A DNA stretch of 64,000 nucleotides from Anaerolineaceae bacterium (GTDB lineage Bacteria; Chloroflexota; Anaerolineae; Anaerolineales; Anaerolineaceae), in NCBI GenBank assembly GCA_016841365.1, contig JAENZI010000012.1, positions 1 to 64,000 of the forward strand, given 5' to 3'. The position numbers were made by a program, and so were the translations under genes. The notes under the pieces are model-generated. The model worked only from the letters and a program-made list of their open reading frames with translations. It searched no databases and had not been told where the DNA came from. The number at the start of each line of letters is the position of its first letter. Position 1 is the first letter of the stretch. Of this stretch, positions 1-64,000 are shown piece by piece.

Positions 1-26
1 TGTAATTTTGATCGTTAAACATGAAA

Positions 27-60
27 GGGACTGCCTTTTTAGACAGCCCCTTTTTTTATT
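27..60 (+). terminator. Rho-independent terminator of a gene left of the window
   Basis: A hairpin (GGGACTGCC at 27-35 with GACAGCCCC at 42-50, two mismatches in the plus-strand RNA) is followed by seven T residues. The same stem read on the minus strand pairs fully through two G-U wobbles, so it may also end cysK-cysE, but the T tract favours the plus strand. The plus-strand gene it serves lies outside the window. Confidence 0.6.
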
Positions 61-84
61 TCAAAAATTGGCTCTTGCAGTTGG

Positions 85-834
85 TTATATGCTGAAATCT
101 GAGTCGTGCCAATAGCCTTCATCATCTGCCGTACGATCATGGTTTTCCAGATCAGGGATGGTTTCTTCAAGCCGATGCAATCGGGAAAACACCTGTTCGA
201 GAATATCGGGTAGGCGGTCGTGGTGCAGATCGGGCAGGTCATCACTGCGGTGTTGACTGCGAATGACCACCTTCCCCGGGATACCCACTACGACTGATTC
301 GGGCGGAACGGGTTTGACCACCACCGCATTTGCACCGATCCGACTGCCGGTGCCTACGATGATCGGGCCCAGGATTTTTGCGCCTGCGCCTACGACCACT
401 TGATCTTCAAGCGTGGGGTGGCGTTTGCCCTTTTCCAGGCTGACGCCACCCAGCGTGACGCCGTGATAAAGCGTGACATCATCCCCAATTTGGGAGGTCT
501 CCCCGATGACCACACCCATGCCGTGATCGATAAACAAGCGTCGCCCGATCTTTGCGCCTGGGTGAATTTCAATACCGGTCACCCAGCGGGTAAATTGTGA
601 GAGCCAACGTGCCAAAAGGAAAATTTTGTGCTTCCATAGCCAGTGGGTGATGCGGTAGATCCAAATTGCGTGCAGTCCGGAATAGTTTAACAGGACCTCT
701 AACCGGTTTCTGGCGGCAGGATCGCGGTGCAGTGCACAGTGGAGATCTTCTGCGATCATTTTGAATAAACCAACAGTTCTCGTTTTCTCCAGGCGATCGG
801 CTTTATATCGGTTCAAAGTTGAAGATTGCTGCAT
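85..834 (-). CDS. cysE: Serine O-acetyltransferase
   Basis: Transfers acetyl from acetyl-CoA to L-serine, giving O-acetylserine, the substrate of the CysK encoded just upstream. The middle holds a left-handed beta-helix of hexapeptide repeats; [10 protein letters not shown] carries the expected catalytic histidine, and GVTLGG and GANAVVV are typical coils. The N-terminal helical part is present, so the protein is close to full length (249 residues). I start it at 834 rather than 861: GGAGGA at 844-839 sits four bases before this ATG and directly follows the cysK stop at 845-847. The longer form would overlap cysK and has no ribosome site. It is the second gene of a cysK-cysE operon. Confidence 0.93.
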
Positions 835-844
835 GATGTCCTCC

Positions 845-1777
845 TTAGTCGCGAATGTCATCGAATAGCGGCGTGCTGAGGTAGCGTTCGGCGAAGGAGG
901 GGATGATCACCACGATCAGTTTGCCCTTATTCTCTGATCGTTTTGCTACCTGTAACGCTGCCCAGGTTGCTGCACCGGATGAAATCCCTACCGGTAAACC
1001 TTCCTCAGTTGCCAGGCGGCGGGCGGTGTCAAAGGCGTCCTCACCTTCAACCTGGATGATCTCATCCAGAATTTTTGTGTTAAGCACCTGGGGGATAAAC
1101 CCAGCCCCGATCCCCATGATAGGGTGCGGTCCTTTTTCTCCACCGGATAGGACTGGGGAGGCTTTTGGCTCAACGGCGATCACCTGGATCTTAGGATTGT
1201 GCGCCTTTAGCCCTTCGCCTGTGCCGGTGATGGTGCCACCGGTGCCAACGCCCGCCACCAAAATATCTACTTTGCCATCCGTGTCGCGCCAAATTTCTTT
1301 GGCCGTTGTTTGACGGTGGATTTCGGGGTTAGCCGGGTTTTCGAACTGGTTCGGCATCAAGTAGCGCGGGTCGCTTCTGACAAGCGCTTCGGCTTTGGCA
1401 ATGGCGCCAGGCATGCCCTCTTCAGCGGGTGTTAGGATCAGCTCTGCACCCAGGGCTTTCATCATCATTTTGCGTTCGTGGCTGACCTTTTCGGGCATGA
1501 CGATCACACAACCGTAACCTTTGGCGGCGGCTGTGAAGGCCAGCGCAATGCCTGTGTTGCCGCTGGTTGGTTCAACGAATATGCTCTCGTGGGTTAGCAA
1601 GCCGGCCTGTTCGGCAGCATCGATCATGGCTGCGCCAATCCGATCTTTAACGCTGTGAGCGGGGTTAAAGTATTCGAGCTTTAGTAAGACATCCGCCAGT
1701 GCGCCCTGATTTAGGCGGTTGAGGCGCACCAGGGGGGTATTGCCGATGAGTTCTGTGATGTTATTATAGATTCTCAT
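845..1777 (-). CDS. cysK: Cysteine synthase A (O-acetylserine sulfhydrylase)
   Basis: PLP enzyme that makes cysteine from O-acetylserine and sulfide in the cytoplasm. K44 in AHSVKDRIG is the Schiff-base lysine. TSGNTGIAL binds the substrate carboxylate, and [10 protein letters not shown] binds the PLP phosphate. At 310 residues it matches the CysK/CysM family; cystathionine beta-synthase-type or O-phosphoserine-using homologues cannot be excluded by eye, but the adjoining cysE supports an O-acetylserine substrate. It is the first gene of the operon, transcribed from a strong promoter near 2025-2052 through a leader of about 240 nt. Confidence 0.93.
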
Positions 1778-1999
1778 TTCTTCTCCATCTTTCTCTTCTT
1801 AAAGAGTTTTCGTTCTTATTTAAATAAGCAAGCCAGCCGGAATAATTAATGGGCTGCATAGGATTTTTTACCGCAAACGGGTTGTCGCGGGGTGTCCATC
1901 GCCCAGACCGACTGGCTGATATATTTTCCAGTTAGATTGCCTGAGCGCTGGCTAACAACCCCGCTTCAGACACATGCAAAGCATCATTTTGTGATCTCC
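1778..1999 (-). promoter_or_regulatory. Long 5' leader of cysK with a closing stem
   Basis: The cysK message probably begins near 2018, leaving about 240 nt of untranslated RNA. In it ACAACCCCGC (1955-1964) and GCGGGGTGT (1887-1895) form a 9-bp stem with one bulge enclosing about 60 nt. The stretch around 1885-1910, read on the minus strand, loosely recalls the GATGAAACC/CAACC core of SAM riboswitches, but the other helices are not evident. No coding sequence is seen here. Confidence 0.35.
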
Positions 2000-2052
2000 T
2001 ATAATTAAGATAATAATTATCTTAATTATATTGATCGAGAATGAAGAGTCAA
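2000..2052 (-). promoter_or_regulatory. cysK promoter with 31-bp palindromic operator
   Basis: On the minus strand a -35 TTGACT (2052-2047), a 16-bp spacer and a -10 TATAAT (2030-2025) form a near-consensus housekeeping promoter. The -10 is the edge of a perfect 15-1-15 palindrome (2000-2014, centre 2015, 2016-2030). Its core AGATAAT-A-ATTATCT differs from the Fur/PerR/Zur 7-1-7 box only at the outermost base of each arm. A regulator bound here would block RNA polymerase. Which family binds is inference. Confidence 0.75.
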
Positions 2053-2083
2053 GTGAGTGTAGAAGGACGGGAGGTAGGCGATA

Positions 2084-2160
2084 TGAGGGATTGGGAAATA
2101 GGTATTAGGGATTGGGTATTGGAAATTAGTGATTAGGTATCAGGTATTTGGTATTAAGGA
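2084..2160. repeat. Degenerate short tandem repeat
   Basis: The plus strand runs through loosely repeated units of the type GGTATTAGGGATTGGG, GGTATTGGAAATTAGT and GGTATCAGGTATTTGG. Units are 8-16 bp and imperfect. With the cysK leader and promoter this accounts for the otherwise gene-free stretch 1778-2370; the rest (2161-2360) shows only a TATAAT at 2337-2342 that may be the -10 of the next gene. Confidence 0.5.
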
Positions 2161-2370
2161 TCAGACGTATAGGTCAAGGAGAAGACTATTTATGACTGGA
2201 ATAGTATGTGGAATCTGTTGGCCTTAACAGGTGAGAACTTATAATTTCATTCAATGGGATTTATTCAACTTGCTGGCTGGGAAAAGTCCACTCCGTTCAT
2301 GCTGGGTTCCCGTGTGAGGATTGCGCTTCAATCAGTTATAATTGTCGCAATTGATTCTTAAGGAGGCCTG

Positions 2371-3489
2371 ATGAACACGGAACGTTTGGCGAAGTTAACA
2401 GCATTGATGAATGAACACAACCTGGCAGGGGTTGCCCTCAACCCGGGGCCGACTTTGGAATATCTGACCGGGATGCGTTTTCATTTGATGGAAAGGCCAA
2501 CGGTGCTATTGGTTTCGCAGAGCGGCAGGGTAGCCATGATTCTGCCGGGACTGGAGAAGGGTAAACTGCCGCCAGATTCAAGTGCTTTCCAGGCGTTTGC
2601 TTATGGCGATAACCCTGAAAGTTGGCCTTTGGCTTTTGATCAGGCGGGTAAATGGCTAAACCTACCTGGCGGCAAGCTTGGTGTGGTGCCTACCCGTTTG
2701 CGTTATTTAGAGTTGCGTTATCTTCAAGACGCGATCCCCAATATCGAGATCGTGGATGGGGATGAGGTTTTTATTCGGCTGCGCATGCAAAAAGATGCGG
2801 ATGAGGTGGCGAAGATGCGCCAGGCGGCTCGCATTGCACAAGAAGCCCTGCTTGCGACGTTCAAGACCGTGCGTGAAGGTATGACAGAACGCGACATCGC
2901 CAATGCGTTGATCATGCAGCTTATGCAGGCTGGTTCAGACCCCGAGCTGCCCTTTGCACCAATTGTGGCGATCGGCGAAAACAGCGCGAACCCGCATGCC
3001 GTGCCAACCCAGTGCGCTCTCCGGAATGGCGATCTGCTGTTGGTGGATTGGGGTGCCAGTTACGAGGGCTATTTTTCCGATATTACCCGCACCTTCACCT
3101 TTGGTCAGGTTGATCCTGAACTGGTGAAGATCGGCGAGGTTGTTTTGGCGGCGAATCGGGCAGGACGGTCGGCAGTCAAACCCGGCCTGCCAGCAGGTGC
3201 TGTTGACCGGGCAGCGCGTGATGTCATCGAAAAAGCAGGTTATGGGGATGCCTTTATGCACCGCACCGGGCACGGTCTGGGGATGGAAGCCCATGAATCC
3301 CCTTATATTTATGAAGGGAACGACCTTGTCTTGCAGGCTGGGATGACCTTTACCGTTGAACCCGGCATTTACCTGACCGGCAAAGGCGGTGTGCGCATCG
3401 AAGATGATGTGATGGTCACGCCAGATGGCCTTGAGTCTTTGACCGATCTTCCGCGCAATGTGATGCCGCTCGAAGATTTTTTGATGTAG
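2371..3489 (+). CDS. Xaa-Pro aminopeptidase-type M24 metallopeptidase
   Basis: Cytoplasmic peptidase predicted to remove an N-terminal residue preceding proline, fitting with the peptide importers encoded nearby. Residues 1-130 form a creatinase N-terminal domain and about 140-365 the pita-bread M24 domain. All five metal ligands are visible in order: Asp in LLVDWGA, Asp in YFSDITRTF, His in HRTGHGLG, Glu in FTVEPGI and Glu in VRIEDDV. The 372-residue length is normal. The start follows AGGAGG at 2361-2366 with good spacing. It runs into the MFS gene 11 bases later. Confidence 0.9.
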   Translation: MNTERLAKLTALMNEHNLAGVALNPGPTLEYLTGMRFHLMERPTVLLVSQSGRVAMILPGLEKGKLPPDSSAFQAFAYGDNPESWPLAFDQAGKWLNLPGGKLGVVPTRLRYLELRYLQDAIPNIEIVDGDEVFIRLRMQKDADEVAKMRQAARIAQEALLATFKTVREGMTERDIANALIMQLMQAGSDPELPFAPIVAIGENSANPHAVPTQCALRNGDLLLVDWGASYEGYFSDITRTFTFGQVDPELVKIGEVVLAANRAGRSAVKPGLPAGAVDRAARDVIEKAGYGDAFMHRTGHGLGMEAHESPYIYEGNDLVLQAGMTFTVEPGIYLTGKGGVRIEDDVMVTPDGLESLTDLPRNVMPLEDFLM

Positions 3490-3500
3490 AAAGCAACCAA

Positions 3501-4664
3501 ATGTCACGCGATCTAAAAATAGTTTCAGCAGCAATGCTGACCTGGGGGCTTGGCGAAGGGATCTTTTTGATCTTCCAGCCGCTCTATCTGCAGCAATTTG
3601 GCGCAGATCCAATTTTGATCGGCACTATTTTGGGCATCAATGGCCTGGTGATGGCGTTGGTACAGATCCCTGCAGGTTATTTGGCGGACAAATTAGGCAC
3701 AAGACCGGTGATCTGGTTTAATTTCATCGTGGGCGTGGTCGCCACCTGGATCATGGCACTTGCGCCTTCTTTGGGATGGTTTGTGGCAGGGCTGTTGATG
3801 TATGGGCTCACACTTTCTGTGATGGCGCCGCTGAACGCCTATGTGCAGAGCGCACGGGGTAAGTGGTCTGTAGGCAGGGCGGTCAGTTTTAATTCTGCTG
3901 CTTATAATTTCGGCGGGATTTTAGGCCCAATCATTGGCGGTATGGTAGGGGAGCAGTTTAACTTGCGCACAGCGTATTTTGTCTCTGGCGTGATTTTTGT
4001 CATCTCAACAGCCATCATCTTATTTGCCCAAAAACAACCCGTCGCACATACTGCACCTCTTAAAGGCGAGGCGCATCTCTTCCATAACAAACGTTTCATC
4101 GGGATCGTGGTGGTCTCTTTGCTGGTGATGTTTGCAGTGACGCTGCCTCAGCCGCTGACAGCGAATTTCTTGCAGAACCAGCGCGGGCTTTCGCTGGCTC
4201 GAATTGGGCAATTGGGGTCATTGGGCGCTGTGGGCAGTGTTTCGTTGATGTTGATCTTCGGGCATCTGCCGGCTGGCATCGCTATGATGATCGGCCAGGT
4301 TGGTTTGGTGTTGTTCTCGCTCTTGATCTGGCGGGGCACCTCGATCTTATGGTATGGGGTCGGATATTTCTTTTTGGGCGGTTACCGCTTGTGCCGAGCG
4401 ATGTCGGTTGCTATTGTTCAGCCGATTGTGCGCGAGCGTGAGGTCGGCCTGGCTTTTGGGGTGGTCGAGTCGCTTAATTCCTTGGCGTATATGGCTGCAC
4501 CAGTTGTAGCGGGATTTTTATACGATTGGCGGCCGGTTTCGATCTACCCGATCAGCCTGCTTGTGCTCGGCGTCACCTTGCTTTTGAGCATCTTGTTTGC
4601 CAGGCGAAACAATCGCAAAATACAAGAAGTAAAGAACAACGGAGTTAACAACGATGAAGCTTGA
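3501..4664 (+). CDS. Major facilitator superfamily transporter
   Basis: Predicted inner-membrane secondary transporter of 387 residues with about 12 helices. The cytoplasmic loop between helices 2 and 3 contains GYLADKLGTRPV, a good match to the MFS signature, and a second half with similar helix spacing starts after a charged central loop near residue 190. The substrate cannot be read from the sequence; drug, sugar-phosphate and other small-solute transporters look alike at this level. It lies between a peptidase and an MBL hydrolase in the same direction, and its last codons overlap the next start. Confidence 0.85.
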   Translation: MSRDLKIVSAAMLTWGLGEGIFLIFQPLYLQQFGADPILIGTILGINGLVMALVQIPAGYLADKLGTRPVIWFNFIVGVVATWIMALAPSLGWFVAGLLMYGLTLSVMAPLNAYVQSARGKWSVGRAVSFNSAAYNFGGILGPIIGGMVGEQFNLRTAYFVSGVIFVISTAIILFAQKQPVAHTAPLKGEAHLFHNKRFIGIVVVSLLVMFAVTLPQPLTANFLQNQRGLSLARIGQLGSLGAVGSVSLMLIFGHLPAGIAMMIGQVGLVLFSLLIWRGTSILWYGVGYFFLGGYRLCRAMSVAIVQPIVREREVGLAFGVVESLNSLAYMAAPVVAGFLYDWRPVSIYPISLLVLGVTLLLSILFARRNNRKIQEVKNNGVNNDEA

Positions 4665-5298
4665 AGTGCTGCGGCTGACATTAGGGCCGCTGCCCAATAA
4701 TGTCTACCTTCTGGGTGATAACGAAACGGGCGATGCTGTTGTGATTGATCCCACATTTGATCCTTCCCTGGTTTTTGCACGGGTGGGTGAAAAAGGATGG
4801 ACGCTCAGGCAAATCTGGTTGACACATGGGCACTTTGATCACTTTGCTGGGGCGGCGGAGATTGCGCAAAACTTTGACCCGCCGCTGCCGATTGGGCTGC
4901 ATCCGCTGGATGGGGACTGGTACCTGAACCAGGGCGGGGCAGAGCAATTTGGGCTTTCGATCGCCCAGCCGCCTGAGCCTTCGATCCGGTTTGAGCATGG
5001 ACAGGAACTACTTCTACAACCAGAGGGTGAGCCTGTTGCAGTGGTGCAGCACGCGCCAGGGCACAGCCAGGGGCATGTCATGTTTTATTGCGAAGCGCTG
5101 GGTGTCTTGTTTTGTGGAGATGTGATCTTTCGGGAGGGGATTGGGAGGACAGACCTGGCAGGGGGCGATATGCTGACATTGATCAGGTCGATTCGAGAGC
5201 GGGTATTTACCTTGCCGGATGAAACCCGTTTGCTGCCTGGGCATGGACCTGAGAGCACTGTTGGGCATGAGCGGCAGCATAATCCGTTCTTGCGCTGA
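4654..5298 (+). CDS. MBL-fold metallohydrolase, glyoxalase II-like
   Basis: A 214-residue metallo-beta-lactamase-fold hydrolase. THGHFDHF near residue 56 supplies the HxHxDH motif, PGHSQGH near 138 a further ligand, FCGD near 152 the bridging aspartate and GHGPES near 197 the last histidine. The order and the small size match the YcbL-like group of glyoxalase II-related enzymes, which hydrolyse thioesters or similar compounds; the actual substrate is unknown. The ATG follows GGAG at about eight bases and overlaps the end of the MFS gene, so the two are probably translated together. Confidence 0.85.
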   Translation: MKLEVLRLTLGPLPNNVYLLGDNETGDAVVIDPTFDPSLVFARVGEKGWTLRQIWLTHGHFDHFAGAAEIAQNFDPPLPIGLHPLDGDWYLNQGGAEQFGLSIAQPPEPSIRFEHGQELLLQPEGEPVAVVQHAPGHSQGHVMFYCEALGVLFCGDVIFREGIGRTDLAGGDMLTLIRSIRERVFTLPDETRLLPGHGPESTVGHERQHNPFLR

Positions 5299-5321
5299 CC
5301 GATTGCTCCTCTGACAGTTGG

Positions 5322-5361
5322 AAATAAAAAAGCTGCTCTGTCAAAATCTTAGAGCAGCTTT
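5322..5361 (-). terminator. Terminator between converging MBL hydrolase and rny
   Basis: An 11-bp perfect stem AAAGCTGCTCT (5329-5339) with AGAGCAGCTTT (5351-5361). On the minus strand it is followed by TTTTTTATTT, giving a strong terminator for rny. The plus-strand tail is weaker but T-rich, so it may serve both directions. Confidence 0.85.
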
Positions 5362-5382
5362 AGTGTTTAATTTTGTGTTTTC

Positions 5383-6915
5383 CTATTTGGCATATTCCGT
5401 AGCACGACTCTCGCGGATGACCGTGACCCGGATCTGCCCGGGATATTGCATAGTCTCTTCAATTTGTTGTGCGATATTCTTTGCCATGCGGTTGGCTTCG
5501 ACATCATCAACCTCGTTGGGTTTGACAATGATGCGCACCTCACGTCCAGCCTGAATCGCAAAACTGCGGTCGACGCCGTCGTAGCTGTTGGCGATGTTTT
5601 CAAGTGCACGCAAGCGTTTGATGTATTGCTCCAGGTCCTCTCGGCGGGCACCGGGGCGGGCACCAGAGATGGCATCGGCAGCTTCTGCGATCACTGCTTC
5701 TACCGATTCCTGGTCAGTCTCGTGGTGGTGAGAGGCAATGATGTTAACCACGTCTTTGTTGACGCCGTGCCGCTGTGCAAACTCTGCGCCGATTTGGGCA
5801 TGCGTGCCTTCAGTGTTGTGGTCCATGGCTTTGCCCAGGTCGTGCAGCAGGGCGCCGGCTTTGGCAATTTCGATATTTGCACCTAATTCGGCTGCGATCA
5901 CACTGGCGATTTTTGCCGTTTCAACGGCGTGAGCCAGTTGGTTCTGGCCGTAGGATGTGCGGAATTTGAGCCTTCCCAGTTTCTTGAGGACTTCTTTGTG
6001 AAGGCCTGCCACGCCGGCATCATATGCTGCCTGTTCACCGGCTTCTTCGATGTCTTCTTCCATCTGTTCTTCTTCTTCCTTCAACATCTTTTCTATGTTT
6101 GAAGGGTGAATGCGTCCATCGATCACCAGTCGGGAGAGGGCACGCCGGGCGATCTCTCGCCGGACAGAATCAAAACAAGATACGGTCACTGCTTCAGGGG
6201 TGTCGTCAACGATGACGTCCACACCAGAAATTTGTTCAAATGCCCGGATGTTACGGCCATTGCGTCCGACGATTCTGCCTTTCATCTCTTCGTTGGGCAG
6301 GTTGACGAGGGATGTGGTTACTTCAGCCACCCGTTCTGAGGCAACGCGTTGAATGGCATCTGCAATCAGTTCGCGTGCTCGGGCGTTGCCCTTCTCTCGG
6401 GCTTCATTTTCGATTTGCCGGATGATGCGTGCCATATCTGCGCGGGCTTCTTTTTCTGTTTCAGCCAGCAACACCTCTCGAGCTTCGTCAGTAGTCATTT
6501 GGGCGACACGCTGAAGCTCCTCCACCACCTCTTGATAGAGACCGTCAATTTCGTTTGCGCGTTTGTCGATGCTTGACTGGCGTTTATTGAGGCGTACTTC
6601 ACGTTCTTCATATTTTTCTAACCGCCGGTCTAATTCCTCACGGCGTTTTTGCAGACGGTCATCCTCTTTGCTAAGTTCGTTGCGCCTGTGAGCCAGTTCC
6701 TCTTCTGCCTTCTGCGTGATGCCAAGTGCGGTGTCTTTTGCTTCCAGCTCGATCTCACGTGAGCGTTCCTTCGCTTCTCTGATGATGTGATCTGCTTTAA
6801 TGTTTTGTTCTTTGCGTTCTTTTGTAATCAGGGCTTGTTTGATAAAAAATCCAATCAGGCCGCCCAGCGCCAAGGCGACAACGCCTATGCCTATCAGTAA
6901 AATCGGGTTATTCAT
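5383..6915 (-). CDS. rny: Ribonuclease Y
   Basis: Membrane-anchored endoribonuclease that starts bulk mRNA decay. One N-terminal helix (about residues 5-25) is followed by a long charged coiled coil to about residue 200. A KH domain with IVGRNGRNIRAFE comes next, then an HD domain with GALLHDLGKA. The length of about 510 residues is typical. I start it at 6915 because GGAG of the preceding recX end lies eight bases before this ATG. A GTG at 6924 would overlap the recX stop and add MNL only. It is translationally coupled to recX. Confidence 0.95.
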   Translation of the reverse strand: MNNPILLIGIGVVALALGGLIGFFIKQALITKERKEQNIKADHIIREAKERSREIELEAKDTALGITQKAEEELAHRRNELSKEDDRLQKRREELDRRLEKYEEREVRLNKRQSSIDKRANEIDGLYQEVVEELQRVAQMTTDEAREVLLAETEKEARADMARIIRQIENEAREKGNARARELIADAIQRVASERVAEVTTSLVNLPNEEMKGRIVGRNGRNIRAFEQISGVDVIVDDTPEAVTVSCFDSVRREIARRALSRLVIDGRIHPSNIEKMLKEEEEQMEEDIEEAGEQAAYDAGVAGLHKEVLKKLGRLKFRTSYGQNQLAHAVETAKIASVIAAELGANIEIAKAGALLHDLGKAMDHNTEGTHAQIGAEFAQRHGVNKDVVNIIASHHHETDQESVEAVIAEAADAISGARPGARREDLEQYIKRLRALENIANSYDGVDRSFAIQAGREVRIIVKPNEVDDVEANRMAKNIAQQIEETMQYPGQIRVTVIRESRATEYAK

Positions 6916-6920
6916 TAAAT

Positions 6921-7589
6921 TCACTCCATTTTTTCATTAAAGTTTTGGCGCTCTTCATCGGGTGATGCAAATGCTTCCCAAAGACGTTCCACCGTTGGCT
7001 TGACGATGCCATAGTGAAACCCTCGCCGGCTGAGGAATCCGCCGACTTTTTTTTGGAAATCTATTTTGGTATCAAGCCGGCATTTTTTAGCTTTCTTAAT
7101 GCCTGCCTGATAGGCTAATTTGTTTTCATCACCACCAAATTTTTCGAGCGCTTGTTGTATAATTTCATCTGCTACGCCTTTGAGCCTGAGTTCATAAGCC
7201 AATAAGCGTTCGCTGCGTGGACGGAATGTGTTTCGGTTTTCAATCCATTGGCGAGCAAACTCAAGGTCATCTAACCAGGATTTGTCGATCAATTTGTCGA
7301 TGGTCGCATCGATCACCTGATCGCTGAACCCCTTTTCCGCCAGCCGCCGTCTGGTTTCTTCAACTGAACGGGGGCGGTGCTGGATAAACTGCAAGGCTTT
7401 CTGAAAAGCAATCTCGTAGGTGTCTTCTTCTTGCAGTTTATTAATTTCTGCTTCGGTTAATTTTCGTCCAGGTTTCAGCCAGGCGGCAACAAAGCGGGAT
7501 AAGCCAAAGGCAAATTCACCATCCAGATAAATACTGACCCTTTGCCGATTCCTTTTTTGTGCTTTGATGGCAGTGATTTCCCGTTCCAT
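6921..7589 (-). CDS. recX: Regulatory protein RecX
   Basis: RecX proteins bind RecA filaments and restrain recombination and SOS induction. The 222-residue chain has the short N-terminal region VSIYLDGEFAFGLSR and then repeated three-helix RecX modules: RPRSVEETRRRLAEKG, DLEFARQWIENRN and RSERLLAYELRLKG are the recognisable positions. recA itself is not in the window. The stop overlaps the ribosome-binding region of rny, so the two form an operon. A hairpin and a T-poor leader precede the start. Confidence 0.9.
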   Translation of the reverse strand: MEREITAIKAQKRNRQRVSIYLDGEFAFGLSRFVAAWLKPGRKLTEAEINKLQEEDTYEIAFQKALQFIQHRPRSVEETRRRLAEKGFSDQVIDATIDKLIDKSWLDDLEFARQWIENRNTFRPRSERLLAYELRLKGVADEIIQQALEKFGGDENKLAYQAGIKKAKKCRLDTKIDFQKKVGGFLSRRGFHYGIVKPTVERLWEAFASPDEERQNFNEKME

Positions 7590-8114
7590 CGTTTCCTTAC
7601 TTAAACCAAAGACAGCCGTAGCACCACCTGAGCGGCTACGGCCATCGTATCAAGTAAGTATCCCTGTTGGCTTTGCTTCTGAAAAGGATAGAATGTCGAG
7701 AATGGGCTCAATATAACAATATCAGAACCCAATTGGTCGGTTTAGGTCACCCGAATGAGTTTTGGACCAGATCTATCCTGTATCATATTCTTAACTCTCA
7801 TCTTGTTGGTGGGTGAGGCTCTCCCTATTGCGGATTGCCTTCAACCTTCAACTTAACAATGATGTCATTAATCAATTACAATGCCAGCCAGGATGCCGGC
7901 AAAATATTTTCGAACAGTACTCTTTGATATCGTGATCGCAGCCTTTTTAACAGGCAGCAGATGATTAATTCTTTTAGATATAAGCCTCTCGACTTATACG
8001 CGAGGTTAATTATACAATAAAAATTCAATTAATGAAGACCCTGTAAACAATTTGTCTAACCCTTATAAAAAAGCGAAGGTTTGATTTGCCTAAATGCATT
8101 GGTGTAAAGGTTTT
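7590..8114. other. Gene-free region with inverted repeats between recX and a membrane protein
   Basis: About 520 bp without a credible gene. GCCGTAGC (7615-7622) and GCTACGGC (7635-7642) form a perfect 8-bp stem 26 bases before the recX start, in its leader. AGGATAGA (7685-7692) and TCTATCCT (7772-7779) could close a larger 95-nt fold. The right part is AT-rich and probably carries promoters; I recognise no known RNA family. Confidence 0.4.
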
Positions 8115-8143
8115 TTGGATAATTGGGCAAGTCGTGTTAAAAT
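8115..8143 (+). promoter_or_regulatory. Promoter with extended -10, possible leaderless start
   Basis: TTGGAT (8115-8120), a 17-bp spacer and TGTTAAAAT (8135-8143), an extended -10. Transcription would begin at about 8150, at the ATG at 8151. Confidence 0.5.
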
Positions 8144-8150
8144 GGATACT

Positions 8151-8609
8151 ATGAAATCATCTCAAGCCAGTTTTGATAAGAATAAAGAAACTAGTCCAAG
8201 CTATAAACGGCATCAACAGCAAGCCTTTTGGCAAATATTGATTCCTGTCCTGATAGTAGGTTTTCTGGTTTTAGCTGCTGGTGTGGTGATGGTCCTGTCG
8301 ATTTCAGGAACGGATATTGGCATTGATGTTTCACAATGGGCAGATACCTCGCTGATCTGGATGATTTTGCCTGTGCTGTTCTTTGCTGTTTTGATGGTCA
8401 TTTTACTGCTGGGGCTGATCTACTTGTTTGCCAGGCTATTGAGCATTTTGCCGACCTATACAGCACTTGTGCAGAACTATGCCAACCTGATCTCTGCGCG
8501 AGTGAATCTTCTGATGCACAAACTGACTTCACCCATCATCACTGTTGAGAGCCGGAAGGCCGGCATGCACGCTTTTTTTGAAAAGATTTTTTGCCGCTCA
8601 AATGATTAG
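8151..8609 (+). CDS. Small membrane protein of unknown function
   Basis: I do not recognise the family. From the start chosen here the protein has about 152 residues: a charged N-terminal stretch of about 25 residues, two strongly hydrophobic helices (around ILIPVLIVGFLVLAAG and MILPVLFFAVLMVILL) and an amphipathic C-terminal half. ATGs at 8094 and 8142 are in frame, but the -10 TAAAAT overlaps 8142 and lies downstream of 8094, so 8151 is the first start downstream of the -10. No Shine-Dalgarno is visible, in keeping with a leaderless message. It precedes another small membrane protein and RNase Z. Confidence 0.6.
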   Translation: MKSSQASFDKNKETSPSYKRHQQQAFWQILIPVLIVGFLVLAAGVVMVLSISGTDIGIDVSQWADTSLIWMILPVLFFAVLMVILLLGLIYLFARLLSILPTYTALVQNYANLISARVNLLMHKLTSPIITVESRKAGMHAFFEKIFCRSND

Positions 8610-8699
8610 GCTTTAGTTACAGCTTTTTGTGGGTTTGTGGAAGTTGGTAAGCGTTTTGTTTTACCTGACTCCCCACCCAATTATGGAAAGGAATTTTCT

Positions 8700-8900
8700 G
8701 TGGAAGGAAAAGAAAAAAATAAAATTATCCTAATGGGGACAGTACTTGGCGCACTGACGGGTGCTGCAGCAGCGTTCGTTTTAATTAAAAGGGCTGAAAG
8801 TGAGCATACAAAACCCAAACTTTCTCCTGGTGAGGGTCTTCAGGTAGGGCTGGGCCTCTTGGGTTTATTGCGGCTGATCGCAGGCTTTGGAGAAGACTGA
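8700..8900 (+). CDS. Small single-helix membrane protein
   Basis: Unknown function. A 66-residue protein with a basic start, one glycine/alanine-rich membrane helix (LMGTVLGALTGAAAAF), a charged stretch and a second weakly hydrophobic end (GLGLLGLLRLIAGF). I choose GTG at 8700 because AAAGGA lies seven bases before it; a GTG at 8637 would add 21 residues without a ribosome site. The layout resembles small YtxH-like or stress-related membrane proteins, but no motif fixes this. It ends 24 bases before RNase Z. Confidence 0.55.
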   Translation: MEGKEKNKIILMGTVLGALTGAAAAFVLIKRAESEHTKPKLSPGEGLQVGLGLLGLLRLIAGFGED

Positions 8901-8924
8901 TTTTAGGAATGGGTAGGACAGCCC

Positions 8925-9848
8925 TTGTTTGAATTAGTTTTTTTAGGCACTTCAGCCTCTGCGCCATCGGTGCACAGAGGTTTGTCTTCCTTATTAATTA
9001 AGCATGAAGAATTTCGTTTCCTTGTGGATTGCGGCGAGGGAACCCAGAGGCAGATCCTTCGTGCCGGCGTTGGGTTTAAGCGTCTCAATCAAATATTGCT
9101 GACGCATGGTCACCTTGATCATATTCTTGGGTTGGGCGGGCTTATTTCAACCTTTTTGCGGTGGGATGTGATGGAAGAGATTGAGATCTACGGCACCCGC
9201 CACACCCTCGACAGGGTGCATGACCTGATCTTCGGGGTGGTGCTGCGGGGTTATCATGGCAAACCGCCCGTTATCATGCACGAGATCACCCCCGGCGTAT
9301 TTTGGGAGGCTGAGCGTTTTTCGATCACGGCTTTCCCGGTTGATCATCGCGGTTCAAACTCGCTGGGGTATAAATTTTCCGAAAGCTCCCGGCGGCCGTT
9401 TTTGCCAGAGAAAGCGGAGGCACTCAATATTCCACCTGGCCCGTGGCGGCGAGACCTGGTAAATGGTGAGAGGATCACGCTGCCTGACGGCAGGATCATT
9501 GAGCCAGATCAGGTGCTGGGCGAATCGCGCCCGGGGACTTCGCTGGTTGTTGTCGGCGATACAGGGCGAGTGGACAACTTGCTGCCCTATGTGCAGGGCG
9601 TCGATGCGCTGGTGATTGAATCGACCTACACCCAGGAGGAGGCTGACCTGGCAGAACGCTTTGATCATCTGACGGCGTCTCAGGCTGCGACCTTGGCGAA
9701 AGAGGCTGGTGTCCGCCAACTCTTTCTAAATCACCTTTCGCGGCGCTATCGCGAACGGGATGTGTTGGACGAGGCTCAGGCGATCTTTCCGGTGGTGCAT
9801 GTGGCACGTGATTTTGATCACTTTCAGATTAAACACGATGAAGATTGA
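8925..9848 (+). CDS. rnz: Ribonuclease Z (tRNA 3' endonuclease)
   Basis: Zinc endonuclease that trims tRNA precursors after the discriminator base. The 307-residue length is that of the short bacterial form. FLGTSASAPS at the N-terminus is the RNase Z signature, THGHLDH gives HxHxDH, VDHRG the next histidine, VVVGDTG the bridging aspartate and FLNHLS the last histidine. The start is TTG, preceded by TAGGA at about eight bases; no ATG fits the conserved N-terminus. The one tRNA of the window carries an encoded CCA and so may not need this enzyme. Confidence 0.93.
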   Translation: MFELVFLGTSASAPSVHRGLSSLLIKHEEFRFLVDCGEGTQRQILRAGVGFKRLNQILLTHGHLDHILGLGGLISTFLRWDVMEEIEIYGTRHTLDRVHDLIFGVVLRGYHGKPPVIMHEITPGVFWEAERFSITAFPVDHRGSNSLGYKFSESSRRPFLPEKAEALNIPPGPWRRDLVNGERITLPDGRIIEPDQVLGESRPGTSLVVVGDTGRVDNLLPYVQGVDALVIESTYTQEEADLAERFDHLTASQAATLAKEAGVRQLFLNHLSRRYRERDVLDEAQAIFPVVHVARDFDHFQIKHDED

Positions 9849-9980
9849 GTGACTTAAATTTCAGCCCGCTGTTTGATTGTTATTATTACATTTTCCATTT
9901 TCCTACACCGATATATTGATCAAAGGACGTGAGGTTGAAATCGCCTTCTCACTTATCACGTAGAGCATCCGGTCAGGTTG

Positions 9981-9989
9981 TGTTAGAAT
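9981..9989 (+). promoter_or_regulatory. Extended -10 promoter element upstream of maf
   Basis: TGTTAGAAT lies seven bases before the maf ATG at 9997. Transcription would begin at or next to the start codon. No clear -35 is seen, as often with extended -10 promoters. Confidence 0.5.
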
Positions 9990-9996
9990 CCCAGCA

Positions 9997-10644
9997 ATGA
10001 AAAAAATTATCCTTGCCTCAAATTCACCGCGCAGGAAGCAACTGCTATCGCTGTTTGGCTGGCCATTTATGGTTGAGCCTGCCGATATCGACGAAGGCTG
10101 GCATCCGGGTGAGACACCCGTAGATTATGTCCGAAGGCTGGCTTGTGAAAAAGCCCTGGTTGTCGCAGATGTGCCCGATGCCCTGGTGATCGCGGCAGAT
10201 ACCATCGTGGTGGATGGTGATGAATTGCTGGGGAAACCAGTGGATGAACGGGATGCCCGGCGGATGCTGCATCAGTTGAGAGGGCGCACTCACCAGGTGT
10301 ATTCAGGTATAGCGCTGATTGACACTAAAACCAAAGAATCCTACAACGATGTTTGCTGCACAGATGTCCCCATGCGTGAGTATTCGGATGCGGAGATTGA
10401 AGCCTACATCGAAACTCAAGATCCTATGGATAAAGCTGGGGCGTATGCCATTCAAAATGCTGGTTTCCATCCTGTGACGGCGTTGACAGGTTGTTTTGCT
10501 TCTGTGATGGGTCTTCCGCTTTGTCACCTGGCAGTCGGATTTCGCCGGCTGGGTTTTGATTACCCTGCGGACTTGCCGGAACAATGCCAGAGGACGCTGG
10601 ATTATGACTGCCCCGTATTCCCCGGCATTTTGGGGCGATCATGA
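9997..10644 (+). CDS. maf: Maf-like nucleoside triphosphate pyrophosphatase
   Basis: Hydrolyses non-canonical or pyrimidine nucleoside triphosphates to monophosphates and is linked to cell-division arrest in some bacteria. ILASNSPRRKQLL at the extreme N-terminus is the phosphate-binding signature and IAADTIVVDGDELLGKP carries catalytic acids. GAYAIQ and GLPLCHL are further family positions. The 215-residue chain is slightly longer than usual because of a C-terminal tail. Its stop overlaps the next gene by four bases (ATGA), coupling it to a penicillin-binding protein, a neighbourhood seen for maf near mre and pbp genes elsewhere. Confidence 0.92.
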   Translation: MKKIILASNSPRRKQLLSLFGWPFMVEPADIDEGWHPGETPVDYVRRLACEKALVVADVPDALVIAADTIVVDGDELLGKPVDERDARRMLHQLRGRTHQVYSGIALIDTKTKESYNDVCCTDVPMREYSDAEIEAYIETQDPMDKAGAYAIQNAGFHPVTALTGCFASVMGLPLCHLAVGFRRLGFDYPADLPEQCQRTLDYDCPVFPGILGRS

Positions 10645-12845
10645 GGAGGCTGATTTTGGGAAGTCGGCTCAAATCCTTTTTATTAATTGTGCTGCTTCTC
10701 AGCATGCTTAGTGCCTGTTTGGGTCAAAGTGTAGAAGCACCTGAGCCGACGCGCATTCCAGGCGACATTACCGATGCTGCGGCTGCGCAAGCCACCGCTC
10801 AAAAATACCTTGAAGCCTGGCAGGTAGAAGATTACGCTGCCATGTATGCACTGCTCACACCGCTCAGCCGTGATGCCATCAGTGAAGAAGATTTTATAAA
10901 TGATTATCATGACGCGGTTAACAACCTGACATTGGATAGCCTATCATTCCAGATCCGTTCAGCGATGGCTGACAACGTTCACGCTGAAGTGGCTTTTAGG
11001 GTTGATTTTTCCACGCTGATGCTCGGCGACCTATCGCGTGATATGGTTATAGGGCTTTCATTTGAGCAAGAGGGCTGGCGGGTTCAATGGGACAGCAGTT
11101 TGATCTTACCGGAAATGGCTGAGGGCAATCAGATTGAGTTCGTTCATCAATTGCCGTCGCGCGGCCGGATTTTAGATCGGGATGGTGCCCCGCTGGCCGC
11201 TTATGAAAGCGCAATCGCGATCGGGATTGTGCCGGGTGAATTGCACCCCGATCAGGCAGAGACGCTGTATGAAACGTTGGCAGAGATCAGCATTTACTCA
11301 CCTGAGACCTTACGCATAAAAATTGAAAACACACCGGATGACTGGTATTTGCCTGTAGTTACCTTATCACAGGCAGCCGTCAAACCTCATATGGAAACGC
11401 TTCGGTCGCTGCAAGGCGTGCGGATCGATGAATTTCGTTCCCGTTATTATGTGGATGGCGGTGTGGCACCGCATATTCTGGGGTATATGCTTTACATCCC
11501 TGAGGAGGAGCTTGAGACCTATTTAAGGCAGGGTTACCGCCAGGATGAACGTATTGGGGTAACCGGCTTGGAAGCCATTTATGAGCAGGAACTTTCAGGT
11601 AAGCGGGGCGGATCGTTGTATCTAATGAGCCCTCAGGGCGAGATCGGATCGTTGATCACCAGCAGCGCACCTGAACCCGGACATTCCCTTTACACCACCC
11701 TCGATAAGGACTTGCAAATGCTTTTGCAGGCTTCCCTCGGTGATTTGCGCGCTGCTGCCGTGGTGATGGAAGTGGATACCGGCAGGGTCATTGCGATGGT
11801 CTCGAACCCTACATTTGACCCGAACGCTTTTGACCTCACGGTTGCAGACCGGAGCCTGCTTGATTCTTACTTCACGGATGCTGACCAACCCCTCTTTAAC
11901 CGAGGAACCCAGGGGCAATATCCATTAGGTTCTGTTTTCAAAGTGATTTCAATGTCTGCTGCGCTTGAAACGGGTTTATACCGGGCGGGATCGAGTTTCT
12001 TTTGCGGCCATTCGCTTTGGGTGTGTGACAGCGTGACCCTCTATGACTGGACACTGGCGCATGGAGTGGGATCCAGCGGTGAGCTGACCCTCGTTGAGGG
12101 CTTGATGCGCTCCTGTAACCCCTGGTTTTACCGAATCGGTGAGAATCTTTATGCTGAGGGGATGGAAAGCAGTTTGTCCGAGATGGCTTTTGGCTTCGGT
12201 TTGGGTAAAGAAACTGGTATTGAAATCGAGGAGTCAGCGGGCAATATCCCTGAAACCGCCGCTACCTGTGTGGCTAACGCCCAGATGGCGATTGGCCAGG
12301 GAGAGGTCTTGGTCACGCCGCTGCAGGTTGCAGCCTTCTTTACAGCGGTTGCGAATGGCGGCACGCTTTATCGGCCAGCGCTGGTCGAACAGATCCAGAC
12401 CGCGTCGGGTGATGTAGTCTTCCAGTTTGAACCAGAAGTTAATGGCAAATTGCCTATCTCTGAAGAAACATTGGCTTCTGTGCAAGAAGGTCTGCGCTTG
12501 GTGATCGAGGAAACACGCGGAACGGGATATTGGGCGATGCAGGGTTTGGATGTGGCTGTTTCCGGTAAAACGGGCACCGCGCAAACCCCCACAGGCAATT
12601 CGCATGCCTGGTTTGCGGGCTATACCCGCCAAAACGATCCGGACCGCCCGGATATCGCCGTTGCAGTGATTATCGAAAATGGGGGCGAGGGTTCGGTGAT
12701 GGCTGCGCCGGTATTCCGCCGCATTGTTTCACTGTATTTTTCGGATTACACCAACCCGGCTGGCGTGATGCCCTGGGAAACTGAGCCATATATCACCGCT
12801 CAACCGACACCTACTCCTACCAGCGAGTCCACAACTGGCGAATGA
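10641..12845 (+). CDS. Class B penicillin-binding protein, lipoprotein with MecA_N-type domain
   Basis: Predicted D,D-transpeptidase that cross-links peptidoglycan. It starts with a lipoprotein signal ending in MLSAC, unlike the usual uncleaved anchor of class B enzymes. Residues about 45-160 look like the NTF2-like MecA N-terminal domain (YLEAWQVEDYAAMY). A dimerisation domain follows, then the transpeptidase with S431-V-F-K434, S491-C-N493 and K643-T-G-T. All three active-site motifs are intact. The tail is Thr/Pro-rich. It overlaps maf by four bases and is followed by a close paralogue, so the pair probably arose by duplication. MecA-type domains are known from low-affinity PBPs; resistance is not implied here. 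Confidence 0.9.
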   Translation: MRRLILGSRLKSFLLIVLLLSMLSACLGQSVEAPEPTRIPGDITDAAAAQATAQKYLEAWQVEDYAAMYALLTPLSRDAISEEDFINDYHDAVNNLTLDSLSFQIRSAMADNVHAEVAFRVDFSTLMLGDLSRDMVIGLSFEQEGWRVQWDSSLILPEMAEGNQIEFVHQLPSRGRILDRDGAPLAAYESAIAIGIVPGELHPDQAETLYETLAEISIYSPETLRIKIENTPDDWYLPVVTLSQAAVKPHMETLRSLQGVRIDEFRSRYYVDGGVAPHILGYMLYIPEEELETYLRQGYRQDERIGVTGLEAIYEQELSGKRGGSLYLMSPQGEIGSLITSSAPEPGHSLYTTLDKDLQMLLQASLGDLRAAAVVMEVDTGRVIAMVSNPTFDPNAFDLTVADRSLLDSYFTDADQPLFNRGTQGQYPLGSVFKVISMSAALETGLYRAGSSFFCGHSLWVCDSVTLYDWTLAHGVGSSGELTLVEGLMRSCNPWFYRIGENLYAEGMESSLSEMAFGFGLGKETGIEIEESAGNIPETAATCVANAQMAIGQGEVLVTPLQVAAFFTAVANGGTLYRPALVEQIQTASGDVVFQFEPEVNGKLPISEETLASVQEGLRLVIEETRGTGYWAMQGLDVAVSGKTGTAQTPTGNSHAWFAGYTRQNDPDRPDIAVAVIIENGGEGSVMAAPVFRRIVSLYFSDYTNPAGVMPWETEPYITAQPTPTPTSESTTGE

Positions 12846-12912
12846 CCCAGTATAATCAGTCGATGGTGAAAAAACTTCAAGCGGGATGTTTTTGCACCTT
12901 TGGAGAATCCTT

Positions 12913-15183
12913 ATGAAGAAAATCCATCTCGTCCTTCTGCTCTTGATTGTGGCGATTTCTGCCTGTACTGCGCAGCCGACGGATATCACAACAGAAGAAG
13001 CCGTGACAGCAACGGCGACCCTGCCTGACCCGCAGGTGCGAATTACACCAGCCCCAGATGTGGAAGATGCAGTTGACGCCTTTATGACCGCATGGCAATC
13101 TGAGGATTATGCTGCCATGTACGGAATGGTTTCTGCAGAGGTGCGCAACACCATCAGCCAGGAGCAATTTGCTAATCGCTATCTGGATACAGCCGCTCAG
13201 CTCACACTGCAATTTGAATCCGGGATCGAATATGACCTGATCACAACCATGGTCAACCCCGATAATGCAAAGGCTTCACTGCAAGTGAACTATAATACCT
13301 ATCTGTTTGGCACCTTCAATCGCCAAATTGAGCTGCCGCTGGTCAGGGAAGGTGGGGGTTGGGTTGTGCAATGGGATGACGGAATGATCATGCCAGAACT
13401 ACGGGGCGGCAATGTGCTTGAGGTTGTGCGTCAAACCACCTCTCGGGGGGATATTTTCGCCAGTGATGGCGCACCGATCGCGGCACAGGAGGATGTGGTG
13501 GCAATCGGCTTTACGCCTGGCGGACTGAATGAAGACTTGATGGGATTGTTTTACACCACCATGGCACGGCTGACGATTTATCAGTCAGATGAAATCGTGG
13601 AGATGGTTGAGAATTCATTGCCGGGCGATTATATTCCTTTGGGTGAGGTGCCCGAATCTGAGGTTGACCAGAACATGAGCGCACTCAGTGCGTTGAGCGG
13701 TGTTTTCCTTAATTATTATTCTTCCCGGTTTTACTACGATGGCGGGATTGCCCCCCAGGCGGTTGGGCATCTGACCTACATCTCAGAAGAGGAACAATAC
13801 GAATATCTCCGCCGGGGATATTCGATCAATGAACGCTTTGGCGGCACCGGTCTTGAACGGGCTTATGAAGATATCCTTTCAGGTGAACGGGGCGCCTCCC
13901 TTTATTTAAAGGACGCCAACGGACAGATCCTGTCTAAATTGGCGGAGAAGGCTGCTTCTCCCGGACAATCGATTACCACAACCATTGATGCTCGCTTGCA
14001 ATATTTGCTACAGCAATCATTGGGCAATTTTAGAGGTGCAATCGTGGTGATGGAAATTGATACCGGCCGGGTTCTCGCCATGGTTTCCAACCCGCAATTC
14101 GACCCGAACCTTTTCGATATCAATAACACGAACTTTGTATATGCCGACAACCCCTATTTTCAGGCGGATGATCCGGTCTTCAACCGGGCATCCAACGGAC
14201 AATACCCGTTAGGTTCTGTTTTCAAGATCATTACCATGGGCGCTGGGCTTGAGACCGGCGTTTTCACAGAGACATCTGAGATCTACTGCGGTCACTCGAT
14301 CGTGGTCTGCGGCGGGAGTGAGCTCTTTGACTGGACTTTTGAAAAAGAAAAGCCCCCGAGCGGCGACCTGACCCTGCCGGAAGGACTGATGCGCTCCTGT
14401 AACCCGTGGTTCTACTATATCGGTGAGCAGTTGTTTTACGAAGGTTATCCGAATGCCATCGCTGAACTGGCGCGCGATTTTGGGTTAGGACAGTTGACGG
14501 GTATTGAGATTTCAGAGCAGCCCGGGAACATCCCGGAGCAGGTTGCATCATGTGATGGCAATGCTCAACTGGCAATAGGCCAGGGTGATATGACTGTGAC
14601 CCCCTTACAGGTCGCCAGATTCGTTGCCGCTGTAGGGAATGGCGGCACGCTTTACCGGCCAGCATTGGTCGAACAAATCGGTGTAGATGCTGATTCTGCC
14701 TCTTACACCTTTGAGCCTGAATCAACGGGGACATTACCGATCTCCGAAGAGAACCTGGCGCTTATCCAAAACGCAATGCGAGAGGTGATTGAAAATGGGC
14801 GCGGCACGGCGCAACTGCAACTGGCGACCATGCCATACAATGTTTACGGCAAAACCGGGACGGCTCAAAACCCTTTTGGCGATTCACATGCCTGGTTTGC
14901 TGGCTATACAAGACAAAACCGCGAAGATAAGCCGGATATTGCTGTGGCTGTGATCCTCGAGAACGCTGGTGAGGGTTCTGAAATGGCAGCGCCGGTTTTC
15001 AGGCGGGCGGTATCCCTTTACTTCTCCGATTATACAAATTACGGGATCTATCTTCCCTGGGAAGCATATCCCTATGTGGTCGCCTCACAAACCCCCATCC
15101 CATCGAACACACCCATCCCCACCAATACACCGATCTTCACGGAAACGCCGGTGGGTGAGGAGGAAGCTACTGAACAACCCTGA
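12913..15183 (+). CDS. Second class B penicillin-binding protein lipoprotein (paralogue)
   Basis: Same architecture as the preceding gene: lipoprotein signal ending in AISAC, MecA_N/NTF2-like domain (FMTAWQSEDYAAMYG), dimerisation domain and transpeptidase with S435-V-F-K438, S495-C-N497 and K647-T-G-T. The 756-residue protein ends in a Thr/Pro repeat (SNTPIPTNTP) likely to be a flexible surface linker. I start at 12913, where GGAG lies seven bases upstream and the signal peptide begins; an upstream ATG at 12886 adds nine residues before the signal. The two copies keep long identical stretches around the active site but differ in the N-terminal domains, so this is an old duplication, not an assembly artefact. 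Confidence 0.9.
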   Translation: MKKIHLVLLLLIVAISACTAQPTDITTEEAVTATATLPDPQVRITPAPDVEDAVDAFMTAWQSEDYAAMYGMVSAEVRNTISQEQFANRYLDTAAQLTLQFESGIEYDLITTMVNPDNAKASLQVNYNTYLFGTFNRQIELPLVREGGGWVVQWDDGMIMPELRGGNVLEVVRQTTSRGDIFASDGAPIAAQEDVVAIGFTPGGLNEDLMGLFYTTMARLTIYQSDEIVEMVENSLPGDYIPLGEVPESEVDQNMSALSALSGVFLNYYSSRFYYDGGIAPQAVGHLTYISEEEQYEYLRRGYSINERFGGTGLERAYEDILSGERGASLYLKDANGQILSKLAEKAASPGQSITTTIDARLQYLLQQSLGNFRGAIVVMEIDTGRVLAMVSNPQFDPNLFDINNTNFVYADNPYFQADDPVFNRASNGQYPLGSVFKIITMGAGLETGVFTETSEIYCGHSIVVCGGSELFDWTFEKEKPPSGDLTLPEGLMRSCNPWFYYIGEQLFYEGYPNAIAELARDFGLGQLTGIEISEQPGNIPEQVASCDGNAQLAIGQGDMTVTPLQVARFVAAVGNGGTLYRPALVEQIGVDADSASYTFEPESTGTLPISEENLALIQNAMREVIENGRGTAQLQLATMPYNVYGKTGTAQNPFGDSHAWFAGYTRQNREDKPDIAVAVILENAGEGSEMAAPVFRRAVSLYFSDYTNYGIYLPWEAYPYVVASQTPIPSNTPIPTNTPIFTETPVGEEEATEQP

Positions 15184-15195
15184 TCTGGAGGTCGA

Positions 15196-16137
15196 ATGAC
15201 AGAGACACTGGAAGGGTTGGTTGTGCGCGCCCAATCCGGATTCTTGAATGTAAAAACCGATTCGGGTGAGTACGTTTGCCGTCTGCGCGGGCGTTTGAAA
15301 TTAGGTGAAACAGAAGGCGATATCGTTGCTGTCGGCGACCGGGTGACGGTTACCCCGGCGGAAGATGGCACCGGCACCATCGAGAAAGTTCATGAGCGGA
15401 AGAGCGTTTTTTCCCGCATACGAAGCGGCATCAAACGTGATTTCCGCCAAATTCTGCTTGCGAACCCTGACCAGATCGTAGCTGTTTTTGCTTGTGCTGA
15501 ACCTGAACCCCACCTGAGAATGCTGGACCGCTTTTTGGTGATTGCCGAAAAGCAGCAGATAGACGCCTTGATTGTGGCGAATAAGATTGATCTGGTAACA
15601 TCTGAAAAAGCCCGGGAGATTTTCGGCCTTTATGAAGACCTGGGGTATCCCGTTGTCTATACCTCTGCCCGCACTGGTGAGGGCGTGGATGAACTGCGCA
15701 ACCACCTGAGCGGCAAGATTTCCGCATTGACCGGACCATCAGGTGTGGGAAAATCCAGTTTGCTGAACGCCATCCAGCCCGAATTGGGACTTCATGTGCG
15801 TGAGGTCAGCGAAACGACCTCCAAAGGGATGCACACGACGCAGGTCAGAGCCTTGTTCCCATTAGATGTCGGCGGTTATGTTGCTGATACCCCCGGTATC
15901 CGCTCCCTGGCATTATGGGATACGGAGCCTGAAGAACTGGATGCTTACTTCATTGAAATGCGAGACCTGGTTGCAGACTGCAAGTTCAGCGACTGCACTC
16001 ATACACATGAACCGGGCTGCGCAATTCGCAAAGCGGTTGAAGAAGGCCGGATCGATAACAGCCGCTACACGTCTTATTTGCGGTTGCGCTTTGAAGATGA
16101 CGCCATGGAATACGCGGATGATGTCACAGAAGAATGA
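15196..16137 (+). CDS. rsgA: Ribosome small-subunit GTPase RsgA
   Basis: GTPase that checks late 30S subunit assembly. An OB-fold (residues 1-80) precedes a circularly permuted G domain in which the G4 motif NKIDL comes before G1 (GPSGVGKSS) and G3 (DTPGI). A zinc-binding end follows, with CKFSDCTHTHEPGC giving the expected Cys and His ligands. The length, 313 residues, is normal. The ATG is preceded by GGAGG at five bases. It continues the maf-pbp-pbp run with a 12-base gap. Confidence 0.95.
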   Translation: MTETLEGLVVRAQSGFLNVKTDSGEYVCRLRGRLKLGETEGDIVAVGDRVTVTPAEDGTGTIEKVHERKSVFSRIRSGIKRDFRQILLANPDQIVAVFACAEPEPHLRMLDRFLVIAEKQQIDALIVANKIDLVTSEKAREIFGLYEDLGYPVVYTSARTGEGVDELRNHLSGKISALTGPSGVGKSSLLNAIQPELGLHVREVSETTSKGMHTTQVRALFPLDVGGYVADTPGIRSLALWDTEPEELDAYFIEMRDLVADCKFSDCTHTHEPGCAIRKAVEEGRIDNSRYTSYLRLRFEDDAMEYADDVTEE

Positions 16138-16171
16138 TCTGGCATTGCGCCGTTAGCTGATAGGAAGCGAA

Positions 16172-18103
16172 ATGAAACGCTGGCTCCGAATTTTATTGTT
16201 AATCCCGATTCTGTTGGCTGCTTGCCGCGCGCCGGTGAATGAACCGACGGCGGAGGTGGATGAACCAACAGAGACCCAGGCTGCGATTTTTTCTCCGACG
16301 CCTACAGCGACCGAAACCCCGCCGAAGGTTTTGACGGTTTGCACAACCCAATTACCTGACAACCTGCTCCCCTTTGGGAATTCGGGTTCGGCTGCGATGG
16401 AAAATTTACTGGCGATGACCTTCGAAAGCGGTTTTGTCCTCAATGATGGCGAGATTGCCCCTGGGATTGTGGCGAAGGTGCCCACCCAGGCGGATGGCGA
16501 TTTGCGGCTTACGCCTGTTTCCGTGCAGCGCGGGCAGCTTGTGATGAACGCTGAGGGTTCACTGGCAGTTCTTAAGGCGGGTGTACGCGTCTTCCCGAGC
16601 GGGTGCCGGCAGCCTGATTGTTCGCTGACCTGGGATGGCGAAACTCCCCTCGAAATGGACCAACTGGCGATCACATTCAAGATCAGGGATGACCTGACCT
16701 GGTCTGACGGCACAGCGGTTACGGCAGAGGATTCCGTCCTGGGCTATGAAGTTGCGGAATGGGCTGCTCAAGAAAGCTGGGGTTGGGAAGAAGAAAGAAC
16801 CATGTCCTACCGGGCGGTTGACACGAACACCGTCGAGTGGGTTGGCGTGCCGGGCTTTACTACATCACAGCTTGATGATTTCTTCTGGGCTCCGCTGCCG
16901 TCGCACTGGTTTGATGAGGCGCAATCGCCTCATGCGATCGTTGAAGATGAACGCTGGATCATGGAGCCGCCGAGTTACGGGCCTTTTGTGCTGGCATCCC
17001 GGGGTGTTGATGAACTTCGTCTGGAAGCAAACCAGAATTACTATCTGGCAGAGCAAGGGCTGCCGGAGCTGGACTCTGTGATCTATAAAGCTGTGCCAGG
17101 CGGAGCGCAGGCTGCCTGGGAAGCACTGCAATCTGGTTGGTGTGATGTGCTGGATGGTTCATTTAATTTGGCAGGTGAAAAAGCCTTGTTGGCAGAGATA
17201 AGCCAGGATGACCGGTTTTCCATTCAAACTCACACAGGTTTGGAATGGGTTCAGCTTGCCTTTGGGATAATGCCGGCATCTTATGATGATGGTTACCAGC
17301 CCGGGTTTGGCGACCGACCGGATATTTTCGGCGACCCTCTGACGCGTCAGGCTCTGACTGCCTGTCTGGACCGGCAGGCGATGCTTGATGAAACGATTGG
17401 GTATTTGGGCGAGGTGTGGAACAGCTTTTTGCCGCCTGATGCATCCCTGCTTGAAACAGCGGATGTGATCGGGCATGACCCGGCCTATGGCGTCCAGTTG
17501 CTTGAGCAAGTTGGCTGGCTTGATCATGACGGCGACGCTCAAACGCCTCGGCAAGCGTTTAATATCGCTGGGGTGAATAATGGCGAACCCCTGTCACTGG
17601 AACTGCTGGTTTCTCAATCTGGTCTCCATGCGGATTTGGCGGAGATTATCAATCGATCACTGGGTGAGTGCGGTGCAGCAGTCACTGTGACCAGCATGCC
17701 AGCACTGTATGCGCCCGGACCTCAGGGGCCGGTGTTTGGCCGCCAGTTCGACCTGGCTCTGATGGCATGGCAGCCGATGCCTGCGCTGGATTGCCTGTTT
17801 TATCAAACCGGGCAAATCCCTTCTGCGGCGAATAACTGGATTGGCACCAACATTGCGGGGCTGTCTGATACAGATTATGATAACGCCTGCCTGGCCGCGG
17901 CTTTTGCCCTCCCAGATGAGTATGACCAAGCGCTGCGCCAGGCTGAAGCGATGTATGTCGACCGTATGCCGGCCGTGCCCTTATTTGCCGTGCCAGAAGT
18001 GGTTGTGGTGGCAAAAGAGTTTTGTTCTTCTGAGGCGATTACAGAACCATCAAGCATGTTTGATGGGATTGAATTCTTGGATTTAAGTGTGGGTTGCCCC
18101 TGA
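16172..18103 (+). CDS. Family-5 ABC solute-binding lipoprotein (orphan)
   Basis: Extracellular binding protein of the oligopeptide/nickel (SBP_bac_5) class, 643 residues. The lipobox ILLAAC puts the lipidated Cys near residue 18, followed by a Thr/Pro/Glu linker. WSDGTAVTAEDSVLGYE near residue 180 and YGPFVL near 270 mark the N-terminal half, and RQALTACLDR near 395 the C-terminal half, so the order is canonical. No permease or ATPase adjoins it; it probably works with a transporter encoded elsewhere, or has become a sensor. It lies 34 bases after rsgA. Confidence 0.8.
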   Translation: MKRWLRILLLIPILLAACRAPVNEPTAEVDEPTETQAAIFSPTPTATETPPKVLTVCTTQLPDNLLPFGNSGSAAMENLLAMTFESGFVLNDGEIAPGIVAKVPTQADGDLRLTPVSVQRGQLVMNAEGSLAVLKAGVRVFPSGCRQPDCSLTWDGETPLEMDQLAITFKIRDDLTWSDGTAVTAEDSVLGYEVAEWAAQESWGWEEERTMSYRAVDTNTVEWVGVPGFTTSQLDDFFWAPLPSHWFDEAQSPHAIVEDERWIMEPPSYGPFVLASRGVDELRLEANQNYYLAEQGLPELDSVIYKAVPGGAQAAWEALQSGWCDVLDGSFNLAGEKALLAEISQDDRFSIQTHTGLEWVQLAFGIMPASYDDGYQPGFGDRPDIFGDPLTRQALTACLDRQAMLDETIGYLGEVWNSFLPPDASLLETADVIGHDPAYGVQLLEQVGWLDHDGDAQTPRQAFNIAGVNNGEPLSLELLVSQSGLHADLAEIINRSLGECGAAVTVTSMPALYAPGPQGPVFGRQFDLALMAWQPMPALDCLFYQTGQIPSAANNWIGTNIAGLSDTDYDNACLAAAFALPDEYDQALRQAEAMYVDRMPAVPLFAVPEVVVVAKEFCSSEAITEPSSMFDGIEFLDLSVGCP

Positions 18104-18175
18104 TTTTGGTATCAAAATTGGGCAAAAACAGAATCAGGTCAGATGACACTATGACTCATATGAAGTATGTCATAA

Positions 18176-18766
18176 ATGGCGGTTTTAGCCAATTTATTAA
18201 GTAGAAACCCTGAAAGGGCTGTGGAAATGCGAAAATACGCTGATGATTATGAGATAGAAATTACTGAGGATGCAAAAGGGCGTGAAAAGAAGGTCGCTGT
18301 ATACCGGGGCGTCTATTATGAAATTGCCGCTGACGAAAAGCAGATCAAAACGTTTAGGCTTCTGAGCATTTTACTTACCCTCGTGACCGCCGCCCTGCAT
18401 ATTGCCGGGGGGTTTGTGGCGAACCAGGGAATGTATCAATTTTATGTCGCTCTGCCCTATGTGATAGCGTTTTTACCCTTATATTTCCTTGCTGCAGGCG
18501 TATTTCGCCTGCCAAACCAAAAACGGTTGCTGCGCAGGGATGAACATGGTCTTTCATTCGAGCGCATGAAGAAAGCCAGTATTTCATTGCTGGTTTTATT
18601 GCTGGTGGGGGTTTTGGGCGAAATCGTCTTCCTGATTTTCTTCGCGGCAGGGGATTATTCGCGGGAGATCATCTATCTCTTTTTGGAGATTTTTGCTGCA
18701 CTTTGCGTTTATGTTATTTTCTGGCAGCAAAAGCGTATGGGGATTGCGCTGACCAGCGCAGAATGA
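18176..18766 (+). CDS. Four-helix membrane protein of unknown function
   Basis: No family recognised. After about 60 hydrophilic residues (an acidic/basic segment DDYEIEITEDAKGREKK) come four predicted helices near residues 63-85, 92-112, 140-160 and 165-185. The start is uncertain: ATG at 18176 has no ribosome site; ATG at 18227 (MRKYADDYE) has GAAAGGG upstream at about nine bases and would give 179 residues. It sits between the orphan binding protein and the promoter of the first peptide importer, in its own transcription unit or as the end of the preceding one. Confidence 0.6.
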   Translation: MAVLANLLSRNPERAVEMRKYADDYEIEITEDAKGREKKVAVYRGVYYEIAADEKQIKTFRLLSILLTLVTAALHIAGGFVANQGMYQFYVALPYVIAFLPLYFLAAGVFRLPNQKRLLRRDEHGLSFERMKKASISLLVLLLVGVLGEIVFLIFFAAGDYSREIIYLFLEIFAALCVYVIFWQQKRMGIALTSAE

Positions 18767-18835
18767 TACCTTTTTAAATGAGCCAAAGATATAGTACTCT
18801 GGTATGGATTCGGGCTTCCGCCCCCTGTCCTTACC

Positions 18836-18864
18836 TTGACTTTTATCCGCTTTTACAATAGAAT
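18836..18864 (+). promoter_or_regulatory. Promoter of the first peptide importer operon
   Basis: TTGACT (18836-18841), a 17-bp spacer and TAGAAT (18859-18864): a near-consensus housekeeping promoter 50 bases before the binding-protein start at 18914. It rules out a start for that gene at 18836. Confidence 0.8.
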
Positions 18865-18913
18865 GTCACCCGTGTGTTTTTTCAAAATTCTTATCAGACT
18901 AGGAGAAAAGATT

Positions 18914-21460
18914 ATGTTTAGATTCAAGAAAATCGTTTCTGTCCTAATCGTAGGCATTATGTTTGCCGGCTTGCTGGCCGCCTGCGCGACAGAAACCCCC
19001 GTAGTCACACCAGAACCGACTGAAGAAGTCGTAGCTACGGAGGAACCCACCGAAGAAGCAACAGAAGAAGCAACTGAAGTGGTCGAACCCACCGAAACAG
19101 AAGTTGTCTTTGAAGAGCAGCCTTTCGGCGAGGATTTGCCAACGGAACCGACCATTGACACACCATTGGTCGTTGCCTACAACGCATTCTCACAGAAATT
19201 CAGCCCCTTCTTCTCAGACACTGCATATGACGCAGATGTTGCTGGTATGACGCAGATTGCACTCCTCACGACCGATCGTGTTGGCGGTATTGTCCACAAT
19301 GCGATTGAGGGTGAAACTGTTGAATACAATGGAACGCCTTATCTTTATAAGGGCCCTGCCAACACCAGTGTGAAATACGACGAAGCTACCGACACCACCA
19401 AGTACACCGCACAATTGCGCGTTGGCATGAAGTTCTCTGACGGCACCCCCGTCACCGCTGACGACATCATCTTCACGTATTACACCTTCCTTGATCCGTC
19501 CTATGTTGGTTCAACCACCCTGTCATCCTATGACATCGTTGGTCTGAAAGATTACCAAACACAGACGACCACCGAAGTCTATGACAAATACGATGCGATG
19601 TTCGAGGCTATTTACGAAGCTGGTCCAGATGCCGAACCCGGCGATTGGACACAAGAACAGCAAGACGATCTCTGGACACGGATGGACGCTGAAGTCCTTT
19701 ACGAAGCTCAGAAGATTGTTGACTACGTCGATGTGAATTACCGTGATGCTTATTCAGAAGCCTACATTGGCTACCTCCCCGAGGAAGTTGCCGAAAATGA
19801 AGGCTTGCAGGTTGTTTTAGGTATGGCCCTCTGGGGTTTCGGTGAAGTCGGCGAAGACGGCACCTTTGCAGCTCCTTCCGGCGCGACCTGGGACCTGGTC
19901 GAAGCATTCCCAACCGTTGAAGATTACGCGAACGAAATCGTTGCAGCCTATGAAGGCGATCTCCGCACCGCTTTCCCATACGAATCAGCTGACGGCGCCG
20001 ATGTGGTTGCCAATGTGAAATCTGGCTTCATCGGCTACTGGGGTCCATTAGATGAATCAATGGGCGGCGAGGGTGTTCCCAACATTGCTGGTATCAAGAA
20101 GCTTGATGACTACACCGTCGAAGTTACCGTCAATGGTTACTCCGCACCTGCGGTTTACTCCATCCTTGGTATTCAGGTTACACCCCTGCACTACTACGGT
20201 GACGTAGATAAATATGATTACGAAAACAATATGTTCGGCTTTGACTTTGGCGATCTTTCCAAACAGGAAAGCCTGACCGCGACCCCCATGGGCGCTGGTG
20301 CATACAAGTTCGTTGCGTATGACAATAAAGTCGTTTTCTTTGAAGCCAACGAGTATTACTATCGCGGCTGCCCCAAGATTGCGGAAATTCAATTCCGTGA
20401 AACCGCCTCAGCTGAGGTTCCCTCCGCTGTTGCGACTGGTGAAGCTGACGCTGGTGAAATGACCTACTCCGGTGAACGATACGCTGAGGTCAAATCCTAC
20501 AACGCCAATGGCGAAATGACCGGTGATGTGATCACCTCAAGTATGGTTGACAACCTTGGTTATGGTTATGCCGGCATCAATGCTGCTACCGTCAACGTTG
20601 CTGGTGAACCTGGCTCCGATGCCTCCAAGAACCTGCGTAAGGGTCTTGCGACCATCCTGGCAGTCCATCGTGACCTGGCTATTGACAGCTACTACGGTGA
20701 AGGCGCTTCCGTCATCAACTACCCGATTTCCAACACATCTTGGGCTGCACCTCAGCCAACCGACGACGGCTACCAGATTGCATTCTCCGTTGATGTAAAT
20801 GGCGATCCGATCTACGCTGCCGACATGGCTCTGGAAGACAAGATTGCTGCTGCTGAAGCTGCGGCATTGGGCTTCTTCGAGGCTGCTGGCTACACCGTTG
20901 AAAATGGTGTTGTTACCGCTGCTCCTGAGGGCGCGAAACTTGACTACGAAGTTATCGTTCCTGCTGACGGCGTTGGTGACCACCCTGCGTTCGCTATCCT
21001 GACCAATGCTCAGGCCTCCCTGGCCAAGATTGGTATGGAACTCAAGATCAATGACCCCGCTGACAGCAACATCCTCTGGGACGCGCTGGATGCTGGGACA
21101 CAAGAACTCTGGACCGCTGCCTGGGGCACAACCATTGACCCCGACATGTACCAGGTTTATCACAGCTCCGGCGTTCCTGGTGCGGGTGGCTCAGATTCGA
21201 ACCACTACCACATTCAGGACGAAGAACTGGATCAGTTGATTGTTGACGCCCGCCTGAGTGATGATCAGAGCTATCGTAAAGCAATTTACAAACAGGCTCT
21301 TGACGTCATCATTGACTGGGCAGTCGAAATCCCGACCTATCAGCGTCTGAATGTTATTATCTTCAGCACTGAGCGTCTCAATGTCGATACCCTCACCCCT
21401 GATATCACAACCTTCTGGGGCTGGTTGAATGACGTTGAACTGTTGGAAATGAATCAGTAA
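18914..21460 (+). CDS. Peptide ABC transporter binding lipoprotein (family 5) with internal insertion
   Basis: Captures peptides or similar solutes outside the cell for the OppBCDF-like complex encoded next. The signal peptide ends in LLAAC and is followed by a long Thr/Glu linker (EEPTEEATEEATE). FSDGTPVTADDI marks the N-terminal lobe, GAGAYKF the hinge region and NLRKGLATILAVHRD the C-terminal lobe: canonical order. At 848 residues it is about 250 longer than usual. Most of the excess is an acidic, helix-rich insertion at about residues 205-385, before NIAGIKKLDDYTVEV. The start at 18914 follows AGGAGA at seven to eight bases. Confidence 0.88.
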   Translation: MFRFKKIVSVLIVGIMFAGLLAACATETPVVTPEPTEEVVATEEPTEEATEEATEVVEPTETEVVFEEQPFGEDLPTEPTIDTPLVVAYNAFSQKFSPFFSDTAYDADVAGMTQIALLTTDRVGGIVHNAIEGETVEYNGTPYLYKGPANTSVKYDEATDTTKYTAQLRVGMKFSDGTPVTADDIIFTYYTFLDPSYVGSTTLSSYDIVGLKDYQTQTTTEVYDKYDAMFEAIYEAGPDAEPGDWTQEQQDDLWTRMDAEVLYEAQKIVDYVDVNYRDAYSEAYIGYLPEEVAENEGLQVVLGMALWGFGEVGEDGTFAAPSGATWDLVEAFPTVEDYANEIVAAYEGDLRTAFPYESADGADVVANVKSGFIGYWGPLDESMGGEGVPNIAGIKKLDDYTVEVTVNGYSAPAVYSILGIQVTPLHYYGDVDKYDYENNMFGFDFGDLSKQESLTATPMGAGAYKFVAYDNKVVFFEANEYYYRGCPKIAEIQFRETASAEVPSAVATGEADAGEMTYSGERYAEVKSYNANGEMTGDVITSSMVDNLGYGYAGINAATVNVAGEPGSDASKNLRKGLATILAVHRDLAIDSYYGEGASVINYPISNTSWAAPQPTDDGYQIAFSVDVNGDPIYAADMALEDKIAAAEAAALGFFEAAGYTVENGVVTAAPEGAKLDYEVIVPADGVGDHPAFAILTNAQASLAKIGMELKINDPADSNILWDALDAGTQELWTAAWGTTIDPDMYQVYHSSGVPGAGGSDSNHYHIQDEELDQLIVDARLSDDQSYRKAIYKQALDVIIDWAVEIPTYQRLNVIIFSTERLNVDTLTPDITTFWGWLNDVELLEMNQ

Positions 21461-21486
21461 TTGAACTGATGCATTAACGAAGTCAT

Positions 21487-21520
21487 CATGAGCCCACCTT
21501 TGGGTGGGCTCATGCTTTTA
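21487..21520 (+). terminator. Intercistronic hairpin after the first binding-protein gene
   Basis: CATGAGCCCACC (21487-21498) and GGTGGGCTCATG (21503-21514) form a perfect 12-bp stem with a 4-base loop and a short CTTTTA tail. It lies 27 bases after the binding-protein stop and before the permeases, so it probably acts as a partial terminator or 3' stabiliser that leaves the binding protein in excess. Confidence 0.7.
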
Positions 21521-21575
21521 TCATCTGATTTCAAGATGATTAAAAAATTATATTTGTATAGAATTAGGGAACGAT

Positions 21576-22565
21576 ATGAAAAATTTTATTATCAGGAGAG
21601 TCCTGCTCGGCATATTTATCGCCTTTTTTGGCGCGCTGGTCGTGTATTCCGTGATACGTTCACTTCCCTCCTCATATGTCGAGACGATTGCAAGGCAACG
21701 CGCTGCTAATCCTCTTAGCACGAAGACATATCAGGAATGGTTGGCTCAGCTGAATAGCGTCTATCACCTTGATGTTGGTATTATTCCAGGCTATTTTGGT
21801 TGGCTGGGGAATGCGGTCAGAGGAGATTTTGGAGAATCCTGGCATTATGGCATCCCCGTGACAGAAAGATTTAACCAGGTTGTCTGGTATTCCGTCATTA
21901 TCAATATCATTACTTTTGTGGTCCAGATGGTGATTGCGATTCCTCTCGGGATTTTAGCGGCGAGGAAGCAATACAGCAGGACAGATTACGCCATCACGGT
22001 CTTTGCCTTAATGGGTATATCGTTGCCGACATTTTTCCTGGCAACCATCCTAAAATATGTGTTTTCGATCAACCTGGGGTGGTTCCCATTATACGGTTTA
22101 ACGGGACGATTTCACACGTCGATGACCCCATTCCAGCAGATGGCGGATATGGCTTATCACATGGTGTTGCCCATCATCACGCTGATGATGCTTTCGATCG
22201 GCGGCCTGATGCGTTATACACGTACCAATATGCTCGAGGTGCTTAACTCGGATTACATCCGAACGGCACGGGCGAAGGGCCTTTCTGAAGAGGTCGTGAT
22301 CAACAAACATGCCTTCAGGAACACCATGATCCCATTGGTATCTTACCTGAGCTACTTATTGCCAGCCATGTTTGGCGGTGCATTGATCACGGAAACGCTG
22401 TACCAGATCCCGGGGATTGGTTTTGTGGCTTATGAAGCAATGACCCGCGGCGACATTCCATTTGCGATGTTTTATACAACGTTTCTCATCATCCTGACGC
22501 AGGTCAGCCTGATCGTGGCTGACATCATGTATGCTGTCGTAGACCCGCGCGTACGGGTGAACTGA
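21576..22565 (+). CDS. Peptide ABC transporter permease, OppB-like
   Basis: Inner-membrane channel subunit of 329 residues with six predicted helices. TARAKGLSEEVVINKHAFRN near residue 230 is the EAA loop that docks on the ATPases. An N-terminal helix and the long first outside loop (SSYVETIARQRAAN onward) match the OppB/DppB group. It stands 10 bases before the OppC-like gene and is preceded by the binding-protein hairpin. The ribosome site is weak (GGGAACG). Confidence 0.92.
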   Translation: MKNFIIRRVLLGIFIAFFGALVVYSVIRSLPSSYVETIARQRAANPLSTKTYQEWLAQLNSVYHLDVGIIPGYFGWLGNAVRGDFGESWHYGIPVTERFNQVVWYSVIINIITFVVQMVIAIPLGILAARKQYSRTDYAITVFALMGISLPTFFLATILKYVFSINLGWFPLYGLTGRFHTSMTPFQQMADMAYHMVLPIITLMMLSIGGLMRYTRTNMLEVLNSDYIRTARAKGLSEEVVINKHAFRNTMIPLVSYLSYLLPAMFGGALITETLYQIPGIGFVAYEAMTRGDIPFAMFYTTFLIILTQVSLIVADIMYAVVDPRVRVN

Positions 22566-22575
22566 GGTATTAAAT

Positions 22576-24330
22576 ATGTCTGAACATCAAGATCCTAATT
22601 TAGAACCAGAAGTAGAACTGATCGACAAGATTGAAGAAGAAATGCGGCTTGACGATGCCCGGCGTGTCAAGGTGCTTTCGCCCGGCATGCTTGTTTTCAA
22701 GCGCTTCATCCGTAACAAACTGGCTGTTGTCGGTTTGGGTATTTTATTCTTCATGTTTACCTTTTCTTTCCTGGGGCCGATTTTCTCGCCTTATGAACAA
22801 ACCCAGGTCTTTACCGGTTTGGGGAGCATGTCCAAGGATTATGCAGGGGCGATTTTTAATGAAGAATTGCGCTATACCGTTGCGGAAGAGGAATCCTTTA
22901 GTAACGCAGAACGCGCCCAATTCTTATTAGCCCTCGGAAAGGGTGAAGAAACTTTTTCTGTCGGTGACGATGTGTATTATTTCACAACTGAAAGTGAAGA
23001 CACATATCGGATCATGCAGCTTGACCCGGTGGCTGAAGAGCTTTTAGGCCGTATCAATCCAATCAACGGTGGGTCATTACCCGATGGCTTTGTGGAAGCT
23101 TATGAAACTGCTTCTGACAACGACCAGGCCAGCTTTGAATTTGATGGCACGATGTACCGAATTACCCAGAATCGCAAAGCTTTTCAGATTTCGACCGAAC
23201 ACGATGTAGCCTTAGCATCATTGACAATTTATGATGCATACAATCAGGAAGATACCGAAGAAGTCAATGCCTATCCGTTTATGCTTGCCAGTGAACGGGC
23301 GATCGCTGAACAGGATACAGAATTTACTGTAGGTGATAAAGAATATGCGGTCGATTACCAGGAAGGACGTGCGACGATTCTGAGCGGTGATGATCAGCCG
23401 TACGCTGAAGTATCGAATATCATCGTGAATCCGCTGGACCAGAACGAATTCCTGACGGTTGAATACAAAAACGCCATCCGAGATGCGGTCATTGATCGAG
23501 AAGATGAAGTTGATTTTACCCATGAAAACGGTGAAACCATCACTTACACGATTTCTCGCATCAATCAAAACTATTACATTAAGCGTGAAACACCGACCAC
23601 GTTAATTCGCCAGTATGAAGCGCCTTCTGCAGATCACCCATTAGGGTTGGATAACAACGGTATGGACGTCATGACCCGCCTGATGTATGGTGGACGGGTT
23701 TCACTGTTGGTTGGTTTTGTGGTTGTGATCATTGAGGTTGTGCTTGGCGTCATTATCGGCGGTATCGCTGGTTATTTTGGCGGTGCAGTCGATACAGCCC
23801 TCATGCGTTTTGTGGACCTCTTTAACAGCATCCCGTTCTACCCGATCGTGATCATTTTTGGTTCCGTGATGGATACGCTGGAAGTGGAACCCATGACACG
23901 TATTTTCTTGTTGATGGCGATCCTGGGTATCCTTGGTTGGACGGGCGTAGCCCGTGTGGTACGCGGTCAGATCCTATCTCTGAGAGAGCAGGACTTCATG
24001 GTCGCGGCAGAGGCAACCGGCATCCGCACCAGCCGCCGGATCTTCCGGCATCTTGTGCCGAATGTGATGCCGCTGTTGATCGTGCAGGCAACCGCAGGCT
24101 TGGGCGGGATCATCATCTCCGAAGCCACGTTGGGTTTCTTGGGCCTGGGTGTAAAATACCCCCTGGCCTCATGGGGCAGTATTATCAATGTTTCTTCAGA
24201 TGCTTACGTGATGACAAACTTCTGGTTCATGTGGATCCCCGCTGGTTTGTTGATCCTGTTGACGGTGCTTGGCTTCAATTTTGTTGGCGACGGCCTTCGG
24301 GACGCATTTGACCCGAAGATGAAAAGGTAG
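22576..24330 (+). CDS. Peptide ABC transporter permease, OppC-like, with four-repeat extracytoplasmic insertion
   Basis: Partner of the OppB-like subunit. OppC proteins have about 300 residues; this has 584. Helix 1 (about 49-69) is followed by an acidic region to about residue 350, after which DHPLGLDNNGMDVMTR and the remaining helices are canonical, with the EAA loop AAEATGIRTSRRIFRH near 475. The insertion appears to hold four imperfect repeats beginning at F116, F172, F235 and Y297, each reading aromatic-x2-3-A, acidic stretch, F-x3-G/E, Y, and ending in Y/F-x-I. By topology it lies outside the membrane and could contact the binding protein or the substrate. Confidence 0.88.
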   Translation: MSEHQDPNLEPEVELIDKIEEEMRLDDARRVKVLSPGMLVFKRFIRNKLAVVGLGILFFMFTFSFLGPIFSPYEQTQVFTGLGSMSKDYAGAIFNEELRYTVAEEESFSNAERAQFLLALGKGEETFSVGDDVYYFTTESEDTYRIMQLDPVAEELLGRINPINGGSLPDGFVEAYETASDNDQASFEFDGTMYRITQNRKAFQISTEHDVALASLTIYDAYNQEDTEEVNAYPFMLASERAIAEQDTEFTVGDKEYAVDYQEGRATILSGDDQPYAEVSNIIVNPLDQNEFLTVEYKNAIRDAVIDREDEVDFTHENGETITYTISRINQNYYIKRETPTTLIRQYEAPSADHPLGLDNNGMDVMTRLMYGGRVSLLVGFVVVIIEVVLGVIIGGIAGYFGGAVDTALMRFVDLFNSIPFYPIVIIFGSVMDTLEVEPMTRIFLLMAILGILGWTGVARVVRGQILSLREQDFMVAAEATGIRTSRRIFRHLVPNVMPLLIVQATAGLGGIIISEATLGFLGLGVKYPLASWGSIINVSSDAYVMTNFWFMWIPAGLLILLTVLGFNFVGDGLRDAFDPKMKR

Positions 24331-24339
24331 GTTAGAAGT

Positions 24340-25527
24340 ATGGAAAAGAACACAAAAGCCTTAATGGATGAAATTGCGGAAATTACGCAAGCTAAAAGTG
24401 GCACCCATATCTCGCCGCGTGAATCGGCGAAGATCACGCGTGCCAACCGCAAAATCACCGATGCAATCGAAAAACGGCGTGATCGAAGGAATGTGCCGGA
24501 AAGCGAATATCTCACCACAATGAACGATCCTGATAATGTGGTTGAGTTTGATAATTTGCACACCTATTTCTTTACCGATATCGGCACGGTCAAAGCCGTT
24601 GATGGTGTATCATTTGAAATCCCAAAGGGGAAATCAGTCGGTGTTGTAGGGGAATCTGGCTGTGGCAAATCCGTGACCGCTTTATCGTTAATGCAGCTTG
24701 TGCAGCGTCCGCAGGGACAGATTATTGAAGGCGCAATCCGCTTTGATGATGGCGAAAAGGTTTACGATGTCTCGAAAACACCCACCCAGGTGATGGAAAC
24801 CATTCGCGGCGCAAAGATTTCGATGATCTTCCAGGAACCGATGACGAGCCTCAACCCGGTATTTCGAACTGGTGACCAGATTGACGAAGTTGTCAAGCTG
24901 CATAATCCGGAAATGACTGAAGAGGAAGTTAAGGCGCTGTCGCTCAAAATGATTGACATGGTAGGAATCGCTAATAACACAGGCGTCTACCAGATGTACC
25001 CGCATGAGCTTTCGGGCGGGATGCGGCAGCGTGTCATGATCGCGATGGCGCTGGCATGCAACCCCAAACTGATCATCGCTGATGAACCGACCACAGCCCT
25101 GGATGTGACCATCCAGGCGCAGATCCTCGATTTGCTCAGAAACCTGAAGGATAAGATCAACTCAAGCATCATGCTGATCACGCACGACCTGGGTGTGATC
25201 GCTGAAATGGCAGATTTTGTTGTGGTGATGTATGCCGGACGGATTGTTGAAAAGGGCACGGCTGAAGAAGTCTTCCACAATCCGCTGCATCCTTATACTG
25301 TGGGTTTGATGGCATCGAAACCAGTGGTCAACAAGGAAGTAGAAAAACTTTACACCATCCCCGGCAGTGTGCCAAACCCCGTCAACATGCCGGATTATTG
25401 TTACTTTAAAGATCGCTGTAACCGGCGCATGCCCGTGTGTGATGGCGTTTATCCCAAGGAAGTGTATGTGACACCCACCCATATGGTGACCTGTTATCAC
25501 TACATCGATGAACAAGCAGAGGAATAA
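24340..25527 (+). CDS. Peptide ABC transporter ATPase, OppD-like
   Basis: Drives transport by ATP hydrolysis. Walker A GESGCGKSV, Q-loop FQEPMTSLNP, signature LSGGMRQRV, Walker B IIADEPTTALD and the switch histidine in LITHDLG are all present. The C-terminal oligopeptide domain (NPLHPYTVGLM) ends with a cysteine cluster (CYFKDRCNRR ... CDG ... TCYHY) of the kind reported to hold a 4Fe-4S cluster in homologues. About 65 charged N-terminal residues precede the usual start; they have no counterpart in the second operon's ATPase. Length 395. Confidence 0.93.
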   Translation: MEKNTKALMDEIAEITQAKSGTHISPRESAKITRANRKITDAIEKRRDRRNVPESEYLTTMNDPDNVVEFDNLHTYFFTDIGTVKAVDGVSFEIPKGKSVGVVGESGCGKSVTALSLMQLVQRPQGQIIEGAIRFDDGEKVYDVSKTPTQVMETIRGAKISMIFQEPMTSLNPVFRTGDQIDEVVKLHNPEMTEEEVKALSLKMIDMVGIANNTGVYQMYPHELSGGMRQRVMIAMALACNPKLIIADEPTTALDVTIQAQILDLLRNLKDKINSSIMLITHDLGVIAEMADFVVVMYAGRIVEKGTAEEVFHNPLHPYTVGLMASKPVVNKEVEKLYTIPGSVPNPVNMPDYCYFKDRCNRRMPVCDGVYPKEVYVTPTHMVTCYHYIDEQAEE

Positions 25528-25528
25528 G

Positions 25529-26536
25529 ATGGAAGAAAAGAACAACGGCAAAAACACGCTTGAGCATAAGAAAGAAGATATTATCGAGGTAAACGACCTC
25601 AAACAATATTTCCCAATCAAGGCTGGCTTATTGCAGCGCGTGGTTGGTCATGTGAAGGCAGTGGACGGCATCAGCTTTAAGATCAAACGCGGCACCACAA
25701 TGGGCCTGGTGGGCGAATCAGGTTGCGGTAAGACGACGGTTGGCAAGACAATTCTACGTTTGAATGAAAAAACAAGTGGTGAAGTTTTATTTAATGGTAT
25801 TGATATTTTTGATCTTGATCGTGAAGAACTGCGTCGAATGCGCCCAAAAATGCAGATCATCTTCCAGGATCCTTATTCGAGCCTTTCTCCGCGCTTGCCT
25901 GTGAGTGAGATCATTGGTGAAGCGGTCAGAGAGCACGGCCTTTCTCCTGAAGAGGGGCATGATGCTTACATTGATCACATTATGGAGATTTGCGGTTTGC
26001 AGCCCTACCATAAGGACCGCTATCCCCACGAATTTTCGGGCGGCCAACGGCAGCGCATTTGCATTGCCAGGGCATTAGCCTTGCTCCCCGAGTTTATTGT
26101 ATGTGATGAGCCTGTTTCTGCGCTGGATGTGTCCATCCAGGCACAGATCATCAATCTGCTCAAAGAACTGCAGGATGATTTTGAATTGACCTATTTGTTT
26201 ATCTCGCACGACCTTTCGGTGGTGGAGCATATTTCAGACGAGGTTGGCGTGATGTATCTGGGTGATCTGGTTGAGGTCGGCAGCAAGAAGCAAATTTTCC
26301 GCAATCCGCTGCACCCCTACACCAAAGCGCTATTAAGTGCTGCGCCAGTTCCTGACCCGACAGCGGAGAAGGAACGGATCATCCTTGAGGGCAGTATCCC
26401 TTCACCGGCGAACCCGCCTTCCGGGTGCAAATTCCACACACGTTGCTGGAAGCGCATGGATATCTGTGACAAAGTTGTTCCTGAAGTCAGAGAGGTTGAA
26501 CCAGGCCATACAGTTGCCTGCCATTTATACGATTAA
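25529..26536 (+). CDS. Peptide ABC transporter ATPase, OppF-like
   Basis: Second ATPase of the first importer. Walker A GESGCGKTTVGKT, Q-loop FQDPYSSLSPR, signature FSGGQRQRI, Walker B FIVCDEPVSALD and LFISHDLSVV. The C-terminal end again has the peptide-importer cysteines (GCKFHTRCWKRMDIC). I start at 25529, one base after the OppD stop, with AGAGGA at seven bases upstream; an ATG at 25508 would overlap the OppD end without a ribosome site. Length 335 residues. Confidence 0.93.
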   Translation: MEEKNNGKNTLEHKKEDIIEVNDLKQYFPIKAGLLQRVVGHVKAVDGISFKIKRGTTMGLVGESGCGKTTVGKTILRLNEKTSGEVLFNGIDIFDLDREELRRMRPKMQIIFQDPYSSLSPRLPVSEIIGEAVREHGLSPEEGHDAYIDHIMEICGLQPYHKDRYPHEFSGGQRQRICIARALALLPEFIVCDEPVSALDVSIQAQIINLLKELQDDFELTYLFISHDLSVVEHISDEVGVMYLGDLVEVGSKKQIFRNPLHPYTKALLSAAPVPDPTAEKERIILEGSIPSPANPPSGCKFHTRCWKRMDICDKVVPEVREVEPGHTVACHLYD

Positions 26537-26549
26537 AGGTTGAAAAATA

Positions 26550-26822
26550 ATGACTCCGAATCCTAAAGAATATGACGATGATGACGGCCGCGTGATCTGC
26601 GATATGGATGTGGAAGGCATGCCCTGGCATGACCGCCGCGTTCGACGTGAAAAGCGTGCTGAGCGCAAGATGAATAGTACACCACCAGGTGGGGGACTGA
26701 CTAAATCGGAAGCACGGCGTTTTACATGGTATGCAGTGCTCGCCGGGTTGACGATTGTGCTGGTGTTTGCCGTGGTCTGGATTTTATTCACACTCTTTGC
26801 AACACAGGTATGGTTTCGGTAG
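26550..26822 (+). CDS. Small C-tail membrane protein at the end of the first importer operon
   Basis: Unknown function. Ninety residues: an acidic start (EYDDDDG), a basic middle (DRRVRREKRAERK) and one membrane helix near residues 62-84 (YAVLAGLTIVLVFAVVWI). It starts 14 bases after the OppF stop and is followed by the operon terminator, so it is co-transcribed with the importer. The second importer ends in a protein of the same length at the same place, which suggests an accessory subunit, though the two sequences are not clearly related. Confidence 0.65.
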   Translation: MTPNPKEYDDDDGRVICDMDVEGMPWHDRRVRREKRAERKMNSTPPGGGLTKSEARRFTWYAVLAGLTIVLVFAVVWILFTLFATQVWFR

Positions 26823-26847
26823 TCAGATAAATTATGTTGATCTGAAG

Positions 26848-26880
26848 GGCTATCTCAAAGTTGAGATAGCCTTTTTTATT
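26848..26880 (+). terminator. Terminator of the first peptide importer operon
   Basis: GGCTATCTCA (26848-26857) and TGAGATAGCC (26862-26871) form a perfect 10-bp stem followed by TTTTTTATTT. Confidence 0.9.
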
Positions 26881-27226
26881 TAACAAGTGGGAAATATACC
26901 TTTTATGTAGAATAACCAAAAGCAGGATTAATGAGAATTGCATATTGTTCTTGCTGTGAATTAAAAGAATCTGATAATCGTTTTTGAGTTGACAGCCAAT
27001 TCTTGACGGGGAATTGGATGTATGCTATATTTTTGATTAGACATTTCTAATATCTGGTATTATTAATATAACCTTATTCACGATCGCAAATCAATTAATC
27101 TTCTGCACGAGAAATCAATTGATAAGGAGGTGGTGAATCCTCATTTATTACCCCAAAATACATCCCCAATAGTTGTTTCGTTCCACTAGTTTCATGACAA
27201 ATAATATTTGTTATGGAGGAGAAAAT
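26881..27226 (+). promoter_or_regulatory. Promoter region of the second peptide importer
   Basis: TTGACG (27003-27008), a 17-bp spacer and TATATT (27026-27031), preceded by TGC, form an extended -10 promoter. About 190 nt of leader follow. The leader holds AAGGAGGTGG at 27124-27133 with no gene directly behind it, and the real ribosome site GGAGGA at 27215. The rest of the stretch is AT-rich and shows no gene. Confidence 0.75.
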
Positions 27227-29854
27227 ATGCAAAAGAAACTGTTAGCTATATTTGGTATCGTGGTGGCATTGGCCTTAGTTTTGGCCGCGTGCCAACCCAC
27301 AACAGATACCACTCAACCCACACCTGAGACCATCATCGAAACGGTGATCGTCACTGAAGAGGTCGAGGTTGAGGTTGTTGTTACCGAGGTTGTGACCGAA
27401 ATCGTTGAGGTTGAGGCGGAAGTTGAACGAAACGGCGCCTGGCTCGACACGGTCGTGATTTTGGCTGAACCCTCGACTGAATCAGCCGTCGCCCGGATCA
27501 TCGCCGATGACATTGATGTGTATGCGCAGGCAGCCACCAGTGTTGAAGCATTAGCGACTGTTGAAGAGGAAGGCCTGAAATACATCTCAACCGTTGGCTC
27601 TTATAACGAGTTCACGCTCAGCCCCGGCGGCCCAGTCCTCAATGATGGTAGTCTGAACCCATTTGGCGTACCAAAGATCCGCGAAGCCATGAACTATCTT
27701 GTGGATCGCAATTATGTGGTACAGGAGATCCTCGGCGGCCTTGGTATTCCAAAATTCCTGCCTCTGAATGGCGTTTTCCCGGACTATGCCCGGCATGTGG
27801 ATGTTGCCCGAGAGCTGGAGAACAAGTACGCTTATGATCCTGAGATGGCCGATTCGATCCTTACCCCCGAAATGGAAGCCTTAGGCGCAGAAAAAGTTGA
27901 TGGCGTCTGGCAATATGAAGGCGAACCGGTGACTCTGATCGGCATCATCCGCACTGAGGATGAGCGCTTGCAGATGGGCGATTACTTTGCCAACCAGCTT
28001 GAATCGATTGGTTTCACGGTTGATCGTCAGTATAAGACATCCTCCGAAGCTTCACCAATCTGGCTTCTGAGCGATCCTCAGGAAGGGCTCTGGCATTTCT
28101 ATACAGGTGGCTGGATCACCACTGCCATCAGCCGTGATGACTATGATGTCTTCCAATTCTTCTATTCACCCAATTCGGCCTATGGGTTTACGCCCTTATG
28201 GCAGAACTACGTGATTACCGATGAATACCTTGATGTTTCCGAAAAACTCGCCAATGGCAATTACGCAACGCTTGAAGAACGCGCTGAGCTATTCCGCGAA
28301 GCGTTGTATCTGGCGCTCGAAAATTCCTATCGTATTTGGATCAATGACGCAACAGCGTTCTCCCCGATGGATCCGACAGTTACGGTCACTTATGACCTGG
28401 CTGGCGGTATCTCCGGAACACCGCTCTGGGGTCATACGATGCGCTACACAGATGAGATCGGCGGGCAGGTTGTTATGGCCATGTCCGATGCTCTGGTTGA
28501 GCCCTGGAACCCGTTGGCTGGCTCCAACTGGGTGTATGATATGGCACCCATGCGCGCCACTGGCGATTATGGTACCATCCCCGACCCATATACCGGCCTG
28601 ACCTGGCCGCAGCGTGTTGAAAGCGCCGCCATCACGATTGTGGAAGGCTTACCTGTTGGTAAGACCCTTGACTGGCTTACGTTGGACTTTGCGCCTGAAA
28701 TCCAGGTGCCCGGCGACGCCTGGGTGGACTGGGACGCTGAGAATCAGGTCTTTATCACCGCAGACGAAAAGCTGGCGATGATGGCTGAAGAAGAACCCGC
28801 AGAAGGCGAGGAAGCCGTCGAAGTGCCTGAATACTTCACCGCAAAACGCAAGAGCGTGGTGACCTATCCTGCTGACCTATTCGAGAAGCATACCTGGCAC
28901 GATGGCAGCCCGATGTCCCCAGCGGACTTTGTGATGGGCATGATCCTCTCCTTTGATCCCGGCACTGAGGGCAGTGTGATCTTTGATGAATCGCAGATCG
29001 GCTCAGTTGAATCCTTCAAGAGCTCTTTCAAGGGTATGAAGGTTGTTTCTACTGATCCCATGGTCATCGAATATTACTCCGATGTAGTCTATCTGGATGC
29101 TGAATGGTCTGTGGCTGACTTCTGGCCGTATTACTCATATGGCGAGGGTCCATGGCATATGTTAGCCATCGGTATTTTGGCTGAAACTGACGAAGAATTA
29201 GCCTTCAGCGGTGACAAATCTGAAGCCCTTGAGGTTGAGTGGACGAACTACATCAGTGGTCCTTCGCTCGATATCCTGAAAGCAAATCTTGACCAGGCAA
29301 TGGAAGAGGATTACATCCCCTACGCAGCCACACTTGGCGAATACATCACTGCCGAAGAGATGGATCTGCGTTATGCCAACCTGCTGGATTGGTACCGCAT
29401 TCAGGGTCACTTCTTTGTCAACTCCGGTCCGTTCTACCTGAACAAGGTGTTCCCGGTCGAGAAGACCCTTACGCTGACCCGTTACCAGGATTATCAAGAT
29501 CCGGCTGGCAAGTGGGATCGCTTTGGCGTACCGCAAATTGCTGAAATCGAAATTGACGGCCCCGGCCGTGTGACAACCGGCGAAGAAGTAACCTTCGATG
29601 CCTATGTCACCTTCCAGGGTGAACCCTATCCATCGGCAGATATCCAGGTTGTGAATTACCTGCTGTTCGATGCTACGGGTATCTTAGTTGATAGAGGCGA
29701 TGCGGAGTTGGTGGATGAAGGTCTGTACAGTGTGACCTTGTCCGCTGATGCTACTGGCGCTCTCGAAGCCGGCTCCAACAAGCTTGAGATCATTGTGGTT
29801 CCGACGGTTGTGAGTGTTCCGACCTTTGCCCAATTTGAATTTGTGACGGAGTAA
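27227..29854 (+). CDS. Peptide-type ABC binding lipoprotein with circularly permuted halves and C-terminal Ig-like domain
   Basis: Binding protein of the second importer, 875 residues. The signal ends in VLAAC (Cys22), then a valine/glutamate linker. In ordinary family-5 proteins the WHDG region comes first, the G-PY hinge next and the R-AL-Y-IDR region last. Here the segment starting NGAWLDTVVI and KIREAMNYLVDR (near 150) comes first, and VVMAMSDAL-EPWNPLAGS (near 415), WHDGSPMSPADF (near 557) and NSGPFYL (near 732) come after. About 105 beta-rich residues (770-875) form a further domain. The start at 27227 follows GGAGGA; 27173 would put 18 residues before the signal. The solute is unknown. 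Confidence 0.82.
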   Translation: MQKKLLAIFGIVVALALVLAACQPTTDTTQPTPETIIETVIVTEEVEVEVVVTEVVTEIVEVEAEVERNGAWLDTVVILAEPSTESAVARIIADDIDVYAQAATSVEALATVEEEGLKYISTVGSYNEFTLSPGGPVLNDGSLNPFGVPKIREAMNYLVDRNYVVQEILGGLGIPKFLPLNGVFPDYARHVDVARELENKYAYDPEMADSILTPEMEALGAEKVDGVWQYEGEPVTLIGIIRTEDERLQMGDYFANQLESIGFTVDRQYKTSSEASPIWLLSDPQEGLWHFYTGGWITTAISRDDYDVFQFFYSPNSAYGFTPLWQNYVITDEYLDVSEKLANGNYATLEERAELFREALYLALENSYRIWINDATAFSPMDPTVTVTYDLAGGISGTPLWGHTMRYTDEIGGQVVMAMSDALVEPWNPLAGSNWVYDMAPMRATGDYGTIPDPYTGLTWPQRVESAAITIVEGLPVGKTLDWLTLDFAPEIQVPGDAWVDWDAENQVFITADEKLAMMAEEEPAEGEEAVEVPEYFTAKRKSVVTYPADLFEKHTWHDGSPMSPADFVMGMILSFDPGTEGSVIFDESQIGSVESFKSSFKGMKVVSTDPMVIEYYSDVVYLDAEWSVADFWPYYSYGEGPWHMLAIGILAETDEELAFSGDKSEALEVEWTNYISGPSLDILKANLDQAMEEDYIPYAATLGEYITAEEMDLRYANLLDWYRIQGHFFVNSGPFYLNKVFPVEKTLTLTRYQDYQDPAGKWDRFGVPQIAEIEIDGPGRVTTGEEVTFDAYVTFQGEPYPSADIQVVNYLLFDATGILVDRGDAELVDEGLYSVTLSADATGALEAGSNKLEIIVVPTVVSVPTFAQFEFVTE

Positions 29855-29889
29855 GCACGACATTCCGTTGAAATAGACTTGTCACGATA

Positions 29890-29927
29890 ATGATAGGGGC
29901 AGGGCTCCTGAGCCTTGTCCCTATCAT
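29890..29927 (+). terminator. Intercistronic hairpin after the second binding-protein gene
   Basis: Positions 29890-29907 and 29910-29927 form an 18-bp stem with two G-U pairs. No long T tract follows, so it looks more like an mRNA-stabilising or attenuating element than a full terminator. It occupies the same place as the hairpin in the first importer operon. Confidence 0.6.
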
Positions 29928-30018
29928 TCAATAGGGGTGTTATTTTTCTGGAAAAAGCGTTGGTCTGGCATTATGTCGTAATTATTAGAAATTCTCTATT
30001 GTAATATAGGATATTCGT

Positions 30019-31155
30019 ATGACCACAGAATCGAAAACAATCCAAACAGTTGCAGGTGCTAAAAGAAAAGCCTGGGTTGGCACGTTATCGAGGGTTGCAA
30101 AATACACAGCCCTCCGTTCTGTCACCATGCTGATCACTGTTGTGATCGGTATCTACCTGACCATCCTGATCGCAAACATGGGCGGTTATGTGGATGAAAT
30201 TATGCGCGGGCAGATCCGTGAGCAGGTAGCGATGACACTGAGGAACCAGGAGGAGTATAAACAGCTCAGCCAGGAGGCGAAGGATGCCCGGTTTCAGCGT
30301 GAGGTGATGGATGAAGAACAACGGCTTGGGCTGAACCAGCCCTTTATCGTCCGCAGTTTCAGGTTCCTGTGGGACGGCCTGACCTTGAACTTAGGGACTG
30401 CGTTACGTATGACCAGTGACACGGGTTCACGGCAGGTACGGTTGATCATCCTGGAGCGCTTAGGGCCAACCTTGTTACTGATGGGTACGTCGCAACTGCT
30501 TCTATTTTTTACCAGCGTTTACCTGGCGTTGATCCTTTCACGTAAGTACGGCAGTTTTTTTGACCGGGCAGTGATTACCCTCTCGCCGACATCTTCTGCG
30601 CCTTCATGGTTTTATGGTATCTTTCTCATATTGATCTTTGCCGCGCTGCTGCGGATCCTACCGTTTGGCGGGATGATCGGCGCACCGCCTCCTGAAAACT
30701 CGTGGGAATATACCCTGGATGTGCTGAAACACATCATCCTTCCAGCCTCAGCCTTGTTTGTCAGCCTGATCTTCATCAGCATTTATAACTGGCGCACATT
30801 CTTCCTGATCTTTTCAAGTGAAGATTACGTGGAGATGGCTAAAGCTAAAGGCCTTTCGGACCGTGAGATCGAACGTCGCTATGTCTTACGTCCCACGTTG
30901 CCGACAATCATCACATCTTTTGCGCTGATGTTGATCTCCTTATGGACGGGCGCAATCGTCACCGAAACAGTGTTTAATTGGCCCGGGTTAGGGCGGACGC
31001 TTTTTTCGGCGGTCGGACAATATGATACGCCGGTGATTGTTGGTTTGACGATCATTTATGCTTACTTATTAGCGATTACCGTTTTCCTGCTCGACTTTAT
31101 TTACGCCCTGGTAGACCCACGGGTTAAAGTCGGCGGCAGACAAAAGAAAGCGTAG
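30019..31155 (+). CDS. Peptide ABC transporter permease, OppB-like (second importer)
   Basis: Channel subunit of 378 residues, with six predicted helices after a 30-residue cytoplasmic start. Between helix 1 and the next lies a charged, helix-forming outside segment (about residues 60-125) longer than in the first operon's OppB. The EAA loop is MAKAKGLSDREIERRYVLRP near 275. AGGA at seven bases supports the ATG. The stop is seven bases before the OppC-like gene. Confidence 0.9.
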   Translation: MTTESKTIQTVAGAKRKAWVGTLSRVAKYTALRSVTMLITVVIGIYLTILIANMGGYVDEIMRGQIREQVAMTLRNQEEYKQLSQEAKDARFQREVMDEEQRLGLNQPFIVRSFRFLWDGLTLNLGTALRMTSDTGSRQVRLIILERLGPTLLLMGTSQLLLFFTSVYLALILSRKYGSFFDRAVITLSPTSSAPSWFYGIFLILIFAALLRILPFGGMIGAPPPENSWEYTLDVLKHIILPASALFVSLIFISIYNWRTFFLIFSSEDYVEMAKAKGLSDREIERRYVLRPTLPTIITSFALMLISLWTGAIVTETVFNWPGLGRTLFSAVGQYDTPVIVGLTIIYAYLLAITVFLLDFIYALVDPRVKVGGRQKKA

Positions 31156-31162
31156 ATAAATT

Positions 31163-32506
31163 ATGAAAGCATTTAAAAATTCATTTCAAGAAATAAAACG
31201 TTATCCATCTGCCATGTTTGGGCTGGCGATTGTGATCCTCCTGATCATCACAAGTATTGTCGTGATCATTGCCATCCCATACAACGAGGCTATTCGTCTG
31301 TGGCGAGGGGGAGAAGGTATATGGTATCAGAACCCGAAAACTGCGCCGCCTGCCTGGACCAACTGGTTCACCAAAGAGGATAAACCTTCCTCTTATTTTT
31401 TGGCAGAAGGCGATGAGCGGGTAACAAAGACGGTTGAAGAATTTACTGAGGGGTCGGGTGATATTACTTACGTTTTTACGTTTGAATATGATTATGATGC
31501 CTTTCCATCAGAGATGGCGCTATATCTTGAAAGTGATTATGAAACGAAGAATCCCTTTGCGGATATGTATTGGATCCAACCTGACGGCACAGAGATTCGG
31601 GTAGCCAGCATTGGCGTTGATAAATCGCAAACCCTGTATTTCTCACAGGACAGCAAGTTACAGCGCAGGTTAGGCGATGTCTCCCCTGAAGTCGGCTTAT
31701 TTATTGTTCCAGATTCCGATCCGCCACAGGTGATACCGGGCACTTATCAATTGATTGTTGATGGGATCCGGTTTGAACCCGATTCGGATATTAATGCGGA
31801 ATTTGTGATTTACGGCCAGGTGCATGGCTTGGCAGGCACAGACCATCTCAGGCGGGACCTTTCGATTGCACTGCTGTGGGGCATCCCGATCGCGCTGATT
31901 TTCGGCCTGGTCGCAGCGTTGGGCACATCAATATTGACGATGACGATCGCGGCAATCGGCGTGTGGAATGGTGGTTGGGTGGATGAGTTGATCCAGCGCA
32001 TCACGGAAATCAATATGGTGCTACCCTTCCTATCCATTTTGGTGATGATTGGGACGTTCTATTCTAAAAGTTTATGGGTGATCCTTGGCGTGACGATTTT
32101 ATTAAGCATCTTTGGGGGCGGGATCAAAACCTATCGGGCGAACTTTATGCAGATCAAAGAATCCATGTATATCGAAGCGGCCGAAGCCTATGGTGCCAAG
32201 AATTCACGCATCATCTTCCTGTACCTGATCCCCCGGATCATCCCGTTATTAATTCCTGGGCTGGTTTCTTCCATCCCAACCTATGTGTTCCTCGAAGCCA
32301 CTTTGGCGGTGCTGGGGCTGGGTGATCCCGTTCTGCCCACATGGGGGAAGATCATCAACGATGCTCAGCAAGCTGGGGCTTTATATAACGGGATGTATTA
32401 CTGGATCCTTGAACCAGCGGTGCTTTTGATGATCACTGGCCTTGCATTTGCCATGCTGGGCTTCTCTTTAGACCGAATTTTCAACCCGAGATTGCGAGGG
32501 CTATAA
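31163..32506 (+). CDS. Peptide ABC transporter permease, OppC-like, with beta-rich insertion
   Basis: Partner permease of 447 residues, about 150 more than usual. After helix 1 (about 18-38) an outside domain of roughly 180 residues (41-222) precedes the canonical AGTDHLRRDLSIALLWG. It alternates charged and aromatic residues (YVFTFEYDYDAF, TYQLIVDGIRFE), suggesting beta strands, and shows no resemblance to the insertion in the first operon's OppC. The EAA loop is EAAEAYGAKNSRIIFLY near 332. It is 4 bases from the next gene. Confidence 0.88.
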   Translation: MKAFKNSFQEIKRYPSAMFGLAIVILLIITSIVVIIAIPYNEAIRLWRGGEGIWYQNPKTAPPAWTNWFTKEDKPSSYFLAEGDERVTKTVEEFTEGSGDITYVFTFEYDYDAFPSEMALYLESDYETKNPFADMYWIQPDGTEIRVASIGVDKSQTLYFSQDSKLQRRLGDVSPEVGLFIVPDSDPPQVIPGTYQLIVDGIRFEPDSDINAEFVIYGQVHGLAGTDHLRRDLSIALLWGIPIALIFGLVAALGTSILTMTIAAIGVWNGGWVDELIQRITEINMVLPFLSILVMIGTFYSKSLWVILGVTILLSIFGGGIKTYRANFMQIKESMYIEAAEAYGAKNSRIIFLYLIPRIIPLLIPGLVSSIPTYVFLEATLAVLGLGDPVLPTWGKIINDAQQAGALYNGMYYWILEPAVLLMITGLAFAMLGFSLDRIFNPRLRGL

Positions 32507-32510
32507 AATA

Positions 32511-33491
32511 ATGGTTACGACTGAATCAAATAATAACAAACTCATCAAGATTAAAGATCTCAAACTATATTTTAATGTGCAGCAGGGCGAAGTTCAGGCT
32601 GTGGATGGCGTGGATTTTGAATTAGAAAATAACTCCTCCGTCGTGATCCTGGGCGAATCTGGCTGCGGCAAGAGTTCGCTGGCAAAAGCGATTTTACGCT
32701 TGCTGCCGCGAAACGCTGGTAAATATGAGGGCGAAGTCTGGTTTGGCGGTCAGGATGTGATGAAGTTAGATGATGAAGCCTTCAGGCGCAATGTGCGCTG
32801 GGTGGGGATGTCGATGGTGCCCCAGGCGGCTCTGAATTCGCTCAACCCGGTGCTGCGGATTGGGGACCAGGTATCGGAGCCGGTGATCGTGCACCACGGG
32901 TTGAAGAAGGACGAAGCTTGGCGCATGGCGCGCAAAATGTTCCGCCATGTCGGTGTTCCGGATGATTTCCTGATCCGGTATCCCTTTGAATTAAGTGGCG
33001 GGATGCGCCAACGTGCAGCGATTGCCATGGCGCTGGTTACCCTGCCTAACCTGATCATCCTCGACGAGCCTACCTCGGCGCTGGACCTGTTGACGCAAGC
33101 GAATATCTTCAATGTGCTCAAACGGCTTAAAGACGAATTCGGGATCAGCTATATCCTGATTACGCACGATATTGCCACATCAAGTGAGCTGGCACAAAAT
33201 GTAGCTGTGATGTATGCCGGGCAAATGGTTGAAGTCAGTGATGCCAAACGGTTTTTTGCAAAACCGCTGCATCCTTATTCGCAGAAGTTAATGGCAAGCG
33301 TGCCCCGACTGCATGGTGATGCGGAGCTTGAATTCATCAAAGGGACGCCACCCAGTTTGCTGAATCCACCAACTGGTTGCAGATTCAAATCCCGTTGTCA
33401 CAAACGTTTTGAAAAATGTGATGAAGAACCCCCGGTATTCAATCGTGATGGGATCAAGGTTCGTTGTTGGCTTTATGAAGAGAATGTGTAG
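32511..33491 (+). CDS. Peptide ABC transporter ATPase, OppD-like (second importer)
   Basis: Walker A GESGCGKSSLAK, Q-loop VPQAALNSLNP, signature LSGGMRQRA, Walker B IILDEPTSALD and LITHDIATS. The C-terminal oligopeptide domain has the cysteine pattern GCRFKSRCHKRFEKC. At 326 residues it lacks the N-terminal extension of the first operon's counterpart. Only four bases separate it from the OppC gene. Confidence 0.93.
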   Translation: MVTTESNNNKLIKIKDLKLYFNVQQGEVQAVDGVDFELENNSSVVILGESGCGKSSLAKAILRLLPRNAGKYEGEVWFGGQDVMKLDDEAFRRNVRWVGMSMVPQAALNSLNPVLRIGDQVSEPVIVHHGLKKDEAWRMARKMFRHVGVPDDFLIRYPFELSGGMRQRAAIAMALVTLPNLIILDEPTSALDLLTQANIFNVLKRLKDEFGISYILITHDIATSSELAQNVAVMYAGQMVEVSDAKRFFAKPLHPYSQKLMASVPRLHGDAELEFIKGTPPSLLNPPTGCRFKSRCHKRFEKCDEEPPVFNRDGIKVRCWLYEENV

Positions 33492-33500
33492 GAGACCTTA

Positions 33501-34565
33501 ATGACTGACGAAATGACAACCTTAGATGAAGTCAGACCAGAAGATCAGGAGCGGAAGAATGATAACGTTCTGGATGTTCAAGATCTTAAAGTGTGGTTCG
33601 AGCTGCGCAGGCTTGGCTTTGGACATGCGGGCTTTGTTCACGCCGTTGATGGCGTGAGTTTCAAGCTCAAACGCGGCGAAGCGATCGCCATTGTTGGCGA
33701 AAGCGGCTGCGGCAAATCGAGCTTGATGAAAACCATTTTAGGATTAAATGAAATTACCGATGGTGCCATATTTTATGAAGATATGAACCTAAATGAGATG
33801 GATGGTAAAACCCTGCGCTGGTATCGCTCCACTCAAATTGGTTATGTTCAGCAAGACCCCTATGGCGCCTTACCGCCATTCATGACCATCCAACGAATTA
33901 TTGAAGAACCTTTGATCGTTGGTGGTATGAAGGATAAAGAACAGCGGCTTGACCGTGTACGGAAAGTGATGAACGAAGTCCGGTTAATTCCTGTTGATGA
34001 CTATCTCAGCAAATTCCCGCATCAGATCAGCGGCGGGCAGCAGCAGCGTGTTGTCATCGCTCGGGCTTTGATCCAGGAACCAGAGATCATTGTGGCGGAT
34101 GAGCCCGTCTCCATGCTGGATGCCTCAGTGCGTGTTGAAGTGCTCAAACTGATGCGTGGCTTACAAGAAGAGCATAACATCTCATTTATTTATATTACGC
34201 ACGACCTCTCAACAGTGCGCTATTTCTCCGAATATATTTTTGTGATGTATGCAGGTTTGATTGCTGAAAAAGCCAAGCAGCGCGATCTGCTCACCAACCC
34301 AAAGCATCCTTACACCTATGCTCTATTGACAGCGACTTCGGAGCCTGAATATGAGAATGCGCTTGGCTTTAAAGAGGTGCCGCCTGGTGAGCCGCCCAGT
34401 TTGGTCAAGCCACCTCAGGGGTGCCGCTTCCACCCGCGATGTAAATGGGCTATTGCCGGCGTATGCGACACGGAAGACCCGCCGAATTTTACGATTGAGG
34501 AAGGTCACGAAGTCGCTTGCTGGCTTTATGATGAGCGCTATGAAACTCCTGAATTCGCCTCTTAA
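33501..34565 (+). CDS. Peptide ABC transporter ATPase, OppF-like (second importer)
   Basis: Walker A GESGCGKSSLMK, Q-loop VQQDPYGALPP, signature ISGGQQQRV, Walker B IIVADEPVSMLD and YITHDLST. The C-terminal domain ends with GCRFHPRCKWAIAGVC and ACWLYD, completing the cysteine cluster. Length 354. GGAG lies about seven bases before the ATG. Its end overlaps the following small membrane gene by about 26 bases. Confidence 0.93.
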   Translation: MTDEMTTLDEVRPEDQERKNDNVLDVQDLKVWFELRRLGFGHAGFVHAVDGVSFKLKRGEAIAIVGESGCGKSSLMKTILGLNEITDGAIFYEDMNLNEMDGKTLRWYRSTQIGYVQQDPYGALPPFMTIQRIIEEPLIVGGMKDKEQRLDRVRKVMNEVRLIPVDDYLSKFPHQISGGQQQRVVIARALIQEPEIIVADEPVSMLDASVRVEVLKLMRGLQEEHNISFIYITHDLSTVRYFSEYIFVMYAGLIAEKAKQRDLLTNPKHPYTYALLTATSEPEYENALGFKEVPPGEPPSLVKPPQGCRFHPRCKWAIAGVCDTEDPPNFTIEEGHEVACWLYDERYETPEFAS

Positions 34566-34812
34566 GATCTTCTTTTTAGGGCTGGCGTGTGTGCTCTTGG
34601 GGTTTGTTTTGCCTTTTCTGATTGTATTAGGCATCATCGAGAACACCTTTGTTCTTTCCTTTTTCATCTATATTCTGCAGCTTGTCGGCATGATTTTGGG
34701 CGTGATTGCTGCCGCAGGTTTAGCCATCAATAAGCGGTTTAAGGATGAAGAAGAGGAAGCTGAAGAGCGCGAAAAGGACGAACAGGAAAGCACCATTGGC
34801 TGGATGAAGTAG
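34540..34812 (+). CDS. Small two-helix membrane protein at the end of the second importer operon
   Basis: Unknown function. Ninety residues: two helices (IFFLGLACVLLGFVLPFL and FIYILQLVGMILGVIAAAG) and an acidic C-terminal tail (DEEEEAEEREKDEQE). The start is placed at ATG 34540 inside the end of OppF, by translational coupling; in-frame ATGs at 34528 and 34531 are alternatives, and a much earlier one at 34351 would only extend it with residues read from OppF in another frame. It takes the position of the 90-residue protein in the first operon but has two helices and the charges reversed in order. Confidence 0.65.
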   Translation: MKLLNSPLKIFFLGLACVLLGFVLPFLIVLGIIENTFVLSFFIYILQLVGMILGVIAAAGLAINKRFKDEEEEAEEREKDEQESTIGWMK

Positions 34813-34830
34813 TTGTTCTAAGTATTGAAT

Positions 34831-34867
34831 AAAAAGCCTGTTTCCAAGTGAAATCAGGCTTTTTTTC
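34831..34867 (+). terminator. Terminator of the second peptide importer operon
   Basis: AAAAAGCCTG (34831-34840) pairs with CAGGCTTTTT around 34855-34864, extended by TTT/AAA across a bulge, and is followed by further T residues. Confidence 0.88.
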
Positions 34868-34983
34868 TGGCTTTTAGCTTTAGCTTATGGCGGAATTTCG
34901 GTTCTATAACCTTGTTATGGATCAGAAATTTATTATTTTGATAATTGACAAATAATGCTAATTTTTAGTCTTTTTTGGGCATA

Positions 34984-36052
34984 TGTAGGATTACAATACA
35001 TTTTGGACAGTGATGGAGAAAAAGGATAGCAGGAAAAGGGACAATCCGTTATTGTTACTGCGCTGAACAAAATCAATAATGGAGGACACCTAATCCTACT
35101 ATGAATAAGATAACACAAGATATGAAATAAGGGGAGTCCCTGATGAAATATGCTCGGACCCATGGTGTGAGCCGTGCTTCCCGGAGATACAACAAAACTA
35201 GATTGTACATCTATTTTTGGCTGAGGCGTTATGATGGCACAACAGCATCTCTGGCCTGTCGGTCCCGGAAGCCTCATCACCACCCTAACTGTCACAAGGA
35301 AGAAGAGCTGAAACTAATCAGAGATATGCGAAGGGCAAATAAAAATCTGGGATTGATGGAGTTTTGGTTCAAATTGAGGCACAGAGGCTACCAACGGCAC
35401 TATGTCAGCCTCAATCGGGTGTTGGTTAGAGAAGGCTTGCTGCCCGCCAGAAAGCCTAAAAATGCAAAATACCGTCCTCAGCCCTATGAACAAATGGCCT
35501 ATCCAGGGCAACGCATTCAGATTGACGTCAAACATGTGCCACGAAGCTGTCAGGTATCGTCTGGAGATCGCAAGTATTATCAATACACAGCCATTGATGA
35601 GTACAGCCGTTTGAGATATTTGGAGGCCTTTGAAGAGGCAAACACCTATTCTTCCCAGATTTTTGCGCAACAGGTCCTAAACTGGTTCAGACAGAGAGGG
35701 ATCCAGGTGGAGTGCATTCAGACGGACAATGGGTTTGAATTCACAAAAAGGTTGGGAAGATCCAAAAAAGAAACATACCTATCCTTGTTTGAACAATACC
35801 TGCAAACTCAAGGCGTTCGTCACAAGACCATTCGGCCTTATACCCCCAGACACAATGGAAAAGTGGAAAGGAGCCACAGAGAAGACCAAAAGCGACTTTA
35901 CGATCAGGCGAAATTCTATTCTTTTGATGATTTCAAGATCCAACTTAGACGTCATAATCAGCGCACTAATCATATCCCAATGAAGCCTTTGAACTTCCTC
36001 TCACCTATTCAATTCCTTGAGCAAGGTGTCCAATATGTTTGACAATCCTACA
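34984..36052 (+). mobile_element. IS481-like insertion sequence, 1069 bp
   Basis: Terminal inverted repeats of 26 bp lie at 34984-35009 and 36027-36052. They match at 21 positions, with TGTAGGATT at the outer end and TTGGACA at the inner end of both. They enclose a single DDE transposase gene whose stop lies inside the right repeat. No target duplication is obvious in the bases next to the ends. The element lies between the peptide importer terminator and a minus-strand membrane gene and does not break a recognisable gene. Confidence 0.85.
35143..36042 (+). CDS. IS481-like DDE transposase, probably missing its original start
   Basis: Catalyses cut-and-paste or copy movement of the surrounding element. 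A helix-turn-helix region (THGVSRASRRYNKTRLYIYFW) comes first, then the rve catalytic core with Asp in QIDVKHV, Asp in QTDNGFEF and Glu in HNGKVERSHRE. In frame and upstream, ATG at 35101 encodes MNKITQDMK, followed by TAA at 35128-35130 and then GESLMKY. Related transposases, as I recall them, read straight through this point with a tyrosine, so TAA probably replaced TAT or TAC. AAGGGGAG before ATG 35143 would allow restart, giving the 299-residue protein listed. Activity is uncertain. Confidence 0.8.
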   Translation: MKYARTHGVSRASRRYNKTRLYIYFWLRRYDGTTASLACRSRKPHHHPNCHKEEELKLIRDMRRANKNLGLMEFWFKLRHRGYQRHYVSLNRVLVREGLLPARKPKNAKYRPQPYEQMAYPGQRIQIDVKHVPRSCQVSSGDRKYYQYTAIDEYSRLRYLEAFEEANTYSSQIFAQQVLNWFRQRGIQVECIQTDNGFEFTKRLGRSKKETYLSLFEQYLQTQGVRHKTIRPYTPRHNGKVERSHREDQKRLYDQAKFYSFDDFKIQLRRHNQRTNHIPMKPLNFLSPIQFLEQGVQYV

Positions 36053-36151
36053 AATTATGAGACTGTTGAAAAACAAGTCAATAATTGACGAAAATCGCGA
36101 TTTGTGATTCAAGTTTCTTTATAATTACTCCTCCATTCATACTTGGTTTGT

Positions 36152-36568
36152 TTATTGCCTATTGCGGCGGAGAGACAGCCATGCTCCCAATCCAATCACA
36201 AAGAATTGAATCAAAAGAATTGCTATCACCGCCCCCTCAGTAAGCAATCCTTTGCGGATATAAAACAATACCAATAATATTGTTAATATCGTGCCAACCC
36301 CCAAAGCAATCCAGCCTTTTTTGTCCATCTGCCAACGAGCTATTACCTGGGTCAGTTTTTCCTTCTTCCTTGTTCGTATCACGATCATCACCACCCAAAT
36401 AACCACAGGTATGGACAACGATACGCTTGCAACGCGGTAAAGCAATTGTGATTCCACACCCATAGCATCAGCTATTCCGATGGGTGTAAGCCCGATCACC
36501 ACTTCAAGCGCCATCAGGCGAATTGTTTCTTCTATAAGTATTCGACGGAAATCTTTCCAATTGTTCAT
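36152..36568 (-). CDS. Membrane protein of unknown function
   Basis: No family recognised. About 138 residues with a short amphipathic start (NNWKDFRRILIEETIRLMALEV) and three to four hydrophobic segments (LYRVASVSLSIPVVIWVVMIV, GWIALGVGTILTILLVLFYI, AVIAILLIQFFVIGLGAW), separated by basic loops. I start it at 36568, where GAGGTG lies six to seven bases upstream; ATG at 36622 has none. It is more AT-rich than its neighbours and lies alone beside an insertion sequence, so it may be accessory DNA. Confidence 0.5.
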   Translation of the reverse strand: MNNWKDFRRILIEETIRLMALEVVIGLTPIGIADAMGVESQLLYRVASVSLSIPVVIWVVMIVIRTRKKEKLTQVIARWQMDKKGWIALGVGTILTILLVLFYIRKGLLTEGAVIAILLIQFFVIGLGAWLSLRRNRQ

Positions 36569-36622
36569 CGCCAACACCTCACTATGCATATGAAAGCGCC
36601 ATATCCAATGCAACCAGCGCAC

Positions 36623-37013
36623 ACAATGCAGAAGGGATTAACTGGAACTTAGGCATCAGCACAAATTATGCAAGGTAAGTGGGTATATTTTTGCCAATGC
36701 ACCTGAGGAAACAACCTCAATCTAATCCCAGTGGCCTAACCTCATCGGTTCGGTTTACCCCTTCATTAATAATATTATTGTTTCTATTGTATCATTCATA
36801 ATTAGTGATTCCTGGTTTATCAAAAGGAGACAATAAACCCTCATATAATATTAGATAATCATTCATGTGTAATCAACGATATACTTATTTCCCCACTAAA
36901 AACAGCGTATAATAACAAACTCGAAACACAACGGACTTTTAAAAATCAACTTTCTATCACCGAGTATAACTTCATATATTAGGGAAAATGTGTTAGAATA
37001 TATCCTACTATTC
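36623..37013 (+). promoter_or_regulatory. AT-rich gene-free stretch ending in the tRNA-Gln promoter
   Basis: Nothing coding is seen. TGTTAGAAT (36991-36999) is an extended -10 about 15 bases before the tRNA, with a weak -35 TTCATA at 36971 and a 17-bp spacer. The same -10 occurs before maf. Confidence 0.6.
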
Positions 37014-37087
37014 TGGGGCATGGTGCAATGGCAGCACAGCGGACTTTGAATCCGTTGATCCAGGTTCGAATCCTGGTGCCCCGGCCA
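37014..37087 (+). tRNA. tRNA-Gln (anticodon TTG), CCA encoded
   Basis: The cloverleaf closes fully: acceptor TGGGGCA (37014-37020) with TGCCCCG (37077-37083, one U-G pair), D arm with AGCAC, anticodon stem GCGGA/TCCGT around CTTTGAA with anticodon TTG, and T arm CCAGG-TTCGAAT-CCTGG. Discriminator G at 37084 is followed by an encoded CCA at 37085-37087. This reads CAA glutamine codons. Confidence 0.95.
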
Positions 37088-37136
37088 TTCAAAAAGAAAG
37101 ATTTGAGTACTAAAGAAGAAATAAACCCGGATAGAT

Positions 37137-37191
37137 ATTGCACGAGAGGAGCGCTGGACGAAGTCCAGTGCAATGCTCGTGATTTTGTATT
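37137..37191 (+). promoter_or_regulatory. Competing hairpins between tRNA-Gln and glmU
   Basis: CTGGAC (37154-37159) and GTCCAG (37163-37168) form an inner stem. It can be closed either by CACGAG (37141-37146) with CTCGTG (37176-37181) or by ATTGCAC (37137-37143) with GTGCAAT (37168-37174), and the two closures exclude each other. ATTTTGTATTT follows, so the first form could be a terminator for the tRNA. Confidence 0.5.
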
Positions 37192-37251
37192 TAAATCTAT
37201 GTTCTCTCCCAGAAAAATTTATGGATTATTGGATATGAAGGATCATTAAAG

Positions 37252-38607
37252 ATGACGATTGCATCGATCATCCTGGCTGCTGGCCAGGGAACCCGCATGC
37301 GCTCCAAATTGCCGAAAGTTTTACATCCTGTTGCAGGCAAGCCGATGGTCTGGCATGCCATTCGGGCTGTCAGCCAATTAGCCGACCTGCCGCCGGTGAT
37401 TGTGGTTGGTTTTGGCGCAGAGGCAGTTAAACAGTCTCTCAAAGCAGAACGGGTCGATTTCGCCCTCCAGGCGGAACAACTGGGGACGGGCCATGCTGTC
37501 GCCTCAGCCCGGCCAAACCTTGAAGGGAAAGCGAATCTCGTTTTGGTTACCTATGCTGATATGCCCCTGTTACGGGGTGAATCGCTGAAAGATCTGATGG
37601 CATTACACCAGCAATCATCAAGCCCAGTGACGATGACCAGTTATTTTGGTGAAGAAGCCCGAGGTTTTGGCAGAGTAGTGCGTGACAGCCATGGGCATGT
37701 CGCTCAGATTGTGGAACAGGCAGATGCCACACCTGAACAATTGGCGATCAGGGAATATAATGTAAGCGCTTATTGCTTCGATGCGGATTGGCTGTGGGGT
37801 GCCCTGGAAAATATCCCGATTTCCGCTAAAGGTGAATATTACCTGACGGATTTGATCGGCTTGGCAGTTGCTGAAGGCCATCAGGTCAACAGCATGGTTT
37901 TGGAAGATCCCCTGGAGGCGATAGGCTTGAATAACCGCGTGCACCTTGCTGCGGCAGATAAAGTCATGCGCCAGAGGATCAATGAAAAATGGATGCTGGC
38001 TGGGGTGACAATCATCAATCCTGATGCCACCTATATTGAGGCAGGCGTAACGATCGGTCAGGATACTGTGATTCAACCCAATACGCACTTGCGGGGCACA
38101 ACAATGATCGGTGAGGATTGTGAGATCGGACCGGATACCACAGTGATTGATTCGGTTGTGGGGGACCGCGCCCACCTTATTGCGTCAATGATTGAACAAG
38201 CTGAGATCAGCAACGATGTTACGATGGGTCCCTTCTGCCATTTGCGGAAAGGCGCTATCTTGAAAGAAGGCGTACACCTTGGGAATTTTGCCGAGGTAAA
38301 GGACTCATCACTGGGCGCTGGCACAAAAATGGGGCATTTCTCGTATATCGGGAATGCAGTTATCGGTAAAAATGTGAATATTGGTGCAGGGACAATCACC
38401 TGCAATTATGATGGAGAAAAGAAAAATCCCACCGAGATAGGCGATGACGTCTTTCTCGGCAGTGACACCATGCTGGTGGCACCGGTCAAAATCGGAGATC
38501 GGAGTATCACTGGCGCAGGGGCTGTTGTCACACGGGATGTCCCGCAGGATACGCTGGTAATGGGCGTGCCTGCCAAAGAAAAACGTAAGTTGGAGAAAAG
38601 TGACTGA
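37252..38607 (+). CDS. glmU: Bifunctional UDP-GlcNAc pyrophosphorylase / glucosamine-1-phosphate acetyltransferase
   Basis: Makes UDP-N-acetylglucosamine, the first committed precursor of peptidoglycan. The N-terminal uridylyltransferase domain starts LAAGQGTRMRSKLPKVLH, with GTGHAV and YADMPL further on. The C-terminal half is a left-handed beta-helix with acetyl-CoA residues in the GNFAEVK, YIGNAVIGKNVNIGAG and NYDGEKKNPT stretches. Length 451 is standard. AAGGA lies nine bases before the ATG. Its last eight bases overlap the next gene. Confidence 0.96.
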   Translation: MTIASIILAAGQGTRMRSKLPKVLHPVAGKPMVWHAIRAVSQLADLPPVIVVGFGAEAVKQSLKAERVDFALQAEQLGTGHAVASARPNLEGKANLVLVTYADMPLLRGESLKDLMALHQQSSSPVTMTSYFGEEARGFGRVVRDSHGHVAQIVEQADATPEQLAIREYNVSAYCFDADWLWGALENIPISAKGEYYLTDLIGLAVAEGHQVNSMVLEDPLEAIGLNNRVHLAAADKVMRQRINEKWMLAGVTIINPDATYIEAGVTIGQDTVIQPNTHLRGTTMIGEDCEIGPDTTVIDSVVGDRAHLIASMIEQAEISNDVTMGPFCHLRKGAILKEGVHLGNFAEVKDSSLGAGTKMGHFSYIGNAVIGKNVNIGAGTITCNYDGEKKNPTEIGDDVFLGSDTMLVAPVKIGDRSITGAGAVVTRDVPQDTLVMGVPAKEKRKLEKSD

Positions 38608-39877
38608 GCAAACAATATCCTGGATTATTGCAGCAATCTTATTTGGTTTAGACCTGCTGGTAACGGCAGTTAAGGCGAGTTTCAGCCATGCAAAATTGCC
38701 GCATCTCTTGAATTTACGCGAAAGCCGTGAGGCTGATGTGGACCGGACAATAAGCGTGATTGAAAAACCGCGCTTGCGCACTGGTTTACGGTTGGCGGTG
38801 ATCACAATTCACGTCCTTTTTGCAGGTGTGATCGCTTACCTATTGATCAGGGCGGCGGGTGTGACGAGTGTCTGGCTGGTTATGCTCTACCTGTTCTTGA
38901 TCATGATTGCACTCACTGCGGTTGAATTCGTGATTGAGTCGTTGATTTTAAACGCACCTGAAGAAAACGCCATCCGTTACCGCTTTTTTGCAACGATGAT
39001 CGAATTTGTCTTTACGCCGCTCTCGGCATTGATGATGAGCCTGTTGGGGCCAAAAGCCAATAATGTGACCATGGCTTCGATGACGGAAGAAGATCTAAAG
39101 AATTGGGTGGAGGTGGGTCAGCCTGAGGGATCTCTTGAAAAGGGTGAACGAGAAATGATCTATTCGATCTTCCAGTTTGGCGATACCCTTGCTAAAGAGA
39201 TTATGGTGCCCCGTATTGACATCATTTCTTTGGATATCAACCAGACGTTGGGCGATGCGCGTGAAACTTTTGAACGCGCTGGGCATTCCCGTGTCCCAGT
39301 ATATCAGGACACGGTTGACAATGTGGTTGGGTTGTTATATGCCAAAGACCTGCTGAACATCAGGCAGGATTCGGATTTAATCGCAGATCATCGCGAACTG
39401 CTGCGCCTGGCTTATTTTGTCCCTGAAGCGAAAAAGGTTGATGAACTGCTGGCAGAAATGCAAACCCGCAGCATGCACATGGCAGTTGTCGTGGATGAAT
39501 ACGGTGGTGTGGCCGGATTGGTGACCCTGGAAGATATCGTTGAGGAGATCATCGGTGAGATCAGGGATGAATATGACGAAAGTGAAGAAATGCCCTTCAC
39601 CAAAATCAATGAAGATGAGTATGTCTTCCTTGGCCGCGTTGATCTTGATATTTTCAACGAAATGATGGGCTCGAATATTCGCACCGAAAACGCAGACACC
39701 ATTGGCGGTTTTATCTACGGTGAGATCGGCGATGTGCCAACTGGCGGTGAAGTGATTGAGGCAGAAGGCGTGACGCTAATTGTGGATGAAGTCGTCGGTA
39801 GACGGATTTCAAAGGTGCGCGCAAGGCACACTGAGAAGCAGACACACGCAAAGGAAGATGAAAATGCTGACAAATGA
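38600..39877 (+). CDS. CNNM/CorC (HlyC-type) membrane protein with CBS pair
   Basis: Domains in order: a DUF21/CNNM transmembrane part with about four helices (residues 1-155), two CBS domains (about 190-315; MVPRIDIISLD and VVVDEYGGVAGLVTLED are signature positions) and a C-terminal CorC_HlyC domain (about 330-412). Such proteins are linked to magnesium or cobalt efflux; 'hemolysin' is a historical label. The ATPase-like Mg2+ site of CBS modules cannot be confirmed by eye. It overlaps glmU by eight bases and cdd by 14, so the three are one operon. Confidence 0.88.
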   Translation: MTEQTISWIIAAILFGLDLLVTAVKASFSHAKLPHLLNLRESREADVDRTISVIEKPRLRTGLRLAVITIHVLFAGVIAYLLIRAAGVTSVWLVMLYLFLIMIALTAVEFVIESLILNAPEENAIRYRFFATMIEFVFTPLSALMMSLLGPKANNVTMASMTEEDLKNWVEVGQPEGSLEKGEREMIYSIFQFGDTLAKEIMVPRIDIISLDINQTLGDARETFERAGHSRVPVYQDTVDNVVGLLYAKDLLNIRQDSDLIADHRELLRLAYFVPEAKKVDELLAEMQTRSMHMAVVVDEYGGVAGLVTLEDIVEEIIGEIRDEYDESEEMPFTKINEDEYVFLGRVDLDIFNEMMGSNIRTENADTIGGFIYGEIGDVPTGGEVIEAEGVTLIVDEVVGRRISKVRARHTEKQTHAKEDENADK

Positions 39878-40271
39878 AATGCAAAAAAAGCTGATCGAGC
39901 AGGCGGTTGAAGCCTGGCATAAGGCTTATGCGCCTTATTCTGGTTATTCGGTCGGGGCAGCGCTGCTGACGGAATCAGGCGAGATATACGAAGGCATCAA
40001 TATCGAAAACGCTGTTTACCCGCTGACGATTTGCGCCGAACGCGTGGCTGTTTTTAAAGCAGTATCAGAGGGTAGAAAAAAATTCAAAGCCATTGCAGTT
40101 GTGACGAAGAATGGCGGCACACCCTGCGGTTCTTGCCGTCAGGTGTTGGCTGAGTTTGGTTTGGAAACCCTTGTTTTAATTGCGGATACGTCCGGTGAGC
40201 TGAAAAACACTTACACTGTTGCTGAGTTGTTACCACAATCCTTTGGTAATGCTGATCTTGAGCAATCCTGA
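39864..40271 (+). CDS. cdd: Cytidine deaminase
   Basis: Zinc enzyme that converts cytidine and deoxycytidine to uridine forms in pyrimidine salvage. YAPYSGYSVGAAL near the start is the family signature; TICAERVAVF holds the zinc Cys and catalytic Glu, and PCGSCRQ the other two zinc cysteines. The 135-residue length is that of the homotetrameric class. I start at 39864, seven bases after AAGGAAG, inside the end of the upstream gene; ATG 39858 is too close to that site. Confidence 0.95.
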   Translation: MLTNEMQKKLIEQAVEAWHKAYAPYSGYSVGAALLTESGEIYEGINIENAVYPLTICAERVAVFKAVSEGRKKFKAIAVVTKNGGTPCGSCRQVLAEFGLETLVLIADTSGELKNTYTVAELLPQSFGNADLEQS

Positions 40272-40353
40272 TTAACACATACTGATCGATGTTTACAGCG
40301 CGTGCCGGGATTTCCGATCATGCGCTGTTTTTGAATAGAGAACGGGATGGAGA

Positions 40354-41139
40354 ATGTCTCCGAAAGATGTGCGTTCATATCGCAGCCAGGCAATCGTCTT
40401 GGGGCATATTGAATATGGCGAAGCTGACCGCATACTAAAGTTATTTACCTTTGAGCACGGCAAAATTACCGCGATAGCCAAAGGGATCAGGAAAATCCGC
40501 TCTCGCAAAGCCGGTCACCTCGAGCCCTTTACCCGCGTCAATTTGTTCCTGGCAAAGGGCAGGAACATGGATATCATCACGCAGGCTGAAACAGTTGACG
40601 CCTACTATGGGTTGCGTGAAGACCTTGAGCGCATGGCAAATGCCGCATACGTGGTTGAAGTGCTTGACCGCTTTACCTACGAGCAGGGTCAAAACGTGGC
40701 TATGTTCAGGTTGTTAGCCAGCACGCTTAAGCGGTTGGAAACCCAACCTAACTTGCGCACCGTCATACATTCTTATGAGGTTCGGCTTTTGGATCTGCTC
40801 GGTTTTCGTCCGCAGCTTTTTGAATGTGTGGATTGCGGCAAACCGATCAAGGAAGAGGATCAATACTTTTCGCCGCTGGTGGGCGGTGTACTCTGCCCGC
40901 ATTGCGGAAGTGCCCGGTCTGAAGCATGGCCTGTCGGAAAAGACGTTTTACGTTATTTCCGACATCTGCAGCGGTCAAAGTGGCAGGATGTTGAGGAGAT
41001 CATCATTCCTGAAGAAATCAACAAAGGTCTGACAGATTTGATCGAACGATACTTTACCTACCTCTTAGAACGGAAATTAAATACGCCAGCGTTCTTACGC
41101 GAGGTGGAAGAGAACAAACATCAGCCGAGATCTTCGTAG
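40354..41139 (+). CDS. recO: DNA repair protein RecO
   Basis: Mediator that loads RecA on SSB-covered DNA and anneals strands. An OB-fold (SQAIVLGHIEYGEADRIL, residues about 5-80) is followed by a helical domain and a zinc site CVDCGKPIKE ... CPHCG (near residues 158-190). Length 261 is normal. It lies 82 bases after cdd. Confidence 0.93.
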   Translation: MSPKDVRSYRSQAIVLGHIEYGEADRILKLFTFEHGKITAIAKGIRKIRSRKAGHLEPFTRVNLFLAKGRNMDIITQAETVDAYYGLREDLERMANAAYVVEVLDRFTYEQGQNVAMFRLLASTLKRLETQPNLRTVIHSYEVRLLDLLGFRPQLFECVDCGKPIKEEDQYFSPLVGGVLCPHCGSARSEAWPVGKDVLRYFRHLQRSKWQDVEEIIIPEEINKGLTDLIERYFTYLLERKLNTPAFLREVEENKHQPRSS

Positions 41140-41168
41140 ATTTAATTGAGTTGGGGCTCGATGCAGGG

Positions 41169-41177
41169 TGGTATAAT
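41169..41177 (+). promoter_or_regulatory. Extended -10 of the glyS promoter
   Basis: TGGTATAAT at 41169-41177 is a consensus extended -10, about 80 bases before the glyS start. No T-box features are visible in the short leader. Confidence 0.55.
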
Positions 41178-41257
41178 AAATCGGCAAAATTTAGGCAACA
41201 ATCTGCCCAAATGTTTAATCTTTTACTGTGTAATTATTATTTTGGAGTTATCAATTT

Positions 41258-44254
41258 ATGGACAAAGCACCCGATTTTCAATCGATCATCATGAAGTTGC
41301 AAGCGTTTTGGGCTGAACGGGACTGCTTGATTTGGCAGCCTTATTATTCCCAGGTGGGTGCGGGAACGATGAACCCGGCTACATTTTTGCGTGTTCTGGG
41401 GCCTGAGCCGTGGAAGGTTGCTTATGTTGAGCCTTCGATCCGCCCGGATGACGGCCGATATGGTGACAACCCATACCGCTTGCAGCAGTTCTACCAGTTT
41501 CAGGTGATCTTGAAGCCGGACCCCGGCAATCCTCAAGAGATCTACCTTGAATCCTTACAGGCACTGGGCATTGACCCAACCAAGCATGACATCCGCTTTG
41601 TTGAAGATAACTGGCAGCAGCCAGCTATCGGCGCCTGGGGGTTGGGGTGGGAAGTGTGGTTGGATGGCCAGGAGATCACCCAGTTTACTTATTTTCAGCA
41701 ATGCGGCGGGCAAGAGCTAGACCCCGTTTCTGTGGAAATTACCTACGGGCTTGAGCGGATTGCGATGGTGCTGCAGGGTGTCCGTCATTTTACGGATATC
41801 CGCTGGAGCCCCGAACGCACCTATGGCGATGTCAATTTGATGGGAGAGCGTGAACACAGCGCCTATTACTTTGATGTGGCAGATGTGGACCGCATGCGCA
41901 AGATGTATGAGATGTATGAGCAGGAAGCCGAACGTGCAATTGAAGCGGGTTTGGTGCTGCCAGCGCATGATTACGTCCTGAAGACCTCCCATACCTTCAA
42001 TATTTTGGATACCCGCGGTGCAGTAGGCGTAACTGAACGCCAAGCCCTGTTTAAGCGCACCAGGGAATTGGCACGCAAGGTGGCCAGCACCTATGTAAAT
42101 CAACGTCAGCAAGCAGAATTCCCTTGGGTGGGAGACCAGACTGATCAAAAAATGGAGTTAGAGGTCACAGTTGACGGCGAGCTTGACGTTGAACAAGCGG
42201 ATTTCCTCTTAGAAATCGGCACTGAGGAGCTGCCCCCGGCAGATCTTGCCAGCGCACTTGCACAATTGGAAGTTAGTGTTCCTTCGCTTTTGGAAGAATT
42301 ACGCTTAGATCATGGTGATATCAAGATTTTGGGGACACCGCGCCGGCTGGTGGTTTTAGCGGCAAATCTTGCCGCCCGGCAGCCTGACCTTTCTCTGGAT
42401 GTCAAAGGGCCGCCGGCTGAGCGCGCCTTTGATGCAGAAGGTAACCCCACCCGCGCCGCTGAAGGTTTTGCACGCAGCAAAGGGGTTGACGTCGCCGACT
42501 TAATCGTCGAGGAGCTGGATGGCGGGGAATATATCGTCGCCCGGGTTCAGGAGCAGGGGCAATCCGCCCGAAAGGTGTTAAGCGCAGCCTTACCTGATCT
42601 GGTGGCATCTATCCGCTTCAATAAATCCATGCGGTGGAACGAGAGTGGTGTAGCCTTTTCCCGCCCCATCCGCTGGTTAATGGCTTTACACGGTGACTTG
42701 GTCGTCCCGTTCATTTATGCAGGCTATCTCAGCGGCAGAGAAACTCGCGGATTACGCTTGACGGATCATGAAAGATTCGAGGTCAGCTCACCTGAAGACT
42801 ACCTGGCTAAGATGAGCGCAGAGGGCATTTTGCTCGATCCTGAGGCTCGAAAAAATGAGATCAAAAAACAGGCGGACGCGCTGGCTGAAGCAGTCGGTGG
42901 TCGGATTGCAGATGACCCCGATTTATTAGAAGAGATCACGCACCTGGTAGAGCGGCCGACGGCATTCCGCGGTTCTTTTGATGAGTCACACTTGCAAAGC
43001 TTGCCCCCCGAAGTGTTGATCTCTGTGATGAAGAAATATCAGCGTTATTTTGTGGTCGAGGATCAGGATGGCAGCCTGATGCCGTTTTTTGTCGGCGTGC
43101 GCAACGGCGGAAGTGAAAATTTGGAGATTGTCGCCGATGGAAACGAGCAGGTGATCCGGGCGAGGTTTAATGATGCCGAATTTTTTGTCAAAAAGGACTT
43201 GCAGCGTTCGTTAGAAGATTTCGTGCCAGACCTTTCGACGCTGACATTCCAGGTGGAATTGGGTTCCTTCCTCGACAAATCGCAGCGAATTGAAGCACTG
43301 GTTGAGCCGCTTGGTGCGAAAATCGGTTTGGATCCGGAATCGCTTGAGGTCGCCCAAAGGGCTGCTAAACTCTGCAAGGCAGATTTAGCGACCAATATGG
43401 TGGTCGAGATGACATCGCTGCAGGGTGTGATGGGGCGCTATTATGCCCTTCACAGTGGTGAAGCCCAAGCGGTGGCGGATGCTATTTTAGAACATTACTT
43501 GCCACGTTCTGCAGATGACCGTTTGCCAACGAGCAAACCCGCCCTGGTGGTCGGGCTGGCTGATCGTTTGGATTCCTTGATGGGTTTATTTGCTGCCGGG
43601 TTAGCACCAACAGGCACCAAAGACCCCTTTGCCCAGCGGCGGGCTGCACTCGGCTTATGCCAGAATTTGATCGAGTGGCAGCAGCATCTTGATTTGCGCT
43701 GGGCGCTCGCACAAGCCGCGCAAGGTTTGGCTTTGGATGTCAGCGATGAAAAGATAGATGAATGCCTTGCGTTTATTGTTGGCAGGCTGCGCGGGATGTT
43801 GTTAGAGTTGGGTTTTGCCTATGATGTTATTGAGGCGATACTGGCTGAGAAGGGTCAGGACCCCTATGGCGCATACACAGGCGTGCAGGCATTGACTGCC
43901 TGGGTGGATCGGCCGGATTGGAATGAAATTCTGCCTGCTTTTAGCCGCTGTGTGCGGATTACACGCGATCTACAAGACACCTTTGCCGTTCGAGAAGGTG
44001 CCTTTGTAACTGAATCTGAAAAGTTGCTATATGCTGCGGTCAATCGGGCAGAAAAAGACTTGGGCGGAAGCAAGAATGTAGATGCATTTTTCAATGCGTT
44101 TGTGCCGATGGTTCCGGTGATCAACCAGTTTTTTGATGAAGTTCTTGTGATGGATGAGGATCTGACCCTGCGTGAGAACCGTTTGGGCTTATTGCAGCGC
44201 ATCACCGGGCTTTCAGCAGGCATCGCAGATCTGAGCTTTTTGGAAGGCTTCTAA
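41258..44254 (+). CDS. glyS: Glycyl-tRNA synthetase, fused alpha and beta chains
   Basis: Charges tRNA-Gly. Residues about 1-300 are the class II catalytic alpha chain ([40 protein letters not shown]). From about 312 ([22 protein letters not shown]) the beta chain begins, with its HD-like and C-terminal anticodon-binding parts ([32 protein letters not shown]). In many bacteria these are two genes, glyQ and glyS; fusion to one chain of about 1000 residues is known from a few phyla. Both halves look complete. GGAG lies about nine bases before the ATG. Confidence 0.95.
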
Positions 44255-44273
44255 TATCTTTTGTCTATTAATG

Positions 44274-44310
44274 ATCCCGGAGCGGCAATACTGCTCCGGG
44301 ATATTTTGGT
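44274..44310 (+). terminator. Terminator of glyS
   Basis: ATCCCGGAGC (44274-44283) pairs with GCTCCGGGAT (44293-44302), a perfect 10-bp stem followed by ATTTTGG. Confidence 0.85.
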
Positions 44311-44331
44311 TAAATGGGTAATGAATCGGTC

Positions 44332-45003
44332 CTAAGAGATCGTTTCAAGGAATTTATGTGAAATTTCGGTGATATCGTCTGTGGTTTTAATACCCGTCCA
44401 GCCATCGCCTGGGCGGACGATATTCGCGACAACGATGTTTGCGCCGTTGAAGATCGCACTGCGCGCCTCGCGCAAGTCAACACCACCTGCTGCTGAGATG
44501 AGCGAGTCGTATTTGCTGCGGATGCGGTTGATCTGCCGGTAGCGGATCATCTTCCCGTGGGTGTTTTCTTCGTCACGCCCGCGATGGATCACGATGATGT
44601 CTGGCGCTTTTTTCAACGGACGAAGGATATCCAATGGGTCATCAACGCCCAGGAGGTCAATCATCGAAAGCATGTTCAAATGGGCGCAGCGCTCGATGAA
44701 CAGGTTGATCGTTTCTGTTGGTGCGTTTCCTAATACTGTTGCTGCTGTTGCACCTGCCGAATGTGCAAAATCAACTTCATCGATCGCACCATCCAGCACT
44801 TTTAGGTCGGCGACGATATGCCCCCGCCATCTTGCGCGGATGGCGCTAATGCCTTGTAGTCCAATCCTTTTGATATAGGGTGTGCCTGCTTCGATTAAAA
44901 TGCGTTCGCTGGCTGGAATGCGGGGCAGAATTTGATAGACCAATGCCAGGTCATAATTGAACGCGATCTGCAGATATCTGACGTTGTTATCAAGCCCGTT
45001 CAC
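44332..45003 (-). CDS. Orotidine-phosphate decarboxylase-superfamily protein, hexulose-phosphate synthase-like
   Basis: A 223-residue beta/alpha barrel of the OMPDC/HPS/KGPDC suprafamily. ADLKVLDG contains the family's D-x-K-x2-D active-site motif and SAAGGVD the C-terminal phosphate-binding turn. These enzymes act on 6-phosphogluconate-derived or ribulose phosphates (3-hexulose-6-phosphate synthase, 3-keto-L-gulonate-6-phosphate decarboxylase) or OMP; the spacing fits the sugar-phosphate branch better than OMP decarboxylase, but the reaction is not fixed. The start is GTG at 45003 with AAGGA eight bases upstream. It directly follows a slipin gene, three bases away. Confidence 0.72.
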   Translation of the reverse strand: MNGLDNNVRYLQIAFNYDLALVYQILPRIPASERILIEAGTPYIKRIGLQGISAIRARWRGHIVADLKVLDGAIDEVDFAHSAGATAATVLGNAPTETINLFIERCAHLNMLSMIDLLGVDDPLDILRPLKKAPDIIVIHRGRDEENTHGKMIRYRQINRIRSKYDSLISAAGGVDLREARSAIFNGANIVVANIVRPGDGWTGIKTTDDITEISHKFLETIS

Positions 45004-45005
45004 GG

Positions 45006-45797
45006 TCAGGCATCCTTCTTGGGGATAAAGGCATTTGCCACATCAACCATGTTCGATGGCATGAACAAAATGATCTTCTCGGATGGGTCTGAAGCAATAT
45101 CTCGGATGGTTTGCAGGGTACGCAGGTGGAGTGCACCAGGAGATGATGCCAGTTCGTCAGCGGCTGACCGTAAATTCTTTGAGGCCTCCAACTCACCTTG
45201 CGAGGCGATGATGGTCGCACGCCGTTCACGCTCGGCTTCAGCCTGGCGTGCCATCGCGCGTTTCATCTCAGCCGGCAGTTCCAGTTCCTGGATTTTGATT
45301 GATTCGATATCAACACCCCAGTAACTGGTTTCCGCGTCCACAATCTCTTTGATCGATTCTGCAATCTGCAAGCGCTCCATAAGGACGGTGTCCATTTCGT
45401 TGTTGCCGATCACGTCACGCAAGGCCGCCTGGGTGTATTGCCGGATGGCAAAGATATAATCTTCAATTTTGATGATCACTGCCTCTGGGTCAACGACTTT
45501 GAAGTACACCACAGCGTTGACCAGCATGGGGATATTGTCCTTGGTCATCACTTCTTGCCGGGGCACTTCGGCTGTCGCCAGGCGCATATCCACCCGCCGC
45601 ATGATCTGGGCGATGGGGATGAGAAAGGTCAGGCCAGGGTTCCTGATACCCGTAAACTTACCCAAAGTAAAGACCACGCCGCGTTGATATTCGGGGATGA
45701 CCTGTACCGATCGCAAGACAAGGGTGATCAAGAACAGGAGGATCACACCTGCCAAGCATATGAAAAATATGGTCGAGCCGCCAATATTTGTAAACAT
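45006..45797 (-). CDS. Slipin (SPFH/stomatin/band 7 protein)
   Basis: Membrane scaffold protein of 263 residues. One N-terminal helix (about 10-30) is followed by the SPFH domain with VIPEYQRGVVFTLGKF, GLTFLIPI and VDMRLATAEVPRQEVMTKDNI, then a coiled segment rich in Glu/Arg (AMARQAEAERERRA). Slipins usually pair with NfeD; here no NfeD gene is visible and the downstream partner is the OMPDC-like gene. AAAGGAG lies eight bases before the ATG. Confidence 0.9.
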   Translation of the reverse strand: MFTNIGGSTIFFICLAGVILLFLITLVLRSVQVIPEYQRGVVFTLGKFTGIRNPGLTFLIPIAQIMRRVDMRLATAEVPRQEVMTKDNIPMLVNAVVYFKVVDPEAVIIKIEDYIFAIRQYTQAALRDVIGNNEMDTVLMERLQIAESIKEIVDAETSYWGVDIESIKIQELELPAEMKRAMARQAEAERERRATIIASQGELEASKNLRSAADELASSPGALHLRTLQTIRDIASDPSEKIILFMPSNMVDVANAFIPKKDA

Positions 45798-45946
45798 CTG
45801 ATAGCTCCTTTGTTGATTTTATAATTTGTTGATAATACTATTCTACAATTAAATTAGGAAATTTCCCTGATAAAATCTAAGGTTGTGCGCCTTACAGAAA
45901 CTTGTCAGGACGTTGTATAATTCTATATATCATTATTGGAGGTTTT

Positions 45947-46597
45947 ATGGAAATTACCTGGCACGGACATTCTTGTTTTCGGATCAATGAGCGCGGTATG
46001 GCAGCGGTTGTAACAGACCCTTATGACCCACAGGTTGTGGGGTTTGACCCCGGCAAGCTCAGGGCGGAAGTGGTTACGGTTAGCTGCAGCAAACCGGCGC
46101 ATAACTACACAAAAGCGATCCGCGGATCGGCCTTTGAAATCACCGGCCCTGGCGAATATGAAGTGGGCGGTGTGTTTATCACGGGTGTGAGGATTAACGG
46201 CAGTAAGAAGAAAAATGCCGAGGATGATACCCGAAATACCATTTATGTGATTGATTATAACGGCCTGAAAATCGCTCATTTGGGAGAGTTAAATAACGTC
46301 CCAACACAAACTGAGGTTGAAGGTCTGGGAGAAGTCAATATTGCCCTGGTGCCGGTTGGCGGAAGGACCAGCCTGAACGCGGCAAAAGCGGCTGAAGTCA
46401 TCAGCCTGCTTGAACCCAGCATTGTCATCCCCATGCACTATAAGGTTAAAGATTCAGTTATGCCTTTGGACTCTCTCTCAAAATTCTTAAAGGAAATGGG
46501 TTTGACGGAGGTTGAAACGGAAGAATCCTTAAAATTAACCAGTACGAACGTCCTTCCTGAGGAAACACGCGTGGTGGTGCTTGATTTGAATCTGTAA
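45947..46597 (+). CDS. MBL-fold protein of the UPF0173/ascorbate-lactonase-like group, metal motif degenerate
   Basis: The N-terminal WHGHSCFRI, the DPY turn, GPGEYEV and PMHYK match the beta-lactamase_3 group of metal-dependent hydrolases. The usual HxHxDH is absent: where it is expected the chain reads SCSKPAHNYTKA. The protein (216 residues) may therefore have lost hydrolase activity, or bind one metal. The start at 45947 follows TTGGAGG at five bases; upstream, a -10 TATAAT lies at 45916-45921. Confidence 0.75.
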   Translation: MEITWHGHSCFRINERGMAAVVTDPYDPQVVGFDPGKLRAEVVTVSCSKPAHNYTKAIRGSAFEITGPGEYEVGGVFITGVRINGSKKKNAEDDTRNTIYVIDYNGLKIAHLGELNNVPTQTEVEGLGEVNIALVPVGGRTSLNAAKAAEVISLLEPSIVIPMHYKVKDSVMPLDSLSKFLKEMGLTEVETEESLKLTSTNVLPEETRVVVLDLNL

Positions 46598-46631
46598 GCG
46601 GTAAGGTTTTTATTGTCGGAAAGATAGCGTT

Positions 46632-46934
46632 ATGAATGTAAAAGTCATTATGTCTTGGGACATTATTCCGGGGCGTGAGCAAGAATATTTTGAATTTGTA
46701 GTGCGCAGTTTTATGCCCGGAGTGCAAAAACTCGGTATGGCATTGAGTGATGCCTGGGTAACGATTTACGGGGAACACCCACAAATTTTGGTGGGGGCGG
46801 TCGTGCCTGGGCTTGAAAAGGCTGAACACATCATCTCTTCTGAAGAGTGGCAGCGCTTGAATGACCGTCTGTTGGATTTTGTTAAGAATTATGAACTCAA
46901 ACTGGCACCGCTGCAGGGGGGATTTCAGTTCTGA
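46632..46934 (+). CDS. Small cytoplasmic protein, possible dimeric alpha/beta-barrel
   Basis: Unknown function. The 100-residue chain has the strand-helix-strand pattern of ABM-type (antibiotic monooxygenase-like) small proteins: VKVIMSWDIIPGREQEYFEFV then a helix, AWVTIYG, and a final helix before LAPLQGG. No cofactor residues stand out. GGAAAG lies eight bases before the ATG. Its stop overlaps mutY by one base (TGATG), so it is translated with mutY. Confidence 0.6.
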   Translation: MNVKVIMSWDIIPGREQEYFEFVVRSFMPGVQKLGMALSDAWVTIYGEHPQILVGAVVPGLEKAEHIISSEEWQRLNDRLLDFVKNYELKLAPLQGGFQF

Positions 46935-48019
46935 TGTCCTTTGTTGAGCCGCTATTAGTATGGTTTCAATCAAACGCCAGGGAATTACCCTGGCGTTCTG
47001 TTCAATCGCCCTATCGCACGTGGATCTCTGAAATCATGCTGCAGCAAACACAAGTCGAAACGGTCATCCCGTATTTTCTGCGCTGGATGGTGCGCTTCCT
47101 AGACATTCAAACGCTTGCTGATGCAGATGAGCAAGAGGTGCTCTCGGAATGGGAAGGGCTGGGGTATTACAGCCGGGCGCGTAACCTGCACCGGGCGGCG
47201 AAGATCATCGTGGAAGAACTTGGCGGTCAATTGCCAAGCGCATCAAAGGTATTGCAACGCCTGCCAGGCATCGGACCATACACGGCGGCCGCGATTGCGT
47301 CAATTGCCTTTGGTGAAGATGTCGCTGCAGTGGATGGGAATATCCGGCGAGTGCTTTCACGGTTGTTTGATGTGAGGGTGCCAGCGCGCAGCCCGGAAGG
47401 GGAGAAGTTGCTATGGGGGTTGGCGGAGGAATATCTGCCGTCGGGCAGAGCCAGTGAATACAACCAGGCGATGATGGATCTGGGCGCGACGATTTGCCTC
47501 CCCCAAAAACCTGTGTGTCAACAATGCCCGATTGCCGCGATCTGCCAGGCGCGAAAATTAGGTGTTCAGGACGAACGCCCTGTAAAGCTGCCCCGCAAGA
47601 AAGTCCCCCATCTGACGGTTACTGCCGCGGTTATTTCCCGCAGGGGTCAGGTGCTGCTCGCCCAACGCCCGAAAACCGGGCTGCTGGGAGGGATGTGGGA
47701 ATTCCCGGGCGGCACCCTGGAGGAAGAGGATGCTGATTTACAGGCATGTTTGAGACGTGAGATCCTCGAAGAATTAGGCGTAAACCTTGATGTACACGCG
47801 CCTTTTGGTGTCTACCAGCATGCTTACACACATTTCAAAATTACGCTGCATGCGTTTTTGTGCAGCTTGCCCCAGGGCGAGACGCCTGAAAACTTGGAAA
47901 ACGATGACCTCCGATGGGTTGGTGTGAACGATTTAGGTGAATTCCCGATGGGCAAAGTTGACCGGCAGATCGCTGAGCGGTTGATCAGGGAGTGGGACGA
48001 TGACATCCTATCAAGCTGA
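46934..48019 (+). CDS. mutY: A/G-specific adenine glycosylase MutY
   Basis: Removes adenine mispaired with 8-oxoguanine. MLQQTQVETVI holds the catalytic Glu; LPGIGPYTAAAI is the helix-hairpin-helix and VAAVDGNIRRVLSRLF holds the catalytic Asp. The 4Fe-4S cluster ligands are seen as C-x6-C-x2-C-x5-C in CLPQKPVCQQCPIAAIC. The C-terminal Nudix-like domain, which recognises 8-oxoG, begins near residue 230 (PGGTLEEEDA, LRREILEELGV). Length 361 is typical. It overlaps pcm by 20 bases. Confidence 0.95.
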   Translation: MSFVEPLLVWFQSNARELPWRSVQSPYRTWISEIMLQQTQVETVIPYFLRWMVRFLDIQTLADADEQEVLSEWEGLGYYSRARNLHRAAKIIVEELGGQLPSASKVLQRLPGIGPYTAAAIASIAFGEDVAAVDGNIRRVLSRLFDVRVPARSPEGEKLLWGLAEEYLPSGRASEYNQAMMDLGATICLPQKPVCQQCPIAAICQARKLGVQDERPVKLPRKKVPHLTVTAAVISRRGQVLLAQRPKTGLLGGMWEFPGGTLEEEDADLQACLRREILEELGVNLDVHAPFGVYQHAYTHFKITLHAFLCSLPQGETPENLENDDLRWVGVNDLGEFPMGKVDRQIAERLIREWDDDILSS

Positions 48020-48641
48020 ACGCGAGCAGATGGTTGCCAATCAAATCGCTGCCAGAGGCATCAGCGATAAGAAGGTGCTTGAAGCCATGCGTAATGTGCC
48101 GCGTCATTTGTTTGTACCAGAGGAAGCGCACCGGTATGCTTATGCGGACAGCCCAGTCAGGATCGGCAGCGGACAAACCATATCTCAGCCGTATATCGTG
48201 GCATTAATGACGGCGTTATTGCAAGTTGAATCACAGCATCGGGTGCTGGATGTGGGGACTGGATCAGGGTACCAAGCCGCTATCTTAGCGGAGATTGCCA
48301 CTAAGGTTTACAGCATTGAGCGGCATGCGGCATTGGCGGAAGAAGCAGAAAGCAGGTTGGAGTCTTTGGGATATGAGAATGTCAGCGTGCACGTCGGTGA
48401 TGGCACACGTGGCTTGGCGCAATATGCCCCCTTTGACCGCATTGTCGTGGCAGCGGCTGCACCAAAGGTTCCTAAGGCATTGGTCGAACAGCTTGCTGAT
48501 AGCGGAAGATTGGTCATCCCGGTTGGAGAGCGCTTCTCCCAACACCTCGAAGTGTGGGAGCGCACTGGCGGGGAATTAATCAAACACTCTGGCATTCCAG
48601 TGGTTTTTGTACCCCTTGTGGGTGAAAACGGCTGGGGTTAA
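48000..48641 (+). CDS. pcm: Protein-L-isoaspartate O-methyltransferase
   Basis: Repairs isoaspartyl residues in aged proteins using S-adenosylmethionine. REQMVANQIAARGI at the start, RIGSGQTISQPYIVALM and VLDVGTGSGYQAAIL (SAM-binding loop) are family signatures; GDGTRG and AAAPKVPKALVEQL complete the core. Length 213 is normal. It starts inside mutY. Confidence 0.93.
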   Translation: MTSYQAEREQMVANQIAARGISDKKVLEAMRNVPRHLFVPEEAHRYAYADSPVRIGSGQTISQPYIVALMTALLQVESQHRVLDVGTGSGYQAAILAEIATKVYSIERHAALAEEAESRLESLGYENVSVHVGDGTRGLAQYAPFDRIVVAAAAPKVPKALVEQLADSGRLVIPVGERFSQHLEVWERTGGELIKHSGIPVVFVPLVGENGWG

Positions 48642-48693
48642 CCAGATCATGATAATGGATCAATTATTAAGTTTTCCCATTTAGAGAACAATT

Positions 48694-49635
48694 TTAAGCG
48701 TCATCGAACTTAGTCTGGTGATTGGGTTTGAATGATTTGCGGTTCAATAAGAGGATCACTGCCACGATAGTGATGCCCAAGCCGCCAATCATCCCGACTG
48801 GCGCCGGCCCCAGGATCAGATCTGGGTTGCCGCGGACGAATATCAGGCTCAGTGAGGCAATGCCGTTAAGTGCGCCATGGGCGATCACGGCAGGCCAGAC
48901 GCTTTGTGCTTTGTATGTAACCCAGCCAAAGCTGACAGCGAGACCCAGTGTGAACCAGACCATCGCAAGCGGTCCCAAGAATGGTGCGCCAGAGTAATCA
49001 AGCCCATAGTTATAACCCATCATGATGATAGGCCAGTGCCAAACACCCCAAATCAGCCCTGTAATGATCACCGCTTTGCGCCCCCCAAAGGGCATCAGTT
49101 TGGGCTGAAGGTAGGCACGCCAGCCGAATTCTTCACCAAATGTGGGCAGGGCGTTTAACAGTGGGGCTATCAGTAGGGCTTGCAATGTTTGGATAATGAC
49201 AACCAGCCAGGGGTTGATTGTGCTCACTCCGCTGGTTGCAGCTAATTGATCCTTGAGCATCGTTAACTCCGGATCGAACAATCTTGGGAAAATTAAAAAG
49301 AAGACCACCATCCCAACAATAGTTAATAGCCCCGGCAACAACCAGGCAATCAGATAAAATAACCAGCGTCCTTTGTCAAAATGCGGCTGAAGGTATAAAT
49401 TCTTCCAGCCTTCTTTGGTGACCGCACGTGTGATCAGGTTTGCCGCTGCAGGGCTGAACATGTAGGCGGTCCCCAGCAGGAGGTAGGCCAGGTTGACATC
49501 GACACCTGCAATCGAAATGGGAGGGCTGTTTTCCAATCCGCCAGTCAGGAAAATCACCAGGGCGGTCGCCCAGGCGAATAAAAAGGCAAGAAGAACAAAG
49601 ATCAAGATCCGTTTTTTTGTTAAGGCTTCAATCAT
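48694..49635 (-). CDS. CPBP-family intramembrane metalloprotease
   Basis: Predicted membrane-embedded protease of the CAAX-protease/bacteriocin-processing (Abi) family, 313 residues and about eight helices. GEEFGWRAYLQP carries the EExxxR motif, GVWHWPII the FxxxH-like histidine and VIAHGALNG the third histidine-containing motif. Substrates of bacterial members are mostly unknown. No bacteriocin or prenylation gene lies near. It converges with pcm with a 50-base gap. Confidence 0.9.
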   Translation of the reverse strand: MIEALTKKRILIFVLLAFLFAWATALVIFLTGGLENSPPISIAGVDVNLAYLLLGTAYMFSPAAANLITRAVTKEGWKNLYLQPHFDKGRWLFYLIAWLLPGLLTIVGMVVFFLIFPRLFDPELTMLKDQLAATSGVSTINPWLVVIIQTLQALLIAPLLNALPTFGEEFGWRAYLQPKLMPFGGRKAVIITGLIWGVWHWPIIMMGYNYGLDYSGAPFLGPLAMVWFTLGLAVSFGWVTYKAQSVWPAVIAHGALNGIASLSLIFVRGNPDLILGPAPVGMIGGLGITIVAVILLLNRKSFKPNHQTKFDDA

Positions 49636-49725
49636 GATTAAATAATCCTTGTCGTCATTTTGTCACCGTTATTATAACTGTGATCGTAAATTTTCATTTT
49701 GGTATTTGGATACCTTAGAAATGTA

Positions 49726-49754
49726 TTGATTAAATTTAAGATTAATGATAAATT
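49726..49754 (+). promoter_or_regulatory. Promoter of the lipoprotein gene at 49808
   Basis: TTGATT (49726-49731), a 17-bp spacer and TGATAAATT ending at 49754, an extended -10. Confidence 0.55.
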
Positions 49755-49807
49755 AGATTATCAGTTGCGCATCGCTGGGGGATGAGCCTTTCCATGAGGA
49801 GGAAGAC

Positions 49808-50830
49808 ATGAAAAAAGTTTTAGTTTTGGTAATAATTTTGATTTTAACGGGGGTTCTATTGACAGCCTGCGCAGGGAATTCAGCCATTGAACAGATTATT
49901 CAAGCCACACGCATGGCGTTGATGATCCAGCAAACCAGCGAGGCAATGGGTCAATCGCAGGCACAACCTGCCCAACAGCAGCCACCAGCTGAGGTGCAAG
50001 CGCCGCTACCCACCTATACGGTCTATCCGACCTATACCAGTGCGCCACAAAACCAGGTTGGTGTGCAGGAGCAAGCGCCGACGACTGCACCAGTCCCCAC
50101 AGAAGCACCTGTGACAAGCCAGTCCTTTGAGGAATGGATGGAAGACGTTGACATTCTGCTTTATGATGACATGTTGGGGATGGCTGTAACCCATCCGATT
50201 GAAAATGCCATTGACGGCTTAGGGTTAGGTGCTAACACCGTTAATGTGGGGGATGCCATGGGTGATTTTTTGGCAAACATGAACTCTGCGACTGAGTGGG
50301 ATCTGATCATTATTGGCGCAGAATCACGAAGTTCGATTTCAGGCGAGTACTTTGACGTGCTTGCCGATCAAATTGACCGGGGAAGCTCAATCGTGATTGA
50401 AATCTGGTACATCGATGATATCTCATATGGACGGATCCAGCCTGTCATGCAGCGCTGTGGGATTGCCTTTCATCGGGATTGGTGGCGCGGGACTAACTCA
50501 AACCTGAATGAATTCCTGGTTTACTTATTGGAACCTGGTGACCCGCTATTCTCACAGCCGAATACCATAGGGATGTTAATCCCTTACGACGTGATGTGGA
50601 CGGCGGATGTTGGTGATACAGTGAAAATTAATGCCGGTTCGGATGCGGTTTTATTGGCTGGGTCACAGGCTAAAGAGCATAATTCCTACGGCTTGATCGC
50701 CGAATGCCTTGACGGGCGAATGATCTGGCAGTTGTTTTCAACACACGATTATAAACATCAGGAAATGATCAATCTGTGGCAGAACTATATTTATAATGCG
50801 CTTATGGCGCGCTATGAGTATATAAATTAA
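49808..50830 (+). CDS. Lipoprotein of unknown function
   Basis: I do not recognise the family. The signal ends in LLTAC (Cys21); a Gln/Pro/Thr-rich linker (about 45-110) leads to a globular domain of about 230 residues. The domain alternates strands and helices (WDLIIIGAES, GSSIVIEIWYID, DAVLLAG, GLIAECLDGRMIWQLFS), which recalls the ThuA or class I glutamine-amidotransferase-like fold, but no catalytic triad is evident. It is exported and lipid-anchored. GAGGAGGA lies about seven bases before the ATG, and a terminator follows. Confidence 0.7.
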   Translation: MKKVLVLVIILILTGVLLTACAGNSAIEQIIQATRMALMIQQTSEAMGQSQAQPAQQQPPAEVQAPLPTYTVYPTYTSAPQNQVGVQEQAPTTAPVPTEAPVTSQSFEEWMEDVDILLYDDMLGMAVTHPIENAIDGLGLGANTVNVGDAMGDFLANMNSATEWDLIIIGAESRSSISGEYFDVLADQIDRGSSIVIEIWYIDDISYGRIQPVMQRCGIAFHRDWWRGTNSNLNEFLVYLLEPGDPLFSQPNTIGMLIPYDVMWTADVGDTVKINAGSDAVLLAGSQAKEHNSYGLIAECLDGRMIWQLFSTHDYKHQEMINLWQNYIYNALMARYEYIN

Positions 50831-50847
50831 TCAAACCGAATTTTTAG

Positions 50848-50886
50848 AAAGCACCTTCTACATTATTTTAGAAGGTGCTTTTTTGT
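50848..50886 (+). terminator. Terminator after the lipoprotein gene
   Basis: AAAGCACCTTCTA (50848-50860) pairs perfectly with TAGAAGGTGCTTT (50869-50881), then TTTTG. It lies against the end of the converging minus-strand pseudogene and may serve both. Confidence 0.88.
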
Positions 50887-52059
50887 TTAATCATTATTCT
50901 TGGTGTGGAATGAGTTGATGATTTTTGAGGGAAGCAAACGAAATATGCTGCGGTAAACGTCTTGATAAGTGCGATTTCCGGCCAGCAAGTCGATGATCAT
51001 CATTTGGAGTGTTGCGCTGGAATGCAGCAAGCGGACGCTGAACCCCGGGCAAGCATTGATCAGCAGTGATAGTCTTTTGGCATAGGTGAATTGGAAGGCG
51101 ATTTCCGAATTGATCCTACGGGAATACACCGTTAGATCCGGAATGGCGCCGTCTAAGTAGTCGATCAGCGTCTCACCAGCGATTTTCCCGCTCAACAGGG
51201 CAGGTGTAAGTCCTTCGCCCAGCCAGGGGTCAACCAGGCTGGCAGCATCGCCAGCAAGGAGGACATTGCCTTGCTGATAGACATCGGAATTGATTCCTAG
51301 AGAGCCGGGGAAGGCTCGCAGGTCGGTGATTGAAGCCTTGCTCAGAACAGGATGCTTGTCGATGAACCGGAGGAGTTGCTGCCTGGTTGTTTTCCTTCCC
51401 GGCCGACTGCGGAATACGCCTACATTGAGATGATCGCGTTTGGGGAAGATCCATCCGTAACCAAAATGAACCGAACCGAAATCAAATGTGATCGTTTCAA
51501 GTCGGGGGTCCTTCAAGTATTCTGGGTAGGTGAGGTCCGCTTCATAAGACAGGCTGGTGAATCTTTTCTACATCAACCCGGCTTGTGATGCAACCCGGCT
51601 GTGGACGCCGTCGGCGCCGATCAGGCAGCGACTGTGATAGACATTTTGATCGGTGCGGATATGGATTTCGTCTGCAGTCTGTTCATAAGCGATAAAACGT
51701 TCACCCATGCGGCAGTATCCGCCTTGGTCAAGCGCTTGCTGCAGCAGAAAGGTGTCAAATTCTGGACGGTCGATCAGGTAAGCGATGGGTGCAGTGTGGG
51801 CAATCGGCTTTACCATGCGCCCGCGTGATTGCACAAACCCCCAGCGGACGGTGCTGTGAACGACGGGGTTAATCTCAAAGGGGATATGCTTGCGGGCACG
51901 CACGGTTAACCCCCCGCCGCATACCTTCTGGCGCGGGAAGACACTTTTTTCGAGCAACAACACCTCAAAGCCCGCTTGTGCAAGCGTGTAACCAGCCATT
52001 GACCCAGCCGGCCCTGCGCCGACAATAATCACATCGTACGTCTTCACTGGTAGATCCAT
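50887..52059 (-). pseudogene. Geranylgeranyl reductase-family FAD oxidoreductase interrupted by an in-frame TAG
   Basis: The family reduces isoprenoid chains or related lipids with FAD. The first part (52059 to 51571) has the FAD-binding VIIVGAGPAGSMAG and GGGLTVRA. After ASQAGLM comes TAG (plus-strand 51568-51570), and the same frame continues KRFTSLSYEADLTYPEYLKDPRLE, through GDAASLVDPWLGEG, to a normal end. With one residue at the TAG the product would have 390 residues, a usual length for the family. There is no frameshift or deletion, so one CAG-to-TAG change explains it. The 3' part could start at TTG 51516 but would lack the nucleotide-binding fold. Confidence 0.85.
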
Positions 52060-52173
52060 TCTTGCCTGTTAATATGCCTATTATATTGGCAAATTAGGAT
52101 AAAGGTGGAACAAAAAGGGGAATCGGTACGTCATTTAAGTAAGATGATCAAATTAAGAAAGGAAGATAATTAG

Positions 52174-52947
52174 ATGAAGACAAAAAAGATGATTTTCGGT
52201 ATGATGCTAATCCTCGGCCTTTTACTGGCGGCATGCCAACCACCGCAAGTTGAAACGCCTCCCGCTGGAGACGACTTTATATATGGTGAAGAGGCTGTGG
52301 TTGAATCGCTTGAGGTTGTCTTGCTTGAATCTTTTCCGGTTCAAGCGGAAGCCATTGTTGCGGGTTATCTGCCCGATGGCTGTACAGAACTGGTCGACAT
52401 CACCGCGGCACTTGAGGGCAATACATTTGTACTGACCCTTGAAACACGTCGTCCAGGTGGCGATGTGGCCTGTACAGAAGCCCTGGTGCCCTTTGAGCAC
52501 TCTGTAGACCTGGGCATTCAAGGCTTAGAGGCTGGCACCTACACTGTTATTGCACAGGATAAACAATCGAGTTTCACATTGGATGTAGATAATGCCCTGC
52601 CAAATGAGGATGATGAGCAGGAGTATGTTTACGGTGAGAATATCACCGTTGAAGAAATGTCGGTTAACATCATGGAATCCTTCCCTGTGCAGGTCAGTGT
52701 GTCATTGAGCGGCTATCTGCCCGATGGGTGCACCGAGTTGCATGAAATCACTGCAGCGCGAGAAGATCAAACCTTCACGATTGAAATCGTGACACGCCGA
52801 CCCACTGGGGATGTTGCCTGCACCATGGCAATTGAACCTTTTGAGGAGAACCTTGCCCTCGATGTGGAAGGTCTGCCTGCTGGTGAGTACACCGTCCGGT
52901 ATGGGGATTTGACCCAAACCTTTACGCTTGATGTGGATAACGGCTAA
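52174..52947 (+). CDS. Lipoprotein with two tandem repeat domains
   Basis: Unknown function, 257 residues. The signal ends in LLAAC (Cys21). Two copies of a domain of about 105 residues follow, roughly 38-142 and 151-257. Shared landmarks are SFPVQ, GYLPDGCTEL, TRRPxGDVACT and a final FTLDVDN. Each copy has one Cys in GCTEL and one in VACT, which could form a disulfide outside the membrane. The repeat looks like a beta-sandwich adhesion or inhibitor-type domain, but I cannot name it. A bidirectional terminator follows. Confidence 0.75.
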   Translation: MKTKKMIFGMMLILGLLLAACQPPQVETPPAGDDFIYGEEAVVESLEVVLLESFPVQAEAIVAGYLPDGCTELVDITAALEGNTFVLTLETRRPGGDVACTEALVPFEHSVDLGIQGLEAGTYTVIAQDKQSSFTLDVDNALPNEDDEQEYVYGENITVEEMSVNIMESFPVQVSVSLSGYLPDGCTELHEITAAREDQTFTIEIVTRRPTGDVACTMAIEPFEENLALDVEGLPAGEYTVRYGDLTQTFTLDVDNG

Positions 52948-53001
52948 GGTTGGAATAAATCAACGATAGCTGGTTAAACTTAGCCCATTATCAAAAAAAT
53001 G

Positions 53002-53036
53002 CTAAAAAGACGCCCTACATAAAGGCGTCTTTTTAG
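53002..53036. terminator. Bidirectional terminator
   Basis: CTAAAAAGACGCC (53002-53014) and GGCGTCTTTTTAG (53024-53036) form a perfect 13-bp stem with T runs in both directions, between the converging lipoprotein and RIO kinase genes. Confidence 0.9.
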
Positions 53037-53049
53037 TCAGAATTCAACC

Positions 53050-54054
53050 TCAATCATCGATAACTTCCGGTTCCAACAGGCTTGGGTGGACGTTGGGTGT
53101 AATGTCATACCCGTGGTTCCGCCAAATTGAATCTGCCAGCGGTTGTGGTTTACAATGCAAACCTTGCACCTGGAAGTATTCGCATAGCCTTGCGATGTCC
53201 CGTCTAAAGATGGCATAGGCACTGCGGTTTACCCGCGGGTCAATGGCTTGTGGAAAATCGATCAGAAAGATCTCGCCTTCGAAATAAAGGATGTTGTAGG
53301 CTGAAAGGTCGCCATGTACACGCTGGTTCTCCAGCATAATCTCCACATTATGCAATACATCATCAAGTACTTGTTTGGCTTCTCGCACCGTCAGGTTGAC
53401 GGTGTTGAGTGTCGGCGCCGGGAGATCGTCCCATCCAATGTATGCCATCAGGATGGCGTTATTACCACTGACATAGGGTTCGGGTAGCGCGGCGCCAGCT
53501 TTGTGCAGCATTGACATGGTCTGGAATTCGTGTTCGATCCACGAGGTGTGCAATAAGCGCATACCAAATGCGGTGCGTTGTTGAATGGCGTGCATGGCAC
53601 GGTCATCGCGGATTTCATGGCCTTCATCATCCAGGGCAATGCGCCCTTCACGGTAAAGTGAGTCGTTGCGCAATTGACGGAACTTGCGCGGCCGGTAAAC
53701 CTTTGCTGCGAGGTATTGGGTTTTTGTGCTCTGGTTGCCGAGGCACTGGTAGACGGAGGCTTCTTTGCCGCCGCCTTTGATCAGCCGTAGAATGTCATCA
53801 AACCATTGCTGGCGATAAAAATCCTGCAGTGACGCGATCAGCCACTCTAGTTCATGTTTCGAGGCGCCATAGGAGAAATTGAGTTCATTCTCCTTCTCAG
53901 CCAATTCAAAAATTTCATCCACCTGATTGGAGGAAGGACGTTTTTTAATGGCAGTCTTCTTTCTGGTTTGTTTTTGAGGAACATTACGGATTGAAGGGAT
54001 GCCATCCAGATCTTCTAATTGTTCATACAGTTCAAAATTATTGTTCGAATGCAT
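53050..54054 (-). CDS. RIO-type serine/threonine kinase
   Basis: Atypical protein kinase or ATPase, 334 residues. KGGGKEASVYQC is the RIO nucleotide loop, AAKVYRPR holds the ATP lysine, HGDLSAYNILYF is the catalytic loop with Asp and Asn, and LIDFPQAID the metal-binding Asp. About 85 basic residues precede the kinase fold. RIO kinases of archaea and eukaryotes act in small-subunit maturation; the bacterial role is unclear. Upstream, a 22-codon reading frame and a terminator hairpin lie in its leader, so it may be controlled by attenuation. Confidence 0.9.
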   Translation of the reverse strand: MHSNNNFELYEQLEDLDGIPSIRNVPQKQTRKKTAIKKRPSSNQVDEIFELAEKENELNFSYGASKHELEWLIASLQDFYRQQWFDDILRLIKGGGKEASVYQCLGNQSTKTQYLAAKVYRPRKFRQLRNDSLYREGRIALDDEGHEIRDDRAMHAIQQRTAFGMRLLHTSWIEHEFQTMSMLHKAGAALPEPYVSGNNAILMAYIGWDDLPAPTLNTVNLTVREAKQVLDDVLHNVEIMLENQRVHGDLSAYNILYFEGEIFLIDFPQAIDPRVNRSAYAIFRRDIARLCEYFQVQGLHCKPQPLADSIWRNHGYDITPNVHPSLLEPEVIDD

Positions 54055-54103
54055 TGTTACTTAAATTTCCTTGTTGTTTAAATCACTTAACATGTGAACA
54101 TCT

Positions 54104-54118
54104 CTGGCATACTGCCAG
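54104..54118 (-). promoter_or_regulatory. Small hairpin in the RIO kinase leader
   Basis: CTGGCA (54104-54109) and TGCCAG (54113-54118) form a 6-bp stem with a 3-base loop about 50 bases before the kinase start. Its role is unknown. Confidence 0.35.
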
Positions 54119-54144
54119 GCATATTCTTAATCGGTGTTTTTCTT

Positions 54145-54180
54145 GGGGGAAAAGAAAAACCACAGGCGCATGCCTGTGGT
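54145..54180 (-). terminator. Terminator between the MazG-like gene and RIO kinase
   Basis: ACCACAGGC (54159-54167) and GCCTGTGGT (54172-54180) form a perfect 9-bp stem with a 4-base loop, followed on the minus strand by TTTTTCTTTT. It lies 26 bases after the small frame at 54206-54274 and before the RIO kinase gene. Confidence 0.8.
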
Positions 54181-54205
54181 GATGAAAGTCAAACCTTGTT
54201 TGAGA

Positions 54206-54274
54206 TTATTTACATCGACCAGCAGGAGGCGCGAACAACCTATGTTTTAGAACAGCGACTAATTTATCTAACAT
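54206..54274 (-). CDS. Possible 22-residue leader peptide
   Basis: AAAGGAGG lies eight bases before an ATG at 54274 that opens a 22-codon frame (MLDKLVAVLKH ... APPAGRCK), ending 26 bases before a terminator. CCTCCT inside the frame can pair with the ribosome site. The site is far better than those of most genes here. Whether the peptide or only its translation matters cannot be told; no runs of one amino acid are seen. Confidence 0.45.
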   Translation of the reverse strand: MLDKLVAVLKHRLFAPPAGRCK

Positions 54275-54347
54275 ACCAGCGACCTCCTTTCAGGGTTGTT
54301 TTATTCAACGCCAATAAGTTTAGACGATTTTTCCTGACCTGTCAAAT

Positions 54348-54740
54348 TCAACTTTCAAGCAAGTAGGCATTTTCGCCCAGTTTTTCTTTCATTTTTTCAA
54401 TCAGTGCATCATCGGGGGTGGATTTTGTCAGGCTGTACATGAAGACCGAGAGCATCATTTCACAATCGGCGACCTCTTTGCCGATATTTTCTTTGCGTAT
54501 TCTGTCGTTATTTCGGGTCCAACCTTCCACGCGCGAGACAATCTCGTCTGCATGAGCACCTTCCTCACTGAAGCGCTCCAGCATTTCGATTTCCTCGTCT
54601 GTTAAATCTGGCCGGTGATGCGCGAGATAGGCTTCTGCTAACTCGCCGACCTCTGAGAGGAAGAACCATAGTGCGTCTTTAGCCTCCGGCCACTGTAGGC
54701 CGCGTGCTTGATAGTAAGATTGGATCGTTTCGATATTCAT
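54348..54740 (-). CDS. MazG-like nucleotide pyrophosphohydrolase
   Basis: A 130-residue all-helical protein. FFLSEVGELAEAY carries the ExxE half and NIGKEVADCEMML the ExxD half of the MazG/iMazG metal site. Such enzymes hydrolyse nucleoside triphosphates, often abnormal ones. The region between the two motifs (EEIEMLERFSEEGAHADEI) is longer than in minimal MazG. AGGAG lies about six bases before the ATG. It is divergent from yihY. Confidence 0.8.
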   Translation of the reverse strand: MNIETIQSYYQARGLQWPEAKDALWFFLSEVGELAEAYLAHHRPDLTDEEIEMLERFSEEGAHADEIVSRVEGWTRNNDRIRKENIGKEVADCEMMLSVFMYSLTKSTPDDALIEKMKEKLGENAYLLES

Positions 54741-54832
54741 AACTGCTCCTGATTGGGCGTGATTTGAACAGGGAAATTATACCTGAGTTGTAAGGGTTGC
54801 ATTTTGCGCTTTGTGGTTTTTGGGGGTGTGGT

Positions 54833-54853
54833 CTGGTCAAAGACCAGTATAAT
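54833..54853 (+). promoter_or_regulatory. Palindrome abutting the -10 of the yihY-pxp operon
   Basis: CTGGTC-AAA-GACCAG (54833-54847) is directly followed by TATAAT (54848-54853). A regulator bound here would sit in the promoter spacer. No clear -35 at the right distance is seen, which fits an activator or repressor-controlled promoter. Confidence 0.55.
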
Positions 54854-54899
54854 ATTGATGATGCACAAATACCTGACCCAACGCGATTGATGACTATCG

Positions 54900-55811
54900 A
54901 TGAATCTAAAAGAAAAATCGACGAGCTTCATACAAACTATTAAGACCTTCTACCGCCGGGTGGACTCATTCACCGGGGGTGTATTGGGCATTATCCGCAG
55001 GGCAGTGCAGCGATTTACGGCAGAAAGAGGGGCAGAAACAGCAGCCAGCCTGGCGTATTATGCTTTTTTCTCTATATTCCCCATGATGCTGGTGTTTATT
55101 GCTATCGCCAGTTTCTTTGTCGACCGGAATGTGGTGCAATCGCAGCTTTTAAACTTGCTGCAAGGCATCATCCCTGGGGTGGAAGAGGTGATCATCGCCA
55201 ATATTGAACGGGTGCTGCGATTGCGCGGTGCTGTGACGCTGATCGCCGTAATTTCTCTGACCTGGTCAGCGACCAGTGTGTTTAACATCCTCGCTAAAAA
55301 CATCAATCGGGCGTTTCCCCATGCAAACGTCCCGGATTTCTTTAAGGGGCGCTTGCTGGGTTTCTTCATGATCTTAGGTTTAGGGTTGCTTTTGCTGCTT
55401 TCCCTGGTGGCTTCTACGCTTTCGGGGTTGATTCCGGTGATCAATATTCCACTGAATGGACGGCCGCTGCATGAAACCTTTTTATGGCAGCTGGGCGCAT
55501 TTCTGATCCCTGTTGTGGTGAATATGTTGATGTTCTGGGCACTGTATATGTGGGTGCCGTCGGTAAAAGTCAGCCGGAAGGCAGCCCTGATCGGCGCAGC
55601 TTTTGCCGGTGTGATATGGGAACTGCTCAACAACGCGTTTGGTTGGTATCTCAGCAGCGGGCTTTCACAGTACCGACTGGTCTACGGCTCTTTAGGGACG
55701 ATCGTTGCGCTGCTGTTTTGGATCTATCTGACTTCTACGATTGTCCTCTTGGGGGCGCATTTGACAGCCTCGATTCAAATGGCAGCGAAGACCAAAGATG
55801 ATGAAGAATGA
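54900..55811 (+). CDS. YihY/BrkB-family membrane protein
   Basis: Inner-membrane protein of 303 residues and six predicted helices. AERGAETAASLAYYAFFSIFPMMLV is the family signature region (shown in part), with LTWSATSVFNIL, PSVKVSRKAALIGA and YGSLGTIVALLFWIYLTS further on. The family was once called RNase BN by error; its role is unknown. It heads an operon with the three 5-oxoprolinase subunits and overlaps pxpB by 14 bases. No ribosome site precedes the ATG; a 10-codon frame (54858-54890) ends just before it. Confidence 0.88.
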   Translation: MNLKEKSTSFIQTIKTFYRRVDSFTGGVLGIIRRAVQRFTAERGAETAASLAYYAFFSIFPMMLVFIAIASFFVDRNVVQSQLLNLLQGIIPGVEEVIIANIERVLRLRGAVTLIAVISLTWSATSVFNILAKNINRAFPHANVPDFFKGRLLGFFMILGLGLLLLLSLVASTLSGLIPVINIPLNGRPLHETFLWQLGAFLIPVVVNMLMFWALYMWVPSVKVSRKAALIGAAFAGVIWELLNNAFGWYLSSGLSQYRLVYGSLGTIVALLFWIYLTSTIVLLGAHLTASIQMAAKTKDDEE

Positions 55812-56487
55812 TCCGGTACCCCTCCCATTGCGATTTTCACCTGTGGGGGAGTGCGCTTTATTGGTAGAGCTGGGGGATGAAATTCTTCTTGATACCTGCC
55901 GACAGGTGTGGGGTTTGGATCGTCAGATGCGGCAGGAACCTTTGAGGGGTGTCGATTTCTGGGTGCCGGCATACACCAGCCTGCTGGTCCATTATGACCC
56001 ATGCGTGGTGACGCCTGCACAGGTGCGTTCCTGGATTGAAGCCAGCTCACACGGAAAACAACTCTCAAGTGCGGATCAACCGAATCGAGTCGTAATTCCA
56101 GTTCGGTATGGCGGCGAGTCTGGCCCCGATCTTGATTCTGTTGCCAAAGCGCATGATCTTACACCAGCACAGGTCGTGGAAAAACACACTCAGCCGGTTT
56201 ACCGGGTGGGGATGATGGGTTTTATGCCCGGGTTTGCCTACTTGATGGGCCTTGACCCGGTCCTTGCTACCCCCCGGCGTGATACGCCCCGTACGTTTGT
56301 GCCTGCCGGTTCGGTGGGGATCGCCAGCAATCAAACCGGGGTTTATCCGTTGGAGTCTCCGGGCGGCTGGCAGATCATCGGACGGACAGAACTCAGCTTA
56401 TTCAACCCGTCTAAACAAGCGCCATTCTTACTTTCTCCCGGTGATGAAGTTCAATTTGTTGCTTTGAAGGATGGTGCCGTTTTATGA
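55798..56487 (+). CDS. pxpB: 5-oxoprolinase subunit B (KipI-like)
   Basis: With PxpA and PxpC, cleaves 5-oxoproline (pyroglutamate) to glutamate using ATP. GFMPGFAYLMGLD and TPRTFVPAGSVGIA are the signature of the KipI/allophanate hydrolase subunit 1 family, followed by YPLESPGGWQIIGRT. The 229-residue length is typical. It overlaps yihY and, by four bases, pxpC. 5-Oxoproline is a common by-product of peptide breakdown, consistent with the importers nearby. Confidence 0.93.
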   Translation: MMKNDPVPLPLRFSPVGECALLVELGDEILLDTCRQVWGLDRQMRQEPLRGVDFWVPAYTSLLVHYDPCVVTPAQVRSWIEASSHGKQLSSADQPNRVVIPVRYGGESGPDLDSVAKAHDLTPAQVVEKHTQPVYRVGMMGFMPGFAYLMGLDPVLATPRRDTPRTFVPAGSVGIASNQTGVYPLESPGGWQIIGRTELSLFNPSKQAPFLLSPGDEVQFVALKDGAVL

Positions 56488-57440
56488 GCCTGTATGTGGA
56501 GGATGCTGCACTGATCATGTCCGTGCAGGATGCGGGGCGCACCGGCTATCAGCGCTTCGGCATGCCCGTTTCAGGGCCGATGGATTGGCGGGCGCATAGG
56601 AGCGCGAACCTTCTAGCCGGCAATTCTGGTGGAAGTGCATGTATTGAAATAGGTTTTTCATCCTGCCAGGTGATCATAGAGAGAGATACGTTACTCAGCG
56701 TTTGCGGCGCTGGCTTTAATCTCTCGGTGAACGGGCGGGAATTGCCTATGTGGACGGCAGCGATCGCCAAGAGCGGGGACATATTGCGATTAGAAAAAAT
56801 TGATGGCGGGAGTTGGGTTTACCTGGCGGTTGCAGGAGGGTTTGAGACCCCTGTTTGGCTTGATTCTCGCAGTGTCTTTCCGCGAGCGGGGTTAGGACAT
56901 TTGCTCACTGCCGGTGAACGATTACCTATTTCAGTCCTGTCAGACCAGAAAAGGCTGTTAGCAGGCAGGTCATTTCCGCTTACTGAAAGGCCGGCTTACA
57001 GTCAGACCCCAACGATCAGTGTTATTCCGGGTCCGCATCAAGACCGGTTTACGGCAGAAACTTTTGAAGCATTCTTTAGAGAGGAATACCGTTTGAGCCA
57101 CCAATCGGACCGGATGGGTTACCGGCTTAAGGGCAAACCTCTTGCCCACAAACGCGGGGCAGATCTTGTTTCGCAAGGCATGGCGTTAGGCCAAATCCAG
57201 GTGCCGGCAGACGGACAACCGATTGTGATGATGCCCGATCACCCCACGACAGGCGGGTATACCAGTATTGGCACGATTGCGAGAGCGGACCTGCCGCTTT
57301 TGGCGCAGGCGCAACCCGAGCGTTCCGTGATCCGCTTCAGGCGGGTTGACACTACCACTGCTGCCCAGGAATTATTACGGATTAATCAATCGCTCAGTGC
57401 GGATATTTTTTCACAGGAGGACTCATGGATGGGACTTTGA
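56484..57440 (+). CDS. pxpC: 5-oxoprolinase subunit C (KipA-like)
   Basis: Partner of PxpB; the pair forms a cyclophilin-like complex. MSVQDAGRTGYQRFGMPVSG is the amino-terminal signature, YRLSHQSDRMGYRLKG and QGMALGQIQVPADGQP the later ones. Length 318 is typical of KipA/allophanate hydrolase subunit 2. It overlaps pxpB (ATGA) and pxpA by 16 bases. Confidence 0.93.
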   Translation: MSLYVEDAALIMSVQDAGRTGYQRFGMPVSGPMDWRAHRSANLLAGNSGGSACIEIGFSSCQVIIERDTLLSVCGAGFNLSVNGRELPMWTAAIAKSGDILRLEKIDGGSWVYLAVAGGFETPVWLDSRSVFPRAGLGHLLTAGERLPISVLSDQKRLLAGRSFPLTERPAYSQTPTISVIPGPHQDRFTAETFEAFFREEYRLSHQSDRMGYRLKGKPLAHKRGADLVSQGMALGQIQVPADGQPIVMMPDHPTTGGYTSIGTIARADLPLLAQAQPERSVIRFRRVDTTTAAQELLRINQSLSADIFSQEDSWMGL

Positions 57441-58180
57441 AAGTGGATTTGAATTGTGACCTTGGCGAAAGTTTTGGACGGTACACCCTCGGTCAGGATG
57501 CTGAGATTATGGCTTATATCACCTCGGCAAATATTGCCTGTGGTTTTCACGCCGGTGACCCGGATGTGATGGCTCATACGGTAGAACTGGCTAAGCAGAA
57601 CGGTGTTGCAATTGGTGCACACCCCGGCTACCCTGACTTGCAGGGTTTTGGCCGGCGAGGAATGGTGATGGGTGCAGGTGAAATTAACCGGATGATCACT
57701 TACCAGCTTGGGGCGCTTGACGCCTTTACCAGGGGGGCTGGTCAGCACATGGTGCATGTTAAACCGCATGGCGCGCTGTATAACTTGGCTTCACAAGATT
57801 TTGAAACAGCAGATGCGATTGCACGTGCGGTTCAGCTTTTCGACCCGAACCTGATCCTTGTTGGTTTGGCGGGCTCGGAATTGATCCGGTCTGGAACCCT
57901 GCTCGGAATGCGCGTCGCAAATGAGGGATTCCCGGATAGGGCTTATCTTGCGGATGGGCAGTTAATGCCCAGAAATCAGCCAGGGGCAGTTCTTACCGAT
58001 GAATTAGCAGTGGCTGAGAATGCCCTGAGGTTGGTGGTTGAGGGTATTGTGGTCAATGGGGAAAGAATAAAGATTGCTACGCTCTGCCTGCACGGGGACA
58101 ACCCCAAGGCAGTCCACAACGCGATCAAGGTGCGAGAGGTTCTGCTGGCCGAAGGTATTGAAATTTGTTCCATCGCATAA
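57425..58180 (+). CDS. pxpA: 5-oxoprolinase subunit A (LamB/YcsF)
   Basis: Catalytic-type subunit of the prokaryotic 5-oxoprolinase, 251 residues. DLNCDLGESFGRY, ITSANIACGFHAGDP, IGAHPGYPD and VKPHGALYN are all hallmark segments of the LamB/YcsF family. AGGAGG lies three to four bases before the ATG, close but usable. It ends the yihY-pxpB-pxpC-pxpA operon. Confidence 0.95.
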   Translation: MDGTLKVDLNCDLGESFGRYTLGQDAEIMAYITSANIACGFHAGDPDVMAHTVELAKQNGVAIGAHPGYPDLQGFGRRGMVMGAGEINRMITYQLGALDAFTRGAGQHMVHVKPHGALYNLASQDFETADAIARAVQLFDPNLILVGLAGSELIRSGTLLGMRVANEGFPDRAYLADGQLMPRNQPGAVLTDELAVAENALRLVVEGIVVNGERIKIATLCLHGDNPKAVHNAIKVREVLLAEGIEICSIA

Positions 58181-58296
58181 ATTCATTGCTGTGTACCGAG
58201 TGATGCTTAAAATCCAAAGTGGTCGTGACAATTCGCGCGCATATAATGTGGTAGATTCATAGGTAAACATTATCAACAAGAGGAGCTGATCGACAT

Positions 58297-59457
58297 ATGA
58301 ACAACTTTGTTTATTACAATCCAACGCGGATCGTCTTTGGCAAAGACACCATCAAAAAACTTTCCCAGCTTGTGCCAGAAGGCGCCAAAGTATTGATGTG
58401 TTACGGCGGCGGATCCATCAAACGCAACGGCGTCTATGACCAGGTAATGGATGCACTGGCAGGCTGGCAGGTGGTGGAATTTGGCGGGATTGAACCGAAC
58501 CCTGATTACGATACGCTCACCAAGGCGATTGACCTTGGCCGCGAGAAGGGCATCGAATTCATTCTAGCAGTAGGCGGCGGCAGCGTGATAGATGGCGCAA
58601 AGCTGGTGGCTGCAGGCATCCGCTATCATCACGGCGAGGCATGGGATATCGTGACCGGCGATAAGAAGGTTCACCTGGGGGAGGCTGTGCCCTTGGGGAC
58701 TGTTCTGACACTACCGGCAACCGGTACGGAAATGAATGGCAATTCCGTAATCTCACGGCGAGCCACTGAGGAGAAGCACCCCTGGGCGAGTGAGGCAGTG
58801 TATCCCGTATTTTCGATCCTCGACCCGACCACAACCTATTCACTGCCCGAGCACCAGGTGCGCAACGGCATCGTGGATGCCTATGTGCATGTGATGGAAC
58901 AATATGCCACCTACCCTGTTAATTCACCGTTGCAGGATCGGCAGGCAGAAGCCATCCTGTTGACTTTGCATGAGATCGGTGAAAAGGCGTTGGAAACACC
59001 CCCGGATTATGAAACCCGGGCGAATCTGATGTGGGCAGCGACCAATGCACTCAACAAGCTGATCGCAAAAGGTGTGCCGGAAGATTGGGCAACGCACAGC
59101 ATTGGTCATGAGCTGACCGCATTTTATGGCTTAGCGCATGGGGAATCTCTGGCTGTGGTATTGCCGCATCTGCTCTGGCATCAAAGAGAAAAGAAAGCTG
59201 AAAAGCTCGTCCAATTTGGCCAGAGAGTATTTGGCCTGACTGGTGAGCGGGATGAAGTCATCCGCCAGGCAATCGCTGAGATGAGTGCCTTTTTCAACCG
59301 GCTCAAAATGCCCACCAAGCTGACGGACTTTCAGATTGACCCTCATGAGGCAGCAGAGCGCATTCAAGCACGTTTTGAGGAACGCGGCACTTTACTGGGT
59401 GAACACGACGATATTACGCCGCAGGAGGTTGCTGAAATCTTGCGGATGAGTCAATAG
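58297..59457 (+). CDS. Iron-containing alcohol dehydrogenase, BDH/YqhD type
   Basis: NAD(P)H-dependent group III alcohol dehydrogenase, 386 residues, reducing aldehydes such as butyraldehyde or methylglyoxal-type compounds during fermentation. NNFVYYNPTRIVFGKDTI is the usual start; GGGSVIDGAK binds the nucleotide, PATGTEMNG lies at the cofactor cleft, and metal ligands appear in IVDAYVHVMEQ and HSIGHELTAFYGLAHGESL. A TATAAT at 58242-58247 may be its -10. A terminator follows. Confidence 0.92.
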   Translation: MNNFVYYNPTRIVFGKDTIKKLSQLVPEGAKVLMCYGGGSIKRNGVYDQVMDALAGWQVVEFGGIEPNPDYDTLTKAIDLGREKGIEFILAVGGGSVIDGAKLVAAGIRYHHGEAWDIVTGDKKVHLGEAVPLGTVLTLPATGTEMNGNSVISRRATEEKHPWASEAVYPVFSILDPTTTYSLPEHQVRNGIVDAYVHVMEQYATYPVNSPLQDRQAEAILLTLHEIGEKALETPPDYETRANLMWAATNALNKLIAKGVPEDWATHSIGHELTAFYGLAHGESLAVVLPHLLWHQREKKAEKLVQFGQRVFGLTGERDEVIRQAIAEMSAFFNRLKMPTKLTDFQIDPHEAAERIQARFEERGTLLGEHDDITPQEVAEILRMSQ

Positions 59458-59465
59458 GTTTATTA

Positions 59466-59505
59466 AAATGAGCTCGATGTTTTGCATCGGGCTCATTTCT
59501 TTTTG
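59466..59505 (+). terminator. Terminator of the alcohol dehydrogenase gene
   Basis: AAATGAGCTCGATG (59466-59479) pairs with CATCGGGCTCATTT (59485-59498) with one wobble, then CTTTTT. Confidence 0.88.
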
Positions 59506-59713
59506 AAGACTTAAAAGATACCTGTTTTAGGTTGATTTTTGAATGAAAGTATGGGTAGCGATAAGTTTTCCAGTATAATTAGGGCTGTATTTATGGAGAA
59601 AAGCTCGGTAAGCGAAAATACGAATAGGATTGACGAAAAAATTTTGATTTATTGACAGTATTGGTAAGCTGAATTGTTGACGTTCAGATCATTTTTGATC
59701 ACATCGAAAACCT

Positions 59714-61384
59714 ATGGAAAATAAAAACTTTTTTAAACGAATGTTTACCGGACGTAAAGGGCGGAAATTAAAAGAATATTTGACGGCATATTTATTTATC
59801 GCCCCATCTACGTTACTCATTTTCATATTTGGCATCTTCCCCGTGGGGTTTGCGCTGTTTGTCAGTTTGCATAAATGGCGCATTAAACGCACTGATATGA
59901 TCGGATTGGATAATTACGTTCGGGCGATTGGCAACCTGGCTTATGTGCTGGTGTTTGCCCTCGGTGTTGGGGCTTTGGTAGGTGTATATTTCTTGATCCG
60001 GCGGATTATAAAGATGGTCAAAGAAAATGATGACCAGCCCTGGTTGTGCATTTTTCCCGGCTTGCTTTATGCCGCCATAACTGCTGCCTTTCTGAACTGG
60101 TTCTACCGCGCTTTGCCGGAAGTGCTCGATATTGCCGATAAACTACGCGGGCTTGAAAGAACCCAGGAAGTATTTATGGGTTTGCTGCGAGAAGCTTTGC
60201 GTGCAGAAACCGTTGTGCCTGCCTGGCGGTTGTTCTTGTGGTTACTATTAGCCGGTGTTGTAATCGGTGTTCTTGTTAGGCGTTTTTATCAAAACCGACG
60301 AAATATGTCTTATCAGATGTATTTCGCGCTGATATTTGCGGCTTTGGCGGCCGGTGTGGGGCTGCTCTACTATACTTACCAACAAGTCAACCTGGCTTAT
60401 GTTGAAGCCATGGCGGAGGGGGTTGACCCTGGCATCTGGCCGCAATTCATCACCATTAGCAGCGGTGCCTTTTTACTGATCCTTGCCTGGATATTGTGGG
60501 ATCGGGCGAAGAAAGTTGAATCCAGCGGCAGTTTTGCAGTCCATATTCTGGCCGCGTTGATTTTGCTGGTCGGCGCCTGGCTGTTGATTGGTGAAATCCC
60601 GACCATTATTGCCTCAGGTGATGAAAATTTGTGGGAGGGCTTGAAGGTAACGGTCTTCTTCTCATTGGGGACGGTGCCGTTCCAATTGATGATCTCGCTT
60701 TTCCTTTCTATACTCTTATTCCAAAAAGTGCGCGGCTCCAATTTTTTCCGCATTGTCTTCTTTATCCCCTACGTCACACCGGGCATCGCCAGTGCGGCGG
60801 TCTTCCAGCAGATGTTTTCAAACCGGCAATCAGCGCCTGTCAACATGGTGCTGCGCTTTTTGGGGATTCCGGCACAGCAGTGGTTATATGAACCGCGCGG
60901 GATCATCCAGATGTTTGGCGAGATGCTGGGCTTGAATTTACCGGCATGGGCGGCTGGCCCAAGCCTGGCGCTGGCGGTGATCATGCTGCATTCCATCTGG
61001 ACCTATGTCGGGTATGACACTGTGATCTACCTGGCAGGTTTGGGCAACATCCCCAAGGTGATGAATGACCAGGCAGAGGTAGATGGCGCAAATAGCTGGC
61101 AAGTTTTTCGCCATATCACCTTCCCGCTGCTTTCACCCACCACCTATTTTCTTTCGCTGATCGCGATCATCGGCACATTCAAGGCGTTTAACACCATCTG
61201 GGTGTTGCGTTCGAACCTTGCTTTAGGCACAACAGACACCTTCAGTGTGACAATCTTTATTGAATTCTTTGAGAAATTGCGCTACGGATATGCCTCGGCA
61301 TTATCCTTCGTGTTATTTGCAATCATCTTATTCCTGACGTATATTAACAACAAGACACAGGGCAAGAGAGTGTTTTATGGATAA
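59714..61384 (+). CDS. Sugar ABC transporter permease, MalF-type, with six extra membrane helices
   Basis: Channel subunit of a carbohydrate importer. Such permeases have about 300 residues; this has 556. Helix 1 (23-51) and the motif GLDNYVRAI are canonical. From about residue 72 to 302 an insertion with about six hydrophobic helices follows (for example 75-95, 110-131, 171-189, 203-221, 246-262 and 275-295), before ENLWEGLKVTVFFSLG where the canonical sequence resumes. The EAA loop (DQAEVDGANSWQVFRHITFP) lies near 455. Its last eight bases overlap the second permease. Confidence 0.88.
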   Translation: MENKNFFKRMFTGRKGRKLKEYLTAYLFIAPSTLLIFIFGIFPVGFALFVSLHKWRIKRTDMIGLDNYVRAIGNLAYVLVFALGVGALVGVYFLIRRIIKMVKENDDQPWLCIFPGLLYAAITAAFLNWFYRALPEVLDIADKLRGLERTQEVFMGLLREALRAETVVPAWRLFLWLLLAGVVIGVLVRRFYQNRRNMSYQMYFALIFAALAAGVGLLYYTYQQVNLAYVEAMAEGVDPGIWPQFITISSGAFLLILAWILWDRAKKVESSGSFAVHILAALILLVGAWLLIGEIPTIIASGDENLWEGLKVTVFFSLGTVPFQLMISLFLSILLFQKVRGSNFFRIVFFIPYVTPGIASAAVFQQMFSNRQSAPVNMVLRFLGIPAQQWLYEPRGIIQMFGEMLGLNLPAWAAGPSLALAVIMLHSIWTYVGYDTVIYLAGLGNIPKVMNDQAEVDGANSWQVFRHITFPLLSPTTYFLSLIAIIGTFKAFNTIWVLRSNLALGTTDTFSVTIFIEFFEKLRYGYASALSFVLFAIILFLTYINNKTQGKRVFYG

Positions 61385-62252
61385 CAGACAATCACCGAAA
61401 CAAAAGAGCCATCTTTTTTCAGTTTCAACCCGAAGGAAGATCGTTACCTATATCATCCTTGGTGTTGGGGCATTTATTTCACTGGTGCCGTTTTTTTGGA
61501 TGATCTCGACATCTGTGATGAGCCTGGGTGAGGCGCTAGGGTCAACCTTTTTCCCTTCAGAGCTGCATTTTGAGAATTACGCAGAAGCCTGGCGCCGGGC
61601 ACAATTTTCGGAATACTTTCTCAACAGCTTTTTAATCACCATCATCACGCTCTCCGGTGAATTGGTGTTTAGCATTTTGGCAGCGTATGCCTTTGCCCGA
61701 ATTGATTTCCCGGGGCGTAATTTTATTTTTACGGTGATGTTAAGCACGATGATGATCCCGGCGATGGTATTTACCATCCCGAACTTCTTAACGGTTACCT
61801 GGCTGGGACGGATCACGAGCATTCCTTGGATCAACAACTGGCCAGCGCTGACCATCCCGTTTATGGGCAGCATCTTCTCGATCTTTATGCTTCGCCAGTT
61901 TTTCGCCCAGGTGCCCGATGAGCTTTACGACTCCGCTCAAATTGACGGCGCGGGTCACCTGCGGTTTCTCTTGCAGGTTGTACTGCCACTTTCCAAGGCA
62001 CCAGTGATGGTGATCATCGTTTTGTCCTTTATAGGCACCTGGAACTCTTTAGCCTGGCCGATGCTGGTGACCAATACGCCGGATTGGCGGCCGATTTCCG
62101 TCGGCTTGATGAACTTTGTCAATGAGGCTGGCCAGGAGATCAACCTCACCATGGCTGGCGCTTTTATCACGATTGTTCCCATCCTGATCATTTACTTCTT
62201 TACGCAAAAGCAGTTCACTGAGAGTATTGCCAGATCAGGGTTAAAAGGATAA
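61377..62252 (+). CDS. Sugar ABC transporter permease, MalG-type
   Basis: Second channel subunit, 291 residues and six helices. The EAA loop reads YDSAQIDGAGHLRFLLQVVLP near residue 185. LGEALGSTFFPSELHFENYAEAW after helix 1 is typical of the family. It overlaps the first permease and precedes the binding protein. No ATPase gene is in the window, so a shared MsmX/MalK-type ATPase encoded elsewhere is likely. Confidence 0.93.
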   Translation: MDNRQSPKQKSHLFSVSTRRKIVTYIILGVGAFISLVPFFWMISTSVMSLGEALGSTFFPSELHFENYAEAWRRAQFSEYFLNSFLITIITLSGELVFSILAAYAFARIDFPGRNFIFTVMLSTMMIPAMVFTIPNFLTVTWLGRITSIPWINNWPALTIPFMGSIFSIFMLRQFFAQVPDELYDSAQIDGAGHLRFLLQVVLPLSKAPVMVIIVLSFIGTWNSLAWPMLVTNTPDWRPISVGLMNFVNEAGQEINLTMAGAFITIVPILIIYFFTQKQFTESIARSGLKG

Positions 62253-62355
62253 CCTTTAAATCGAACCATTCAAAGGAGGTGGAACGGTAAAAAATATAAT
62301 TTCTAAATTTAACGATGACAAGACAAATCAACTGTTATAAGGAGATGAAGAAACA

Positions 62356-63789
62356 ATGAAAAAAACCAGTATTTTAGTAAGTATCGTTTTGGTGTTGACC
62401 TTCGTGTTAGCCGCATGTGCCCCACAGGCGACACCCGAACCAACACAACCGCCAGTTGAAGAAACTGAAGAGGTTGAAGAACCTGCCGAACCGGAAGAAA
62501 CCGAAGAGGTTGAAGAACCTGCTGAACCTGAAGAAACAGAAGAAGTTGAAGAAGCACCTGCTTTTGAAGGTGTCACTGTTCAATTCTGGCATGTTTACTC
62601 AGATGAACCGGGTGAGGGTTTGCAGGCACTGGTGGATGAATTCAATGAGACCAATGAATATGGCATCTTCGTTGAAGCACTCAACCAGGGTAATTATGGC
62701 GACGTGGAAGATAAAGTCAATGCCGGTATTCAATCTGGTGACCTGCCCGATGTCGTCATGGCTTACACCAACGCCCTTGCCGATTGGTATTCCGTCGGCT
62801 CAGTCGCGGACATGAACCCCTATATCAATGACCCTGAGTATGGTCTGACAGAAGATCAGCTAAACGATCTTTATCCGCACCTCAAGGCTGCAGGCTCCAC
62901 ACCTGACGGCGCCTGGATCGCCTATCCGATGACCCAGTCGGCGAATGTTTTGGTTTACAACTTCACCTGGGCTGAGGAACTTGGCTTTGCTGAACCGCCA
63001 GCGACGGCTGCTGAATTGGAAGAAGTGATTTGCGCTGCTGCTGCCGATAATGCGACCAAGGGTGCTGATTTTGAAGGCACCGGCGGCTTGGTTTATTACC
63101 CGAGCTCCACAAACTGGCTGCACTTCCTGTATGCTTTTGGCGGCGATGAGCTCAATGAAGATCGCACCGCCTATGATTTCAGCACACAAGAAGCAATTGA
63201 TACCTCTATGTACATCCTGGACCTGAAGGAAAAAGGTTGTATCTGGCAGACTGAAAGCTATCCCAATCCTGAACAGGCACAGCGCAAAGCGTTGATCACC
63301 ATGAGCTCCACCGCTGGACTGCCCTATTATGAGGCTGCCTTTGCTGATGAGGGCAACGAGGATGAATGGGGCTTCATTGCTGCACCAGGTCCCGATGGCA
63401 CATTGGCTGTGAACGCATTCCAGCAGATGTTAGGTGTGATCCCCAGCACCGAGGATGTTGAAATGGCCTCCTGGCTGTTTGTTAAATGGCTCACATCGCC
63501 TGAAATTCAGGCACGTTGGGTTCGCATCAGCGGTTACTATGGCACCCAGGTTTCAACCGAGGCGCTTTTGGCAGATTATGCCGAAGAGAACCCCGTGTGG
63601 GCGACCGGTGTGCAGTTGGCTGCTATTGGCCCATCAGAGCCACAGACCTTCCCCGCATGGTCATCCGTGCGCCGGACGATCAATGACATGGCTGCGGAAC
63701 TTTACAATGCCACGGATCAAGCTGCGGTTGAAGGTATTTTGGCCACTTTAACCGAAACAGCAAATGAGCTGGTAGAAGAAGTTCAGTAG
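62356..63789 (+). CDS. Sugar ABC transporter binding lipoprotein (family 1)
   Basis: Extracellular carbohydrate-binding protein, 477 residues. The signal ends in VLAAC and is followed by a Glu/Pro/Val repeat linker (EEVEEPAEPEETEEVEEPAE). VQFWHVYSDEPGEGLQALVDEFN is the usual first strand-helix of the family, and DLPDVVMAY and TMSSTAGLPYY mark the two lobes. It is last in the permease-permease-binding protein operon, an unusual order since this gene commonly comes first. AAGGAG lies 11 bases before the ATG. A terminator follows. Confidence 0.92.
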   Translation: MKKTSILVSIVLVLTFVLAACAPQATPEPTQPPVEETEEVEEPAEPEETEEVEEPAEPEETEEVEEAPAFEGVTVQFWHVYSDEPGEGLQALVDEFNETNEYGIFVEALNQGNYGDVEDKVNAGIQSGDLPDVVMAYTNALADWYSVGSVADMNPYINDPEYGLTEDQLNDLYPHLKAAGSTPDGAWIAYPMTQSANVLVYNFTWAEELGFAEPPATAAELEEVICAAAADNATKGADFEGTGGLVYYPSSTNWLHFLYAFGGDELNEDRTAYDFSTQEAIDTSMYILDLKEKGCIWQTESYPNPEQAQRKALITMSSTAGLPYYEAAFADEGNEDEWGFIAAPGPDGTLAVNAFQQMLGVIPSTEDVEMASWLFVKWLTSPEIQARWVRISGYYGTQVSTEALLADYAEENPVWATGVQLAAIGPSEPQTFPAWSSVRRTINDMAAELYNATDQAAVEGILATLTETANELVEEVQ

Positions 63790-63825
63790 AATCAACCGCA
63801 AAAGACTTGCGGAAGCGTAGAAATC

Positions 63826-63865
63826 AAAACACCCTCCGGAATTTCTGGGGGGTGTTTTTTTGATG
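63826..63865 (+). terminator. Terminator of the sugar importer operon
   Basis: AAAACACCCTCC (63826-63837) pairs with GGGGGGTGTTTT (63847-63858) with one wobble, followed by further T residues. The remaining 135 bases of the window hold nothing I recognise. Confidence 0.88.
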
Positions 63866-64000
63866 TGACTTATGTGGATTTTGAGCCAATTTATTGGGGG
63901 CCAGTTTTGACATGCTAACCTTTTGAGACTCGGATTTATTAAACTGTTGCTTGATAAACCTTAACATGTTCTTAAGCCAAAGGCCGGATAAATGCTTTAT

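Follow-up and report, generated by a model that had tools for sequence, protein, structure and literature searches.

The 64,000-nucleotide stretch of Anaerolineaceae DNA analyzed here (the window) encodes a peptide-type (Opp4-like) ABC importer of this family, whose OppC permease carries an insert of four diverged repeats with a period of approximately 62 residues. The inserted module is a lineage-specific, undescribed OppC variant, matching no known domain family, and is restricted to this family of anaerobic Chloroflexota, apart from two probable strays.

The OppC-type permease with its inserted outer domain comprises 584 aa (positions 22576..24330; this and the other features of its operon are encoded on the + strand). 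Its first transmembrane helix (TM1), located by hydropathy, spans about residues 44-72 (22705..22791), and the canonical permease core, which matches Pfam, NCBIfam and PDB entries, covers residues 348-584 (23617..24327). Two Pfam models passed their cut-offs, namely OppC_N (PF12911) at residues 35-77 (45.5 bits versus 23.9) and BPD_transp_1 (PF00528) at residues 391-584 (102 bits versus 26.4), with no Pfam match between them. The top NCBIfam model, the Opp4C equivalog (NF045476), did not pass (327.3 bits, below the cut-off of 350), its match being split in two by the insert. A phmmer search of the PDB showed that the core (window residues 348-584) is shared with OppC/DppC of E. coli and Mycobacterium (8z21, 8z1v, 8wd9 and 8j5q; E 1e-39 to 1e-51), whereas residues 78-347 are unmatched by these solved chains, which measure only 287-302 aa. 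For the loop comparison, 29 class-level OppC loci were considered, of which 16 were measurable by the motif script. The distance from the end of TM1 to LGxD is 283 residues in the window OppC versus a median of 18 (14-20) in these 16 relatives; the window protein thus lacks the short TM1-TM2 loop of an ordinary OppC. Both chain length and loop length bear out an earlier note, made from the same DNA, that had described the subunit as almost twice the normal size. The long open frame of one class-level OppC (L081, 550 aa) was discarded, being an upstream read-through and not a real insert. Long TM1-TM2 loops occur in other OppC paralogues of the window's genome too (at 31163-32506, and at loci L003, L004 and L006). 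Their sequences do not resemble the four-repeat insert, and the loop therefore seems to be a common insertion site in the lineage.

A profile of the insert was built from residues 75-347 of 29 distinct OppC sequences of the family and compared with itself using ungapped 40-column windows, with no repeat borders assumed. Self-matches were found at offsets of 62, 63, 60 and 123 columns with scores of 14.5, 13.9, 10.2 and 5.7, respectively. Scores from 500 column shuffles of the profile went no higher than 9.6 (95% level, 4.8), so that none reached the best score, and the reversed non-overlapping control peaked at -0.5. When the four repeat sub-profiles were compared using hhalign, five of the six pairs scored above 60/60 column shuffles and above the reversed profile; the pair of repeats 1 and 4 did not, its score being reached by 3/60 shuffles. 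A chance repeat is ruled out by the column shuffles, hhalign and the reversed control. The self-match offsets and the hhalign pairs define four units: repeat 1 at residues 101-163 (22876..23064), repeat 2 at residues 164-225 (23065..23250), repeat 3 at residues 226-288 (23251..23439) and repeat 4 at residues 289-347 (23440..23616), the last two having also been modeled as a pair with AlphaFold. They are preceded by a conserved pre-repeat segment (residues 75-100, KDYAGAI.N.ELRY; 22798..22875).

We thereby confirm the self-similarity that the earlier note had expected, with two amendments. In its register, the starts at F172, F235 and Y297 are indeed equivalent (spacing 63 and 62), whereas F116 is four residues out, the true equivalent being residue 112 (offset 60). 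Of the features that it had assigned to each repeat, the alanine, the Phe and the Ile return as the columns common to all four units (in alignment A5, A17 within the helix, F25 ahead of the hairpin and I43 in the final strand), but the acidic stretch is no repeat feature as such, the acidity spanning the whole insert (pI 4.09). All four repeats are kept in 29/29 aligned OppC sequences and each contains invariant residues. The insert is nevertheless the fast-evolving part of the protein, with a mean identity of 44-52% for the repeats versus 83% for the OppC core.

Structure prediction of the whole insert with AlphaFold2 (12 sequences) returned the order helix-strand-strand-strand(-strand) four times. 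The disorder that had been named as an argument against a folded domain was thus not found, but the confidence for the whole insert is low (mean pLDDT 55.4). When repeats 1-2 were added to the alignment as further sequences (A4, 24 rows), the model of repeats 3-4 reached a pLDDT of 78.1 and a pTM of 0.49. Based on this confidence and the fourfold secondary structure, it is fairly likely that the repeat unit of ~62 residues folds as a single helix and then three or four strands. Foldseek searches with the whole insert and with repeats 3-4 gave no match with E < 0.001. VIA-align Z-scores reached 3.3 with the whole insert (against PAS/LOV, ZAP and others) and 5.5 with the repeat pair, spread over mixed folds, and we take these predicted similarities as a common helix/strand arrangement. 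A single repeat unit superposes on WWE domains of HUWE1 (7mop, Z 5.0, rmsd 2.1, 51 aligned; 7jq9, Z 4.4; 6pfl, Z 4.3) and PARP14 (1x4r, Z 3.9). These eukaryotic domains, with middling Z-scores and no sequence match to the repeat, likely reflect the same common arrangement. At the sequence level, the repeat profile picked up nanobodies among PDB sequences (best E 0.0049), which we ascribe to composition noise, and the repeat domain has no meaningful match in Pfam, NCBIfam, PDB, PHROGs or plasmids. Literature listings searched for an OppC that is enlarged or carries an inserted domain showed nothing on such a protein. The four-repeat module hence represents a domain family absent from the libraries searched.

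The insert profile matches 41 of the 147 genomes of the window's family (Anaerolineaceae). In samples of the wider class and phylum it matches 7 of 396 and 6 of 400 genomes, respectively, all of which fall inside the family. One of the 41 (G131) matches through a free lipoprotein only, its OppC not being found in the 73%-complete assembly. In an order sample of 151 genomes, the insert is present in 12/12 genomes with a close OppB, and no OppC orthologue free of the insert was seen. Coverage outside the phylum consists of a search of plasmids and one peptide-pattern scan of named genomes, whose 11 loci belong to Anaerolineaceae, Brevefilum, Longilinea and Chloroflexi MAGs, plus locus L051. Outside the family, the same OppC occurs in L051, on a contig titled Candidatus Hatepunaea (Electryoneota), and in genome G977 (L065), of the same order but of family f14. 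Both sequences fall inside the family in the tree, making transfer or misbinning likely.

The four-repeat domain is also encoded as a separate protein in seven genomes, all from genus g15. A lipoprotein-type signal with its Cys was recognized by eye in six of these, the seventh being masked at that end, although none of the three free copies scanned reached the Pfam lipoprotein-signal cut-off (best 18.8 versus 20). In 6/7 genomes the gene is flanked by oppF and a glmU-like gene, while only glmU was seen in the seventh (labels from short motifs). The free proteins have no counterpart of the pre-repeat segment, and in a midpoint-rooted tree the five complete copies group as a single clade, set against the 41 OppC inserts (100/100). 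A free copy with a lipoprotein signal supports an outer location and a function without covalent fusion, and its presence in relatives suggests that the domain is a real, probably working module. Together with the self-similarity and the lack of any hydrophobic segment in OppC residues 78-345 (hydropathy), these homologous lipoproteins uphold the notion of a duplicated small domain outside the membrane. An extracytoplasmic position of the module, in the loop after TM1, is well supported by these sequence features.

In the operon, oppC is accompanied by genes for an OppB permease of normal length (329 aa; 21576..22565), an OppD ATPase with an N-terminal extension of ~65 aa (24340..25527) and an OppF ATPase (25508..26536), all assigned using Pfam/NCBIfam. 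The same operon encodes an enlarged OppA binding lipoprotein of 848 aa (18914..21460), for which the ATG at 18914 was chosen as start based on the signal peptide MFRFKK...LAAC, and a second family-5 binding lipoprotein of 643 aa (16172..18103; Pfam). A small membrane protein of 196 aa without known family (18176..18766) is syntenic in relatives, its gene lying ahead of oppA both in the window and in those genomes that were seen to carry it. The extra stretch of OppA, at about residues 205-385 (19526..20068), appears as a gap between the binding-protein model matches. It is lacking in a 645-aa OppA paralogue (L129; G122:C86, 2948-4882) that is 56% identical over window OppA residues 389-846 and does without these ~180 residues. 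The enlarged OppA was found in 39 of the 147 family genomes, all 39 of them among the 41 with the insert profile. In the two remaining genomes (G129 and G150) the operon seems to be cut off by the contig end. In a class sample of 150 genomes, none of the other 149 matched the enlarged OppA at 1e-30.

The most economical reading of the module, to which we assign a probability of roughly 45%, is that it docks or grips the enlarged OppA in the manner of MalF-P2, given that it occupies the corresponding outer face in the C subunit. The ~270 residues, in four ~62-residue copies, would sit on the permease mouth and receive or grip OppA, so that the peptide could be handed over without escaping. The job of the module would then be the one done in other importers by DppB, with its TM1-TM2 scoop, or by MalF, with its P2 region. 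P2 lies between TM3 and TM4 of MalF, which belongs to another permease family and carries it in another loop than the window OppC, and no sequence or repeat relation between MalF-P2 and the OppC insert is known. As described for the maltose importer, MalF-P2 (residues 91-271) is likewise a sizeable folded insertion on the outer side of a single permease subunit, and part of it contacts the binding protein MalE directly (PMC3150292). In DppABCDF, the outer scoop motif of DppB is described as entering the DppA cleft and sealing the cavity (PMC12136057). Like the window module it follows TM1 on the outer side, and it touches the binding protein, as the module is proposed to do, but in that description it consists of two short helices of ~30 residues in the B subunit, compared to ~270 residues of repeats in the C subunit (PMC12136057).

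Docking of OppA is circumstantially supported by the enlarged OppA occurring with the insert in nearly every genome. The distances of the insert and the OppA insertion also covary in a partial Mantel test, a liberal type of test (partial r 0.35, permutation p 0.0005; 34 operons, with OppB, OppC core and OppA lobes fixed). With all else fixed in 20 operons, the equally liberal values for the insert were 0.50 with the 196-aa membrane protein, 0.25 with the OppA insertion and 0.10 with the second binding protein. Under like controls in 28 operons, this kind of test gave 0.36 with the membrane protein, 0.28 with the OppA insertion (membrane protein fixed too) and 0.29 with the OppA lobes. The covariation with OppA, which is weak and not specific, being as strong with the membrane protein (0.36-0.50), would be consistent with co-inheritance and perhaps some functional coupling. 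Three further points count against OppA docking. The fast evolution of the insert is not what a tight interface alone predicts. The insert (charge -35) and OppA (-103) are both strongly acidic, which makes charge attraction unlikely without cations. Finally, genome G114 has a kinase-fused OppA that retains the OppA insertion, and the stretch examined there contains no OppC.

The fast evolution of the insert would fit a varying ligand. The module might itself act at the mouth of the importer as a pre-receptor or concentrator that binds peptides, proteins or envelope material, with the free lipoprotein doing likewise away from the permease and with OppA not as its main partner. We consider this less likely than OppA docking. 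In its favor, seven genomes of a single genus encode the free form, with its lipoprotein signal, beside the importer, but that copy adjoins the same operon and could equally serve OppA, and no known binding fold was matched by sequence or structure. A less probable role is that of a scaffold for a membrane or surface partner other than OppA, such as the 196-aa membrane protein, in agreement with the covariation and the gene order. By eye, this protein has short outer loops only, and two fast-evolving genes may share signal by resolving the same tree better, an objection weakened by the second binding protein, which is also fast and shows no such signal (0.10). Least probable is that the module is a mostly neutral spacer that grew by tandem duplication and persisted by chance. 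Fast evolution and a site that tolerates inserts (long unrelated loops in the paralogues) might suggest this, but it sits poorly with four repeats retained throughout the aligned OppC sequences, invariant residues in every repeat and a domain that is also maintained as a protein of its own, with an export signal.

Peptide importers are usually seen as a standard core with a diffusing or tethered binding protein, and none is known to have a receptor built into OppC. A broader, rather doubtful scenario is that an undescribed extracytoplasmic repeat domain arose in one family in two forms, at the permease mouth and as a free lipoprotein, and may constitute a relay with the enlarged OppA, in which the permease itself would capture the peptide or its receptor before handover. 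A lineage-fixed module at the permease mouth that also exists as a separate lipoprotein offers a testable case of binding-protein recruitment in Anaerolineaceae.

Two unusual fusions were observed among the homologs of these proteins. In G114, a 1491-aa ORF on the minus strand (L128; G114:C66, 3944-8416) carries an OppA-like domain, 51% identical to the window OppA, joined to a membrane segment and an apparent Ser/Thr protein kinase (motifs recognized by eye). It is a possible peptide-sensing kinase, judged from its sequence motifs, and the neighboring ORF starts like a second such kinase. In the window's own genome, locus L006 (G000:C13, around 53532-54191) is an OppB-OppC fusion in one open frame of ~978 aa, the examined part of which contains two BPD_transp_1 stretches and OppC_N.

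Follow-up and report, generated by a model that had tools for sequence, protein, structure and literature searches.

Does the gene at 27,227–29,854 of the 64,000-nucleotide Anaerolineaceae stretch analysed here (the window) encode a family-5 binding protein with the two halves of its fold in reversed order? A sequence-only reading had proposed this from the order of its motifs, which indeed lie where that reading placed them, with LDTVV at residue 72, REAMNYL at 152, VVMAMSD at 415, WHDG at 557 and SGPFYL at 733, followed by YQDYQD at 753. The open reading frame is intact, with an ATG at 27,227 behind a GGAGGAG ribosome-binding site (27,215–27,221), and its 875-residue product was assigned by Pfam, profile and model to permuted family-5 substrate-binding lipoproteins of a type that we call P1; this gene, its parts and the operon genes that follow it all lie on the forward (+) strand. 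The protein opens with a lipoprotein signal peptide ending in LAAC (C22; 27,227–27,292), modelled as a helix over residues 2–20, and a Thr/Glu/Val-rich linker (residues 23–67; 27,293–27,427) of low confidence in the model (pLDDT below 50 for residues 21–62). A first block (residues 68–398; 27,428–28,420), assigned by Pfam, profile and structure to the C-terminal half of OppA/DppA, then leads through the putative join of the old C-terminus to the old N-terminus, placed by the ends of structural matches at about residues 381–413 (28,367–28,465), into a second block (residues 414–768; 28,466–29,530), which contains WHDG and SGPFYL and was assigned by profile and model to the N-terminal half, and finally into an Ig/macroglobulin (MG)-like domain (residues 769–875; 29,531–29,851).

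The Pfam SBP_bac_5 profile (PF00496) matched the receptor with an E-value of 1.4e-22 and a score of 80.8 bits, above the gathering cut-off of 32.4 bits. Because positions 146–364 of the 368-position profile sit at residues 71–316, the later part of SBP_bac_5 comes first in the receptor; the profile start (25–62) lies later in the chain, and no collinear start-to-end alignment with ordinary SBP_bac_5 was found. The second half alone matched the start of the ordinary family-5 profile weakly (E = 0.006). A family profile (A1) built from 45 relatives aligned with the archaeal OppA chain 7fi3 in two blocks of reversed order, with 479–736 on chain residues 63–310 (i-E 6e-25) and 69–319 on 323–596 (i-E 1.7e-39), and 7fi3 was again the best chain when the second half was the query by itself (E = 3.2e-27). 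Because a single re-permuted sequence gained little in Pfam (84.8 versus 80.8 bits), we used a family-level rotation scan, in which the A1 profile was cut at 37 points and each rotation was aligned by hhalign to ten family-5 proteins, one of which (L084) is itself permuted and introduces no bias in favour of the result. In the native order, 301 columns aligned, covering canonical columns 303–616 only, with an hhalign score of 170.8; rotated at residue 400, the profile aligned over 501 columns (canonical 102–614) with a score of 213.9, and cuts near residues 380–440 gave ~500 aligned columns.

An AlphaFold model of the receptor, built from the family's own alignment (pLDDT 91, pTM 0.84), matched 7fi3 residues 333–755 with its residues 63–410 (Z 26.8) and ordinary family-5 proteins at Z of ~21–23, including AppA (1xoc, residues 205–520) and DppA (1dpp, residues 204–507); the structural matches listed for this first half were family-5 proteins. 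The N-terminal 410 residues are not a separate complete fold, as residues 63–410 aligned only to the canonical C-terminal part. A separate model of residues 405–875 aligned with 298 residues of 7fi3 at 2.5 Å (Z 30.1), starting at chain residue 34, with 735 as the last aligned 7fi3 residue, so that a short portion of the model is matched to the end of that chain; 7fi3 was the sole solved family-5 protein among the matches listed, the list being filled by Ig-domain matches. In these predicted models, fold elements of both lobes are present, since the halves, aligned separately, cover complementary parts of 7fi3, and the permuted chain is predicted still to form the usual two lobes. Profile, rotation scan and predicted structure all support the circular permutation that the motif order had suggested. 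The added β-rich domain at the C-terminus, likewise part of that proposal, was modelled as a macroglobulin/Ig-like sandwich of 107 residues that shares the fold of the MG/Ig-like bacterial alpha-2-macroglobulin 4u4j (Z ~12 over 96 residues), a likeness that implies no function.

The receptor gene adjoins OppB/C/D/F-type genes. Beyond a terminator-like hairpin in the receptor–permease gap (29,916–29,939; a pattern match only) lie genes for an OppB-like permease of 378 residues (30,019–31,155; BPD_transp_1), an OppC-like permease of 447 residues with an extra stretch behind its first membrane segment (31,163–32,506; Pfam), and, recognised by sequence motifs, an OppD-like ATPase of 326 residues (32,511–33,491) and an OppF-like ATPase of 354 residues (33,501–34,565). 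All four are conserved neighbours, with OppB, OppC and two ATPases coming next at nearly all P1 loci with enough flank. Full-length collinear relatives in the P1 order occurred in ~100 of 396 genomes of the class at roughly 43–59% identity, with a distant subfamily at 26–34% identity and further P1 relatives in other classes; one all-species scan with exact peptides returned mostly Chloroflexota titles. A re-permuted query found no close canonical-order relative of P1 in 301 genomes, only matches to halves, and the plasmids searched yielded weak ordinary matches only. In this homologue search, which the sequence-only reading had proposed as a check, the permuted forms shared the same OppB/OppC partners. 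At the level of sequence, the halves of the receptor are swapped, its gene stands ahead of its permeases, and the order has been kept over a large clade. The Ig domain is tied neither to the permutation nor to the OppC insert, as family f98 lacks the domain and keeps both; a coupling of the domain to the insert was rejected on the OppC length of ~445–461 residues in that family.

Several P1 loci depart from the common pattern. Tandem pairs of P1 genes (L099:136–2469 with 3478–5700, and L101:6404–8794 with 8797–11235) could serve as starting material for permutation through duplication. Two receptors (L129:576–4283 and L130:2542–6432) are fused to ~650 extra residues, N-terminal FG-GAP repeats in L129 and a long C-terminal extension in L130 that reads by eye as β-sandwich repeats. 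Those of L104:6393–8957 and L105:6157–8727 have no lipobox and end in a hydrophobic segment with basic residues, and are perhaps anchored from the opposite end, while the receptor of L102:5319–7769 bears a twin-arginine-like signal. Within the window, the OppC-like permease of a first operon (22,576–24,330; 584 residues) has ~300 residues separating its first membrane segment from the remainder, and an integrase-core (rve) transposase ORF (35,143–36,042) lies just 3′ of the P1 operon. In L003 and L004, the P1 receptor is immediately preceded by a homologue of the window's orphan family-5 receptor (16,172–18,103; normal order), and the first operon therefore appears to have been inserted between the two in the window.

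The chain ends have moved a second time in family f98, from small genomes, where five genes on five contigs of four genomes (L097:4858–7125, L110:1–2262, L111:1492–3885, L113:212–2551 and L116:3–1889, the last with its 5′ end missing) show an order that we call P2. Here the leader, where complete, is followed by the equivalent of residue 233 through to the core end and then by the equivalent of residues 70–227, placing the termini at the tip of a lobe-II hairpin; the corresponding hairpin is unbroken in the P1 gene of the window (residues 228–232; 27,908–27,922). The P2 joins contain a P1 tail (KWLFLLEP-like) and then a P1 leader motif (TGAWVDEI-like); as old tail and old leader are thereby joined, head-to-tail fusion is favoured. 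In L097, the Pfam match runs continuously across the join, a ribosome site is present and a hairpin lies behind the stop, and the same permease and/or ATPase genes adjoin four of the five P2 genes.

Permuted receptors also occur outside the P1 lineage. On another contig of the window's own genome, L084 (L137:6881–8542) encodes a family-5 lipoprotein of 553 residues in which profile positions 216–365 precede 1–209. Against canonical proteins, its residues 53–271 correspond to the C-terminal part and 288–515 to the N-terminal part; against L144, one of its canonical-order relatives in the class, its residues 60–285 are 46% identical to residues 291–512 and its residues 292–546 are 45% identical to 28–280. 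Behind the gene come OppB, OppC and two ATPases, and the cut (P3) lies just before the R-QA helix, in a lobe-II loop distinct from the P1 site. Relatives in this same order (P3a) were found in three further genomes at ~70% identity and also in G351 and G795, so that at least six genomes carry P3. The swapped L084 ruled out the idea that all other family-5 proteins of the genome are in normal order. The sequence-only reading had described a contrast internal to the window, which holds insofar as its other two receptors keep the normal order, but the contrast is not clean within the genome.

A Pfam scan of 15 relatives detected 13 genes with profile pieces reversed inside a single gene, among roughly 100 family-5 genes, a count read by hand that leaves out P1 genes with the first piece only. 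Two further groups, P3b (L154:2698–4722 and L155:1795–3846) and P3c (L152:2376–4355 and L153:2489–4411), are cut at the P3a loop; in L152, a canonical receptor directly adjoins. The family-5 receptors of a fourth type, P4 (L148:2156–3907, L149:3626–5338, L150:1777–3522 and L151:3353–5062), run from canonical residues 166–560 to ~91–174, with the cut in lobe I and the first lobe-I segment now C-terminal. All P3b, P3c and P4 genes adjoin OppB/OppC-type genes. In a tree of canonical and rotated permuted proteins, each type formed one clade, with P3a sister to canonical proteins at full support and P3c grouped with other canonical proteins. A single P3 event, with P3a, P3b and P3c as a clade, was rejected at a cost of 183 log-likelihood units (p 1e-6; several long branches). 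The chain ends have thus probably moved repeatedly, at four or more cut sites (the P1 lobe crossover, the P2 lobe-II hairpin, the P3 loop before the R-A helix and P4 in lobe I) and in about six or more events by the trees, whose long branches and midpoint rooting make the event count approximate; some of these events would be parallel ones at the same loop, and each form would have been retained as a functioning receptor of its operon.

Could the reversed order have arisen in some other way? An assembly or gene-calling artefact is hardly credible: the relatives come mostly from metagenome assemblies, but the P1 order recurs without frameshift in the ~100 separately assembled genomes, P2 and P3 are each found in several genomes, and every 5′-complete protein read begins with a signal or hydrophobic leader. 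Domain shuffling, by which a partial family-5 protein would have acquired a lobe from another source instead of descending from one permuted ancestor, would fit the weak match of the second half alone to ordinary family-5 profiles, and such an origin has been considered for a portion of the Treponema pallidum protein MglB-2 as well (PMC4990184). It is nevertheless very improbable, given that 7fi3 is the best relative of both halves, over adjacent ranges, and that both P3 blocks match one canonical protein at nearly equal identity. For P2, trees placed the genes at three positions among P1 forms, which could reflect a single origin followed by gene conversion with P1 paralogues; PAHTGxW(V/L)D is common to the joins of L110, L116 and L111, and the P2 genomes carry several paralogues, some in tandem. 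We regard this as rather doubtful, since a single P2 clade costs 310 log-likelihood units and trees of the two segments taken apart agree, both placing L111 with L099_136 and L113 with the L100 group.

Because the nearest solved relative, 7fi3, was crystallised with a pentapeptide according to its structure title, oligopeptides are our best guess for the ligand. The sequence-only reading had left the choice between peptide and glycan; the former is favoured, and the latter found no direct support. A glycan or other non-peptide ligand is a lesser though real possibility: oligosaccharides are bound by several family-5 relatives of solved structure (TM1223, chitin-oligosaccharide proteins), and in several loci of the distant P1 subfamily (L049, L050, L054 and L056) a gene for a secreted Asp-box (BNR) propeller lies upstream of the receptor, but the conserved neighbours of the window receptor's subfamily include no sugar enzyme.

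Taking these observations together, we hold with high confidence that the receptor arose in nature by circular permutation of a family-5 (cluster C) binding protein of the archaeal-OppA type, is tethered to the membrane and serves an importer of the OppBCDF type, whose substrates are most likely oligopeptides; operons and predicted fold indicate the importer-receptor role. In the permutant, the old ends would have been joined at the segment named above and new ends opened near the predicted crossover between lobe I and lobe II, so that the lipid anchor would now lead into the beginning of the lobe-II block, with the Ig-like domain on the freed end. Lobe closure is established for family-5 proteins and nothing points to a change in the permutants; ligand binding and closure would proceed as in OppA. 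The permutation has probably come about by tandem duplication and fusion, with the outer parts then lost, a course of events repeated in the group; among the genes read, no fused tandem intermediate was seen.

Very few natural permutations of binding proteins have been reported. Our literature search of open-licence papers found one case, T. pallidum MglB-2 (PMC4990184), and no report, by title or abstract, of permutation in family 5, in which recurrent permutation appears to be undescribed. About one in seven family-5 receptor genes of the sampled relatives is in swapped order, at several cut sites, and order-bound profiles split or half-miss such receptors. A group with canonical siblings at 45% identity amounts to a natural experiment on the origin and retention of circular permutations. 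In it, duplication-and-loss, parallel cut sites and the consequences for folding, anchoring and permease docking can be tested directly.

Among known systems, the oligopeptide permease A of Thermococcus kodakarensis (7fi3) gives the best match to both halves, in sequence and structure alike, but has the canonical order, with the equivalent of receptor residues 414–768 first and that of 68–410 second. AppA, DppA, NikA and others likewise share the SBP_bac_5 fold of residues 63–410 with the halves in the other order. In Tp0684/MglB-2 ('Type Ic', 'Cluster Bc'), a tethered ABC substrate-binding protein has been circularly permuted in nature across a whole clade, and the authors who described it made a suggestion about tethering (PMC4990184). 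The P1 receptor resembles it: it too is tethered, and its clade has inherited a cyclic shift in the order of the fold. MglB-2, however, has a class B sugar-binding fold, another cut and a single permutation, whereas the receptors described here belong to family 5 and are cut at several sites.
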